From: Stromatinia cepivora
Taxonomy: Eukaryota > Ascomycota > Leotiomycetes > Helotiales > Sclerotiniaceae
DNA: 64,000 nucleotides
Assembly (NCBI GenBank): GCA_014898415.1
Contig: RCTD01000025.1
Coordinates: 248,001 to 312,000 of the forward strand
Direction of reading: 5' to 3'
Below the pieces are notes generated by a model, which worked only from the letters and a program-made list of their open reading frames with translations, had not been told where the DNA came from and ran no database searches. Positions within the stretch are counted from its first letter, which is position 1, and the number at the start of each line of letters is the position of its first letter. Shown piece after piece: positions 1 to 64,000 of this stretch. The translations under genes and the position numbers were made by a program.

Positions 1-2078
<2,078 letters not shown>

Positions 2079-3158
2079 ATGGCAATCACGATCCCCAGTA
2101 CACTCAAAGCCGCGGCGCTTAAACAAATTGCCTTCAAATGCGGTATCTCAATCTCCGGCACCAAACCCCTCCTCACCCAACGAATACAAGATGAACTCCC
2201 AAACATTACCTTCCCAGGCTCGGGTCCTTCATCCGCCAACTCCAAACCTTTGCGCATCTTAAGCATTGACATGGGAATCCGCAATTTCTCCTACTGTCTC
2301 CTCGAAATACCTCTTCCGCCCAAATCCCCCAAGAAACGAAAAACAAACCATCCAATTCCCATCCTTCAATCCTGGCAAAAGCTGTCTTTACTCCCAAAAT
2401 CCCCTCCAAATGCAAACCCTGCAACCAAAGAAAAAATCCGCAATGAATTTACACCCGCTATTCTCAGCACGGCAGCATATAAATTGCTTCGCCATACACT
2501 TCTTCCTCTCTCTCCAACACATATCTTAATCGAGCGCCAACGCTTTCGCTCCATGGGTTCGAAACATATTCTCGAGTGGACAATCAGAGTTAATATGTTA
2601 GAGAGTATGTTATGGGCTACTCTTAAAACTTTATCCGAGGAAAAAGTATGGGGAGGAGAAGTAATTGAGATCGCGCCGAGGAAAGTGGGTAGTTTCTGGG
2701 TGGAGGAGAGTGGATTATTAGATGAGGAGGAGGGAGAGGAATTCAAAAAAGTTCGGAATACGAAAGTAGTGAACGCGAGGAATAAAGGGGCGAAAATAGA
2801 TTTAGTGAGGAGATGGTTAGAAGGTGGGGAAAAGCGGAAGGCCCAGAAACATAATGAGGTGGTACTCATTGGGAGTCAACAGGTTAAAGAGGTGAAGGAA
2901 AGATATACGGAAAAATGGGATAGGAAAGTTGGGAGAGCAAAGGGATATAAAGTTAAGAGCAAATCTTCCAGTACAGCTAAAGCTTCGGACGCAGCGAAAA
3001 ACAAAGAAGAAAAAGAGATGATAAAAGAAAAAGAAGAAGAGATGGGTAAATTAGACGATTTAGCAGATTGTCTATTACAAGGAATGGCATGGCTTAAATG
3101 GCAGGAAAATAGAAAGATGGCGTTGGAGGAAGGTGTGGAGATACTACTTGATCAGTAG
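2079..3158 (+). CDS. Cce1/Ydc2-type mitochondrial Holliday-junction resolvase
   Basis: A single-exon gene of 359 codons. Enzymes of this family cut four-way DNA junctions in mitochondria so that mtDNA molecules can separate. The N-terminus (residues 8-40, LKAAALKQIAFKCGI...) resembles the SAP-like DNA-binding helix pair of Ydc2. The RNase H-like core begins with LSIDMGIRNFSY, where D64 is the likely first metal ligand. It continues with ILIERQRFRS (Glu, near residue 150) and ends with a C-terminal LDDLADCLLQ helix carrying the last acidic residues. A long Lys/Glu-rich insertion (about residues 280-325) separates the last two motifs. The ATG at 2079 fits the family N-terminus. Assignment rests on motif order rather than a database search. 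Confidence 0.85.
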   Translation: MAITIPSTLKAAALKQIAFKCGISISGTKPLLTQRIQDELPNITFPGSGPSSANSKPLRILSIDMGIRNFSYCLLEIPLPPKSPKKRKTNHPIPILQSWQKLSLLPKSPPNANPATKEKIRNEFTPAILSTAAYKLLRHTLLPLSPTHILIERQRFRSMGSKHILEWTIRVNMLESMLWATLKTLSEEKVWGGEVIEIAPRKVGSFWVEESGLLDEEEGEEFKKVRNTKVVNARNKGAKIDLVRRWLEGGEKRKAQKHNEVVLIGSQQVKEVKERYTEKWDRKVGRAKGYKVKSKSSSTAKASDAAKNKEEKEMIKEKEEEMGKLDDLADCLLQGMAWLKWQENRKMALEEGVEILLDQ

Positions 3159-3810
3159 AGTAAAATAAAGTAAACAAATGAGTATTTTCTTGATACCCTT
3201 TTTATATACCCCGGGTTTATGTATAGGGTACCTCCTAGATAGGTACCTGTAGACACAGATCTCATACTCAGTTTCCTTGAATTTGAAAACGAATGAAAAA
3301 AAAAATGCACCCATTACTTATTGAGAGCCACTATACCACCAACCACACTACCGGTACTAGATATATAGGATATCCAAATCCATTCATTCATTTACACTCA
3401 TACTCATACTCATACTCGTATGATCTAATCTGCTACCAATCAAATTCATATCACATCATTAGTATATGAACCAACTATAGTATTCAAACACATTTATACA
3501 CATCTAGCTTCGCATCTGCATCTGCATCCGCATTTGCAACTAACTCATATACACACACCAGGTATCTAAAATCCATCCATCTATCCAAACTTCTCAACCG
3601 CAGTACGCTTGAAAAGCACACTTAAACACCATGTATAAATACACACAAAAGATATAATGAAGTAAAGATATGCTAGACGCCATCTCGCCTGCCAATGCCT
3701 AATTTTCCCTCACGTCCCGCGAAACCTAGCCCAAACGCCATGCCAATTTTCACATAAGCCAGCGAAATACATATTTGATTCCTCAACCATAAAATTAGAA
3801 TTCTACTACC
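3159..3810. other. Convergent intergenic region with short simple repeats
   Basis: The 3' ends of the resolvase and SCY1 genes face each other across 650 bp. The stretch holds short simple repeats: GGTACCT-like units at 3227-3248, ACTCAT units at about 3396-3420, and GCATCT/GCATCC units at 3511-3536. No gene is seen. Confidence 0.5.
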
Positions 3811-6463
3811 CTACCAACCATCACCCCAATCAGCATCCTCATCGGTAGCTTTGGGCGCTGTATCAATTTTCTTAGCCACGGGTTTTGCTGCTGTGACTGG
3901 TGCCTTTTTTGTTCCTAAAGAACTAGTCGTATTAGTTCTTCCTGAAGAAATAGGTCTTCCATTACTTTTCGGCGCTGGTTTTGCTAAGCCCTTAGGTAAT
4001 GATTTTTGGGCTGGTTTCTTTTGTTGAGCTGCTAGCCAGCCTGCAAAATCTGGTTCACCGTTATCGTCAAAGGGGTTTGCGACAGTAGATTGCTTTGCAG
4101 TCGTTTTGGGAGCAGATTCACTGGGTGCGTCAAAGAAGGATTCTTCTTCCATATCACCCCATGCTTCCATATCATCTTCTCCTGCGTTCGCATCTTCGAA
4201 ATAAGATTGACCAGCAGATGAGGTATTCGTTGAAGCGACAGCTGGTGAAGTTACTGCTTGGCGATGTAATGCTGATGCAGATTGAGTTGAAGGGCGAGGT
4301 TCATTTTCTTGTCGTGCTGAGCTAGGATGTGCATCTGGAGTCACAACAGCACTTGATGGTTGAATTTCGCCAGTAGCTGCAGCCATTTTATTGGTAAATG
4401 AAGAAATAGCCCAGCCTGTCCATGATGAACCTGCATCACTAGGTTGTGGCGTACTCATTCGAGGCGTAGATGAAGAAGCAACTTCGCCTGTGGTAGGCGG
4501 TGGTAAAACAGTATCAGGCATTGAGGCAGCGGACTTGTGAAGGCGTTGCAGATAAACATCCATTGTTTTGTTTGTCTGATCCCGAATGAGCTTTTCCTTG
4601 TCGATTAGACAAGGACATAACGCCGGTAATATTCGATTAGCGCAGTCATCATCGTTGAACGAGTCGGCTGTAACAGATAATGCTAACAAAGCTGCATTTC
4701 TAGCATGAACGAATGGATCACGAAGTGACCGTGTGAAGGCAGCTATCAACACCTTCGATCTCGTGCTAACCCCTAGATTCTTGGCTATCTTTCCTAAACA
4801 GATTGTCGTGTTCGTTCGAATACCAGGTTGCTCATCATTGGAAGTTTTGGCTAAATATTTCAATAGTTCTCCATTAATAGTTCGGTCTGACAGTTTTCCA
4901 ATAATTGTCAAGACTGCTTTGACTGTCTGTTCTCGTACTACCGGTGCAAGATCCGTAAAACCAGTGACCTGTATCAATCAGCGTATGTTTAAAATTAAAG
5001 CTCAATCATCCTTACCATTTGGGGAAATATTTTATCATTCACCACCTTTTGTGGTAGTCGATCAATCATAAGAGGAAGATTGTCCAAAAGACACACCCGA
5101 ATAGCTCTGTCAGGACTGCTAAACAGTCGCACAACAACAGGTGTGACCTTTGCTTCAAAATCATCATCTGTGAGCTTCGTACTAATCTTCATAACAACAG
5201 TGAAGACTTTCGGTCCACCACCTCCAAATTCAACAGATTTTAGTAACTCGGGTAGAATCTTCATCTTGAAGTAATCTTCTGGAAAGTCATTTGATAGCTC
5301 ATCAAGATCACTCCATACGTTAGCTCACATACTTTAGGCTCCTGATAGGGAAATTACCTCAGGAATTCTTCTCGTTCAGTCTCCGTCTTCATCCCAAGAT
5401 TATCTACCCCTTCAGTAAGCTTGATTAGAGGAGTCTCGAAGAACCCTCCACTTCGACGACCTTGCTCAAGGAAATGGCCAACACTAAGCCGAGCTTTAGG
5501 ATTACTATTAACCAAACGTCGATAACTTGATTGCATGGTGGGAGGTATATTCTTCGTCTGTCCGGCTTGCTCGCCTCCCGTGAAGTCTCCATTGAAGACT
5601 TCAAAAATCAACGTTCCATAATTGTAAGAATCAGTCGCATAGATAGGGTGTTTCTTGATGGAATCCCAGCCAGAACTTGCCAATTCTGGAGGAGTATATC
5701 GACCGGAATCTGGCACGAGACTGCCATAATTCTGCAAGATTTAGCATTTAGTTTTCTGTCCACCGGGAACAATTATTGCTCACGTAAATGATCGCTTCAG
5801 TATCATTCATATTGCTTAATACTTCAAAGCCTCCGACTCTCCATTCTCCGCTTTCACTTGTATAAATTGATCCTACTCGTAGCATCCCGTGGACGGATGA
5901 GGCTTCATCATTAATAAATTTGATTGTTTGCTATGTTATTCATTAGACTTGACATCTCGAAAATAATGTTCGCCAACTTACTGCTATGCTGAATAATCCC
6001 CATTTCAGAGTCTCCGGGCTCATGCTCTTTCTCTTGATATGCCATCTTAAAGGAACCACTCTTTCAGTAGCAATATAAATATATGTATCCGTCTAACCCA
6101 ATACCACAGGTCAGAAATTTCACACATAATCCGAGTTTCAGCCATTCATACCTCAACTGTATCCAGCACTTTGATTACCCCAGGATGTCTTAATGTTCGA
6201 AGCTTCTTAACAGCATTTTTGGCTAAAGGTAATCGAGATTTATTCGCGGGAACATCGAAGGAGAATATACTACAATTAGAACCGTCTTCCTATAATATCA
6301 TTAGTTACCTGTTCTTTACCAAAATCATCTCTTCGCGTACTCTTTTGGTGCCATTGTATAACTTCCATATGGACTGTTCTATATCAACTTGATCCCCGAA
6401 TGTATAGGGAAATGGAGGACCCTTCGATATCGCAGAAGCGACTGCAGACTTCAAGAAATCCAT
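3811..6463 (-). CDS. SCY1/Cex1-family pseudokinase with HEAT repeats
   Basis: Family members (yeast Cex1, fission yeast Ppk32, animal SCYL1) act in nuclear tRNA export and COPI/Golgi trafficking. I read seven exons: 6463-6341, 6289-6152, 6092-5982, 5930-5784, 5731-5358, 5310-5016 and 4968-3811. The coding length is 2346 nt, giving 781 residues, close to the family size. The N-terminus (MDFLKSAVASAISKGPPFPY) leads into a kinase fold without a glycine-rich loop; it includes YIATERVVPL and the YTPPELASSGWDSIKKHPIYATDSYNYG segment, split here for length. HEAT-type helices follow in exons 6-7. The tail is Ser/Pro/Ala-rich and acidic and ends in DADWGDGW, a Trp-acidic end resembling coatomer-binding tails. 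All intron ends are GT-AG and every phase joins. Confidence 0.9.
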
Positions 6464-6958
6464 GAAAACCCAGCAATGAAATGAAATGAATGGTAAGAAT
6501 ACAATACTTTCGTAGTATTTACTTATTATTTATGACAGAAGTAGACAGCTTTTACCTATCAATTCAATGATTGACCTTCGCCATACCCAGTCTAGCTATG
6601 CTAAGGCGGTGTGAATGGGCATAATCAGCGGCCGCAAAAGCCTGTGCCTGTGCACCAGTGCTTTCACTCCCTTATTATTAGTGGGGTTTGCGAGTTTCTT
6701 TTCTTGATATTATATAAAGTTTCTATATAGAGATGTACGAAATATATGGCAAGAGGATAATTCGCTGCATTGCCATGCTATATCCTCCAAAGGTTGCCAT
6801 GTTTGAATTGTTGAGCCTAGCTACTGAACAAAATGCTATATGCTCGAGAACATTTTTACCTGGCCTGAGTGCTAATTGTATAGTGTTTTGAATAAGGGGA
6901 GGAGCAATAGAGGCACGGGAGATGCAATCAGATGTTTTCTCTTCCGAATTCATTCCCC

Positions 6959-7291
6959 TTACTGCTTTGTTACTCCCACTCTTCTGCACCAATATCTCAA
7001 TCTTACCCTCGATCTCCTCATCCACTGTTTAACAGTGTGCCTTAATCCTTGCTGTTTACTTTTCTCCTCATTATCATCCTCGATTTCTTGCTGGCTCATC
7101 TCTTGGCTTTCCTCCTGATTCACCTGTTCACTTTCTTCTGTACCTGCATTCGTCGATTCCCATTCGTCTGCACTATCATCTGTATTATATTCTGAGCTTA
7201 TGTAATAAGCCATTTCGGTCCTACATATGATACCATAAGCCTTGAAGCAAGATGCACAAGAGATAAAACAAGACACAAACTCAACAGTCAT
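6959..7291 (-). CDS. Hypothetical small protein, doubtful
   Basis: An ATG-started frame of 110 codons. The N-terminus is Cys-rich (CFISCASCFKAYGIIC). The middle is strongly acidic and Gln/Glu-rich, and the C-terminus is basic (RRSRVRLRYWCRRVG). I do not recognise it. It could be the last exon of a longer gene whose earlier parts lie at 7300-7830, or chance. Confidence 0.2.
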   Translation of the reverse strand: MTVEFVSCFISCASCFKAYGIICRTEMAYYISSEYNTDDSADEWESTNAGTEESEQVNQEESQEMSQQEIEDDNEEKSKQQGLRHTVKQWMRRSRVRLRYWCRRVGVTKQ

Positions 7292-7485
7292 CTGCAGTCA
7301 AAGGATAAAAGCTCCTGATCATTTGTCGCCCAGGGTTTTTCTTGATGAATTTGATAGTTTTGCTCAGTTCTCTGAAATGGCTCGGTGGCATTGTTTTTTC
7401 ACATACTCGCAAACGCTATATAGGCGCATCATGTAAAGTTCCCATGATACAAGACGGAAATCAATGAATGAGACAAAAACATATG

Positions 7486-7722
7486 TTATACACACCGGTC
7501 AGCCGTGAATAGTGCGGAATATGGGGTCTCGATGTTAGTGTAGTCACTCAGATCGTAACGCCCTCCCGTCATTATTGCTGGATCCCGCACCTCATCAACT
7601 TTCTTTAGAGTTCTTTGTATGTAATATGGACGAGAGTGGCCCCGCTTGAGAAGCATTTCGAACATCACAAGTCGAGCAAGGCCCGTTATCCTCCCTGGGT
7701 TAAGCTCATGAGAACTGGCCAT
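7486..7722 (-). CDS. Unassigned open frame, possibly an exon or gene relic
   Basis: A 78-codon frame beginning MASSHELNPGR and containing LKRGHSRPYYIQRTLKKVDEV, with more protein-like composition than the flanks. An overlapping frame just upstream (about 7722-7830) reads FEAYENRLPVQISQAQLRSV. The two are in different frames and I found no intron that joins them, so this may be a frameshifted remnant. No family recognised. Confidence 0.2.
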   Translation of the reverse strand: MASSHELNPGRITGLARLVMFEMLLKRGHSRPYYIQRTLKKVDEVRDPAIMTGGRYDLSDYTNIETPYSALFTADRCV

Positions 7723-8278
7723 TTCTCCGAAACGCCGCTCCGCAATATCAAATTTTCGCCCTGTCTAGTGAGTCCCAAAACACTTCGAAGTTGTGCTTGC
7801 GATATTTGAACAGGCAGGCGATTTTCGTATGCTTCAAAAAAACAATGCCCCTCATTCAGTATCGAAAAAAACGTGGTATTGACGAGAGGTTCTATAAAGA
7901 GAGAATGAGGGAAAAGGAGAGCGGAGGCTTATATACATATAGAGAATACCCGAAGTGGATTTTGCTATTAGCTCTTTGTTAAGCCAGGCATAACAGCACG
8001 CGATAACAGGACCACAGGTTCAATGGTTACCAGTGTAATCATAGGATATATCAACGTATTGTTATGACTAAATTCCACGCCTATAGATGTGTAACTTAAA
8101 AACAGATCCGTTAATTGATAATTATTGAGAAGAAGAAAGGCTGATTTTATTCTAATGTCTAGAGGGAATTGAGCCTCATATGTACAAATTCGACTCTAAT
8201 CTCATCTTAGCTGAATGCTATCTAACATAATATCGATACGAGGCAGGACAGTAGACTTGACATAAATGATGTGATCTC

Positions 8279-10141
8279 CTACGATATAAGGACCCTAACT
8301 CCCTTACTTCCCTTCTTGGGTAGAGGGATAAATAAGTCATGATCATATCTCACGTCATTAATACTCGTCTCATACAACTTCGTCCGCGGAAAAACACGCA
8401 ATGTCAGAGCCGTTACCGCTAGGTACAAGTTACAGTACGCAAGACTATTCGATAGATTAGCAGCAATTGAGAGTGTGTGGATTTGTTAACTCACCTCATA
8501 GCTAGGCACTGCCTACTGCCTCTGGAAAACGAAGTCAGGTTACTTTCCATCCGGCGTCGCTGAGCTTCATCTAGACCAAGCCATCGCTCCGGCATGAATT
8601 TGTCCGAGTCGGGAAACACATCTTCATTGTGGTGATTAATAACATTGGACATACCCATAGGTGTGCCTGATGGAATGATAAACTGGATCTTGCGGCCGTG
8701 GAACTGCCCGCGATATATCAGGTTCTCGTCAGGAGCAATTCTGGGTGCTCGAGCTGTGACGCCATAGGAAAGGCGCAATGCTTCGGTGATGGTTGCATTC
8801 AAATAGGGCAGTTTCTCTAGAGCGAACCATGGCAGGTTGATTGCATCTGCGTCTCGCAGTTCTTTGCTTAACCGGGCCAGAGTTTCCGGTTGGTTCAGGA
8901 GATAGAAGGTGGTCACGGTGAGTGTCCACTGTGCGACTATTAAAATTCCGAGCAGAAAAATGTGTCATTTTTAGGTAAAAACTTACTGCAGTTGTCTCAG
9001 TACCGGCTGAGATCATGGAGAAGCCTTCGCCACCCAGCCGATGGTCTGTTTTCTCTGTATCTGGTAAAGAGGAGCTGAGAATAGCAGTAAAGATGCTTGG
9101 ACGGTCTGCATTTGTGCCATCATTGTAGGCCTGTTTGGCTTTGCGTATGCGAGCAGGCATTTTCTCATTCGACTCTGCTAACATGATTGCAATGTCATCC
9201 CTTACCCATTTAGCAAAGAGCGGGGCTATATCGACAAGAACTTTCAGAGATGGGAAAAAACGAAAGAGATATGTGGTTGCGAGAACTGCGTTTAGAGGTT
9301 CCCTGAAATTTGGCGCCCAGTTTTCCTGTAACTGCGTGAGAAGGATGATTCGGTATGCGTATTTATTTTTGGTTGAATGTAAGGAAGGGTTAACCTTACC
9401 TGTTTTATAAATCCAAATGCCTCTCCAAAGCAGTACCCTGAGATAACGTCGGAAGTGAAACAGCTGTAGGCTGTAGTCACGTCGAGAGGCGTACTACCTT
9501 GGTTGCCTTGGACTGTCAGCATCGAAATCTGATTCTTCTAGTTGAGGCCTGATCTACTTAGACGTATCATCTTATCACACAGCTGATCCACCAATTCTTT
9601 GATTCCAAACTCCAGCTTCGAGATCTGCGTCCGCGAGAAAAACTTATTCATCGCGCTGCGTCTAATCCGATGATGATCGTGTTTTACTGTCGCGAACATC
9701 GACGAAGTGATTGGTCCAGCAACAAAATTCAGAAAATGCACTTGCTTATCACGTTTGCGGCCTCCCGAGGCATATATCTCGTCGACAAATGCTGTGTCAT
9801 TGAAGTGAAGTTCCTCAGGATTGATGCGTACAACTGGACCTAATTCCCGCGGTGTTAACGATAGGCACCAACGCGAGACACAATACTATCTTACCATAAA
9901 ACTCATGCATCCGCTTGATCTCATGAGTGTATCTTCCGCCCAGGATAAGGTCAAACCAGCCTTCGTATAGGAACGTCGCGGCTGCAAGTTTGGGCCCAGG
10001 AATATGGCTGAGAGGATGTAGGGGCGAAATGTTATACAGCGCGCGGATTACATGATATATCAGCCAGAGGCCAACTAGACGGATGAGGGTGCTCTCTGTA
10101 AACAAACTAATATGAATGGTGAGTTCAGCTGGGAAGTACAT
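8279..10141 (-). CDS. Cytochrome P450 monooxygenase (cluster P450 A)
   Basis: A microsomal heme-thiolate monooxygenase, probably oxidising the cluster product. Six exons: 10141-9895, 9839-9564, 9512-9400, 9331-8987, 8928-8495 and 8444-8279, giving 526 residues with all phases matching. The ATG at 10141 ([12 protein letters not shown]) is chosen because the longer frame upstream has no ATG. A hydrophobic anchor is followed by the Pro-rich hinge HIPGPKL. Then come the I-helix AGTETTA, the ExxR motif EALRLS, PERW, and the heme loop [10 protein letters not shown] with the Cys ligand. The [14 protein letters not shown] segment and heme loop resemble fungal secondary-metabolism P450s; the substrate cannot be read from sequence. 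It is the outermost recognisable tailoring gene on the left. Confidence 0.95.
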
Positions 10142-11652
10142 TTTGGAGTTTGAGTTTGTGGATAAGGTGACTGTTGAGGGGTAGTCTTCAAGCTCCTGAG
10201 AGCCTTGGAAGCTATTCAAACACTGATATTAGTAAGTAATTGTTCCTTCCGACCCTGTCTGCTTCCTGGGAGCTTGATATTTTATGAATCAATATTTATG
10301 AAGGTCCGTTTCAAGATGAATTGACCTCTATGACGGCTTTGTGGGAGAACTTAGGGCATATTAACAACGAAAGATCAGTATCAAAGGTCAATACCATTTA
10401 GTACCATTAGATCACTTGACATAGCTTAATACTACCTTAGGATTAAAAAGAATTGAAGGTATTGAGGGCTCGTTTGGACTTTTTACTGAACACATTTTAA
10501 GGCACGATATGGGCAAATATGCCTAAGAATATCGTTTGGATCTGCCCAAGATACCTTGAGGCAACATGTCTAGAATTGTGCTTATGAAACCCACTTTTTA
10601 AAGTCCCTCATAGTAAATTTAATGCCTGTTTAAAAATTTGCCAGGAGCTTTGAAGCTCATGGCAACGAATAAGTAACCCTTTAAGGCAAATTTGTAACAT
10701 GAGCCTGAAGGTGGTTCTGAAGGGTAAGGCTGTAATAAGGGATGCGCACATGCTAAGATCATCTTAAAGATAAAGCTATTCTCATTTCTGCCCAAGTAGC
10801 TAAGCTAATAGCCTGTAGAAGCCTATCAAATTACCTTGGGTCAATCAAGCAGATTCAATAAATCAGCTTTGAACACTCTCAATTGCTTCAAATATTCCAG
10901 TTTAATGCCTTAATTTCAAGAAACAAACGAAATATAAAGCTAATCCTCTAAATAGACAAGCTCGAAAACATTTTTATACTATCTATGTCCATTTATCTTG
11001 AAAAATGCATTTAGGACCTTAGTCAATACCTAGGTAGGTTTAGGCATCATGTCTAAAATCTTGCTTTGGAAATCCATTTTCATAAGACTACTATAATAAT
11101 TTTCATTATATATTTAAAATTCGCGTAAAGATAGTATCACAAGTTCTAAAGAGTCTGGAGAATCTAGACAGTCCATTTTAGACAACCTTGCCCCGTTGTC
11201 TAGAACGAGGTCCATGTCGCACCATTATCAGTCAGCTTCCAACATGGTCATAAGACCATGGCCGAGGATTACAACTGTATATCCGACGAGCTAATCTTTT
11301 CCTTATAGAGAATCAGATGCGTTATCTTACATTTCAAGTGACATTGATCGATAAGACCTAGTTTGAACCTCGTCCAGTACTGCAGGTTTCATCAGGCTCA
11401 ATAATCAAGCTTGATTCGTAATAATCACACCACTTACACATCTGAATGCTTGTACATCATGCATAAGTGCTTATTATATCTTCAACTTATGCTAGCTTTT
11501 TATTTAATAGTATTCCCTTTCCAAAAAAAATATATGAAATTTATAAGTATTAATTTAAGGGTATATTCTAGTTTCAATCTAGAGTTTTCTAGCACCACAG
11601 GCGGGGGCCCTAACTTATATCTCGTGAGGTCCCCACCTATACACCCATCATG

Positions 11653-12071
11653 TACGGAGGTTGATGGGGTAAGTATTGTAAGATATTTTTTACCCACAAA
11701 TCGCTGTTTTCCTGTCTTTTGATGCTGCTTTAAACAATTTGAATAGATATTGAGCTGTTCTCCCTTCAAATTTCGAATTCCGAAAATTTTAATTGTATTT
11801 CGAGGATTTCAATAAAATTTCAACAATTTAATGATTTTGAAGTTTTTAAAGTTTATATAATCTTTTTCAATAACTTTAGGATAGATTTTTGAATAAAAAA
11901 TTAATGATTTTAAATAGATAATTAAGAATTTACAATACTTTAATCACTTAGATTTCATCATACAAATTTTCAATCAGCGTAATGATATTATTGGTCAGAA
12001 CCCCTGTCTGTGGAACCAAGCACGGTCATTTTTTGGTATGTTTTACAATACTTACCCCATCAACCTCCGTA
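11653..12071. repeat. Inverted-repeat (MITE-like) element
   Basis: A 29-nt arm at 11653-11681 (starts TACGGAGGTTGATGGGG) is matched perfectly and in reverse at 12043-12071. The 361-bp spacer is AT-rich. This fits a small non-autonomous DNA transposon or its relic. Confidence 0.6.
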
Positions 12072-12424
12072 AACCCTGCTGAAGCACCCAGCCTGTATAA
12101 TAGTAACTTAGATTAGCTAGTTAGAAACCCAGGGACCTTTGTCCCCATTGGGAATTGAAGGCCCAGTGCTCCGCAATAAACCTTGGACGAAAAATAAAAC
12201 ACACACAAACACACTGCAAGAACAATTGAATCCGTTTTTAATATTTAATTTTTATTTTCTTCATATAAATTTAATTGAATACCTAGGTATACAGTAAAGA
12301 CTTCAGATAGCACACTTTCTTATTTTGATAATTTATTTAATATATTAAATTATTGCCTTTATTTAAAATAGTATTAATACCAATCTAGATATCGATCAAT
12401 TTAAACAAAGGATTTATTAATTTC

Positions 12425-12619
12425 TGTTGAAGGATTGGTTCCTGTGGTGGTAGGTAGTAGGAGGAGCTAAGCCTGATTAGGATTAGTAGAGCTCTGATAT
12501 ATCAGAACTCTTCACTTTGTAGATTCTTTCCTCTTTAGTCCAATTATATCAGTCTGAATGCCCTCATATTCTAAATCTTATGCTTCCCATCATCCCTGTG
12601 AAAAGTCATACTTTAGACA
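12425..12619. repeat. Dispersed repeat, copy 1 (second copy at 24818-25002)
   Basis: About 195 bp sharing long identical blocks with 24818-25002 in the same orientation, for example GATTAGGATTAGTAGAGCTC and TCTTATGCTTCCCATC. It begins with TGTTGAAG, which would suit a solo LTR or LTR fragment, but no partner is seen. It ends only about 130 bp before the P450 B start codon. Confidence 0.6.
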
Positions 12620-12752
12620 ATTTCAATATATAATACTTGCGGGACAGCACTCTGCTCCTATGAATTTCATTCTTTTGGTGTATAAATCGTTCTATAGTGG
12701 TGAGTGAATCTCCCTCAGAGTTATCATAGCATTCTACGAACCCAGATAGGAT

Positions 12753-14294
12753 ATGAGATTCATGGAAAAATACATGCAAGTGGTATCCGGGTGGACCGGA
12801 TTTGGGGCTCTTGGCATACTCGCTCTATTGACGATATTTTCTGTTATTATCTACCGACTTTACTTGCACCCTCTTCGACACATACCCGGCCCGCTATTGG
12901 GCCGGACGACATCACTTTTTATTTACACGATAAGCTACCTCGGTATCGAAGGCCATGTGCTTCGCCATTACCATCGTGTTTACAAGACCAATGTACTACG
13001 GATAGCACCGTACGCTGTATCTGTGTCCGATAGCACAGCCATTCACACCATCTACGTGGCCGGGGGCGGGTTCCAGAAAGATGCCCGATACGCCAACTTC
13101 AACATGGGAAAAGTAGTCAGCATTTTCTCGACGCTCGACACTGAGTACCGTGACACACGAGCTAAGGCTGTTGCACCCCTTTTTTCCCCAGCTCATCTAC
13201 GCGTGGCTTGCGAGCCTCAGGGTGTCATTCATCAATGCGTGTCCGAATTTACCAATCAGCTCAAAACCTTCCGAGCTGAATGCAAGTCACGCCATCTAAG
13301 CCTGGACATCTTGGACTTGTGCGCTCGTCTTTCCCTTGATGTTGTCACCGGCTATTTGCTGAACGAGCCGTACGGTGGCCTCCTTGAGCATCAACATCTC
13401 CCTGTGGAGGAGCGTCTAACAGCAAAGCTCAGCATTAACCCATTCATCTTCGCAATTGTGGGATTCTCGCGCTTCTCGCTGCTTCCCAACTGGATTTTCC
13501 GCCAGCTGTACTCTATCTACAGTCGCATTAGCTTCAGCGAGGCCGTGGGCAGGTGTTTTGTCAGCCTAGACACGTTTGCACAGCGTATGGTCAGGCAAGC
13601 ACTCGATCTCGACCCAGTCAAACAGCAAGATTCATATCAGGCTCGGCTCCTTGCCGTAGGGATCGCGCCTGATGAAGTGCAAGTTCAGTGCCAAGCCATC
13701 GTGTTCGCCGGTGCTGACTCGACAGCCCTCAAGCTGGCCACGATTTTGTTTCACTTAGTGCAGAACCAAGAAAGCTTGCGCCGTTGCCGGGAGGAATTGC
13801 AGACAGAAGGAATTCAGGATAAGGTGACAGATCTGCAACCACTGCCGTACTTGCGCGCCGTAATCAAGGAAGGCCTACGCCTCGGCATGGCTAATCCGGC
13901 TCGATTGACACGCGTTGTTCCCGCGAAGGGGCTTCAGGTTGGAGATATCTATATCCCAGCAGGCACCATAGTTGGGGCAGCGCCGTACGTTCTGCACCAT
14001 GACCCGGCTGTATTTCCAGATCCATTTGCTTTCCATCCGGAGAGATGGCTCGAGGCTGGCATGGACATGGGGCTGAAGAAGCCTAATATGGAGAAGTGTC
14101 TACTGATGTTTGGGGCTGGGTTGAGGGCATGTATCGGAAAGAACCTTGCGCAGCAACAGTTGCTCGAGACAGTCAAAGCCGTGGTGCAGAGTAATGTCCT
14201 TGAAGGCGCGAAAACCTGCCAGGGGCACATTGAGCTTGTGGAGTGGTTCAACGCCGAAATCAAAGGGCATAAATTGGAGATTGAGTGGCTTTGA
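12753..14294 (+). CDS. Cytochrome P450 monooxygenase (cluster P450 B), intronless
   Basis: 513 codons in one exon, unlike the other two P450s here. A transmembrane anchor (about residues 16-36, LGILALLTIFSVIIYRLYLH) precedes the hinge HIPGPLLG. Later motifs are the I-helix AGADST, the ExxR motif EGLR, PERW, and the heme loop FGAGLRACIGKNLA with the Cys ligand. It is probably an ER-bound oxidase of the polyketide pathway. The ATG at 12753 is the first; MEKYMQVVSG three codons later is an alternative start. Its lack of introns may reflect retroposition or intron loss (inference). Confidence 0.95.
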   Translation: MRFMEKYMQVVSGWTGFGALGILALLTIFSVIIYRLYLHPLRHIPGPLLGRTTSLFIYTISYLGIEGHVLRHYHRVYKTNVLRIAPYAVSVSDSTAIHTIYVAGGGFQKDARYANFNMGKVVSIFSTLDTEYRDTRAKAVAPLFSPAHLRVACEPQGVIHQCVSEFTNQLKTFRAECKSRHLSLDILDLCARLSLDVVTGYLLNEPYGGLLEHQHLPVEERLTAKLSINPFIFAIVGFSRFSLLPNWIFRQLYSIYSRISFSEAVGRCFVSLDTFAQRMVRQALDLDPVKQQDSYQARLLAVGIAPDEVQVQCQAIVFAGADSTALKLATILFHLVQNQESLRRCREELQTEGIQDKVTDLQPLPYLRAVIKEGLRLGMANPARLTRVVPAKGLQVGDIYIPAGTIVGAAPYVLHHDPAVFPDPFAFHPERWLEAGMDMGLKKPNMEKCLLMFGAGLRACIGKNLAQQQLLETVKAVVQSNVLEGAKTCQGHIELVEWFNAEIKGHKLEIEWL

Positions 14295-15068
14295 TATATA
14301 ATTTCGAAAGCACGTTACATGATAGTTGTCTTGATTGATCTAAGTTCGTGGAGGACATCGTGTATAGGTGTTGAGTCTTTGTCCCTCTTGATGTTTGTCT
14401 TGTAGAGCGCTAGTTTTCTTTTTCTTTGCTAGGTGCGCTGCTTGAATGTCGCCAAGTATGTAAAAGTCGTATATTTTCTAGATTTTTCACAGGTAGCTTT
14501 TGCTTTCAATACCCAAGTTCGAGGTTTTGAAATCAATTCAATCAACTTATCAATTTGTTTCTCATAAGATATGACTAGAGCCATCCAAAACTAATAAGGA
14601 TGTGCATGAAAAGAAAAACTGGAGCAGCAAGATTGTCAAATCTCGTTTGTGCACATCTCCGCCCAGGACAACCATATTCTGATCAACAACATGGCCAATA
14701 TGGTAAATATTTTGAAACTATTTATATCTACGGTGAAGAGACGGAGTTTAAAGTAAATATGTTGTTGCATACGGAAGTTTGATTTAGCCGGCGCAGACTC
14801 CACTGAAATTAAAGTTAGTGCTTTGGTTATGCTAAATTACAATGAGCATACCGCTAAATAGCTCCCGAACAAGACAACATATTAATAATTTATAGAGTGC
14901 ATACCCACTATAATCAATCCGATGACACCCTAATTAACTTCAGTGCAGTGGCTGAATCGAACTTCCGTAGAGGAAGCCAAGAAAAAGTGCCCATAGGAAC
15001 ATATTAATGCAGCGAAAAGGGCGCAAATAGGTTGAAAATTGTTTAAATCGTTGTGCGTGTTCTTTCTA

Positions 15069-15516
15069 CGGTAATATCCTCGAATAGCATCATTTTAAGT
15101 TTTGTTAGCCCGAATAGCACACTGAATAGCACATTGAATAGCACATTGAATAGCACATTGTGTTATTCGGGGTGACTCGGACTTTTGTATGTCTTGTCCC
15201 GGCGCTAAGCTAAACAGGACTGTTTAAAGTCTTGATATTCTCTAGTATTTCATTTTTCGACAACAATTCAGGCTATCAGTTTACTGAACAATGTACTCCT
15301 AAAGCTTCAAAAAGATATGATTTCATACATTTTGATTTATTCGATTTTACTTTTAGAGACTAGAATATCAACATTCTATCTTTGGACTATAATAGTATCA
15401 TTTCTATAAAAAAAGAGACTGAACTAGCACAATGTGCTAGTTTACTTTCTAATGACACATTCATATGTTATTTGAGGTATCGAAACTCAAAATGATGCTA
15501 TTCGACGTTATTACCG
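15069..15516. mobile_element. MITE-like element with 34-nt terminal inverted repeats
   Basis: The left arm 15069-15102 (starts CGGTAATATCCTCGAATAG) and right arm 15483-15516 are near-perfect inverted copies of 34 nt. The 448-bp body has no coding capacity. It holds a 12-bp tandem array (15112-15159) and a palindrome AACTAGCACAATGTGCTAGTT near 15424, which is itself built on the tandem-unit core. This is the size and form of a non-autonomous DNA transposon. Confidence 0.65.
15112..15159. repeat. 12-bp tandem repeat, four units
   Basis: Four copies of GAATAGCACATT (first unit ends ACT). The array is followed by TGTTATTCGG, an inverted match to its own start CCGAATAGCA, so the whole can fold back on itself. 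It lies inside the MITE-like element. Confidence 0.8.
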
Positions 15517-15687
15517 TTCTTTCCATAATCTAGCTTAGTCTAAGTTCTTAAATGTACATATGCGGCTGCAGAGGTCCGTGAGGGTTTCCGCATAGTATCT
15601 AATGTTTCGGTAAAACAACTCCACTTTTCTATTGTTCTCGAGCAATCATACTCAGAAAAATTAGAATTCAATCACTGAAATCCCATT

Positions 15688-17749
15688 CTAGTTCCCATTC
15701 TTGATGTCGTCGGCAATCTTTTCAGCCAGCATATCTGTGTGCACATTAGCCAAAGTTTTTCAATGTCCAAGGCCTTTTAGTATGCGAAGACTTACAAACT
15801 GTGGCCTGCGGGAGTCCCGGAGGGAGCAGGGGGAAGGCAGAGGCATCAACAACGCGCACTATAAATAACGAAGGTTAGTACCAGATCGATGTACACTCCT
15901 GTGTTACCCCCAAGAAAACTTACACTTGCTCACTCCATATACACGAGCGTGGCTATCCACAACAGCAAAAGGGTCGCTGGATTTGCCCATTCTGCACGAC
16001 GCGCTGGCGTGGTACATGGTATTGAAGCTGTCCTGAATTTGACTGTGGATCTCGTCGTCAGTCTGGACCAGGGAACCCGGGTAAAATTCGGGCCCAATGG
16101 TGATGTTGGCCATGGCAGGGTTTTCTAGAATCTGTCTCAGCCGCTTGAAACCGGCAATGACGAGCTCGATATCGCGCTGCGTGGTCATCCAGTTGGGGTT
16201 GATCAGCGGTGGATCAGCCATGCGCGGCGACGAAATACTGATGTTGCCGACCGATGATGGCGCAATCAGGGTAGCGAGCAGCGTCGCGTACATGTAGCCA
16301 TCCACTGGAGTGCTGTCGGTGATAGATTGGAAGTCACCAACGTACGTAGGGAGAGTGAGATATTGCATCTCGGGCCAGTCGTCTGGAAGCTCCGCCAGTT
16401 CCTCCAGAGTGCTGGCCGAAAATGAAGCGCGGAGGTCTGCTGGTATTTTCTCGTAGCCCGCGAAGTCGCCTCCTGGGCTGGAGAGCGGCCCTGTACCATT
16501 GGCGTTGAATTCGGCCTCAGCCCGCTCTCGTGCATCGCCATACAGTAACGCCGAAGCTGTTTGCAGGTTGACGCGGTACGAAATTCCAAAGAAGACGTGA
16601 TCACTCATGTTCTGCCCGACACCTGGCCGGTCCGCTACCACTGAAATGTTATGTTGGCGGAGCAGATCGGCTGGGCCGACTCCCGAGACCTGAAGCAGCT
16701 GCGGCGATTGGAACGCCCCTCCCGAGATGATGACCTCGCGACGCGCTTGGAGAGTGTATGTTTGATTTCCTGTCGTGACTTCCACGCCGTATGCCACCTT
16801 TTGTTTATCGAAGAGAATGCGTTCGCCGAGGGTAAGGTCAAAGACCTTCAAGTTTGGGCGACCCGTCACGGGTTCCAGATAGGCCACCGCTGCCGAGTCT
16901 CTGTGCCCGTCAGTGGGATTGATGGTCGATGTCAGCCACGCGGAACCGTTGAGATGACCATTGAGGAAGGCGTCGGTAGTATGCATACCAACGGCATCCA
17001 TGGCCTTAGCTATCCACGTACTGAAGCTCTGAGCCCATGAGGCATATGATACGGACAAAGGACCCCCACGGATAGCCTCACTTAGATCTGCAGAGGTTGT
17101 CGCATTGGCGAGGCGGAGCTCTGTATTTGCGAAGGTATAGTTCATACTCTTCCGATAATAATAGGATGAGTCTTCATAGGCATATGATGCATCTCCCACC
17201 GTATCCGCCCATTTCTGGAGAGCTCCCTCAGTAGTTTGAGTATAGCCCATATAGTTCAGGTTTGAGCATCCTCCAAGCTGGTATTCTGTAAGCTAATGTC
17301 ACAGTTTTGCAGCGTTTCAGGGTTCAATATTCACTTACCGACTTTCCACGGGTGTAATGGACAGATTGGCTGTTGATTCCCTAGATCCAATTAGTAAATG
17401 TCCTCTACTTAAAGATGCGAGAGAAATATACAGCTTGCGGTGTTGTCATGAAACCCCACTCGACCAAGGGATTGGTGTCGTTGGGAGATTTCCCATTAAA
17501 GTAGAAGTCATATGAGGGAACTTGGCTCTGGTTTCCTGTCACGTTCGTGGACCAGGTGCCGGCTTCGACGATGGCGACTGAGACAGAAGGGTCCTCAGAT
17601 AGTCGAGAGGCAATAGTTAGTCCTCCAGGGCCAGCACCAACGACAATGTAGTCGAAGGTAAGTCCAGAGGCGACATTTTGAGGAGCAGCACTGGTAAAGC
17701 TCAATCCTGAGAAGACTGCTAATATCGCAAGGACCTTCGGTGCGGTCAT
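15688..17749 (-). CDS. Secreted GMC-family FAD oxidoreductase
   Basis: A glucose-methanol-choline type flavoenzyme, normally oxidising alcohols. Five exons: 17749-17432, 17380-17339, 17277-15924, 15858-15796 and 15734-15688, giving 607 residues, the usual length. The start MTAPKVLAILAVFSGLSFTSAA is a signal peptide; the longer upstream frame was rejected because this Met gives the secretory start. The dinucleotide motif VVGAGPGGL is followed by VEAG; HYTRGKSLGGCSNLNYMGY is the GMC signature 1 region, assembled across introns. Several N-glycosylation sequons are present. Near the C-terminus YHASASCRMG supplies the first catalytic His (H543). The second catalytic position, normally GHPQ, reads GLPQ (L587). 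The gene is divergent from the MBL gene, sharing a 665-bp promoter. Confidence 0.95.
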
Positions 17750-18414
17750 CTTTCCTGAACTGTTATGCCAAGTTGAAAGCAAAAACCAAAGCTTATTGTT
17801 AAACTGGAAAAGTTGATTTATATCATACAGGAAACTGTAGAAGCTTGAGACTCTGCAGAACAAAGAATAGAAGGACAATCTGTTGCTACTCGATCTAAAG
17901 ACAGAAGACTACATAGTTTTATAATATTCAGATTCTATTAATGAAAAGCGTTGCTACTAGCTACACAAGACAAGGCACATAGCCAAGCATTTTCTCCAAG
18001 AGCCACAAATGTAATAGGGGCTGTAATAAAACCGAAGGATTGCTTACAGGCTCGTTGACCATGTCTGTCAGCTTGCCCTATTTTACCCTTGTCAGCTGAC
18101 AGAAGTGTGATTCATAGCAACAGAAAAATGAAAAATTGAAGACCCCTGAATGTGGGAGGCGGGAAAATTCCCGTATAGAAAACGAGCTTAAGTACCACTA
18201 TCTCATAATGCGCAAGGGTGGGCACACGTGGAAGACCCAATGGGAGTCAAAGGGCCATAAATACCTCGGGACTGCTAATTTCTGACCTCCTTTAAGCTTC
18301 ACCAGAATCCTTCATTTTCTACACTTGTCCTCGAAGCGGTGAAACAACTTGCTGCTTATCTATCTCTTCGTTGTTTTTCATTGAATTCCTTCTGCAAATT
18401 TGCCTCCTGCACAC
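17750..18414. promoter_or_regulatory. Divergent promoter region, GMC oxidase / MBL hydrolase
   Basis: 665 bp between two start codons pointing outward, so both genes are probably co-regulated from here. A CACGTG palindrome at 18235-18240 is the type of site bound by bHLH or some bZIP factors, and a TATA-like CATAAATA lies near 18256 on the MBL side. Function of these sites is inference from sequence only. Confidence 0.4.
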
Positions 18415-19556
18415 ATGGAGTTTTCGGGCGTTCCTCGCCCCGTATCTCCGCCTGGTCTTCAGGTCCCAGCTTCCTTGTCGACTGTAGACGTGAGAGTTAT
18501 TAACACGTACGTTATATATCTTTCATCAAATTCATCAGTCTAACTGCACTTGTACACAGCAATACGCGTCTCTATTTGAAACCAGGCCTCTTCTATGAGC
18601 CAATTTTGCCAGGCTTGGACGGGCCAAACGCCCCCATATACTGCTTCCTCGTTTCTCACAACGATCGCCATGTAATCTTTGACCTTGGGGTGCGCATCGA
18701 CTGGGAAAACTACGCGCCGAGGATCGTACGGCTCATTAAAGCCACCACGCAAGTGACAACATGCGACAAGGATGTAGCGTCTATGCTCGACGATGATGAT
18801 AGCGGCCTGGGCATTCGCAGCTCCGACATTGAAGCCATCGTGTGGTCACACAGCCATTTCGATCATGCGGGCGACCCGTCGCGATTTCCACCCAGCACAC
18901 AGCTCGTTGTCGGGCCTGGCGTCAAGGCAAGCTCATGGCCCGGCTATCCGTCCAACCCTGACGGCGTCGTACTAGACAGCGATGCTGCGGGCCGCGAGAT
19001 CCGTGAAATAAGCTTCAGTAGCACAGGCCTACGAGTCGGCCCCTTTGATGCGTTCGACTATTTTGGCGACGGTTCGTTCTACCTACTTGATGCCCCTGGC
19101 CATTCACCCGGACACATTTGTGCCCTCGCACGTACAACGGCTGATCCGCCCTCTTTTGTCTTCATGGGCGCCGACGCATGCCATCATCCCGGTGTACTGC
19201 GGCCTACGAAGTATCTTCCTCTTCCCAAGCCGACGTCTTCAGACCATCCAAACAGCTATGGCGCTTGTCCGGGAGACTTACTGATGCAGCTAGGGAAGTG
19301 GAAGAGTCCTTGTGAACCTTTTTTTAATGTGGCACCTGGGCTGGTGTGCTACGACCATGCAGACGCCATGAAGACTGTGGCCAAGATTCAAGAGCTGGAC
19401 GCCGCCGGCAATGTATTAGTTCTTCTTGCACACGATGATTCGCTGGATGGATTCCTGCCGTTATTTCCCAAGCGCATGAATGATTGGCAAGCGCAGGGGC
19501 TGCGTGAATCCACAAGGTGGTTGTTCTGCAAAGAGCTGAAGCATGTTGAGCTATGA
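18415..19556 (+). CDS. Metallo-beta-lactamase-fold hydrolase
   Basis: Two exons (18415-18506 and 18560-19556; donor GTACGT, acceptor ACAG) encode 362 residues. The zinc signature HSHFDH is intact (H128, H130, D132, H133). The further ligands expected of the fold also appear: DAPGHSPGH, GADACHH and a late LLAHDD. Similar proteins include lactonases and the discrete MBL-type thioesterases that release products from some non-reducing PKSs. The PKS here carries its own TE domain, so a lactone-opening or other hydrolytic tailoring role is at least as likely (inference). No signal peptide is evident; a cytosolic enzyme is expected. Confidence 0.9.
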
Positions 19557-22173
19557 TTGAAACACAAGGAAATGAGTGAAGGTTGTTCATATAAGAGTAA
19601 GCTCTGTAGAGCGGCGGAATACTCGTGTCCGCTGTGAGCTCCGGAACTCTTATAGACTACGTCGTACAAGGGTAGGGGTTACGCACTCATTGAGTGACCT
19701 TTAACCTATGGAGAATCTTGAATTCTCTTCCTGTTAGTTTTGTTTTATCAATATCACTATTTTGCCTCTATTCCTAACGCACGCTGTGATACCGATTCGT
19801 AGCTGTCAACTCGAATGCGTGAGGCAGATGTTAAGTATTGCGATTCTATACCATTCCCAATTATGCCCATCACGAAGAATTGATTATATAAAATTTAGAA
19901 ATACAAAAGAAAAGAATAGTGATAGCACGTACACACTAGTGTAGCTGCCTGAGTTAGCTACACTGTGTATATACGCTTCAATTCAACCTAGTTTAATAAT
20001 AAATGCGCGTGCCACTTTCTATAAATTTCAGTTTCTTGTACGTGCAGTTTTCTAATTGAGATGGAATACTTTTGTCTAGGTGAAGTGCGAAAGCTGGCAG
20101 AACGATTCCCTTCAGTTCATGTTTCTCTGCGACTTTGAGCAGATGATTCTACCTCTCGGGTTTGTCCATCTGACAAGTTCTGATTCAGCATTCTAGACAT
20201 CCAAAAGAATTGGTCTTGACAAAGCAGACTTGTGTTGAATTTGTACATATAAGACTCAATTCCCCCCAGACATTAGAATAACTAATCTGCCTTTCTTCCT
20301 CTCAATAAAAGACAACTTGAAGGTTAATATTGTTGGTCATTATTGACTTTTTCCTATGGTAATATTCGAGTATCCTAGAAACGGTCCAATTTGTTCTAGT
20401 CCAACACGGTTCGCTACAAGCTTACAAATGCTACTATAGAGGCTGCTCATGCTATCGCTTGCCTTGCAACATGCTACCAATAAATGAAAAGTGCCACTAA
20501 TGGAGTAAGCAAAAGTGTAAGATTAATAATATAGCACCAATCATGTTCAAGTATTGAAAACAGGCACGAATTGAGCGCCGAATTAGCAACTTCTCCTCGA
20601 GAGCTATGAAGAGCCTTATTGAAGAGTAAAGATCTGTTCTTCATTTCAGTTCATTTCAACTTAGAAGATGATATTTATAATGAAGAACGTAAATCCAGAA
20701 ACCAGTACAGTGAACCAGGTAGAGGAGCGTGCTACTCTCCATAAAATCGTCGTTTGGGAACGGGAACTGAAAAGACCTTGAATCCTGATCAGGCGTAATT
20801 CATTGCACCGATGATGAGTTGCCCTTGTTAGAAACCCAGGGGCCTGGCGTCCTTTGCCCCCAAGTAGGCTGCGCAACGGTTACCCGCGGGGTGGATAATC
20901 TGTGCATAATCTATTAGTGGGGCGGATAATCGAAGAATCTGAATGGAGATTTGTGGATAATTAATGGATAATAGTTCTAGTGGATAATCCACAGGGCGGA
21001 TTATCCGCAGATATCCGTGGATGGCGGATAATTTATGCACAGCCCACCCCCAAGAAAACATGTACTAATATTCACCATAATCTAGATTCCTTGCCTGCCC
21101 ACCTAATCTATTTATCTCCATACTACAGGGGTGCTGGAGTGATAGGAATAGCTTCAAATTGGATGGATTAGAAAGCGGGGTATATAGCGGATCGGAAGAA
21201 GAGACCTGAAGAAGAGGCATGGGGAACCTGGAGGTCGGAAGGCATGTTGAATCTAGTTTTACCACCAATTCAAGACTTATTACGCTATTTACAGCACGAA
21301 CTCGATTTTACAGGCAAATGGGAATTTATAGGGCTATCCCCCCTCCAAAACCAGAATGAAAAAGGTCGGGGTTGCCCCCCGACTTCCATTATTTATACGA
21401 AGATTCCGGTAAAAAGTACTGCGCGTTTTCTGATTTTTAGGCTTATTTTTTTATATTGAGCAATGGTCTGTAATTCAGTGAAGATACCCTGTAGTGGTAA
21501 TCTAAAGCCTATAGCAAAGCCTATATATAGAGGTCTGATTTAGTTAGTTTAAAGTCAATCTCACCAACACGAACGCTGTAAATTACAGGTTGCTTTTCCA
21601 ACCTCCCCTGTGATCCACTGAAGGCTGCCCTGTGGATGTAGGAAACAACTTCGTAGTGAATGCTTCTGAGTGTCGAACTTTAGTGAAGCTTTAATGTGCA
21701 GACATATATTCATTCGACGACTGTTCTAAGTACAATTTATGTCTTATCTTTCAAATATAAAGCTCTTGTACATATCCTTTCTCAATTTTCAGCTTACACA
21801 ATCAATAAATTAATAACAAAAGTTGGTAGTAATACATATACTACGCTGTGCACGCATTTGCGGAACCCCATACTGTGAGGTTGAAAAAAAGCGGAAGACA
21901 GTGTTTGCGCTAGTGTAGTGTAACTAGTTTTGAATGCATGCCCGGATTGCGGTGTCAGTTTAATTATACATCGTGCGATAATGCCAAATTTGAAATTTCT
22001 CACGTACGGCAAGTATATTATTCTCACGAGATACGAAGTGGTAATTATTGAGTAAAAGCTTTGGGAACAACTTCAATCCTCGCCATACCCTCAAAATCCC
22101 TCACAACAAATTGATGTAAAGTCCTGGAGCCCTCATCGTCGGTGAGTTTCCAATTGCTACGGATTGTGATTCT
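19557..22173. other. Intergenic region with GATA-motif cluster
   Basis: 2.6 kb between the convergent MBL and AKR genes. 20827-21055 carries a G/C-richer block with repeated GGATAA motifs (separate entry). A short GTTAGAAACCCAGG block near 20828 also occurs near 12119, so transposon fragments are likely. No gene-like ORF. Confidence 0.5.
20891..21035. repeat. Clustered GGATAATC motifs, partly palindromic
   Basis: At least seven GGATAA/TTATCC motifs within 145 bp, including the palindrome-like GGCGGATTATCCGC. A degraded, oppositely oriented relative lies at about 42385-42560. The motif equals a GATA-factor core, but the pattern and second copy suggest a transposon terminus as readily as a regulatory site. 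Confidence 0.55.
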
Positions 22174-23446
22174 TCACAACGAGGTAGGCGTTTTGGCATT
22201 TGGAAACTTCATTGCATTCGTCCTTGCAATCAGGAATGAATACCCAGTGACACTTGGATCCGCTGGGATGAAGTTGTGTGGAAAACCTGCATTGAAGGGA
22301 ATCACACCTTCCAAGAACGCAATTTGCTCATTGGTGAGCTTGATACTTAGCGCCTTGATATTGTCTTTCAGGTGCTCGACCTTGCGACCGCCTACAACAG
22401 GAATTACGTTGGCTGCTTTGGACATGACATATGCCAACGCAATGGAGGTGATAGATGCGGCACCGTGTTCAGAGGCCACCTTCTCCAGCGCCCCACTAAT
22501 CTTGATCTCGTTTTCGGTCTGCTGGGGTGGTCGTCCGGCGGAGGTACGCAGTTGCTCCCCGGCATTCTTGCGTTTCTCCAGCGCGGCTGTGGTTTGGAAC
22601 CTGCCTCCGCCAAGAACATCCCACCTATTTGAGGCTTATATTAGCTTTACGAATCTTGCCAACTAGAATTTTGAATACTCACGGTGCAAGTGCCATGCCA
22701 AAGTGGCGCGCCATCGGGATGATTTCACGCTCAAAGTCTCGCATCATTATATTCCAGCGTCCCTGGTAGATGCTGAACGGCGTCTTTCCGTGCTCTGCCG
22801 CGTAGGTATTGGCAGCAGAAACAATCCAGGCGGGTATATCCGAAGCTCCGAGATACAGGATCTTGCCCTGCTCGACTAGAATATGGAGAGTATCCATGAG
22901 TTCCTTGATGGACGTTGTGTAATCCCAGTAGTGTACATAGTATACATCTGATGGGGATCACAGTTAGCAATCACTCCTCCCGAAACGACCCGTTATCGAG
23001 ATGAACATTAGTCGACACTCACCAATATAATCCGTCTGCAGCTTTTTAAGCGAGTCGCGGATCGCGACATGAATGCTGCGGCGAGAATTTCCCGCAAAGT
23101 TTGCTGCCTGTGGTCCTTGCCCAATGGCATGGCTGCGGTAATCCATGGAGAACTTGGTCGCCAGGACCACCGAGTCGCGGTTCTGGCGGGCGTTGAGCCA
23201 CTCTCCGATCCACAGCTCCGACTGCTCGTTTTGGTACACATTGGCCGTATCGATGAAGTTGCCACCGGCCTCATAGAAGGCATCTAGGACCTTGAATGTG
23301 GCGTCCTTGGTCATCGAACCCATCATGCCAGCCCAGGCGTCGCCAAAAGACATGCCCCCGAGTTGCAACGGGGAGACACGCACGCCCGCAGTGGACGAGA
23401 GGATACGGAGACGGCCTAGTTCGGTGGGGGGGGTTGGTTCGGCCAT
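22174..23446 (-). CDS. Aldo-keto reductase, norsolorinic acid reductase type
   Basis: Three exons (23446-23023, 22947-22683 and 22624-22174; phases 1 and 2 match) give 379 residues. The aldo-keto reductase tetrad is complete: Asp and Tyr in [17 protein letters not shown], Lys in VVLATKFS, and His in VYYVHYWDY. The sequence resembles the NorB/AAD group of fungal reductases and aryl-alcohol dehydrogenases, which use NADPH to reduce ketones or aldehydes. I start at [16 protein letters not shown] because family members begin like this; about 50 more in-frame codons upstream look like leader sequence. It may adjust the oxidation level of a side-chain carbonyl in the cluster product (inference). 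Confidence 0.93.
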
Positions 23447-23668
23447 GGTGGGTGGTGTTGATGATTTTGAAAAATATAGTTTTGTAGAAAAGCTTAAAGA
23501 AGTGCTTAGATTTCTCGAAGGGTCCACACTGAGTTTGATTGATAGCAGAAGAGTGTTTGTATTTCGGAATAAGTAGTTCAAGCTACCCCTCATCACGTAA
23601 GCATAAGCCCTGGTTATTTTGTTCTTTATACTATTAAGCTAGGTTCCGAATATGGAAATACGGAGATA

Positions 23669-24428
23669 AAGCTGGAAATAAAAGTTTATTTCCGTTGATC
23701 TGGATTTGAATCTGAACAGAAAAGTAATCGAGGAAGCAAAACTCCTTCAAATCCCACTTTCCATATATAAAGAAAGAGGAGAGAATAATCATGACTGGTC
23801 AGAAATTAAAGCCATCCTATCTGCCAGAGAGTGCATGAAAGTACACAGTGCATGAAAGTACGCATGCCTCTGGATCTAGCTGCATGCAGTTGGCAGCATT
23901 GGTTGCTTTGCTACAAACATGAAAAGATACAGCCGTGATGCCTCTAGACGTTAAGGTAAGCTTTATGATTACTGGACCGGATAGTGGATAGTACGAGATT
24001 ATAGGGTTACAATCGATCTGACATGCTTTGGCCAATAATGCATTATACAAATATAGATCATCCTTGTTCAAGCTGGAAATAAAGTTTATTTCCACTGATC
24101 TATATTTGAATCTGAACAGAAGAGTAATCAAGAAAGCAAAACTCCTTCAAATCTCATTTTCGATATATAAAAAAAGAAAAGATAACAATTATAATTGATT
24201 AGAAATTAAAACTGTTTTATTTATCAAATAATATATAAAAGTATATATATCTTTGAATCTGATTATATATAATTAATAATATTGATTATTTTATTATAAT
24301 TATAATATTTTAAACATCAAGATAAGCTTTATGATTACTGGACCGGATAGTACAAGATTATAGGGTTACAATCGATCTGACATGCTTTAGCCAATAATAT
24401 TATACGAATTTAGATCATCCTTGTTCAA
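23669..24428. repeat. Tandem duplication, second unit RIP-like
   Basis: Unit 1 (23669-24069) and unit 2 (24070-24428) both run from AAGCTGGAAATAAA to GATCATCCTTGTTCAA. The ends are almost identical. The middle of unit 2 differs by many C-to-T and G-to-A changes and reads almost purely A/T, and it is about 40 bp shorter. Unit 1 also has GTGCATGAAAGTAC twice in a row near 23828-23860. Confidence 0.75.
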
Positions 24429-24817
24429 ACTAATGTTTGCTCCTTTTGCCGGCTATCCGGACCGTACAAGAATCGTGGGGAATCAGTTGGAATCGATAAT
24501 CTTAAAGAATTAGTTCGTAGTATCCTTGCATGATACGAGATGTCAAGCCGCAATTGATCTTATCCCAATGTTAAATTTATTAAAGAGGCACTATAGGGTG
24601 AAAATAGCCCATTTTTCTTTTGTTGTGCTAGCTCGCTTAGCTGGCACGGCTGGCTACACCCGCCTCCCTCTGGCATACCTTATCAAAAGAGCTAGAATTG
24701 AGGATCAATTATGATACACTGGAAAATGCATCAAAACTCTTCAAACTTGCTATACATACTTGCTAACTATCATGAACAAAATAACTAACATCTTTTATAA
24801 TTCATTAAGAACATAAT

Positions 24818-25002
24818 TGTTGAAGATTTGATTCCCGTGGTGGTAGAAAACATGGGAGCTAAGCCCGATTAGGATTAGTAGAGCTCTTCATTTTGTAGAT
24901 CCTTTCCTCTTTAGTTCAATTACAACAGTCTGGATGCCCTCGTGTTATGTGTCTTATGCTTCCCATCGTCCCTCATCCCTGTGAAGGGTCGTACTTTGAA
25001 CA
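24818..25002. repeat. Dispersed repeat, copy 2
   Basis: Direct copy of 12425-12619, differing mostly by single substitutions and small indels. Shared blocks include ATTAGGATTAGTAGAGCTCT and CTTATGCTTCCCATC. Confidence 0.6.
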
Positions 25003-25161
25003 GTAATATCTTGATGATTGTTGCGTACAATATTTAAGCGAAGGCGGCACATGCCAGTCCTTACCCCGCGATACGATACTGGCGGGTGGAAGGATAGTTT
25101 TCCCCTGCCTATACTAGATCTCGTATCACTTGAAAGTAGTTTATGCACAACTCGGCCTTAC

Positions 25162-25278
25162 GGTACATGTCCTAAAGAATATCTCACTGCTTTCAATCGC
25201 AATGATTAATTTGTACGCGCAGAATTATTTGGTTAGAGGCAGAACTAAAGCAGTGAGACATTCTTTGGGGCATGTACC
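25162..25278. repeat. Hairpin: 32-nt inverted repeat
   Basis: Arm 25162-25193 (starts GGTACATGTCC) pairs with 25247-25278 across a 53-nt loop. The three differences between arms are all transitions. Probably the ends of a very short MITE. Confidence 0.65.
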
Positions 25279-25449
25279 TCCGTACCTAGATAGTTTCGAA
25301 CCCCCAGACATTACTGGCTGAAAAAGGACGCTAAATGTAATAATAATCAAGCCACCTCTGCCACTAGTGAGACGCTAAGCTAATGTACATGTGACCTGAT
25401 AAAAGCACCCCTATTACTAATCCCCCTTGCCTGCGGCCCCTGCTTAGTG

Positions 25450-25599
25450 CTGTAATATTACGGTGCCAGTGGGGCTAGCCCCACTAGCTTAGCGAGACGA
25501 AAGGCCACCTTATCATCAATCTTTTGTACTAGTAATCTTATTCTCTAGCTTAATTATTCTAAATAATAGAGAATAATATTATCTACGCACTTTGTTATA
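25450..25599. repeat. Repeat element, copy 1 (inverted copy at 32480-32619)
   Basis: About 150 bp including the palindrome AGTGGGGCTAGCCCCACT and the block TTAGCGAGACGAAAGGCCAC. The reverse complement occurs at 32480-32619, so the two copies flank the O-methyltransferase and P450 C genes in inverted orientation. Confidence 0.75.
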
Positions 25600-26354
25600 A
25601 GTACTATCTATGGTACTATGGGAATAGCTTCGATTGCGTACAGACCAAGAGCGTCACGATCGCATTGAATAAACGTTGAACTTCGTATTCAGCTCAATCG
25701 AGGCTACATTCAACTATCTTAAAGCATATTTTTATTGTTACTGTAAAGTACTAACGCATCCACAACATGACGCATGTGGTGTGTGGCGTGTAATTAGTGC
25801 ATGCCTACCCAAGATCCGAAAAAACGTTTTTCCTCGACGTCAAGCTTATACAAATAACAACTAGTTCAAGAAGAGTTAGCACGTGATTATAGACCTATGA
25901 CAGATACAAGTAAACTAAACAATAATTGCGGTTGTGTTGCGCATACTCCATAGAGAGCTTGTGAACGTGGGAGAATATTGTTTTATCTAGTGTTAAGAAA
26001 AGAGAAGTTGAGATATTAATGTTTATGACTAACTGTGGTTATTTATAGTTTACCCACCAACTTTCATTTTTGGAAGAGCCTGTCTATGGGTTTCAAGTAA
26101 AAAGGAAGCAAATCAAGTCCGAGGCCCAGAATCATTTCATTGATACTTTGTGGAAAAGTGTAGCCCTTGCAGGTCATATTACGTTGTTTGGGCGTTGACT
26201 ACGCCTTCAAACCGGAAAGAAAGCTCCAGTAAAAGGTCAAGGCAACTCGTGCTGTTCTATTGACTATGATACTCTAAAAATCTACTGCTTTCTTTGAAAA
26301 TAGTACCAGCGACGCGGCAGGCAGGATGCCAAGCCTGTCTATTGACCTGCATAA

Positions 26355-27818
26355 TTAGGCGAGCTCAACCTCTAGGATAGCCTGAGCTGCGAGGGGCGAC
26401 CTCCAGACCTTAACGATCTTGTATCCCGCTGAGCGGAGCAGGGTGCTCCATTCAGTCTCTGTTCTCTCCTTTCCTGCAACATTCACCATCATGGTCAAGT
26501 CGTACGATGTCGCATGTGGATGTGCTGACTGCTCTGGCATTACGTGGTCATGAACTAAGATTTTGCTGTAGCCAGGCTTTAGGGCATCCCGGAGCATCTC
26601 TAGAATTTTACGTGCCGGCTCGTCAGACCAGTCGTGCAGGACGCCGTGCATGTAGTAGACACGAGAACCTGGAATGAGGAATCAGTGTTTCGAGTCTTGT
26701 CAGAATTGCGGGATCGCACTCACCTTTGATCGGCTGGGGCTGGAAGAAGTCGTGGGCCATCTTATTTACAGGCTCAGGGCACTTGGAGAGCCCGATTACC
26801 GCGGCCCTATCTTGAAGATAGAGCTGCGCAGCCTTATCTGGATACACTCGCCGGAATTTCTCGATGTCATGACCTACATTTCCTCCCACATCCACCACAA
26901 GCGGCTGACTGGAATCAGAACCATCCAGAAAGCTCGCGGCAGGTATGATATCCAGCCAGCTGGCTTGGTCGGCCATCACAGCCCCCATAACGTAATTGAA
27001 CGAGGCGCCTTCACGGGCGTGCTCTGTGTAGTATTGGAACAAATTACCCTTGTAATCTTTGGCGTACTGAAAAACACCATCGGCTGCATCTGTCGGGTTC
27101 TTGTAACTTGTCTTCTGGAGATACTCTGGCATCTTAGAGAAACACGGGAGGCTGGCATCGTACCTGCAGAAAGAGTTCAGTGTCCGGACACGTAACGGGT
27201 TTCGTTGGGAGAGAAAAGTGCCAAGTTACAGGTAATTGATCCATTCACCGAATACGGGCTGAAGCAACGAGAGAGAAAACTCTGTAGGCTTGAATACGCC
27301 GGTCGAAACCTCCTGAAGCACATGGTTTGCCGCCAAATGCCGGAGAATGCGAACTGGTCAATATGTATGTTTAGTCCTCAGGCCAAAGCAATGGGGTTTT
27401 ATCAGGCTCGCTCATAATCTTTTGGAGCCCATCGTTGCGGAGTAGTGTCAAGGACTGACCGAAAAGTGCAAGATCACAATTGACCATGGTAGCCAGGGTG
27501 TTGCTGTCTTCAGCCGAGTCACCTCTCTCATGCCACTTTTCGAACAGCTGCAGGTCCTTGGCTACCTTCAGGCTGGCTCCGAGAGCAGGCTGCAAAATAG
27601 GTTATTTTATTTCACGCTAGAAGGAGTTGGATGCTGTGTGAACTTACCTGATTCATGCCTAATCTCGCAACAGTCTCCCATGGGGTCTCGAGGCGGCTTA
27701 CGAGAGCATACGCAGCTATGAGTGCCTTGTTTCGATCGCCGTCGGTGACGAACTCATTTGCATTAATAGCATTCAAGCTCTTGAGAACTGTATCGGTGGA
27801 CTGGGTAGATATGTTCAT
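26355..27818 (-). CDS. S-adenosylmethionine-dependent O-methyltransferase
   Basis: Class I fungal O-methyltransferase. Five exons: 27818-27648, 27589-27460, 27353-27230, 27163-26724 and 26668-26355, giving 392 residues with all phases matching. The N-terminal dimerisation region includes PWETVARLGMNQ and VRILRHLAANHVLQEV. The SAM site is VVDVGGNVGHD. The catalytic His lies in GVLHDWSDEPARKILEM. The start MNISTQSTD is the first real ATG. It probably caps a phenol or carboxyl of the polyketide (inference). It shares orientation with P450 C and lies between the two inverted repeat copies. Confidence 0.95.
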
Positions 27819-29699
27819 TGTCGCAAAGTCTGGCTTTGTTGTCAATTTGGGCCGGGAGAAAGCAGTAGGCAAAGCTTTCAGAAAGATGAAGATTTTTATG
27901 ATGCTGTTAATGCTGTTAATGCTGTTACTCTTATATGGATAGACTTGCTTTCAATGCCAAGCCTGCCTATCAAAGGATTTCTTCGAGTTAGAGACTTCTG
28001 CAAGCTGCGCACACATCTCTCTTGAAACGGTTGTGTATATGTAAGACACACAGAGAGACGACTATGTAACACGCTGCAACGCTAAATGCATATTCAAGCC
28101 CTAAAATAAGAATGAGTGGTTTGATATATTACGACATCGACATATCCAAGGTCTTAGATAAGAATAGTTGATCTGACCTATTATAACCTCGCAGATACCC
28201 TGTAATGATTACAGCGGCTACAGGTGCAGCATTTGACGTACACATCATTGTCGGCGAAATAGATTCCGTTAAGACGTTGTAGTTAAAATGTTTCATACAA
28301 CTGCCAATGTATCCGAACCCCCGCACCTAGCTTTCAAAACGCATGAGCTTATGCCGGTCGAGAGCTAAGTAGACATACCCCCCCCCCCCCCCTGAACTAA
28401 TATTCTTCAGCGGATAGCCCCATATAAATCTGATAAGTAGGATTTATTACTGCATACGGATTTTGCCATCGATCGCGACTGGAAACTTGTTACGCAGCCC
28501 TGGATCTGCTCAAAAACCAGTTTTTGCCCTATGCTTAAACCTTCTAATCACTTAGAGTACATATCATATCAAATACAACGTAATAAACTGGTCCCTCTAA
28601 ATAGCATTGATTCATAAGTGGAAAGAGGGAATGGGTGTGGGTCTGGGGGTGGAGAAAGAGTAATATCCAGAATGGGCCAGGGGCTGGTAGCTTCTGTTTG
28701 GTGCGTTTGTTTGTGCAGTATATGTGTGTATCTACGTATTAAGCAAAATGGGAATAATGAGACAAAACTTGAGGCAAGTATCTCTATGGAAGTTGTACAG
28801 TGAAACTTAGAAATCCTTCAGCTTACATAGTTAGTGCTGACATCTGCATGCCGGGCCGGAAGGTGATGGTCGCTGTTTGGTGCGTTCTTTTGTGTGCGTA
28901 TATATCGATACGGAAGTAAATGTTCTAGATTTTGTCTTATGACCCTGTTTCTACATATTAGGCAAAATGAAAGTAGTGAGACAGAATTACTGGTCCTGCT
29001 TCAGAATTTCATAAACATCCAAAGCAGGACCAGGCATCCCACCAACACCCAAACCAGAACCCGGCACCCCGCAAACACCCAAAACAGGACCAGGGCACCG
29101 AGAACCATCTAAAGTAGGACCAGTAATTCACAAATATCTAAAATGGGACAAATATGGTCCTAAAGTAGGACCTGCTTGTCCTAATTTTTACAAAGGGGCC
29201 AATTTAGATGTGTTTTGTAAATTTTGTCCTACTTTAGTAAAGAACCGTAGAGGTTCTCAGATAAGGATTGGCAAATCGGTAGTGAGGAAGTGAGGAGCTG
29301 GTCAACCTCTGAAGTAGTATCTACTATGTTGTGTTGATATTGCAATGCAGCTATAGAGCTTATTAGGAGTCTTTGGATTGAATTACTAAGAGTAGGTCTC
29401 ATCGCACGACGTTGTGGAGGTCAGTGAGTCTACCCAATCACGCAGAAGTCATACAAAGCTCGATGAGACGTGATATTTTGTACTCGACATCAAAACTTAC
29501 CCGACATAATTAAATGAAACCTGTTCAGTTGCAATATGAAAGCACGTTCGAAAGTGTTTTCTCAAAAGAGGCATGCTTATGTAACTTGTCGTAGATAATG
29601 CAATTTCATGACATATAGAAGATCCTCCGCTAAATTTTATCATCTTTGAGACGTTGACTCCTTAGTTTACCCACGCATGTTACCAGGTTGGGTTAAGAA
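27819..29699. other. Intergenic region with homopolymer and minisatellite
   Basis: 1.9 kb. A run of 15 C residues at 28378-28392 is followed by two related blocks (about 28685-28780 and 28870-28990; shared GTTTGGTGCGTT and AATGAGACA-type pieces) and then a 30-bp minisatellite. No credible gene. Confidence 0.5.
29010..29160. repeat. 30-bp minisatellite, about 4.5 degenerate units
   Basis: Units follow the form ATAAACATCCAAAGCAGGAC plus CAGGCATCC, drifting to CACCCAAAACAGGACCAGG and ATCTAAAGTAGGACCAG. The flank at 28985-29000 (TACTGGTCCTGCTT) is an inverted match to the unit core, so the block is bounded by an imperfect inverted repeat. Confidence 0.75.
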
Positions 29700-31826
29700 T
29701 CACTGTTCACGTCGCTTTATTCGGCAGTAGAATCCTCGCTGCTTGAAGAAGAACCAGTTTTCAACAGTGAGGGCCTTGGGGTCGTTGATTTGTATCTGCA
29801 GCCTCCCGTCAGCGGGAATTTCTCCAAAATTAGAGACTTCACTCACGTCGTAGTTTAGAATTAAAAATGGGACTAGTTTTTTCAACTCAAATATGCCAAT
29901 GTGTTTGCCAAGGCACACACGTCTCCCAGCGCCAAACTTGTACTCACTGTCAGTCTTTACGCAACTCAACCAGGTTTCGGAAACATCACACTCACAGTAA
30001 GCATGCTCTGCTCGAGCTTCTTTTTGTGACCTTCGCCGCCGGAAAGCCATCTCTCTGGGCTCCATTCCTCGACGTTAGTACCAAATGTTGGCTCGTGTCG
30101 GTTGACTACGTAAGGGTTACTGCCGACCAAGGTATTCTCGGGCAGATAGGTGCCTAGTACTGTGATGCCACCAGCGGGAACAACACGCTCTAATGGAAGC
30201 GCAAATGGTGGATGTATGCGCAGGGCCTCTTGGATACAAGCATCGAGATAGGGCAAGTCACAAACCTCCTTCCATTGGGGATATGGTCGGGAGAGCTCTG
30301 CGGCGTCGAGCTCTTGCTGCAATTTCTGAAGCGTATCTGGATGGGAAAGCAGGTTGTCTGTAAAAACGTTAATTGCCGCTTCTTTATCCTCGAGCTATCC
30401 TTTGCAGTCTTCTTGTTTATCTCAAGAGCAATCATCATGGCTTTTGGTAATAGCAAGTACCAGAGCCGTATCAGAACAGGCTTCTAACAGCTAGGGCAGA
30501 CTCACTACATGGTAATTAGTGTTGGACGCAAAATAAATGAAATGACCTAAGCGATGATATAGTTCCCACTGAGTGGGATAGAATTGCACGTACCACATAA
30601 CAGTCCGCATCACTGTACCAACCGAGTCGGAGCCAGCGATAACATTTGAAAACGTCCAAGCAGTTGAGGCCCTATAATCATTATTTATTTCAGATTGCCA
30701 CCCTAGAATATACACAGGGAGGGGCGCTTCTCTTACCACGGCGGCAAATTCGAGTTTTCCTGCTGAATCTCAAGAAAGCGGGCTAGGAAGTCCTCGTAAT
30801 GAGTTTTAGAGCCAGGGTCGCCTATAGCTTTGTCTTTATTATCTACTCGTTCCCCAATAACTTTACCTACAAATCCAAGAATCGAATTTCCGGGTGTACG
30901 CCGGAAACTTTGGATAATGCTGTTTTTGTAAAGCAACGGGTCGAGCCAAGGGATTTGTGTCATCTAAGAAAATCGGCGATCAGTTCATGGGGCTCGCTAC
31001 CAGAAGTGCTCAACCAAATATGATGATGAGTTTCCTCTGTGATCTGGGGCTACGAACCGGCGCTGCAGTTTTGAAAAAGTTGAAGATAGCATCCAACATC
31101 CCTTCAATGTCTCGGCCTTGATCGAGGAACCCGTATCTCTTAGAGAAAGACATGGTTCCCATGACATCAAACGCAAAATACTGCAACCACTCGCCAAAAT
31201 CAAACGTCTCACCCGCGTACGCGAAGCGTTTGTCAAATTGCTTAGACATGCATGATAGCACTTCCTCCACTAGACCCTCGAATTTTGCAACGTTGGAGAG
31301 TGAGAAAAGCGCTGCAATGGGGCTCTTGATCTGCTTGTGGACTTTCTCGTCTTGTGTGTTGAACACGGCCAGCATAGAACCACGTCCTCGAGTGTAAGGA
31401 CGCAATGTGGCATAGAAATCACTCTAACGAGGAACTCGAGGTTAGTTGTACATTCTATTTCCCCTATAGGATGGTATAGGCACAGACCTTCGGAATTCCA
31501 GGCCTGATCGAATAGATTGTGGGAATAGCTTCAGGGCTACTGATAGACACCATATGAGGTCCGATCCGTGCAATCTCACCATACTTGACGTGGACAGCCT
31601 CGTGATAAAGGTGTGCGCGTCCCGTTTTCACCCACCAAACCCTTTGCAAATTGGTAAAGCGGGCTAAGAAGGGTCCAGGAATGTGCCTCAAACACCACCA
31701 TGTTTGGAATGTACGTAAGATTATGACCGCGATTGTTGCTCCCACAGCCAACCACAATGCTCTCGCTCCACTAATATTTTCCAACATGAACTCTGAAGGA
31801 GGCACGACGCCAGTTACGAATTTCAT
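29700..31826 (-). CDS. Cytochrome P450 monooxygenase (cluster P450 C), contains a probable stwintron
   Basis: Seven exons: 31826-31488, 31423-31058, 30963-30737, 30671-30595, 30357-29996, 29936-29847 and 29795-29700, giving 518 residues. Motifs: membrane anchor and hinge [11 protein letters not shown]-helix [15 protein letters not shown], ExxR motif EALRIH, PERW, and heme loop [10 protein letters not shown]. The overall pattern resembles the pisatin-demethylase/benzoate-hydroxylase type of fungal P450. The I-helix to [12 protein letters not shown] junction is restored only if an inner intron (30593-30505) lies between the first and second bases of the outer intron donor (30594, then 30504-30358). 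The last intron (29846-29796) is optional by reading frame but gives the family length. It is divergent from the PKS. Confidence 0.93.
30358..30594 (-). other. Probable [D1,2] stwintron in P450 C
   Basis: The exon ends in T at 30595. Base 30594 is the G of the outer donor. The inner intron runs 30593-30505 (GTACGT ... CTAATTACCATGTAG, 89 nt). Its removal joins G to TGAGTC and creates the outer donor GTGAGT; the outer intron ends at 30358 (TTAAC branch, ACAG acceptor; 148 nt). The spliced protein reads VMRTVMYNLLSHP, matching P450 spacing exactly. I found no single GT-AG intron that does this. Confidence 0.7.
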
Positions 31827-32479
31827 CTTTATTGCAATGATTCAAGAAGACTGAAGATTGACAAATGCCTGTGAGATGGGATAAAAACACGAATTTATAG
31901 GTACAGTCAAAACTCGACGCAAGAATCCGATTTTGGGCAGGGATTCTAGGTTTATTTTGAGGTAGTCTTATATCAAGGGGTTATTAAGCTGAATCTGGCA
32001 GTATTATTAAGCATTTAACCTTATTTAACCTCAAAATCTAAGCAATTATCCTTGAATTTTTGATAACATATGCATAAATATTGTATAAATAAGACTATTT
32101 TCATAATTTTTTATATGAAACGAGATATTGAATTCCTAAGAATATTCTTATATCCCATATATTAACCTACAAGACATAGATTCAAAGTCTTATAAGGAGT
32201 TTATTCTTATGTCCAAGTTCTGACTGTACGGTAGTAGTTTGCTTGTTCGGATTCTTTCCTCTTGGATAGTTTAGTTTTATTCAAACTCTGATATGTATCG
32301 ATACTCTTACGATGTCGAAAGTCATTACCTGGCTGCTCGATGGTATCATACAGTAGTACGTGACCTACCGAGATACATATGAGTGGGGTACTGTTGATTC
32401 ATATAAATCTTGGCCCGCCCTTGTTACATTTCGGCAAAGGAATAAGAGATCCTAGTTAGCTGCCGGACGGATGCTGCCT

Positions 32480-32619
32480 ATAATAAAGTGCGTAGGAAAT
32501 GCTATTCTCTATTATTTAGAATAACTAAGCTAGAGAATAAAATTACAAGGTTAACGATAAGGTGGCCTTTCGTCTCGCTAATCTAGTGGGGCTAACCCCA
32601 CTAACACCGTAATATTACA
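32480..32619. repeat. Repeat element, inverted copy 2
   Basis: Reverse complement of 25450-25599, with the same palindromic core (AGTGGGGCTAACCCCACT here) and the GTGGCCTTTCGTCTCGCTAA block. Confidence 0.75.
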
Positions 32620-33017
32620 CTGTCTATCGGTTAGCAGAAAAGCGGAATAAATACTACGTACATGTGAAGGAGAAGGCTGTACAGGAGTACAGGGATCCTT
32701 ATGTCCTGACAGTTTATCAATAAATATAAATGATTTATTACTATATGTTAAAAAGAGTTGATGATTTAATAGATAATATGATGATATGAGATTACAATAA
32801 TACAATGAAGCTAGTCCGTATGAGACTAATGTTGTTGCTTCAGGAATATAATCTCTTTTATATAATCTTTAACTTTCAATTTCTTATATATTAAATCTAT
32901 TGTCTATAATAACCAGTATAGATCTTTCAAAAATAACTATACATTATACTGTACTAAGCCTGTTGAGTGTTATTTATACATTGATCAACAAACCTTCCTC
33001 ATTATCCAGATAGAGGT

Positions 33018-33508
33018 TCTAGAGAGTATATTCTCAAAGGGTCAATATCCCGGAAGCCCAAGGTTACTAGATTGTATTAAGCTATAAAATTAAATTCGGT
33101 TATATGTTTCAATATTTCAAGTAGGGTTGCTAGATAAAAAGTGAAGTTGGTGATAACATATCAGCAAACATCCTGGCGATGACTGCGGGCGTTTACCCGG
33201 TAGAACAGATCCTGCCGAAGCTGTCATTGATGTCAAGAAATGCTGGAGTTTCATCTCATCTTATCTTGCCGATGTAACAAGATATTCTGCCACCTCATCA
33301 ATATCAAGGGTCTTTTGGAAAGATCCTCTTAAACTTCCGGTGAGGAGCCCAGGGCCATCGCCCGGCAGTATAATCATGTGAATATCTTTTTGTACATACT
33401 ACGAGTTTTCTCACTAAGCTTATTGTAGGCAAATACTACGATTGCCAACAATCCCTCCCAACCAGCAGATCTAGAGAACATATTCTCAAAGGGTCAATAT
33501 CCCGGAAG
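33018..33508. repeat. 39-nt direct repeat pair upstream of the PKS
   Basis: 33018-33056 and 33470-33508 match at 37 of 39 positions (TCTAGAGA, then TATTCTCAAAGGGTCAATAT, then CCCGGAAG). They are 452 bp apart. They could be LTR-edge fragments or paired binding sites. Confidence 0.7.
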
Positions 33509-33533
33509 GCAAAAGGTTGTGAAGAGAGAGGGG

Positions 33534-33541
33534 TATATATA
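33534..33541 (+). promoter_or_regulatory. TATA box of the PKS gene
   Basis: TATATATA at 33534-33541, 116 bp upstream of the PKS ATG, followed by a pyrimidine-rich leader (CTTCAAAGTTCTCACCTC). Its position supports 33650 as the true start, and so the KR at the N-terminus. Confidence 0.5.
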
Positions 33542-33649
33542 GTTCCATATTCAAAGCTTACAAGTTTGAACAGAATCTTTCAATCAACTTCAAAGTTCTC
33601 ACCTCTTTTAAACTTCTAATACTACTGTATTGAATAGAAGCAAGCAATC

Positions 33650-36600
33650 ATGAGCACCAACGGGCTGATTCACCAGCTCGCTTGGGCACCTGCTGCACTC
33701 TCCGAGGAGGCATTGAGCTTCCAAAAGGTGGCTTTCCTAGTCGGTAACGAGGAACATAACGAGATACTCTCCGCATACCAAAAACAGCTCACTGATGCTG
33801 GCTATGTAATTGCGGTTGTCAATGATGCCACAGAGCTCGGCCATTTGTTGGCACCGGATACAATTATTGTCCACATCCCATATACAGCAAGTGCTAAAAG
33901 TGACATTTACGAAGCTGCGACCAAGTCGTGCACCAGTTTGATTGCAGCTGCGCAGCTGCTGTACCAGAACAGCCAATCCGGCCAGAACAAGACTTCTAAG
34001 CTGTTTTCGCTCATCAGCTTGAATGGCGGAATCGGCGACCTAGGTTATACCCCGCTTTCTGGCCTGGCGCGGGCAATGAAGATGGAAATACCGGAGATAT
34101 TTGGCGGACTATTTGAGGAGGACAAAGGATCCTTTCCGTTGTCCGCCATAAAGTACGCACGTGGCTTCGACGTTGTCAGGGTCAGCAAGGGAGTAGCACA
34201 GAGAGCTTTATTGCAACCCTTTCCAGACGAGTCCAACGACAAGAAACAGCTACAGTTCAAGTCGGAGGGTTCTTCTTACCTCATTACGGGTGGGACCCGA
34301 GGAATGGGCCTAGAAATTGCGACGTGGATGGGCCGGCGCGGCGCTCGTAGTATCGTACTGGTGTCACGACGTGGCCTGTCGCCGAGTCTCGACAGCAACA
34401 CGAAAAATGCGGGTAACGAAAAGCTCATCTCGCGGATCAAGGAGCTTGAGGCTCTGGGAACCACAGTCCATGTGCTAGCCATTGATATTAGCAAGCCCGG
34501 TGCAGACTCCACGCTGAAAAAAGCCATCGACAACCTGCACATTCCACCGATCAAGGGAGTCGTTCACGCGGCCGGGATCGCAGGCTACAATACAATCGAG
34601 CGTTGCACGCCTTCCGACGTCGCCGAAATATTAGCGCCCAAGGTAATCGGCTCCTTGAATCTAGACGCCCTATTCCCCCCTGGCACACTGGACTTCTTCA
34701 TCTCCACATCATCCGTCGGACAGCTCGTTGGGTTCTCCGGCCAATTGGCCTACGCACCCGCGAACGCGTTCCTGGATGGATTGGCGGCGCAGAGAAGAAG
34801 TCTGGGCGATAACAGCATGTCAATATTATGGACCTGCTGGCGTGGCGTGGGCTTGATGGCGGAGAGCAAATCGGCGACGCGGATGATCACCAAAGGTATG
34901 CAAGCCAGAGGCATTGGGGAAATAAGCAAAGATGAGGCGTTTGAGGCCTGGGATCGTTTCGCGACCCTCGGGAGTGATCACGTGGCCGTGGTTCGCGTGT
35001 TGGAGCTAGACGCCGACGAGCCACTGCGACACCCGGTGCTCAAGAACATCACGCCACGTGTGCAAAGAAAGCAGACGAGATACAGCAATTATCCGAAGCA
35101 TGCAGTAGCGGTAGTGGGCATGGCTTGCCGAACAGCAGCCGGAGATACTCCTGACGACCTCTGGCAAGTGATCCAGACCGGCAAGAGTATGGTGCGTGAG
35201 ATCGACGTGAAGCGGTTCCCCGACGCAGCCAAAAAGGGTAAGATGTGGGGGAACTTCTTGTCAGATGCCGAGTCGTTCGATCATCAATTTTTCAAAAAAT
35301 CCAAGCGCGAAGCAGCCGCACTTGATCCGCACCAGCGCGTGCTGCTCGAAACCACGTACCACGCACTCGAAAGCGCAGGCTGGCTGGGCGATGGCCAGCA
35401 GCAGGAGGCAGAAACCAATGACAAACCAAAAACTATCGATACGACAGGCTGCTTTATCGGTATGAACGCGCCCGACTACCCCCTGAACCTAGCTAGCCAC
35501 CCCACCTCACCATATACCGGCTTCGGTATGCTCCGCTCATTTGCTGCCGGACGACTGAGCCACCACTTCGGCTGGACAGGTCCCTCCCAGACCATCGATA
35601 CAGCCTGCTCGTCGGCCATGGTCGCTATCCACCAAGCTTGCCGCGCCATTCAAGTGGGTGAATGTACACAAGCCGTTGCGGGCGGCGTCAACCTAATCAC
35701 TAATACAGCATTGTTCGACGCCCTGCGCACAGGTGGGTTTCTCAGCGAGACAGGCCCCTGTAAGACATTCGACGCCCTAGCTGATGGGTACTGCCGTGGC
35801 GAGTCCGTGGGTGTCTTGATACTCAAACCGCTTGAGAGGGCGCTGAAGGATGGGAATAACATCCAAGGTGTGCTGCTGTCGACTGGCAATAACCAGAATA
35901 TCAATACCACAAGTATCACAAACCCTGTTTTGGAGAGCCAGGCAGCGCTATACAGAGATGTGCTCGCCCGTGCTGGAGTCAATCCTAAAGATGTGTCGTA
36001 CGTCGAGGTCCACGGCACGGGCACACGCGCCGGCGATCCCACAGAGGTCGCAGGCATCCGGCAGGTTTTCGGAGGGAAGGATAGGTCTACTACCTTGCAC
36101 ATTGGTGCTGTGAAGCCCAACATCGGGCATTCGGAGGGGTCCTCAGGAGTGATCTCGCTGATCAAGGTCCTGCTCATGATGAAGCACGGCAAGATCACTC
36201 CGCAGGCTCAATTCAAGTCATTGAATCCGAATATTCCGGCCCTCGAGCCTGACCAGATGGCGATCTCAACATCGCTGAAGGAGTGGCGTGACGATTTGCG
36301 TTTCGCAGTGGTTAACAGTTACGGTGCTTCAGGCAACAATGCGGCTGCTGTCGTTGCGCCTCCGCCTGCACGATCATCGTCTTTGCCAACGGTGATGGAA
36401 TCAGTAGTGCCTACCCCTCCCATCTCTACTTGGCCTATATTTATTGCTGCCGCCTCTAGCGTCAGCCTTTTGGCTTACTGCAACAAGCTGAAAGACCAGA
36501 TCGAAAAAACCTCGTCAGCACCAGAACTAGCTCATCTAGCTTTCGCTTTAGCGACGAAACAGAATCGTCAGCTGCAGCACGTATTCGCTACAACGACCAC

Positions 36601-39600
36601 ATCTTGTAAGTAATCCCTAACCTGTTTTGAATTCCAGAGAGCAATGGCTAAATTCCTTCATCAACTTAGTGGACGATTTGCAAGGCCAGCTCGCCGACCC
36701 AGAAAAGCACATTACTGCATCCACTAAACCCAAGCCTATCGTGCTTCTTTTTAGCGGGCAGAACGGTAACACCGTACAGTCAGCCAGTCCACTGTATAAT
36801 AGCTCTCGGCTATTCCGGACGCACCTGCACCAATGCGATGAAGTGATGCAATCACTCGGCCTCCCCAGCCTGTTTCCGGCTGTTCTCCAGGGACTCCAAG
36901 ATGACGCCGACCTCGTCCTCCGCCACGCCGCTATGTTCGCCATTCAGTACTCGTGCGGCATGTCATGGATAGACTCTGGCGTGAAGCCCCAGGCGGTCAG
37001 CGGTCACTCGTTCGGTGAGTGGGCGGCGTTGACATTGTCAGGTGCCTTGACACTCGAGTCTGGTATTAGACTTGTTACTGGGTATACATTCTTTTTGTTA
37101 AACTGTATCTGATTAAAATGCTTGTTTAGCTTTTATTATATATACTAACTGGTTTATAGTACGTAGATTCTAAATTCTAGAATAATCCTGTTGGTAATAT
37201 AATCATATGATACTAACGTGCGAGCAGGTCGTGCATCTATTATACAGAAGCTCTGGGGAGACGACACTGGGTCAATGGTAGCCATAGAAGCTGATTTAAC
37301 TGGGACTGATACAACCCCAGAGGAGAATTTAGAGCCATTTCGTAAGAAGCACCCAGAGACTAAGCTCGATATCGCGTGTTACAACGGGCCAAACAACTAC
37401 GTGGTCGCGGGGAGCACAAAGGACATCGAAGTTCTCGAATCGTACCTCAACGACAGAAAGTCCAGCGGCGAGAAGCTACGCTTCAAGGTCCTGAAGGGTA
37501 TGCACGCGTACCACTCTGTTATGGCTGACTCAATCGTCGACGCGAGTAATGAGTTGTCGGCTTCGATTCCCTTCAAGGTCAGTGCTGAAAATGCCTAATG
37601 AAGCTTCATGAGCTTCAGTTTGCTGATAAACTTTCCCTGCTGCCGTCTAACCAACTATTAACATGCTCACTCACACAGGACCCAACCTTCCCCTTCGAAT
37701 CCTGCCACAAAGACCCCTGGACCGGTCCCGGCGTCAATGTGATTGCCCGCAACACACGCGGGGCTGTATACTTTGGACAAGCTATCTCACGCATTGTCAA
37801 CCGTCTAGGCCCGTGTACGTTTCTGGAAGCTGGCTTTGGTGGCCCCATCATCGCCATGGCGCGGAACGCGCTGCCACAAGCCCAGGCACAGGCCCAGCAC
37901 ACCTTTGTGGCCATCAGTGGCAAAGACTCAGCACGGTCCCTTGCAGACGCCACAGTCACGCTATGGAGGAGCGGTCAGCCGAATGGGCAATTCTGGCCAT
38001 TCCACCGGAGCCAGCGAGAAAACTACGTGTCCGTGACTCTACCGCAGTATCAGTTCGAGAATCATAGACACTGGCTGGAGTACATTCCTCGATCTAACGA
38101 CGGAAGCAAGAAGACTGATGAGCAGGTACAAGCACTATCTGGAAGATGTCCTCATTGCTTGAAGGATGTCTGTGACTACCCATATATCGAGCAAGACAAG
38201 TCCCAGAACCAAGGCGCGGGCAAGTTCGTTTTCAAGGTCGACCCGCGCAGTAGACGGTTCCAAGAGCTGGTCAAGGGCCACGCTGTGGTGGGGTCCCCAA
38301 TATCTCCGGCGTCAATGTATCTGGAGCTGCCTTCGCACGCCATTGCCTTGCTGCACAACGCACAGGTGATGAGTACCGCCACAGAACTCGCGGCCGAAGC
38401 TTTGGAAATCAAGGCACCCCTGGGCCTGGACTCACAGCGTTCCATCAAGGTGATACTAACGAAAAAGACCGAGGACACGTGGGGTTTCGAGCTGTCCTCT
38501 ACTAAAAACAACCACAGGCCAACCTCGCACGCAACAGGCATCATCTCTCTGCGCAGCCGTCATATCAATAACCAACAGGACGATAAAGACAAGTGGGCTC
38601 GAACATCCAGCCTGCTAGAAAATGACACCGACGTAGAGGCCTTGCGGGGTACAATGGTATACAAGGTGTTTGAGAAAATGGCCAAGTACTCGCCGCCGTA
38701 CCGGGGCTTGCGGTACTTGGTTGGTAAGGGAACCGAGAGCGCAGGCGAAATAACGATGCCAGACAATCTAGACGTTATGGCCAGGACCCCGAACGCCAAC
38801 ATTGCCGACCCGCTGGTTATTGACAACTTCTTCCAAGTTCCCGGTGCGTTCGTGCACTCGCTACGTGGCGACAACGAGGAAGAAGAGAACGGTGGCATGT
38901 CTTATATCTGCACGGGCATGGGTGCTGTCGGGCCCCTGAATGGACTCCAGAATAGTGGAAAATACAGAGCGTACACGCAGATTGTCCGGGAAAGCAACAA
39001 GGAGGCAGTGCTGGATGTGTTCGCGCTTGACCAGCAGAGCAAAAAAGTTATTTGGTCTGCTAAAGGACTCAAGTTCTCGAGGGTTCCCCGTAACTCGTTG
39101 GTAAAGGTACTAGCGGAAGTTAATCCGGGCCTGGTCCTCAAGGAGCATTCCACTGGCCCGTCAAAGTCTACTGTAGATTCCCCAACACCAAAGAGCACAT
39201 ATCAAGCGACTCGTGCAGCTCCTCCAAAGAAATCCACCAGAGATGATTCAAACGCAGTTAACGTATTGAGTGGCGTCCAAGAAGTCCTGAGCAGGTCCCT
39301 GGACATTCCCATCGAGGAAGTGACCAAACAGGCTACGCTCGAAGATCTTGGTACAGACTCGCTGGTTAGCGCGGAAATCCTGGCGAATATCTCCGACAAG
39401 TTCAAAATCAATATTTCCACCGATATCTTCGCAGCACTTACCGACGTCGCATCTTTGTGTAGCTTAATCTCTACGAAGGTTGGTGGCGACGTTTCTGAAA
39501 CCAGCGAGAACAACGGTGAGGAAGAGCAAGCGCCAGATGCTTTCTCGGACACAGTCGAAGAGGGGAGTTCAGAATGGCAAAAGACGGTTGTGGAGATCCT

Positions 39601-41940
39601 TAGCAAATCCCTTGACGTACCGGTTGAAGAGATTCAGATGGATTCGAACCTCGAAGATCTCGGCGCCGACTCTCTTGTTGCGGCGGAGATTATCAGCAAC
39701 CTGAACGACGCGTTCAATGTCAATATATCATCGACAGATTTTGCTTCAATCGTCGATGTGATATCCCTCTGTAATCACATTGCAGGCACTGCGGGTTTTG
39801 ATTCAGTGCAGACACCTTTGAGCAGTCTATCTGACGCTTCCTTCACACAGTCAACTTCAAAAGCCGAAAGCCCATTGATTCTAGACACTGGCGCAACCAC
39901 CCCGAAAAAAGCCAGCCAAGACTGGATGCACACAGCTTTCCAGGGGATCCGTCGCAACTTCGATGTGCATGCAAAGGAGACCCAGCACACAGGCTATTGG
40001 AAGGAGGTATACCCACCGCAGCTGATCACTGTCACGGCCTTTATCACTGAAGCCTTCGAGAAGCTTGGCTGTCCCATAAAGAATTTCAAACAAGGGGATA
40101 AGCTTCCCGCTCTACAAGAGACGTTGCCAAAGTACCATAGAGAGGTCCCGCGGCTCTGGGAAATCTTGGAAGAGGCCGGCGTCGCCGAAAAAAAAGGAGA
40201 CGACTATGTACGCGGCCCAACACCCCTCAACGGTGACCTTAGTGGCAAGTCTGCCCAGCAGCTGAGCAGCGACCTCATCTCAGACTTCCCTCAGTTCGCA
40301 TCCACACACGGCCTACCCGACCTTCTCGGACCACACTTGGCCGAGTGTCTCACCGGCAAATCCGATCCTGTCTCCCTCTTGTTCGGTAGCGAAAAGGGCC
40401 GCAGCCTCCTCGAACATTTCTACGCCAACGGGCCTGACCTGCTAGCCACCACAAAAGTGCTCTGCGACTTTTTATCCGCCGCCATCCACGCTCAGGCCTC
40501 GGACGGCGAGCCCTTCCGGATTCTCGAGATCGGCGCCGGGACTGGTGGTACCACCAAGCATCTCGTGCCGCTCCTTCAAGCTACCGGGCTCCCATTCATA
40601 TACACCTTTACCGAGCTCTCCGTATCACTGCTCGCGCGGGCTAAGAAAACGATCTTTAATGGCATCGTCGGTATGGAGTTCCGGAAACTCAACATCGAAG
40701 AGGAGCCTCCTGCAGAGTTGCTGGGACGCTACCACATGGTGGTGTCGAGCAACTGCATACACGCAACGCGCGACCTACGATGCTGCCTGGGCAACATTCG
40801 CAAAATGGTGCGGTCTGATGGTTGTGTAGCACTGGTCGAATTGACGCAAAAGCTGGCTTGGTACGACCTGGTCTGGGGATTGCTAGACGGATGGTGGCTG
40901 TTTGACGACGGCCGCAAATACGCGCTGCAGAGCCCATGGGCCTGGGAGCGGGTCATGCGGGATTCTGGATTCGCGCACGTCGACTGGTCTGAGAGTTCAA
41001 GTCGCGAGTCCCGTGGCATTCGGGTGATTTGTGGCATGGCAGCTGAACTGGACCGGACGTGTCCCACGAAGGTCACCTCAATGCTCTTGCACCGCGCGAC
41101 TTCAGGGTCCAGTGGCCGCAACTTGTTCCTATGCCCAGATGGGTTTGGCTCTGGCGCTGTGTTTGGCTCTCTTGTGCCATTGCTCGATCGTATCAATGAT
41201 GTTTCTGTCTACGCGCTCAACAGTCCTTTCCTCAAGAACAAACCCGATTTGGAGGACCCGCCCACCATCGAGGAGTTCGCCGCTATATACGTGGCCGAGA
41301 TCAAGCGTCGGCAGCCCAAGGGCCCGTATTTACTTGGTGGGTACTCGATTGGTGGTGTGATCGCCTATGAGGCGGCGCGACAACTGCTTGAAGATGGAAA
41401 CGAGGTCGAAAGGCTGTTCCTTATCGATGCGGCATGCCCCACCTTTGTGACCTCTCTGCCGAGCTCTCTAGCTGACTTTTTGGATTTGATTAATCAGACC
41501 AGCGTGGTGAAGGAGGACAGAATTCAAGAGAAGACCAAAGGTCAGTCTATCAAGAATGACCACTTCACTCTGGCGAGGCATCAGTTGTTGAGATACCAAG
41601 TGAGTCCGCTTCCAGGCAGGAAAATACCGCAGGCTACACTATTCTCAGCGAGAGAGGGAGTGGACAAGCAGGATCAGGTGCCCCGACCAAAGGCTCTACC
41701 GGAGGAGGAAAAGATCGCGGGTTGGTTCCTGGACGATCGGACCGACGATGGATCCCTCGGATGGAATGAGCTTCTAAGCAGCGTGAGTGTGGTTCGTGCT
41801 GACGGCAATCACTTCTCCATGATGACGCCTCCTATGGTAAGACAATTATTTCCTCAATCTCTATAAACGATTATATCACTAACATGCAACAACAGATTGC
41901 TTCATGGGGTTCAGAGCTTGCTAAGTTACTGTCTGCTTAA
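33650..41940 (+). CDS. Iterative type I PKS with N-terminal ketoreductase (KR-KS-AT-PT-ACP-ACP-CMeT-TE)
   Basis: Exons 33650-36605, 36670-37080, 37228-37577, 37679-41836 and 41896-41940 give 2639 residues. Domains: KR 1-455, opening with the structural-half motif HQLAWAP, NADPH site TGGTRGMG (about 214) and S355, Y368, N372; KS 483-905 (C653, H788, H827); AT 990-1300 (GHSFGE S1099, H1218); product template 1425-1730 (H1440, D1621); ACP S1800 and ACP S1904; C-methyltransferase with LEIGAGTGGT at 2188; TE with GYSIGG S2462, D2489, H2617. From KS onward it matches C-methylating non-reducing PKSs of the AusA/MpaC/AfoE kind, but KR stands where the SAT should be. No DH or ER of the reducing type is seen. 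Intron 2 is a probable stwintron. It makes the cluster's carbon skeleton. Confidence 0.95.
37081..37227 (+). other. Probable [D1,2] stwintron in the PKS AT domain
   Basis: Exon 2 ends at 37080. Base 37081 is G of the outer donor. The inner intron is 37082-37159 (GTATAC ... ATACTAACTGGTTTATAG, 78 nt). After its removal G joins TACGTA to form the outer donor GTACGT; the outer intron ends with GATACTAACGTGCGAGCAG at 37227 (69 nt in all). Two full branch-acceptor modules are visible. The spliced protein reads RLVTGRASIIQKLW, the conserved AT sequence. Confidence 0.8.
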
Positions 41941-43540
41941 ATTAGAAAGAATACGACGAGTGTTTAATGAACTGTCGACTATATGGATTTTGTTGAGCAG
42001 AGTCAGATCACATGATTAGGCGCTAGACCTCTTTGGGAACTGTCGGATAGCTTATACATTGATCAGTTTACGAAAGGAATATAGTTATGCTTATGCAGCT
42101 GACTAGACAATCCCATAGACCGATTGAACTTCCACCTTTTTAGTCAAATCTACATTATGTTTCCCAGCCCTAGTTTCCCACAACAGTGACAGAATACCAT
42201 GTGATCATCCACTAAGGGTGATGTTCTTAATAAGGATGCTATTAAAGGAATAATCTCTCTATAGGTGTACGGTCGGCCATATTGTAGGTGAGTGCCATAT
42301 TCACTTTTATTGCTCTTTATCACTATAATCACTTACATCACTTGTATCACCTGTTGAAAAGAATTCAAGATTAGGCTGCATATAAATTACCCGCAACCTA
42401 TGAATATCTACAGATAATCCGCCCTATAGATTATTCATTGAATAATCTACCCACCCCACAAATTATCCATTGAAATTTTAAAATAATCCGATTTGCAAAT
42501 AGATACCCATAAATTATTTATAGATTATCTATTTATCTATAGATTTATAGATTATTTATATTTTATATATATTTATTATATAAAATTAATATAAAGATTA
42601 ATATAAAAATCATTTATATAATAAATCATTATTTTTAATAATTATTTTCATTAAATTCTATTTTTAATTATCTCTTTATGGATTATTTTGTTATTTATAT
42701 AACTCTTTTAAACTCTATTATCTTTATTTAATCTACTCAATATTTCGAAATTGAATTAAAAATTTATAATTCTTTTCCTTCTTTTAGAATAAATCATTTT
42801 CTATTAAAAAATATTGAAATATAAAGAATGAAATTTTTAATATAATTGATATTTAAAATACTTGAAATATAATTATATTAAATAAAGATTCAAAGTATTA
42901 TAAAATAAATAATGATCTAAAATAATAATATAATAATAATTAAAATTGTTAATATTTTTAATATATTCTTTGTTTTGTTTTATTTTTTCTAGAATCTTTA
43001 ATGAATTAGGATTTGTACTTGATAGATTATTACTGTTACGTATACGTACAACGTGATCGATTCGAGCCCTAATCGGAATGCAGCATTCCCCGAATAGACT
43101 AAGTGAGCTTTCGGCCTATGTATATATAGTCATGTAGTTCTACCTTTCGATCTGTAGCTTTTAATTCTAAAAGATACTCAAGTTATTCGGCCGTTGTGTC
43201 ACAATTACGAATCTCAACTACGAAACGAAGGCTAGCCGAAAACGGACCGAATTGTATACTAGTTTGAAGAGTTTTTATCGATATAGATAGAGAATTTTTC
43301 AATACAATTGAAGAAAATAATGAAAAGTTTTGATTCTAAAACCAAATTTATTGTTATTTGAATATTAATCGATTCTTTGTTATGATTTTTATAATTCTTT
43401 TTATTTATTTTTGAAAGCAATTTATCAGTTAATTTTGGGAATAATTTCATTTTTTGATTTACAAAAACCTTCGAATTTATCGAAAGATTTTCGAAAGGAA
43501 ATCATCGAATCAAATCTAGAAAACGAATTTTTGAGATTAT

Positions 43541-43870
43541 TCGAAAACCCTTCGGAATATTATCGAAAACCTTCGAAATTTATCTTCGAAATTTATTTTC
43601 AAAATATATACGAATTTGATCTCGAAATGAGTCTTCGAAAACCCTTCGGAATATTATCGAAAACCTTCGAAATTCATCTTCGAAATTTATTTTCAAAATA
43701 TATACGAATTTGGTTTCGAAATGAACCTTCGAAAATCCTTCGGAATATTGTCGAAAATCTACTAAAAATACTACGAAAAACCTTCGAATTAAAAAAATTA
43801 AAAAAATTAAAAAAATCAAAAAAATCAAAAAAATCAAAAAAATCAAAAAAATCAAAAAAATCAAGAAAAC
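43541..43870. repeat. 94-bp tandem repeat followed by a 9-bp microsatellite
   Basis: Units start at 43541, 43635 and 43729 (TCGAAAACCCTTCGGAATAT), each 94 bp with few differences; the third is partial. From about 43793 comes an AAAAAAATT/AAAAAAATC array of nine or so units. A 220-codon frame running through both is low-complexity and not taken as a gene. Confidence 0.85.
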
Positions 43871-44689
43871 AAGAAAAAGGAATTGAAAAGATTTATTCAA
43901 AAGATATAAATATGATATACAAATCGAACTCTACTTTATTTTATGAAATTCGAAAGCGAATTCTTAAATTATATAAATCATTCAAACAAAAGAACAAAAA
44001 AAACAAAAAGTATATAAAGAATTTTTGGGATTTTATCAAAAGATTAAAGAATTTTGAATATAAAAATTGTTAGAAAAATTAAAGATATTGAAATTGAAGA
44101 TATTAAAATTGAAGATATTAAAGTTGAAGATATTGAAATTGAGATTATTGTAAAATTTTTGGTACTATTTTTGAGGAGTATAATAAACGAATTCATATAT
44201 AATAATAATTATATTTTTGTTTTCAAATAGAATTTTAATAGAATATTTGAAATATTTTCTTTTTAATAAAATATTAAATCTTTTTCAAAAGAAAAATGAA
44301 ATTAATTTTTATATAATTCTAAAGGATCATTAATAAAAATTGATTACAAATAATTGGATTTATATTAGAAAACTAATATATTAATTAAAAACGAAATAGT
44401 ATTTATACTAAAAATATCATTTTGATATAAATTTGAATCGATACATTAATAAATATATAATTTGCTTTTAACAATTAATTACTTCTCATTTCTCTATTTT
44501 CAGGAATTCAAATTCTAAAAAAAACACAATTTATATTCTTTTAAAATAATAGATTTCATATTTCAAATTTCAAAAAAAAAAGTAAATTGAAAACCCCCCT
44601 TTTATCATTTATCGAATCTATAGGATCATTAAAATCAATAAAAATATCGATCTAAAAAGAAAAACATTAATATTTTCTATTCATTGAAT

Positions 44690-44945
44690 CGAAAGCATAC
44701 CCAACGAAAGTATATCGAATTCGAATTGAAAATATATTTATCGAAAGTATATCTATCGAAAACTTATCGAATTCAAATCGAAAATATATTTATCGAAAAT
44801 CTACCGAATCCGAATCGAAAGTATACCTACCGAAAACCTATCGAATCCAAATCGAAAATATATTTATCGAAAGCATACCCATCGAAAATATACTTATCGA
44901 AAACATATCTATCGAAATCATATCGAAATCGAAATAAAAGTAGAT
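44690..44945. repeat. Degenerate TATCGAAA repeat array
   Basis: About 17 copies of (A/C)TATCGAAA- or ATCGAAAATATA-like words at 12-18 bp spacing. The frame through it reads as IYLSK/TYLSK repeats, a by-product of the array. Confidence 0.75.
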
Positions 44946-46934
44946 CGAAATTGAATATATATATATAAAAGTTTTTAAATGATATTGAAAAATTTTCAAA
45001 AAAATAGAGATACTGAACTTCATAAAATGAAGATGTAAGCATTATAATTTCACTATTATAAAAATTAATAAAGTTTAAAAAAGTTGAAAGAGTTTTAATA
45101 GGTCTACAATGGTTTTACAAAAAATCATACAATACAATATCAATAAATCTACAATGGTTTTACAAAAAAGCATATAACATAATATCAAATAATATCCAAA
45201 TTGATGATTTTACAAAAAGACATACAATACAATATCGAATGATATTAATTTTGATTGAATATTTCAACTTAAATAATTTCATTTCAATATTAAAAGTTTT
45301 CGAAGATAAAAACTTCAAAAAGAAAGGCTCTATTACAAATCTCAACTACAAAACAAAGGCTAACCAAAAACAAATTAAATTGTATACTAATTTGAAGAGT
45401 TTTTATCAATATAAATAGAGAATTCTTCAATACGATTAAGGAAAACAATGAAAAGTCTTGATTCTAAAACCAAACCTATTGTTATTCGAATATTAATCGA
45501 TTCTTTGCTATAATTCTCACATAGATATTTAAAATCTAATTTTAATTTTATTACTTTATTTCGATTTATTTGTTTTATTTCAATCTTTTTATTTGAAAGT
45601 TTATTTGTTGTTAATATATTAACAAATTCTTCAATCAAAAAATCTTTTTTATTTATTTTATATTTTAAATTATATAAAAACAATATTAAATTATGAATTG
45701 TATTATAATTCAAATACTTTTGATAAAAGTTATAAATATCTTTATTAAAATTAAATATTCTTTTAATAAAGATTCCAATTAAAAATATATATAGAATATA
45801 TTATATCATTTATATAAGATTAGGAAATAGATATTGATTTTTCTTTTAATAAATCAATAAATCTTCAAATAAATGATTTAAAAATATATTAGTAATCGAA
45901 ATTAAATTAATATAATAATTAGTATAGAAAACTCTTATTTATTTTTAGATAATAATTGATTTCTAGATTAAATTATTAAATGATATTTCTTTATAATAGA
46001 TTAGAAAATCCGAAAAATATATTAAATAAGATATTATAAAATAGAGTTATTATAATAAAAATAAAAACTTTGTAGTTTTTTTCAAAAAACAAAATAAAAT
46101 ATTAATGAAATTCGATCTTTCAATTTATTCGATCAAAATTAATTTATGAATATTCTTTTCGAAAATATAATAACTTTAATTTAAAATTTAATATTATAAT
46201 AAAAGCTAAAATGCTATATTCAAATTTAAAGGTTTTTTGATAATATTTTATTAATTTTTTCATTTCTATTTTAATATTATTTTGTAATAAATAAATCCAA
46301 TCAAAATCCAAATCTTGAAAATATCGATTATATTCTTTAAGTTTTTCCAAAAAAATTTGTATATATGAAAAGTGTGTAAAATAGTAGAAATTTTAATTCT
46401 ATTGATATTCATAATGAAAAGTAAAATAACGATATAATATCTATAAGATATCTATATTAATTTTATTCATTGTTATTTAATCCGAATTTCGTTATATCAG
46501 GATTAAAAGAGATATACTGATTATATATATATTATAAATACAATAATCGAATAAATATTAAATAAATAGAATTCTATTTAATTGAAATATTTTGAATCAA
46601 ATATAAAGGCTTCTTTTCAGATATTTGAAAAATATTGAATCTTTTTCAATAAATCTAATACCCCACTTTCTGGCCACCCCTAATTCCGGCTACCTCAAAA
46701 AACCATTCCACTTTCAGTAACCTATATTATTAAACCTTTAATAATTCAACAATTATTCAATCAATTAATTTGAAATTTAAATATATTATTATTTATAAGA
46801 TACCAAATCTATATATTAAAGATGATATTATTATAATCTTTAATATAATTACAAATGATATATCTATATATTGGATTAGTTTAGAATATAATATTCTTTA
46901 TATTATATTTCAAGATCGAATCTATAATAGATTC

Positions 46935-49900
46935 TGTTGGACAGACTTCGTAAGGGGGTGTATACACAAAAACGCGTATAAGATAAAGATGGTTCTATTA
47001 TTCTATCTAACCCCTTTGTATAATAGGGTTCTACTAATCTATATAGACACTGCTATCCCATTTACGATATAGGGGAAACATATAATAATGTCATATGTTT
47101 CGTCAATTATATATTCCAATATAGGCTTAACTTTCTTTTTCGTACGAAATGCCATATATACAAATCAAACTGATTATTGGAATACAAATAGTTACTTAAT
47201 CGTTTAGTTCGATCCTTATACTCATTTTCTATTCAAACGAGTATAATGAATTCTTTCTCCAAATCAATCAAACATCCAATATTTGTGTCCTTCAATTTTA
47301 TCGAAATAGAAGCTTTTCATCCTGTATATATTTTTCGATCAGTTTGGTCGATATTTCTGATTTCGGAATTGTATTGATGGTTATAGAGCTATTGAAGATC
47401 GTATTTGCCGAACTCCCGAAAATGTATATTTCATATCGGCTATAGAGCAATTGATTGTATTGAGATCTTACCCTGTATTTGTTGTAAAACTTGTATTGTT
47501 TATAATATATTGATTCTTTGTACAATAGGGCTCTTCAATTATATAATATTACGAATACTTTAATCCAACCAAATCAAAATCCTATTCTCTTGATCGATGG
47601 CAAAAAGCTTATTCTCTATTATTACAATACTCTTTAGCTTATTGTTCTGGCTATATTAGGATATCCTATTTCATTTATACAAAATTGCATTACATTTATT
47701 CAAATACAATTGATATATACTTTATATATCAATAATCTTTTAATACAGAATCGGAGTATTTTGATTAAAGAATCTTATAAAAAATATTGTCGTTAAGGAT
47801 TGACTTTTTTCTCTGAATACTATTGTATAAAAAGGCATTTCAAAAACAATTGTAGAAATTATAAATAATGCAATCATAGAATTCACTATATACATTCAGA
47901 TCATCCGTATACTGGTCCTGCCGGCCGACCTAATCCATCTTCTCCTTTTCACGCTTCTCCCGATCAGAATCCCACTTTTCTTCTTTCAACAAAAAAGCCT
48001 CTTTTGCTTAGTTTTGGTTTTACAAAGGAACCTCTCATTGTTGATTGATTTGTACAATATCTAAGTATTTTTGTTTTTTGATTTAGAAAATAAAATCAGA
48101 ATGAAAAGTTTTCTTTTTGCAATTTTTAAAAATAAAATATGAAATATAAAAATGATTAATATTATATCTTTATATCAATTTTGGTTTATACAAAGATCTA
48201 ATCGATTTTTATATGAATTTCTTGTTTTATTTATCCCTTTATATATATTTCGAAAATATTCATATCAATAAACTTTTCTAAACTATTATTAAGATTAGCT
48301 TTTATCATTACATCAATAATATTGTCGAATCCATTGATTTATCTCATTTCTATCAATTCTCTTCATTCATATGATTGCCAAAATACCATAATATCGATCA
48401 TCAATCTTTTCTCTTTCGTTATATCTAATTTAACAAAACATTCGTACAGCAAATATGAATCAATACATACAACAACTAGAATATCAAGAATATCGAATTG
48501 TAAAATAACAATTTGTAAAATAAATCATATTATAAGATCAATATCTACTCCTACTACCATTCCATATATCTCGGATACTAATATATTACATATAACTCTC
48601 TTGCTTTTTATACTATTATAATAAATGATATTACCTTTTATCTCGAAAATGTTTTCGTTTAATATATTTTCATTCATAAGCAAAATAACGAATTCTATTT
48701 GATTACTCAAATCCTTATTATTGATAAAGAATCCATCAACAAAAACAAATAATTTTATATAATCTTTTTCAAAAAAAATAAAGCGAAAACCTCGATTAAA
48801 GTTTTTCATCTACCAATCTAATCTTTTATTAAACAATTTGATATTTTCATTTGATAGATCTTGATATTATATAGCGATTGATAAATCGTATAATATTTCT
48901 GATTAACAAATTATAACAATATATACCCCTTTAGCTTTTTGTTCCCGATATTACTCTGAATTATTAATTTTTCCGATTTTCTTTCCTTAGTTTTTTTATA
49001 TAAGTATAAAATCGTTTTCCGTATATCATATCATATATCCATTGAATATTAACAAAATATCATTTATAAAATGTTCTCCTAATTTGACTTTGATATTTAC
49101 ATCAATCAATTCTTTATTTTCTAATTTTAAAAATTATTCATCTACAAGAATGAAGATATCGTCTATTTGTATTCCTACAATTCCGAATTATACATTCTTT
49201 GAATCCGAGATTAATAAATAAAGATCATATAACAACATAATCATATTCAATCTCTCTTAATAATATTTCCAATAAATTGCCCACCAATATATTCCTGCTT
49301 TTGCAATACCATACAATAGCTTTTTGACTATTATAATTATACCCTTTACATATTTACCTTGAAGTTCTTTTAATAAATTTACTAATATAATATAATTCAA
49401 AAGTGTTTTTGATTATATATATACCTATATAACATCTCGTATTATAAGCTTGATACCCATTAACTCTAATATTGGAGCTAGAGTTATAATGATTCTCTGG
49501 CTTAACCTTTGGATTATAAATACTTATATCAATATTATTTCTTTTCCAGAATCATTATATACTTGAATGATTAAATATAACTTTTTGTACAAAGAATTTA
49601 TCATACATCCCTTAACTTCATTTATAAGACATAAATTGAACAATCTCCCAATATATATAAAGGAATTATACTTGATGAATTCGAAAATATCTTTTATAAT
49701 TAAACTATCGATCTCTTATATTTGCAAAGCTTCAAATAATTATCCTTCAATTATAATGATCCCTTTTGTACAAAAATCAATTGTAAGATCCAATACTTCT
49801 TACTCCTTCTTCGTAATAAATACTTCTAATAGATCTTGATTATTTTGAATTATAATAATTAATTAATCGTATTCATCATTTATTTTTTATACCTTCTATA

Positions 49901-52900
49901 AAAATGATATTCTGGGGATTTCGACTTGCATTAATATACAAAGTATAGGATTGATTATTCTTTCTTTTTTGATACTAAATCGTATATATCTCCTTTCAGA
50001 TTTGCTTATCTCTTGATCTTGATCTAAAGGAATAGAAGGGGTTATTAAAAGTGATGGGTTCTCCGAAAGTGATGGATTTTCTAGATTTGGGAGGGTCATC
50101 GGAAATGAATTTTCCATTAGGAATAATTCTTCGTATATATCCTTATAAAATAATTTGATAATTATTATACGAAATTCTATAGGACCATAAAAGAGATCGA
50201 TTATGCAATTTTGATTTATAATTACAATCAATTTGTAGGATCCCATCCATTCTTTCTTTTCTTTCTATACTCGTACTAATAAATTCAGAAATAATTTTAA
50301 TATCTCATATATATCTAGGCCATTTCTAGTATCAAATGAATCCTATATTATACACTTTGCTTAAATTTCTTGAATCTCTTTCATTATCTATTAATATATT
50401 TATACTTGTTTTACAATCGATTGAAAAAATAGATCATACAAAATCATTCAGGGATATACTCCATATACAAGAAGAATTAAAACAAAGCCATTTGATTTTG
50501 CAATATCATTTATTACTTTGATTATTATTTATAAAATAACTTCTTTTTCGAAATTCTCGTCTTTTAATTCTTCCTTGAATATTTCATATAATCGTTATAT
50601 AAATATATGAAATCTCTTGACTTTACCAATTATATTATAAACTTCTACAAGGATTTCGCGAATATCGATTTGAAGAACTTTCGCCTTTTGTTGAAATTCG
50701 ATCGATATAAAATTCGTATTTGTATTATAAGATATATAATCTGATAGGTCAAAATATATATCGATCCAGCATTTCCGAATTATATTCCAAATTGTCTTTA
50801 TACTTATATCTCATACAAATATAACAACATTATATACAATAGCTTCATCAATGATATAAAGAATAGATTTTCCTTCAATATAGAATATATCCAGAATAAT
50901 TGAATAATTGAATTCGATATCATCTTTTATTATGAATTTGAAATATCTTAAGGATTTTATATAAAACCAACAACGTTTATATACTTTGTTAAGTTTCTCG
51001 ATCGTCTGAGAATCAATATCCGTATGCCCTATACGATTGAATATATTAATAAGTTTTTGTATAAAGGGATACTCGAATCTTCAATATATTTATCAAAGTT
51101 CAGTTTCTATTAAATGATAATATATCACTATCTCTTCTATTTAATCGAAAAGTATAAAAGGATATCCCTATTTTCATACAATAAAAATAATCTTATCACC
51201 TTACCTTAATATATTTGATATATTATCGAATATAATATATAGGCGATCTATATTCTATATATATATAAAAAATGAAATATTTATTAATACAATGAAAAAT
51301 ATAATAATTCTAATTGATATTTAGATAATGATATCTCTTTATAATTATATAATTCCTTTTCCGAATTTGATATTATATTTAATACCTTTCATATATAAAA
51401 TGCCTTTCTCTTTTTCTAATATCTACACCTGAAATTCCCCTACTGTTGATATTCCTAATACACCTGTATCTGGAATAATACCTTGAAATACATTTGCTGA
51501 ATATCGATCTTGAAATTGAAAAAGTTCATTTGGATTATCACTCTTTTCGTACTTTTCATATAATTAATTGAATTGATCATTTTATAGATATATATGTATT
51601 AATAATTATCTCCCTAGTAATTCTGCAATATACACTTCATTAATAGAATCTATTTTAATGAAATATATTTTGAATTGAATCATTTGATTATTTGAAGATT
51701 CAATTTGGGGATATTCGAAAGTATCATTTTCTTTTGATATTTCGTTCTTTTTATATTATAATTCGAATACACCTTTATATTTCAAAAGATATTATTCGAA
51801 TATTTCTTTATCCATTTTTTATTTTATTATATATTGATTGAATTTCGTTTTCTGTTCCTTTTTTGTATAATTTGTTGATCAGTATCCTGATTGTTTATAT
51901 ACAAAGCATTTCTGAATTAATATATATAATAATATTTGAAAGTATTAAAATCTTTTTGATGAATTTATTAATAAATATAAATGAAAGGGAATGAATTTGT
52001 CTTTTGATCGAACTTTATATTATCCTCGATTTCTGTATAAGCCTCGATCACCATATATACGATCCATCCAATATATTTCTATATCTAATAGATTATTAAT
52101 CATCGAATCTGCGATATAAGTATTTGTTGCTTGCATTCTTTCAACTTAACTAATAGTATTTCGAAAATCAATACAAAAGTCTTTATACATCGTAATAGAA
52201 TATAATAAAACGAGATTATATTCAGGGATATCGTAATAAGCATTTATAATCTGATTTTTTAATATCAATTCTGATTGATATAAATCTATTAATCCATATT
52301 GTAATATATAAAATATATTAAAGAGCTTTTTCAATTATTCCGAAAATGATTTGTCAGAATATTTTCGTATAATCTGTGGAAATATTGTATTACATTATTC
52401 GATAAGATATTTCTGACATCTTTTTTCTATTTCAAAATGCATTTTTGTGAGTATGATTATTTCTTCGAATTTCAATTTTCTATTACTAATTTTGTCGAAA
52501 TAGAATAATAATATAAAGTTTTAAAGTATTATCGAAAACGTTGTTTCGTATTCATTTAAATGAATTCCGATTTTGCTGCAAAATTTGTAGAATATCTGCA
52601 GTTTCTTATTCAGAAAATCATATTCTCTGTTGTTATATTTGAATTCATTATTATTGTACATTTTCATAAAATCTGGAAGAAGGTTTCGTTTGTATATTGT
52701 ATAAAGTGTATTCTGCTTTGTTGTATGATCTAGTATTGTAGGATCAAAAGGGAATTAGCTTTGATTTCGTTGCTGTTATTTATCTTGTTATATTTGTTTA
52801 GAAAACTCTGATGTAGGTGAAACTTGAATTTTGATCGATTTCTTCGATACAATAATTTTATATATATTCGTATATTCTTTTTTCAATTGATTTATTTCTT

Positions 52901-53764
52901 CTTAAATTTCTTTTATACATTCGTTTGATTTGTTTTTCGAGATAAATTCAACAAATACTTTTGTATAACTATTACTCCTTTTTGTTTATTGGATCTAAAA
53001 GTTATATAGAATAAATTGAATTCGTACAAATTTGAGAATTTTGCGATATACGATTTTGAATATAATATCTATCCAATTTTTGTACCATTCTTGAAATTCT
53101 TTCTATAACCTTTACCCTTTGTACCTTCTGAATTGCAAATTAACAAATTATATAATTATATCGATATTCATTTAAGATTCAATGAATTCTGAATTTGGAT
53201 TCAATTGTTTCCCCCAAAATTCAATATCCATTTCATACAGAAGTAATTCGGAGATTGAAAAAACTATATTGAATATTATAATTCGATATCATATCGTATC
53301 GAATAGATTTATCATATAATATATACAAAAGCATAATAGATATAAATAGAGTTAATATAAAATCAAACTATCCTGAAGAAATCAATTGTAATCAAAGATC
53401 CCTTTTTAGTATATATTTCGAAGAAAATAATATAGGGAATATAGTATTTTAGTTCTTTTATACAGATCGTATATAAATTTAGTTTAGTACAATCTTGTTC
53501 GTTTTTTCAAAAGATATCTTTTCTTATTGAATTTGATTTTGTCATTTTGTGATTGAGTTTTATCAATCATTGATCAATGTTGGACAGATTTCGTAAAGGG
53601 GTGTATACACAAAAATGTATATAGGATAAAGATGATTCTATTATTCTGTTTAACCCTTTTGTATAATGGGGTTCTATTAATCTATATAGACACTGCCATC
53701 CCATTTACGATGTGGGGGAAACATATGATGGTGTCACGTGTTTCGTCAGTCATGTGTTCCAACA
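46935..53764 (-). mobile_element. Ty1/copia LTR retrotransposon, RIP-degraded, with intact TSD
   Basis: Two 187-bp LTRs (46935-47121 and 53578-53764), starting TGTTGGACAG and ending TGTTCCAACA in the better copy, are flanked on both sides by GATTC (46930-46934 and 53765-53769). Total 6830 bp. Coding sense is minus: 48525-48809 reads KLFVFVDGFFINNKDLSNQI, a copia RNase H segment, and 49896-50246 resembles the Pro/Ser-rich linker before the reverse transcriptase. The right LTR retains more G/C than the left. Stops throughout; inactive. Confidence 0.9.
48525..48809 (-). pseudogene. copia RNase H fragment
   Basis: 94 codons beginning MKNFNRGFRFIFFEKDYIKL. It contains LFVFVDGFFINNKDL, the first Asp strand of RNase H, then a strand with YYNSIKSKRVICNILVSEIYGM, where the Glu of the SE motif is kept. 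It lies inside the 46935-53764 element and is cut off by stops on both sides. Confidence 0.7.
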
Positions 53765-55316
53765 GATTCTCTTATAAAAAAGAATATTAAGATATATAAA
53801 AGATAATCTTGGTTTAGAAAAGGAGATTGATAAATTGAATATTAATACAGAAATCATTGAATATTAGCCCTACACATCGACAAATAAAGGAAATGAATGA
53901 AAACCTCCTCAAAATAAAAGAAGATGATCCATTATTTGGAAAAAGATAGATACACAATTTTTTGCTTCGGAATCCTGAAATTAAAACCAAAAGATAATAT
54001 AGGATCGATTCTACTTGTATTTCAAATATAATTAATGAAATTGTTAATAAGTAATTTGAAAAATTATATTTGTTTAATATTAAATATATCAAATCCGAAA
54101 ACAAATGAAATATGAATAAAGTAAGCATTATAAAAGATCAGGATCTTAATAGGTTAATAATAGGGAGCTTCCAATAATATTTTATTCAAAAGAAATAGCC
54201 TGATTCAAAAATTTGGATCTCTTTTATCGAATACATTTTAACAATCAATAAAGCCCTTTCCCCCTTCATTATTTACAAGGATTCAAAAATACAATAATAA
54301 TGGTTCTTTATAGATTTCATTTTATATAAAGATTGGAACTTTATTATAACTAAAAATGAATGAATAATCAATAAAATAGTTCTTGAATAATTGAAAAAGA
54401 TCTTTATACTTCAAACAACTCCTTTTCAATTGAAGGAGATTAGATTATTTATTTTGAATGATTATAGAAATCATGAAATCATTGAATTTATAATGGAATA
54501 CTTCAAATACAATATATATCTCTTATTTTTATCGCTATATATATTATATATATTACAATTATTAGATTTATTAATATTTTCGTCTTTCAAAAACGAATAT
54601 AAATATCATTTTAATAAATTAGATTCTTTATCAGATTCTACATCAATTGAGAAATATAGTTTTTTTGAATACTATTAAAAAACAAGAATAAAGGATTTAA
54701 CAATTTATAATATCAAAAAGGAATGAAAAGCTTCAGATTTATAACTTCAAAATTATACTAAATCCTTTTTTAATAGATTATTATTCGAGAATAATAACAA
54801 AAAGATTATTATTCAAAACCTTCCTTCAAATGATAATCCTATATTTCAATAGAATAAAGAGGTATCTCTTTTTGAATAAAAAACTCTTCAAAAAATAAAT
54901 AATATTCGAAAATATATTTATATAATAATTCAAGAAAAAAAGATTAATCTTCTAATTCATCGATTACTTTTTCGAAAGATTTTGAAAGGATTTAATATTA
55001 AGGATTATATATTTATATTAATAGAATATCGAATAAAACAATTAGAATATAAAATAAAGTATATTATACTCAAAAAAAGAAGGATAATTAAGATTAGCCC
55101 GAATTCGAAGTTTGCAGGGATTAAAGCTATTCAGGAAACGCAAATTGAAGTTAGGGATCGTGAAATTGATAAAGATGATTTTAATGATGATTATGAAACA
55201 GATTCTATAGATAATTATATTGAAGTAAAATAATTGTTGAGTTATTAAAGTTTAAAATTTATATAATGGTTTTTTTTGAGGTGGCCAGAATTAGGGGTGG
55301 CCGGAAAGTGGGGTAT

Positions 55317-56931
55317 TAGACTTATATTAAATTTATATTGATTTTGATTGTTTTATAATATATTTTTAATAATTAATATAGAGATTAATATAAAGTTTGT
55401 AAATTTATTTTAATTAATATATATTAAATACTTTTTTCTATATTTTTGAATATAATAATATATTTCTATTTGTTTTTCTTAATTATATTAAAGTTTATTA
55501 TTAATAAAATTGATATAAAAAGTAAAGAAAAGTTTATTTAAAGTTAATTAAATAGAATAAAAGAAATAAAGTATTTGTATAATCTTTTGATCAGAAAATG
55601 AATTCCGAAAATCGTAATTATAAAATATTTTGTTTATTTTTATAATCAAAGTTATATTATTCGATATATTATCTATAATTATAAAGTATATTTGATTTAG
55701 AATATTATATTTTTGAAAATTTTTTATTAAGATATTTTCAAAATACTGTTACGGTTGCTAGAAGGATATTACTAGTAAAGTTAGGAAACTCTATAAGGAA
55801 ATAGTTTTATTGTTAAAAGTAAATGTATAATCGAGGATACACTATTATTCGATTAGAAAACCCTGCAAAATCTCTGTATTTATTGAATCCTAATATATAA
55901 TTAGCGATTTATTATTGTTCCGATATTGTTTTTTATTGGATTTAAAAGAATAAGGTTCTCTTAGATAGAAAAAGGATAATGAAAAGTTTTACTACTATTG
56001 GAAGGCTAATTGATTCTTTGTCATTTGTGATTTTGACAAATACTTATTAATATAAGGTTCATATATAGATTCAAATTCAATTAATATATATTGTAGATTT
56101 TATTTTCGATTAATAAAACAATAGTTAATATCTAAAAATGAATCTTTTATAGGATTTAATCAATAATCCAAAGTAATTATATATTTTGATTGATATAGGA
56201 TATCAATTAATATAGTAAATTCAAAAAAAAGAACACGATTATTTAATTTATTTTGAAATATAACTACAAAAGGTAATGAGTATAATAGGTTTTATATCAA
56301 ATATAATATTTTCTATTAAGGATTTTCTATAATTCGAAATAATATTTTCAAAAAGATAATAATAAAAAGAATTTGATTATTGAATTATTCTTTTATAAAA
56401 GATTAAAGAGTTTTTTATAATATATTAATATTTATATTAATCTTTGTATTAATCTCTGAATATTATATTTCGAATATAAAATGATTTTGTTGTATAAAGC
56501 TCGAAATTCTTTAATAAATCTTTGATTTTAAATGATTAATTAATGAAATTATATCGGAGCTTTTTCCTTGAAGATTTGAATGAATAAGATAATTTTTATA
56601 AATTCGATAAATAATATTAGATTCTTTATTAATGATTTTAATCTTTTGTTGAAAAAAGTTTTAAATATCTGATTTTTTAATCCTTTTCTATTAAATTATT
56701 TTATAAAGATCTAAATCCCTTATAATTTTTGATTTATATTATAATGATTATTTTCATTATTATAGAAATATTAATTTTCTATTTAAATCGAATAGATAAT
56801 AGGTATTATTGGAATTTATTATAATAAAAAAAGTATTGAAATCTTTAAACGGATTATTTATTTCTAATAAAGAAAAACCATTTCTAATTTTAATTATATT
56901 AAAATTATATATTAATAAACATGTTGGAAAT
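55317..56931. other. AT-rich stretch between transposons
   Basis: 1.6 kb. A TGTTACGGTTGCTAG block at 55747 begins like a gypsy-type LTR. Its later part (about 55975-56030, AATGAAAAGTTTTACTACT ... TTGATTCTTTGTCAT) resembles 43320-43390. No gene. Confidence 0.4.
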
Positions 56932-59900
56932 GAGGCCATCATAGGATTAGAATTGAGGTCACGTGATCACAATGGTGCACAGACCATATTTAAGGATAAC
57001 CTCAATTCTATTTCTATTAGAATTATAGATCCTTAGTTTAATTTATATAATTAATAATATTATTACTTTTTGTATTAAAAGTTAATAGGTTATAAAATTC
57101 GGTTGTATAATAGTGATTAGAAAGTAAAGCAAATCGAAAAAGGATTAGTATAATTAGTAGAAATGAAACAGAATGAAAATCAGAGTTGAAATATGATAAT
57201 ATAGTTTATAATTTATAATATTATAGATTAAAACGAAGAGTAATCTGTATAATATTGATATAGAATTATAACAGAAGTGAAAAACAAATTCGTATAACTA
57301 TAAAAAAATATATTACAATATGATTTTATGAATTTTCTTATTGTTTTATTTTTATATTTTTTTATTATTCCGAATCTATTTGTTATACATTTTTTAAGAT
57401 CGTTTTAAAAATCTAAAGATTATCTTCGATATTTATCAAATAGTAAGAAATTTTTATAATATCGAAATCAAATAATCGTTCGAAGTTTGATTAAAATAAT
57501 TATAAATAATGGTTCAGATAAACAAAGATACAATTAAAAGGGAAAGAATAATTTTATACAATTGATCAAACATTAAACAAATATATATAGATTGTAAGGT
57601 TCAATATAGTATTTACTTATAAAATCAATGATCATATATATTACAATATCGAATTGAAATCGGAATATTTAAAAAACGAAGTAAATATATTATCGTATAT
57701 TTATATAATATTTAATGATGATAATAAAGCCTTCATTAATGAATATTCAATAATATATACATTTTAAAGATACTTTAAATCGAAATATATTAGAATCAAT
57801 ATAATTACAACCAATATATATATAACGATAATCTAGAACTTCAAATTTCAATCTGATATTCATTCCGATATAACCATTATCGAAGTTTAGAATAAACTGA
57901 AAGAATATAAAAGGAAATTAAAAATTATAAATAAAAACTATCGATCAATATATCAAGATATTGCTTTGTTCTTGATTTTAATATATAATCTTCCAATCGA
58001 TTATCAAAGAATAATAGATATATTGAATATCCAAATTAGTTTTAATATCGATAATAAAATTAAGTATTTATAGATTAAAGAATTTTGTTTTAAAAATAAA
58101 TCAGAGCAAATATAAATTGTAAAAGGATTTAGATATACTTTTCAACATTAAAAATCAAATTTCGAGATCCCAAACAATATTTGTGATTTATATCAAAAGG
58201 AAAATCATTATATATAAGATTATCTATATTTAATACAAACCAATAAATTCCTTCATAATTACCTTCGTTACCAAAAAAAAAGAGAATTATCGAATCCAAA
58301 GAAGATTTATTTTAATAAAAAAGATCAAATATACTCTGCTAACAATATCTTTAAATCAAACTCCGATATTAAGAATATAATAAAAGAAGATTGTAATTTG
58401 ATAAAGGAAATTATTAATAAGATTTCTCTTAATAAATGATATACCGATATAGGCATTTCTTTATATATATCTGATCAATCTTTATTATTCAGATCAATAA
58501 ATTTTATTACTAAACGAAAGATAAAAGTTGATAAGGGAATGATATATTATCGTTATTAGGATTTAATGGATATAATATACAAAAATGATTTTAAGATACT
58601 ATTTTCAAATATATTATATATATCAGGGCTAGGAATAAATTTGTTATCAAAAAAAAGAATCTGCGAAATAAGATTGTAAAGGGAATTCAACTTTCATTAT
58701 ATATATTTTAAGAAGAATAATAAAAAAATCATCTATATTAAAATACAAAACAGAATATATATGATTTCATATATAACTAAAGGATACAAGAATACAATTC
58801 TTTATTCGAGTATATATCAAAATGATTAGAAAAAAAGGTTTTTCTTTAAAGATAATCGATAATATCAAAGATACCAATAACAAATTAATATTCAAGAAGA
58901 AAGAGAGATATTTATTATGATATCGAAGATTCAATCATCTAGGTCCAAATAAGATTAAGAATTTATACAAAGTATTCAATATAATCAAACCAATAAAGGT
59001 CCCAATTGAATTAGATATCTATGAAGTGTATATATTCATTAAAATCATTAATCATATTCTGAAGCAATTGAATCTATACAAATCAAAGAGATTCAAACTT
59101 ATATATTTCGATATTATAGGATTATTCCCAAAATCGATTCGAAGGAATCATTATTTCATATTGATCATCGATAATTGTATAAAAGTAAATTGGATTATAT
59201 TATTTAAACAAAAAGATGATATAATTCAAATATTGAAAACTTGAAAAAAAGAAATAGAATTGATTATTGAAGAAAAGATCATTATAGTCAGGATTAATAA
59301 TATATCGGAATTTTTACAAATTATTTATAAATGATTATCAGATATATAATCCAAAGTTATAATAATTACTTTTTTATATTAAAACAAACTTACAGAATGA
59401 AATATAAAGATTATAAAAATAGATATAAAAGCAATGCTAAAAGAAATTGGATTATTATTAGAGTTTTGGAATAAAATTATAAAGTATGATATTTATATTA
59501 GGAATTGTATTAGTATTGGTTCTGATATAAACAAAATAGATCGATTTTTTATAAAAGTTTTTATAGATATAATATTAAATATAAAAATATATAAAGTTTG
59601 GGAGAGCAAATATTACATTTATATCAATCTTAAGATTATTCCAAAAAAACAAAGATATAACAAATTGCAGAATACTTCGAGAATTAATATATTCCTAGAA
59701 TACTCAAAAGTTACAAACAAATATATCAAAATATATTCTTCAAAATTAGATTATATATTTCGATCAAATAAAATAATTATAAATGAATCTTATCGAAAAA
59801 GAAATTTGAATCTTAAATTAAGAAATTATAAATCAGATTTATAAGAAACTAAGAATGTAAAATCAGATCGAAGATTTTGTAATAGATCAATAACAAACAA

Positions 59901-61586
59901 AATATCTTTTTTATTCTTAATATTAAATATGATATTTATATTATTTTCATTTTAAATATTCTTTTCAATAAATATTATATCGAATTCAATAATTGTATTA
60001 AATATTCCAATTGTCAAATTGAAATTAAATAAATTAGATATATCAATATCAATATACAATAAAGATAAAGATAGCAATATCCAGAAAACAAATCAAGAAT
60101 CTTTTTCCAAGGATACTTTAGATATCGAATCCATTATTCCAAAGATTTCAATCCAAAAATCAATTTCTACAAATCCTGAATCTGTATTGGAAATAAAATT
60201 TAAGATTATTTTAAATTTTGTTGATAAATTTATTTTAGTAGAATTAGAAAACGAAATAAATTCATAATTATTTGAAATCGAATAAAAGAATATAATAAAT
60301 CTTGAAAACGAACCCCCAAAATATTTAATACCAAAACAGAAAAGAGATATAGAATAAAATCTTGAAGGAGAATGGAAAAATAAGATTATAAAAGTATTGA
60401 TTATAATATCTATATAAATCAAAATTCAAGAAAGTATAAAATATATTATAATTATAATTCTAATTATTTATAAAATAGACCTTTATATTAAAGATAAGAT
60501 CGTTTTAGATTTTATAATTTCATTAATAGATATAGATAATATAAAAGGTATAATATATTCAATTGAAGAAATTCTAGGAATCAAAATATCAAAAACTTAT
60601 AAAGAAATAATATCGGATCAAGAATACTTTGAAAAATGGAAGAAAGTTATTCAAAAGGAAATTATATCTTTGATTCAAAATAGTATTTGAAAAGAATATA
60701 TACTTTTTAAAGGAAATAATCTAGTTTCGATAAAATAGATATTTATAATTAAGATAAAGAATAACAAAATAAAACGATTCAAAATAAGATTAATAGTTCA
60801 AGGATTTAGTTAAATATTAAGAAAAGATTATAATAAAATATTTGTATTAATAATGAAATTAGATATATTCAGATTATTTTTAATTATTGTTGTAAAGGAA
60901 AATTTGGAATATTTATATTTCGATATCAAAAATGCTTTTATTGAATTATATTTGAAGGAAGAAATCTATTTCGAATTATTTTAAAATATCAAAATCGAAA
61001 AGGGATATATATTATAAGCTTTACAAAATCTATATAATTTGAAGTAAACTAGAAAAAATTGGAGTTTATTATTAAAGAAAGAGCTTTTAAATATAGACTT
61101 TATATAAAGTTTGATAGATCTATATTTGTATATATCCAAAAACTATAATATAATATTATTGATATATATCGATGATATTATTATTGTATTATATATATCA
61201 TTATAGATCGTTTGGTTCGATGAAGGGTTGTTGATCTGTTTTAATATCAAGAATCTAAAGAAGATTAGTAAGATCCTAGATATTAAGATTATTCGTAATA
61301 GAAAAGTATATATATTAATTATAAATCAAAAAGAATATTTCGATACTATATTAACCAAATACAATATTATATATAGATAATATCAAGTCAAAAAACTATC
61401 AATAATAAATTATATTTATCTCCGGTTAATAATCAATGATAATGAATTAATAAATGTAAACGAATATCAATAACGAATAAAAAATGTGATCCATCCAATG
61501 ATATATATTCGATTAAATATAATATTCTTAATTGAAAGATTTTCATAATTTATAATAAAACCAACAAAACATTATATTATAGTTTT
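56932..61586 (+). mobile_element. Second Ty1/copia relic (5' LTR to RNase H), truncated by an insertion
   Basis: The 5' LTR is 56932-57087 (TGTTGGAAATGAGGCC ... AGTTAATA). The plus-strand interior carries an integrase-core remnant at 59026-59244 (YFDIIGLFPKSIRRNHYF). Reverse-transcriptase motifs follow at 60918-61200 (YFDIKNAFIELYLKEEIYF and YIDDIII, the latter at 61165). RNase H-linker sequence ends abruptly at 61586. Many stops; the rest of the element lies beyond the inserted copy. Confidence 0.8.
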
Positions 61587-64000
61587 TGTTAACTTTTGGT
61601 GCAGGAAGTAGTAGTATTATTGACTATATAGGTTGAACTAAGAATCTATAATTCTAATAGAGGTAGAATTGAGGTTATCCTCAAATATAATCTGTACACC
61701 ATTATAATCATATAATCTCAATTCTAATCCTATAATAGCCTCATTTCCAATACTCCTCTATTAAGGATATTCTATTCGATCCTTTTAAACTACTAATCCT
61801 AACATTTTCTTGAACTTTTCGAAAGCAATCCTTATATAAAGCTTCGTTATTCTATCGACAACTATATTATATATATTAATATAATTAATAACGATTTTCT
61901 TCTTTTCTATTAAATCTTTGATAAAATGATAATTGATATCTATATATTTGGATCGTTTATACAAACATAAATTCTTGATTAAAACTAAAGCGCCCTGATT
62001 GTTATTAAATATCTAAACTATATCTCCGTTCTTTCTAATATAACTTGATCTGAATAGATCTTTAAGTATTTATATAATCTATCTCCTTTGTTTGATAAAT
62101 ATTACTATTGCAATATATTCTGATTCTGTATTAAAGATAACCACAGATATTTGTTTTTTATTAATCTACGATATAAAACCTTTATAAAATATCACAACTT
62201 CTTTTGAAACACTTTTCCGATTATATTTGTTATTAATCCAATCTATATTTGTATATACCTTTATTGTATTATCAAGTATATTATATTCTTTGCAGATATC
62301 AGATTATACTCTTTTTGGCCTGAATTATAGTTTCTATTTGATTATTGATCGTAAATATCACATCAGATTCTTCAAAGTTATAATATAATGTTTTGCTGGT
62401 TTTGCTATAAATTGTGAAAATCTTTTAACTGAGAATATTATATCTAGTCAAATATATACTATTGAATGAATCACACTTTCTATTCGTTATTGATATTCAT
62501 TCATATCTATTAGTTTATCATCATCGATTGCTGGCCGGAGATAAATATAATCCATTATTAATAATTTCTTAATTTAATATTATCTATATATAATATTATA
62601 TTTAGTTAATATAACATTAAGATATTCTTCTTAATCTATAATTAATATATACATTTTTTTATTACAAATGATTCTAATATTTAGGATTTTACTAATCTCT
62701 TCTAGATTCTTGATATTAAAACAAATCAATAATTTTTTATTGAATCAAATGATTTACGATAATATATATGATATAATAACGATATTATCGATATATATCA
62801 ATAATATTATATTATAATCTTTGAATATATACAAATATAAATCTATCAAATTTTGTACAAAACTTATATCTAAAAACTTTTTCTTCAATAATAAACTCCA
62901 ATCCCTTTCAGTTTACTTTAAACTATATAGACTTTGTAAAATTTATAATATATATCCCTTTTCGACTTTAATATTTTAAAGTAATTCAAAATAAATCTCT
63001 TCCTTTAAATACAATTTAATAAAAGCGTTTTTGATATCGAAATATAAATATTCCAAATTTTCCTTTACAATAATAATTAGGAATAATTTGAATATATTTA
63101 ATTTCATTATTAATACAAATATTTGATTATAATCTTTTCCTAATATTTGATTGAACCTTTGAATTATTAATTTTATTTTGAATCGTTCTATTTTGTTATT
63201 TTTAATCTTAATTATAAATATCTATTTTATTGAAATCAGATTATTTCCTTTAAAAATATATATTCTTTTTAAATATTATTTTGAATCAAAGATATAATTT
63301 CCTTTTGAATAACTTCCTTTTATTTTTCAGAATATTCTTAATCCGATATTGCTTTCTTATAAATTCTTAATATTTTAATTTTTAGAACTTTTTTGATCGA
63401 ATATATTATACCTTTTATATTATCTATATTTATTAATGAAATTATAAAATCTGAAACAATTTTATTTTTGATATAAAGATCTATCTTATAAATAATTGAA
63501 ATTGTAATTATAATATATTCTATATTTTCTTAAATTTTAATTTATATAAATATTGTAATTAATATCTTTATAATTTTACTTTCCTATTCTTTTTCAGGAT
63601 CTTATTCTATATCTTTTTTCCGTTTTTATATTAGATATTTTAAAAATTCATCTTTAAGATTTATTATATTCCTTTATTCGATTTTAAATGATTATAGATT
63701 TACTTTGTTTTCTGATTCTATTGAAATAAGCTTATCAATAAAATTTAAGATAATTTTAAATTTTGTTTTGAATATAAATTCAAAATTTGTAAAAATTGAT
63801 TTTTAGATTAGAATCTTTAGAATAATAGATTCGATATCTGAAATATCCTTGAAGAAAGATTCTTGATTTGTTTTCTAAATATTATTATCTTTATCTTTAT
63901 TGTATATTGATATTAATATATCTAATTTATCTGATTTCAATTTAATAATTGAGGTATTTAATATAATCATTGAATTCGATATAATATCTGCTAAAGAGAA
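61587..64000 (-). mobile_element. Third copia copy, inverted, inserted into the second; runs off the window
   Basis: It starts (in + coordinates) with a reverse-oriented LTR, 61587-61752 (TGTTAACTTTTGGTGC ... CATTTCCAATA), homologous to the LTR at 56932. The interior then mirrors 60000-61480: the YIDD box appears inverted near 62790 with its second Asp changed to Asn by a G-to-A change. 63850-63990 is the reverse complement of about 59970-60110. It is a relative of the copy it interrupts. Confidence 0.8.

Follow-up and report, generated by a model that had tools for sequence, protein, structure and literature searches.

Organization of the locus

The window analysed here, a stretch of 64,000 nucleotides from Stromatinia cepivora, carries on its forward strand a polyketide synthase (PKS) gene with five exons (EAF04_009090, positions 33650-41940), accompanied by the genes listed in Table 1. 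RIP indices did not clearly set the PKS gene apart from the AT-rich block, and we therefore claim only a step in composition between the two.

Table 1. Positions of the PKS gene parts, encoded domains and neighbouring genes within the window
Feature	Position	Strand	Remarks
Cytochrome P450 pieces	8494-10228	-	
Cytochrome P450	12750-14291	+	
GMC oxidoreductase	15907-17908	-	with Rossmann-like N-terminal piece
Metallo-beta-lactamase-fold protein	18504-19553	+	
Aldo-keto reductase pieces	22177-23638	-	
O-methyltransferase pieces	26358-27950	-	PF00891 match in 26358-26681 (67.6 bits, above cut-off)
Cytochrome P450 pieces	29703-31841	-	divergent from the PKS over 1.8 kb
TATA-like box	33534-33542	+	116 bp 5' of the ATG
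Exon 1	33650-36605	+	KR module, KS, start of KS-AT linker
KR module (residues 2-470)	33653-35059	+	structural and catalytic halves with the linker that follows; 6-MSAS/PR-PKS lineage
Catalytic KR	34274-34843	+	PF08659, residues 209-398, 183 bits; K331, S355, Y368, N372
KS	35102-36214	+	residues 485-855; C653, H788, H827; C-methylating NR-PKS type
Intron 1	36606-36669	+	junction as in P0001
Exon 2	36670-37080	+	initial AT segment (S1099)
Proposed [D1,2] spliceosomal twin intron in AT	37081-37227	+	
Exon 3	37228-37577	+	AT continued (H1226, P0001 numbering)
Intron 3	37578-37678	+	
Exon 4	37679-41836	+	AT end, PT, ACP, ACP, CMeT, most of TE
PT	38198-39115	+	TIGR04532
ACP1	39266-39475	+	profile match
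ACP2	39584-39781	+	profile match
CMeT	39947-40975	+	HTH_51 and SAM-binding domain
TE	41120-41827	+	PF00975; nearest solved structure is the PksA TE, 3ils
Intron 4	41837-41895	+	
Exon 5	41896-41940	+	final TE residues and stop

Pfam and NCBIfam profiles run on the exons returned the order KR-KS-AT-PT-ACP-ACP-CMeT-TE that a preliminary description of this DNA had proposed, with the PT match (TIGR04532) at 115 bits, under its curated cut-off of 168. The KR residues S355, Y368 and N372 named in that description are present, together with K331; S355 is read as catalytic by its spacing to Y368 in the alignment with EryAI KR1. The expected TATA box was likewise seen, in TATA-like form, and the claim that the upstream 1.8 kb has no room for a SAT agrees with the profile searches: exon 1 has no SAT match, and the whole-genome search with PF16073 found nine places, on contigs C3, C4, C7 and C29, and none on the contig of the PKS (C25). 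Exon 1 holds KR and KS together in 985 open codons with no intron between them, and the junction is therefore a fusion in the genome rather than an artefact of the gene model. Among the 48 family models described below, P0041 starts late, and only two reach upstream of residue 1, by 9 and 17 aa.

The second intron, in the AT region, is probably a spliceosomal twin intron, judging from its splice and branch motifs. Its internal intron would span 37082-37159 (GTATAC..TACTAAC..TTATAG), and the external one would run from G37081 joined to TACGTA (37160) through TACTAAC to GCAG (37227), its donor being split by the internal intron. Such an arrangement would explain the irregular published gene models, which are found at this intron in 39 of the 48 family members. 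A frameshift in the AT region, considered because a single canonical intron leaves a break in frame, was dropped in favour of the putative twin intron once a branch site was found in each half. A 28-nt first intron was also considered, and dropped for the junction seen in P0001.

A family of KR-first synthases

The same N-terminal KR was found in 47 other fungal database proteins at 51-67% identity, that is, in a family of 48 proteins when the S. cepivora enzyme is included, and the KR is missing from none of them. With 48 proteins in the same order, a one-off shuffle in S. cepivora is ruled out. A query blind to the KR (residues 480-1400) recovered all 48 again and two further proteins, P0186 and P0219; the models of these two begin inside the KS, so that the presence of a KR cannot be scored in them. 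The lineage is spread over three fungal classes.

Catalytic residues are conserved throughout the family: K331, S355 and Y368 occur in all 48 members and N372 in 47 (the exception being P0035), and the glycines of the NADPH motif are invariant or nearly so; all four residues are also present in each of the 46 KRs of partially reducing PKSs (PR-PKSs) that were compared. Median identity to P0001 (n=47) is equal, at 67%, for the catalytic half of the KR and for the AT, and is 52% for the structural half of the KR. In the PT domain (P0001 numbering), H1448 is found in 48/48 members and D1629 in 43/48, with N in the other five. The CMeT domain is missing in 10 of the 48, its state having changed at least four times within the family while the KR stayed in every member.

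Ancestry of the KR, KS and TE

Fungal PKSs are divided into non-reducing (NR), partially reducing and highly reducing (HR) classes. In the KR tree, the KR-first family forms one clade (100/100), and its KR module, with the trailing linker, joins the 6-MSAS-type PR-PKSs at 100/100. The KR is nested inside the PR-PKSs at 97/88, with a sister placement not rejected by the AU test (p 0.25). It is important to note that the KR trees hold PR-PKS rows picked as the best KR matches, the best 24 of 141 bacterial rows and, in two of the trees, only five and two HR-PKS rows. PDB matches to EryAI had hinted that the KR came from bacteria; this was ruled out since the fungal PR-PKSs are far closer, with all 46 PR-PKS rows scoring above the best of the 141 bacterial rows.

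The boundaries of the matches locate the junction. With a 470-residue query, all 46 PR-PKS matches begin within residues 1-17 and stop between 458 and 470, or between 458 and 505 when the query is longer, and the NR-PKS matches begin at residue 447-481 in 16/16 cases, which puts the fusion point at about residue 470-480. The KS groups with C-methylating NR-PKSs (SH-aLRT 98 in a quick tree). The earlier proposal that domain shuffling replaced the SAT by a KR is thus well supported, since separate trees put KR and KS in different PKS classes and a close KR-less relative, P0216, carries a SAT. The TE is PksA-like, and within the S. cepivora genome only the PKS locus pairs such a TE with a CMeT; hence, the synthase is likely a three-part mosaic of a PR-PKS KR, an NR-PKS body and a PksA-like TE.

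Proposed mechanism and alternative explanations

From the domain order, the two ancestries and the family-wide conservation of catalytic residues, we infer what the KR and the synthase as a whole might do. Our favoured hypothesis, which we consider probable, is that a PR-PKS KR module took the place of the SAT before a C-methylating NR-PKS body and that this KR reduces one keto group early in synthesis. That is, a 6-MSAS-type KR module would have been placed before a KS-AT-PT-ACP-ACP-CMeT body, with the SAT gone and a PksA-like TE at the end. Without a SAT, the chain would start from acetyl or malonyl units loaded via AT and KS; the N-terminal KR would reach an ACP of the dimer and reduce a single beta-keto group early on, probably while the chain is a di- or triketide; the keto groups of subsequent extensions would remain unreduced, with the CMeT adding methyl groups; and the PT would guide ring closure before the TE releases an acid or lactone. 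The expected product would be a C-methylated aromatic or dihydroisocoumarin-type compound that has been reduced once, and the P450s, O-methyltransferase and oxidoreductases encoded nearby may modify it further.

Alternatively, the KR fold might be kept for structure or starter loading, as a stand-in for the SAT or a brace of the dimer, its chemistry unused in the product. The KR does sit at the SAT position, the domain search of the PKS found no dehydratase partner for it, and its structural half is less conserved than its catalytic half. However, a brace would not need the catalytic residues and NADPH-motif glycines that the 48 members retain, and we consider this alternative unlikely. It also seems improbable that the KR acts late, on a finished or nearly finished chain, given its derivation from PR-PKSs, which reduce ACP-bound intermediates. 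Late action would nevertheless find a parallel in TerB, which reviews describe as reducing 2,3-dehydro-6-hydroxymellein (PMC12848540, PMC4274970). Finally, an artefactual fusion of two adjacent genes, for which the frequent irregularity of the family's gene models might speak, is extremely improbable given the shared open exon, the recurrence of the fusion in 48 proteins and the like argument made for Aspergillus in PMC8582187.

The KR-first family straddles the non-reducing and partially reducing classes through the transplantation of an entire KR module, and would show what use an iterative NR-PKS makes of a reducing domain that precedes its KS. Its natural relatives with and without CMeT also offer material for learning the programming rules of PKSs.

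Comparison with known systems

The preliminary description had suggested that the order might be undescribed, which is not supported: besides the 48 proteins listed here, KR-first NR-PKSs were reported from Aspergillus in 2021 (PMC8582187, the synthaser paper), with a KR in place of the SAT and an otherwise textbook order. The available text of that paper describes these synthases as very abnormal and offers no characterisation, giving neither the ancestry nor the function of the KR; its enzymes are from Aspergillus, whereas ours is from the Sclerotiniaceae. The description had also named many described PKSs of this order with known products as evidence that would refute it, and this is borne out by half: many do exist, but we found no report of a product of any KR-first NR-PKS, as far as literature searching reached. 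While the architecture is already in print, we assign here, from phylogenetic placement, the ancestries of the KR (6-MSAS-type PR-PKS) and KS (C-methylating NR-PKS), and add the likely mosaic, the conservation of the residues and the putative twin intron.

The S. cepivora enzyme has the features of the Aspergillus group, namely an N-terminal KR instead of a SAT, NR-PKS order with a PT, and a KS placed among NR-PKSs. Compared with NR-PKSs in general, it has the PT and a releasing domain, and departs from them in lacking an N-terminal SAT and in carrying a reductive domain. With the 6-MSAS-type PR-PKSs it shares the KR lineage but not the order KS-AT-(DH)-KR-ACP: P0121 and P0122 match its KR module and following linker at 45-46%, and P0121 differs in its order, KS-AT-KR-ACP, where a DH-like match is weak and neither a CMeT nor a TE was hit. 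In 16 database relatives without a KR, the KS shows 48-53% identity, and C-methylating NR-PKSs such as P0216 share the body from KS to CMeT, although P0216 starts with a SAT and has at its end an ADH/BD-FAE hydrolase where the S. cepivora enzyme has a PF00975 TE. An ADH domain after the CMeT is the rule for NR-PKS group IX (PMC9146135); the S. cepivora enzyme has the PF00975 TE instead.

Botrytis cinerea P0015 has the same domain order and 62% identity over the full query, and several relatives are named BcPKS20. P0015 is presumably BcPKS20, going by these transferred names and by the available text of PMC11173184, in which Bcpks20 is not left out of the KR list. PMC9146135 assigned B. fuckeliana PKS20 to group NR-IX, which also holds PKS23 (atranorin, methylated orsellinates); the available text gives no product.

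Finally, an NR-PKS working with a ketoreductase has a precedent in TerA and TerB, the latter a dehydratase-ketoreductase, which together yield 6-hydroxymellein (PMC12848540), a route that PMC4274970 grades only as 'probably'. The two differ from the S. cepivora PKS in being separate proteins; within that pair, the described action of TerB on 2,3-dehydro-6-hydroxymellein favours late reduction. It is possible, and we suggest it tentatively, that the KR-first synthases are a cis-acting counterpart of TerA and TerB in one polypeptide, in which an early single KR reduction would be followed by non-reducing, C-methylating synthesis, PT guidance and lactonisation by the TE, giving C-methylated, singly reduced mellein- or resorcylate-like compounds.

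Gene structure

The synthase runs in the order KR, KS, AT, PT, ACP, ACP, HTH with CMeT, and TE, with catalytic residues present, so that domain matches and residue checks bear out the KR-first architecture given in the preliminary description. Its database entry is P0001 (EAF04_009090, Stromatinia cepivora, 2647 aa), which differs from the product only by eight additional residues at one splice site; residue numbering beyond 1123 follows this entry. The reported lack of an upstream SAT also held: exon 1 had no SAT match, and the nine genome matches to PF16073 (SAT) lie on contigs C3, C4, C7 and C29, with zero on C25, the contig carrying the gene. Among 49 genome matches to the exon-1 protein, only the window's own locus had KR and KS within one match.

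Coordinates of the PKS gene and its upstream neighbours in the window
Feature	Position	Strand	Description
PKS gene	33650-41940	+	five exons, 2639 residues
PKS exons	33650-36605, 36670-37080, 37228-37577, 37679-41836, 41896-41940	+	
PKS upstream neighbours	8494-31841		three P450s, O-methyltransferase, aldo-keto reductase, metallo-beta-lactamase-fold protein, GMC oxidoreductase

Distribution of the KR-first architecture

A whole-length search (7970 candidates scored, best 120 listed; proteins 0.55-1.75 times query length) placed at the top of the matches listed 48 fungal proteins opening with this KR, i.e., the window's own and 47 others from Aspergillus, Penicillium, Trichoderma, Botrytis, Rhexocercosporidium, Apiospora, Diaporthe, Cytospora, Colletotrichum, Conoideocrella, Jackrogersella, Whalleya and Xylariaceae. 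These genera span Leotiomycetes, Eurotiomycetes and Sordariomycetes, and S. cepivora itself belongs to Sclerotiniaceae. The relatives share 51-67% identity with the query by best alignment, covering 99-100% of it in 35/47 and 37-79% in 12/47. The N-terminal start is common to the family, with short upstream extensions in two of the 48 models (9 and 17 aa) and a late start in that of P0041. Leaving the KR out (residues 480-1400; same length range and best 120 matches) returned the same 48 among the matches listed, plus P0186 and P0219, whose models begin inside KS.

The order, initially regarded as possibly undescribed, is thus carried by at least 48 proteins, and the available passages of PMC8582187 describe an Aspergillus NR-PKS cluster with an N-terminal KR replacing SAT, termed "very abnormal". 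The same passages argue that annotation error does not account for this KR, propose that it works as in HR- and PR-PKSs, and defer characterisation to future work. Many PKSs of this order with known products had been named as evidence that would count against the original reading; the order is recurrent, but no product of a KR-first NR-PKS was found in the open-licence literature, which omits most subscription journals. Among 17 NR-PKSs, Bik1 alone is mentioned as perhaps having KR and DH in the part of PMC12470490 available. Partial texts also assign B. fuckeliana PKS20 to group NR-IX, with TE not seen in groups VI, VII and IX (PMC9146135), list Bcpks20 among unknown polyketides (PMC9920419) or give general annotations only (PMC11173184); the available part of PMC3158057 does not name it.

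A proposed twin intron within the AT region

Modelling the AT site with one GT-AG intron breaks the reading frame, and 37081-37227 fits a [D1,2] spliceosomal twin intron, the internal intron (37082-37159) lying within the donor of the external one and both containing TACTAAC and AG. Across both strands of the window, the signature pattern occurs at this place only, with three overlapping starts. Of the 48 family models, 9 have a clean AT junction, 27 contain extra residues there and 12 show a deletion or some other oddity, the pattern one would expect if automated gene prediction failed at a twin intron. A conserved twin intron may spoil gene models across the family, since 39/48 are irregular there, with conservation judged at the protein level. 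The twin intron is in itself a known kind of element (PMC5611559), and searching the open-licence literature for twin introns together with polyketide synthases turned up this paper only.

Ancestry of the domains

Judged by sequence, the PKS is of two ancestries, its KR coming from the PR-PKS side and its KS from the C-methylating NR-PKS side. When residues 1-470 served as query, the 48 were followed by 13 rows that are fungal 6-MSAS-type PR-PKSs by name or by layout (<=46% identity), beyond which PR-PKSs and bacterial PKSs interleaved, PR-PKSs mostly higher; by single best alignment, all 46 PR-PKS rows stood above the best of 141 bacterial rows. The separate KR and KS trees called for in the preliminary description agree with this division. 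The first KR tree comprised 87 rows (24/48 family, 34/46 PR, the top 24 of 141 bacterial, and 5 own-genome HR-PKS pieces), and the second omitted 14 of these (four long-branched, ten for time), leaving 22 family, 29 PR, 20 bacterial and 2 HR. In the second, the family forms one clade (100/100) that joins the PR-PKSs (100/100) and is nested inside them at 97/88, and the first agrees on this placement; an arrangement with PR-PKSs as one clade and the family as sister was not rejected by the AU test (p 0.25). In a quick KS tree (67 rows, some own-genome rows long and one assembled from two pieces), the family, P0186 and P0219 form a set (SH-aLRT 100) that joins C-methylating NR-PKSs (SH-aLRT 98) and is separate from PR-PKSs and bacteria. 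All 46 PR-PKS matches to residues 1-470 begin at 1-17 and finish at 458-470, and all 16 NR-PKS matches begin at 447-481, which indicates that the KR module, trailing linker included, sits whole and directly before KS.

The TE (PF00975) is likely derived from non-methylating NR-PKSs, a third piece. Its nearest solved structure is PksA (3ils at 103 bits and 8cg4 at 97 bits; the next hit scores 57 bits). HTH_51, the CMeT marker, has three genome matches (the PKS gene, C7 near 906 kb, C13 near 539 kb) and PF00975 eight (the PKS gene, C3, three on C4, C7 near 210 kb, two on C2), with no PF00975 beside the other two HTH_51 loci. The best TE relatives in the genome (C3, C4, C7 near 210 kb) lie ~6 kb downstream of SAT matches, at loci without an HTH_51 match, and P0216, a SAT-bearing C-methylating NR-PKS without KR, ends in an ADH/BD-FAE hydrolase rather than a PF00975 TE.

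In a C7 gene near 901 kb, SAT, KS, AT, ACP and MT were matched in pieces. The genome's closest KR-less relative (C7:900900-910800) has in-frame stops within its KS match (one) and its SAT match (two), so this locus may have degenerated or may contain short introns.

Conservation of reduction and methylation

K331, S355 and Y368 of the KR are present in all 48 members and N372 in 47 (exception, P0035), and 46/46 PR-PKSs have all four. Median identity to P0001 (n = 47) is 67% for the KR catalytic half, 52% for its structural half, 67% for AT, 75% for KS and 56% for PT. CMeT is missing in 10/48 models (that of P0045 lacks TE as well) and its presence changes four times on a quick KS-region tree (48 members, three outgroup rows), some absent domains possibly being model errors. 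With the KR residues kept and CMeT changing four times, methylation seems expendable across the family, and reduction not.

PT position 1629 is N instead of D in P0022, P0024, P0025, P0026 and P0035, all named as Aspergillus, a change that could affect how the ring is closed in this part of the family.

Proposed function and comparison with known systems

The upstream genes would fit a candidate tailoring cluster. Just past the PKS gene, GC falls sharply from >50% to 18-25% (42000-64000), in a block of degenerate direct and inverted repeats (including 883- and 757-nt inverted pairs), where the single ORF checked had no significant Pfam match.

PR-PKS KRs work on ACP-bound chains. In the proposed mechanism, the starter would be loaded by AT/KS, the cis KR would reduce once and early, and non-reducing extension and then methylation would follow before PT closes the ring and TE releases the product. 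The nearest functional precedent, in the portions of the literature available, is TerA, an NR-PKS that makes 6-hydroxymellein with the separate dehydratase-ketoreductase TerB according to PMC12848540, and probably does so according to PMC4274970; reduction there is described as late, whereas the KR step proposed here would be early.
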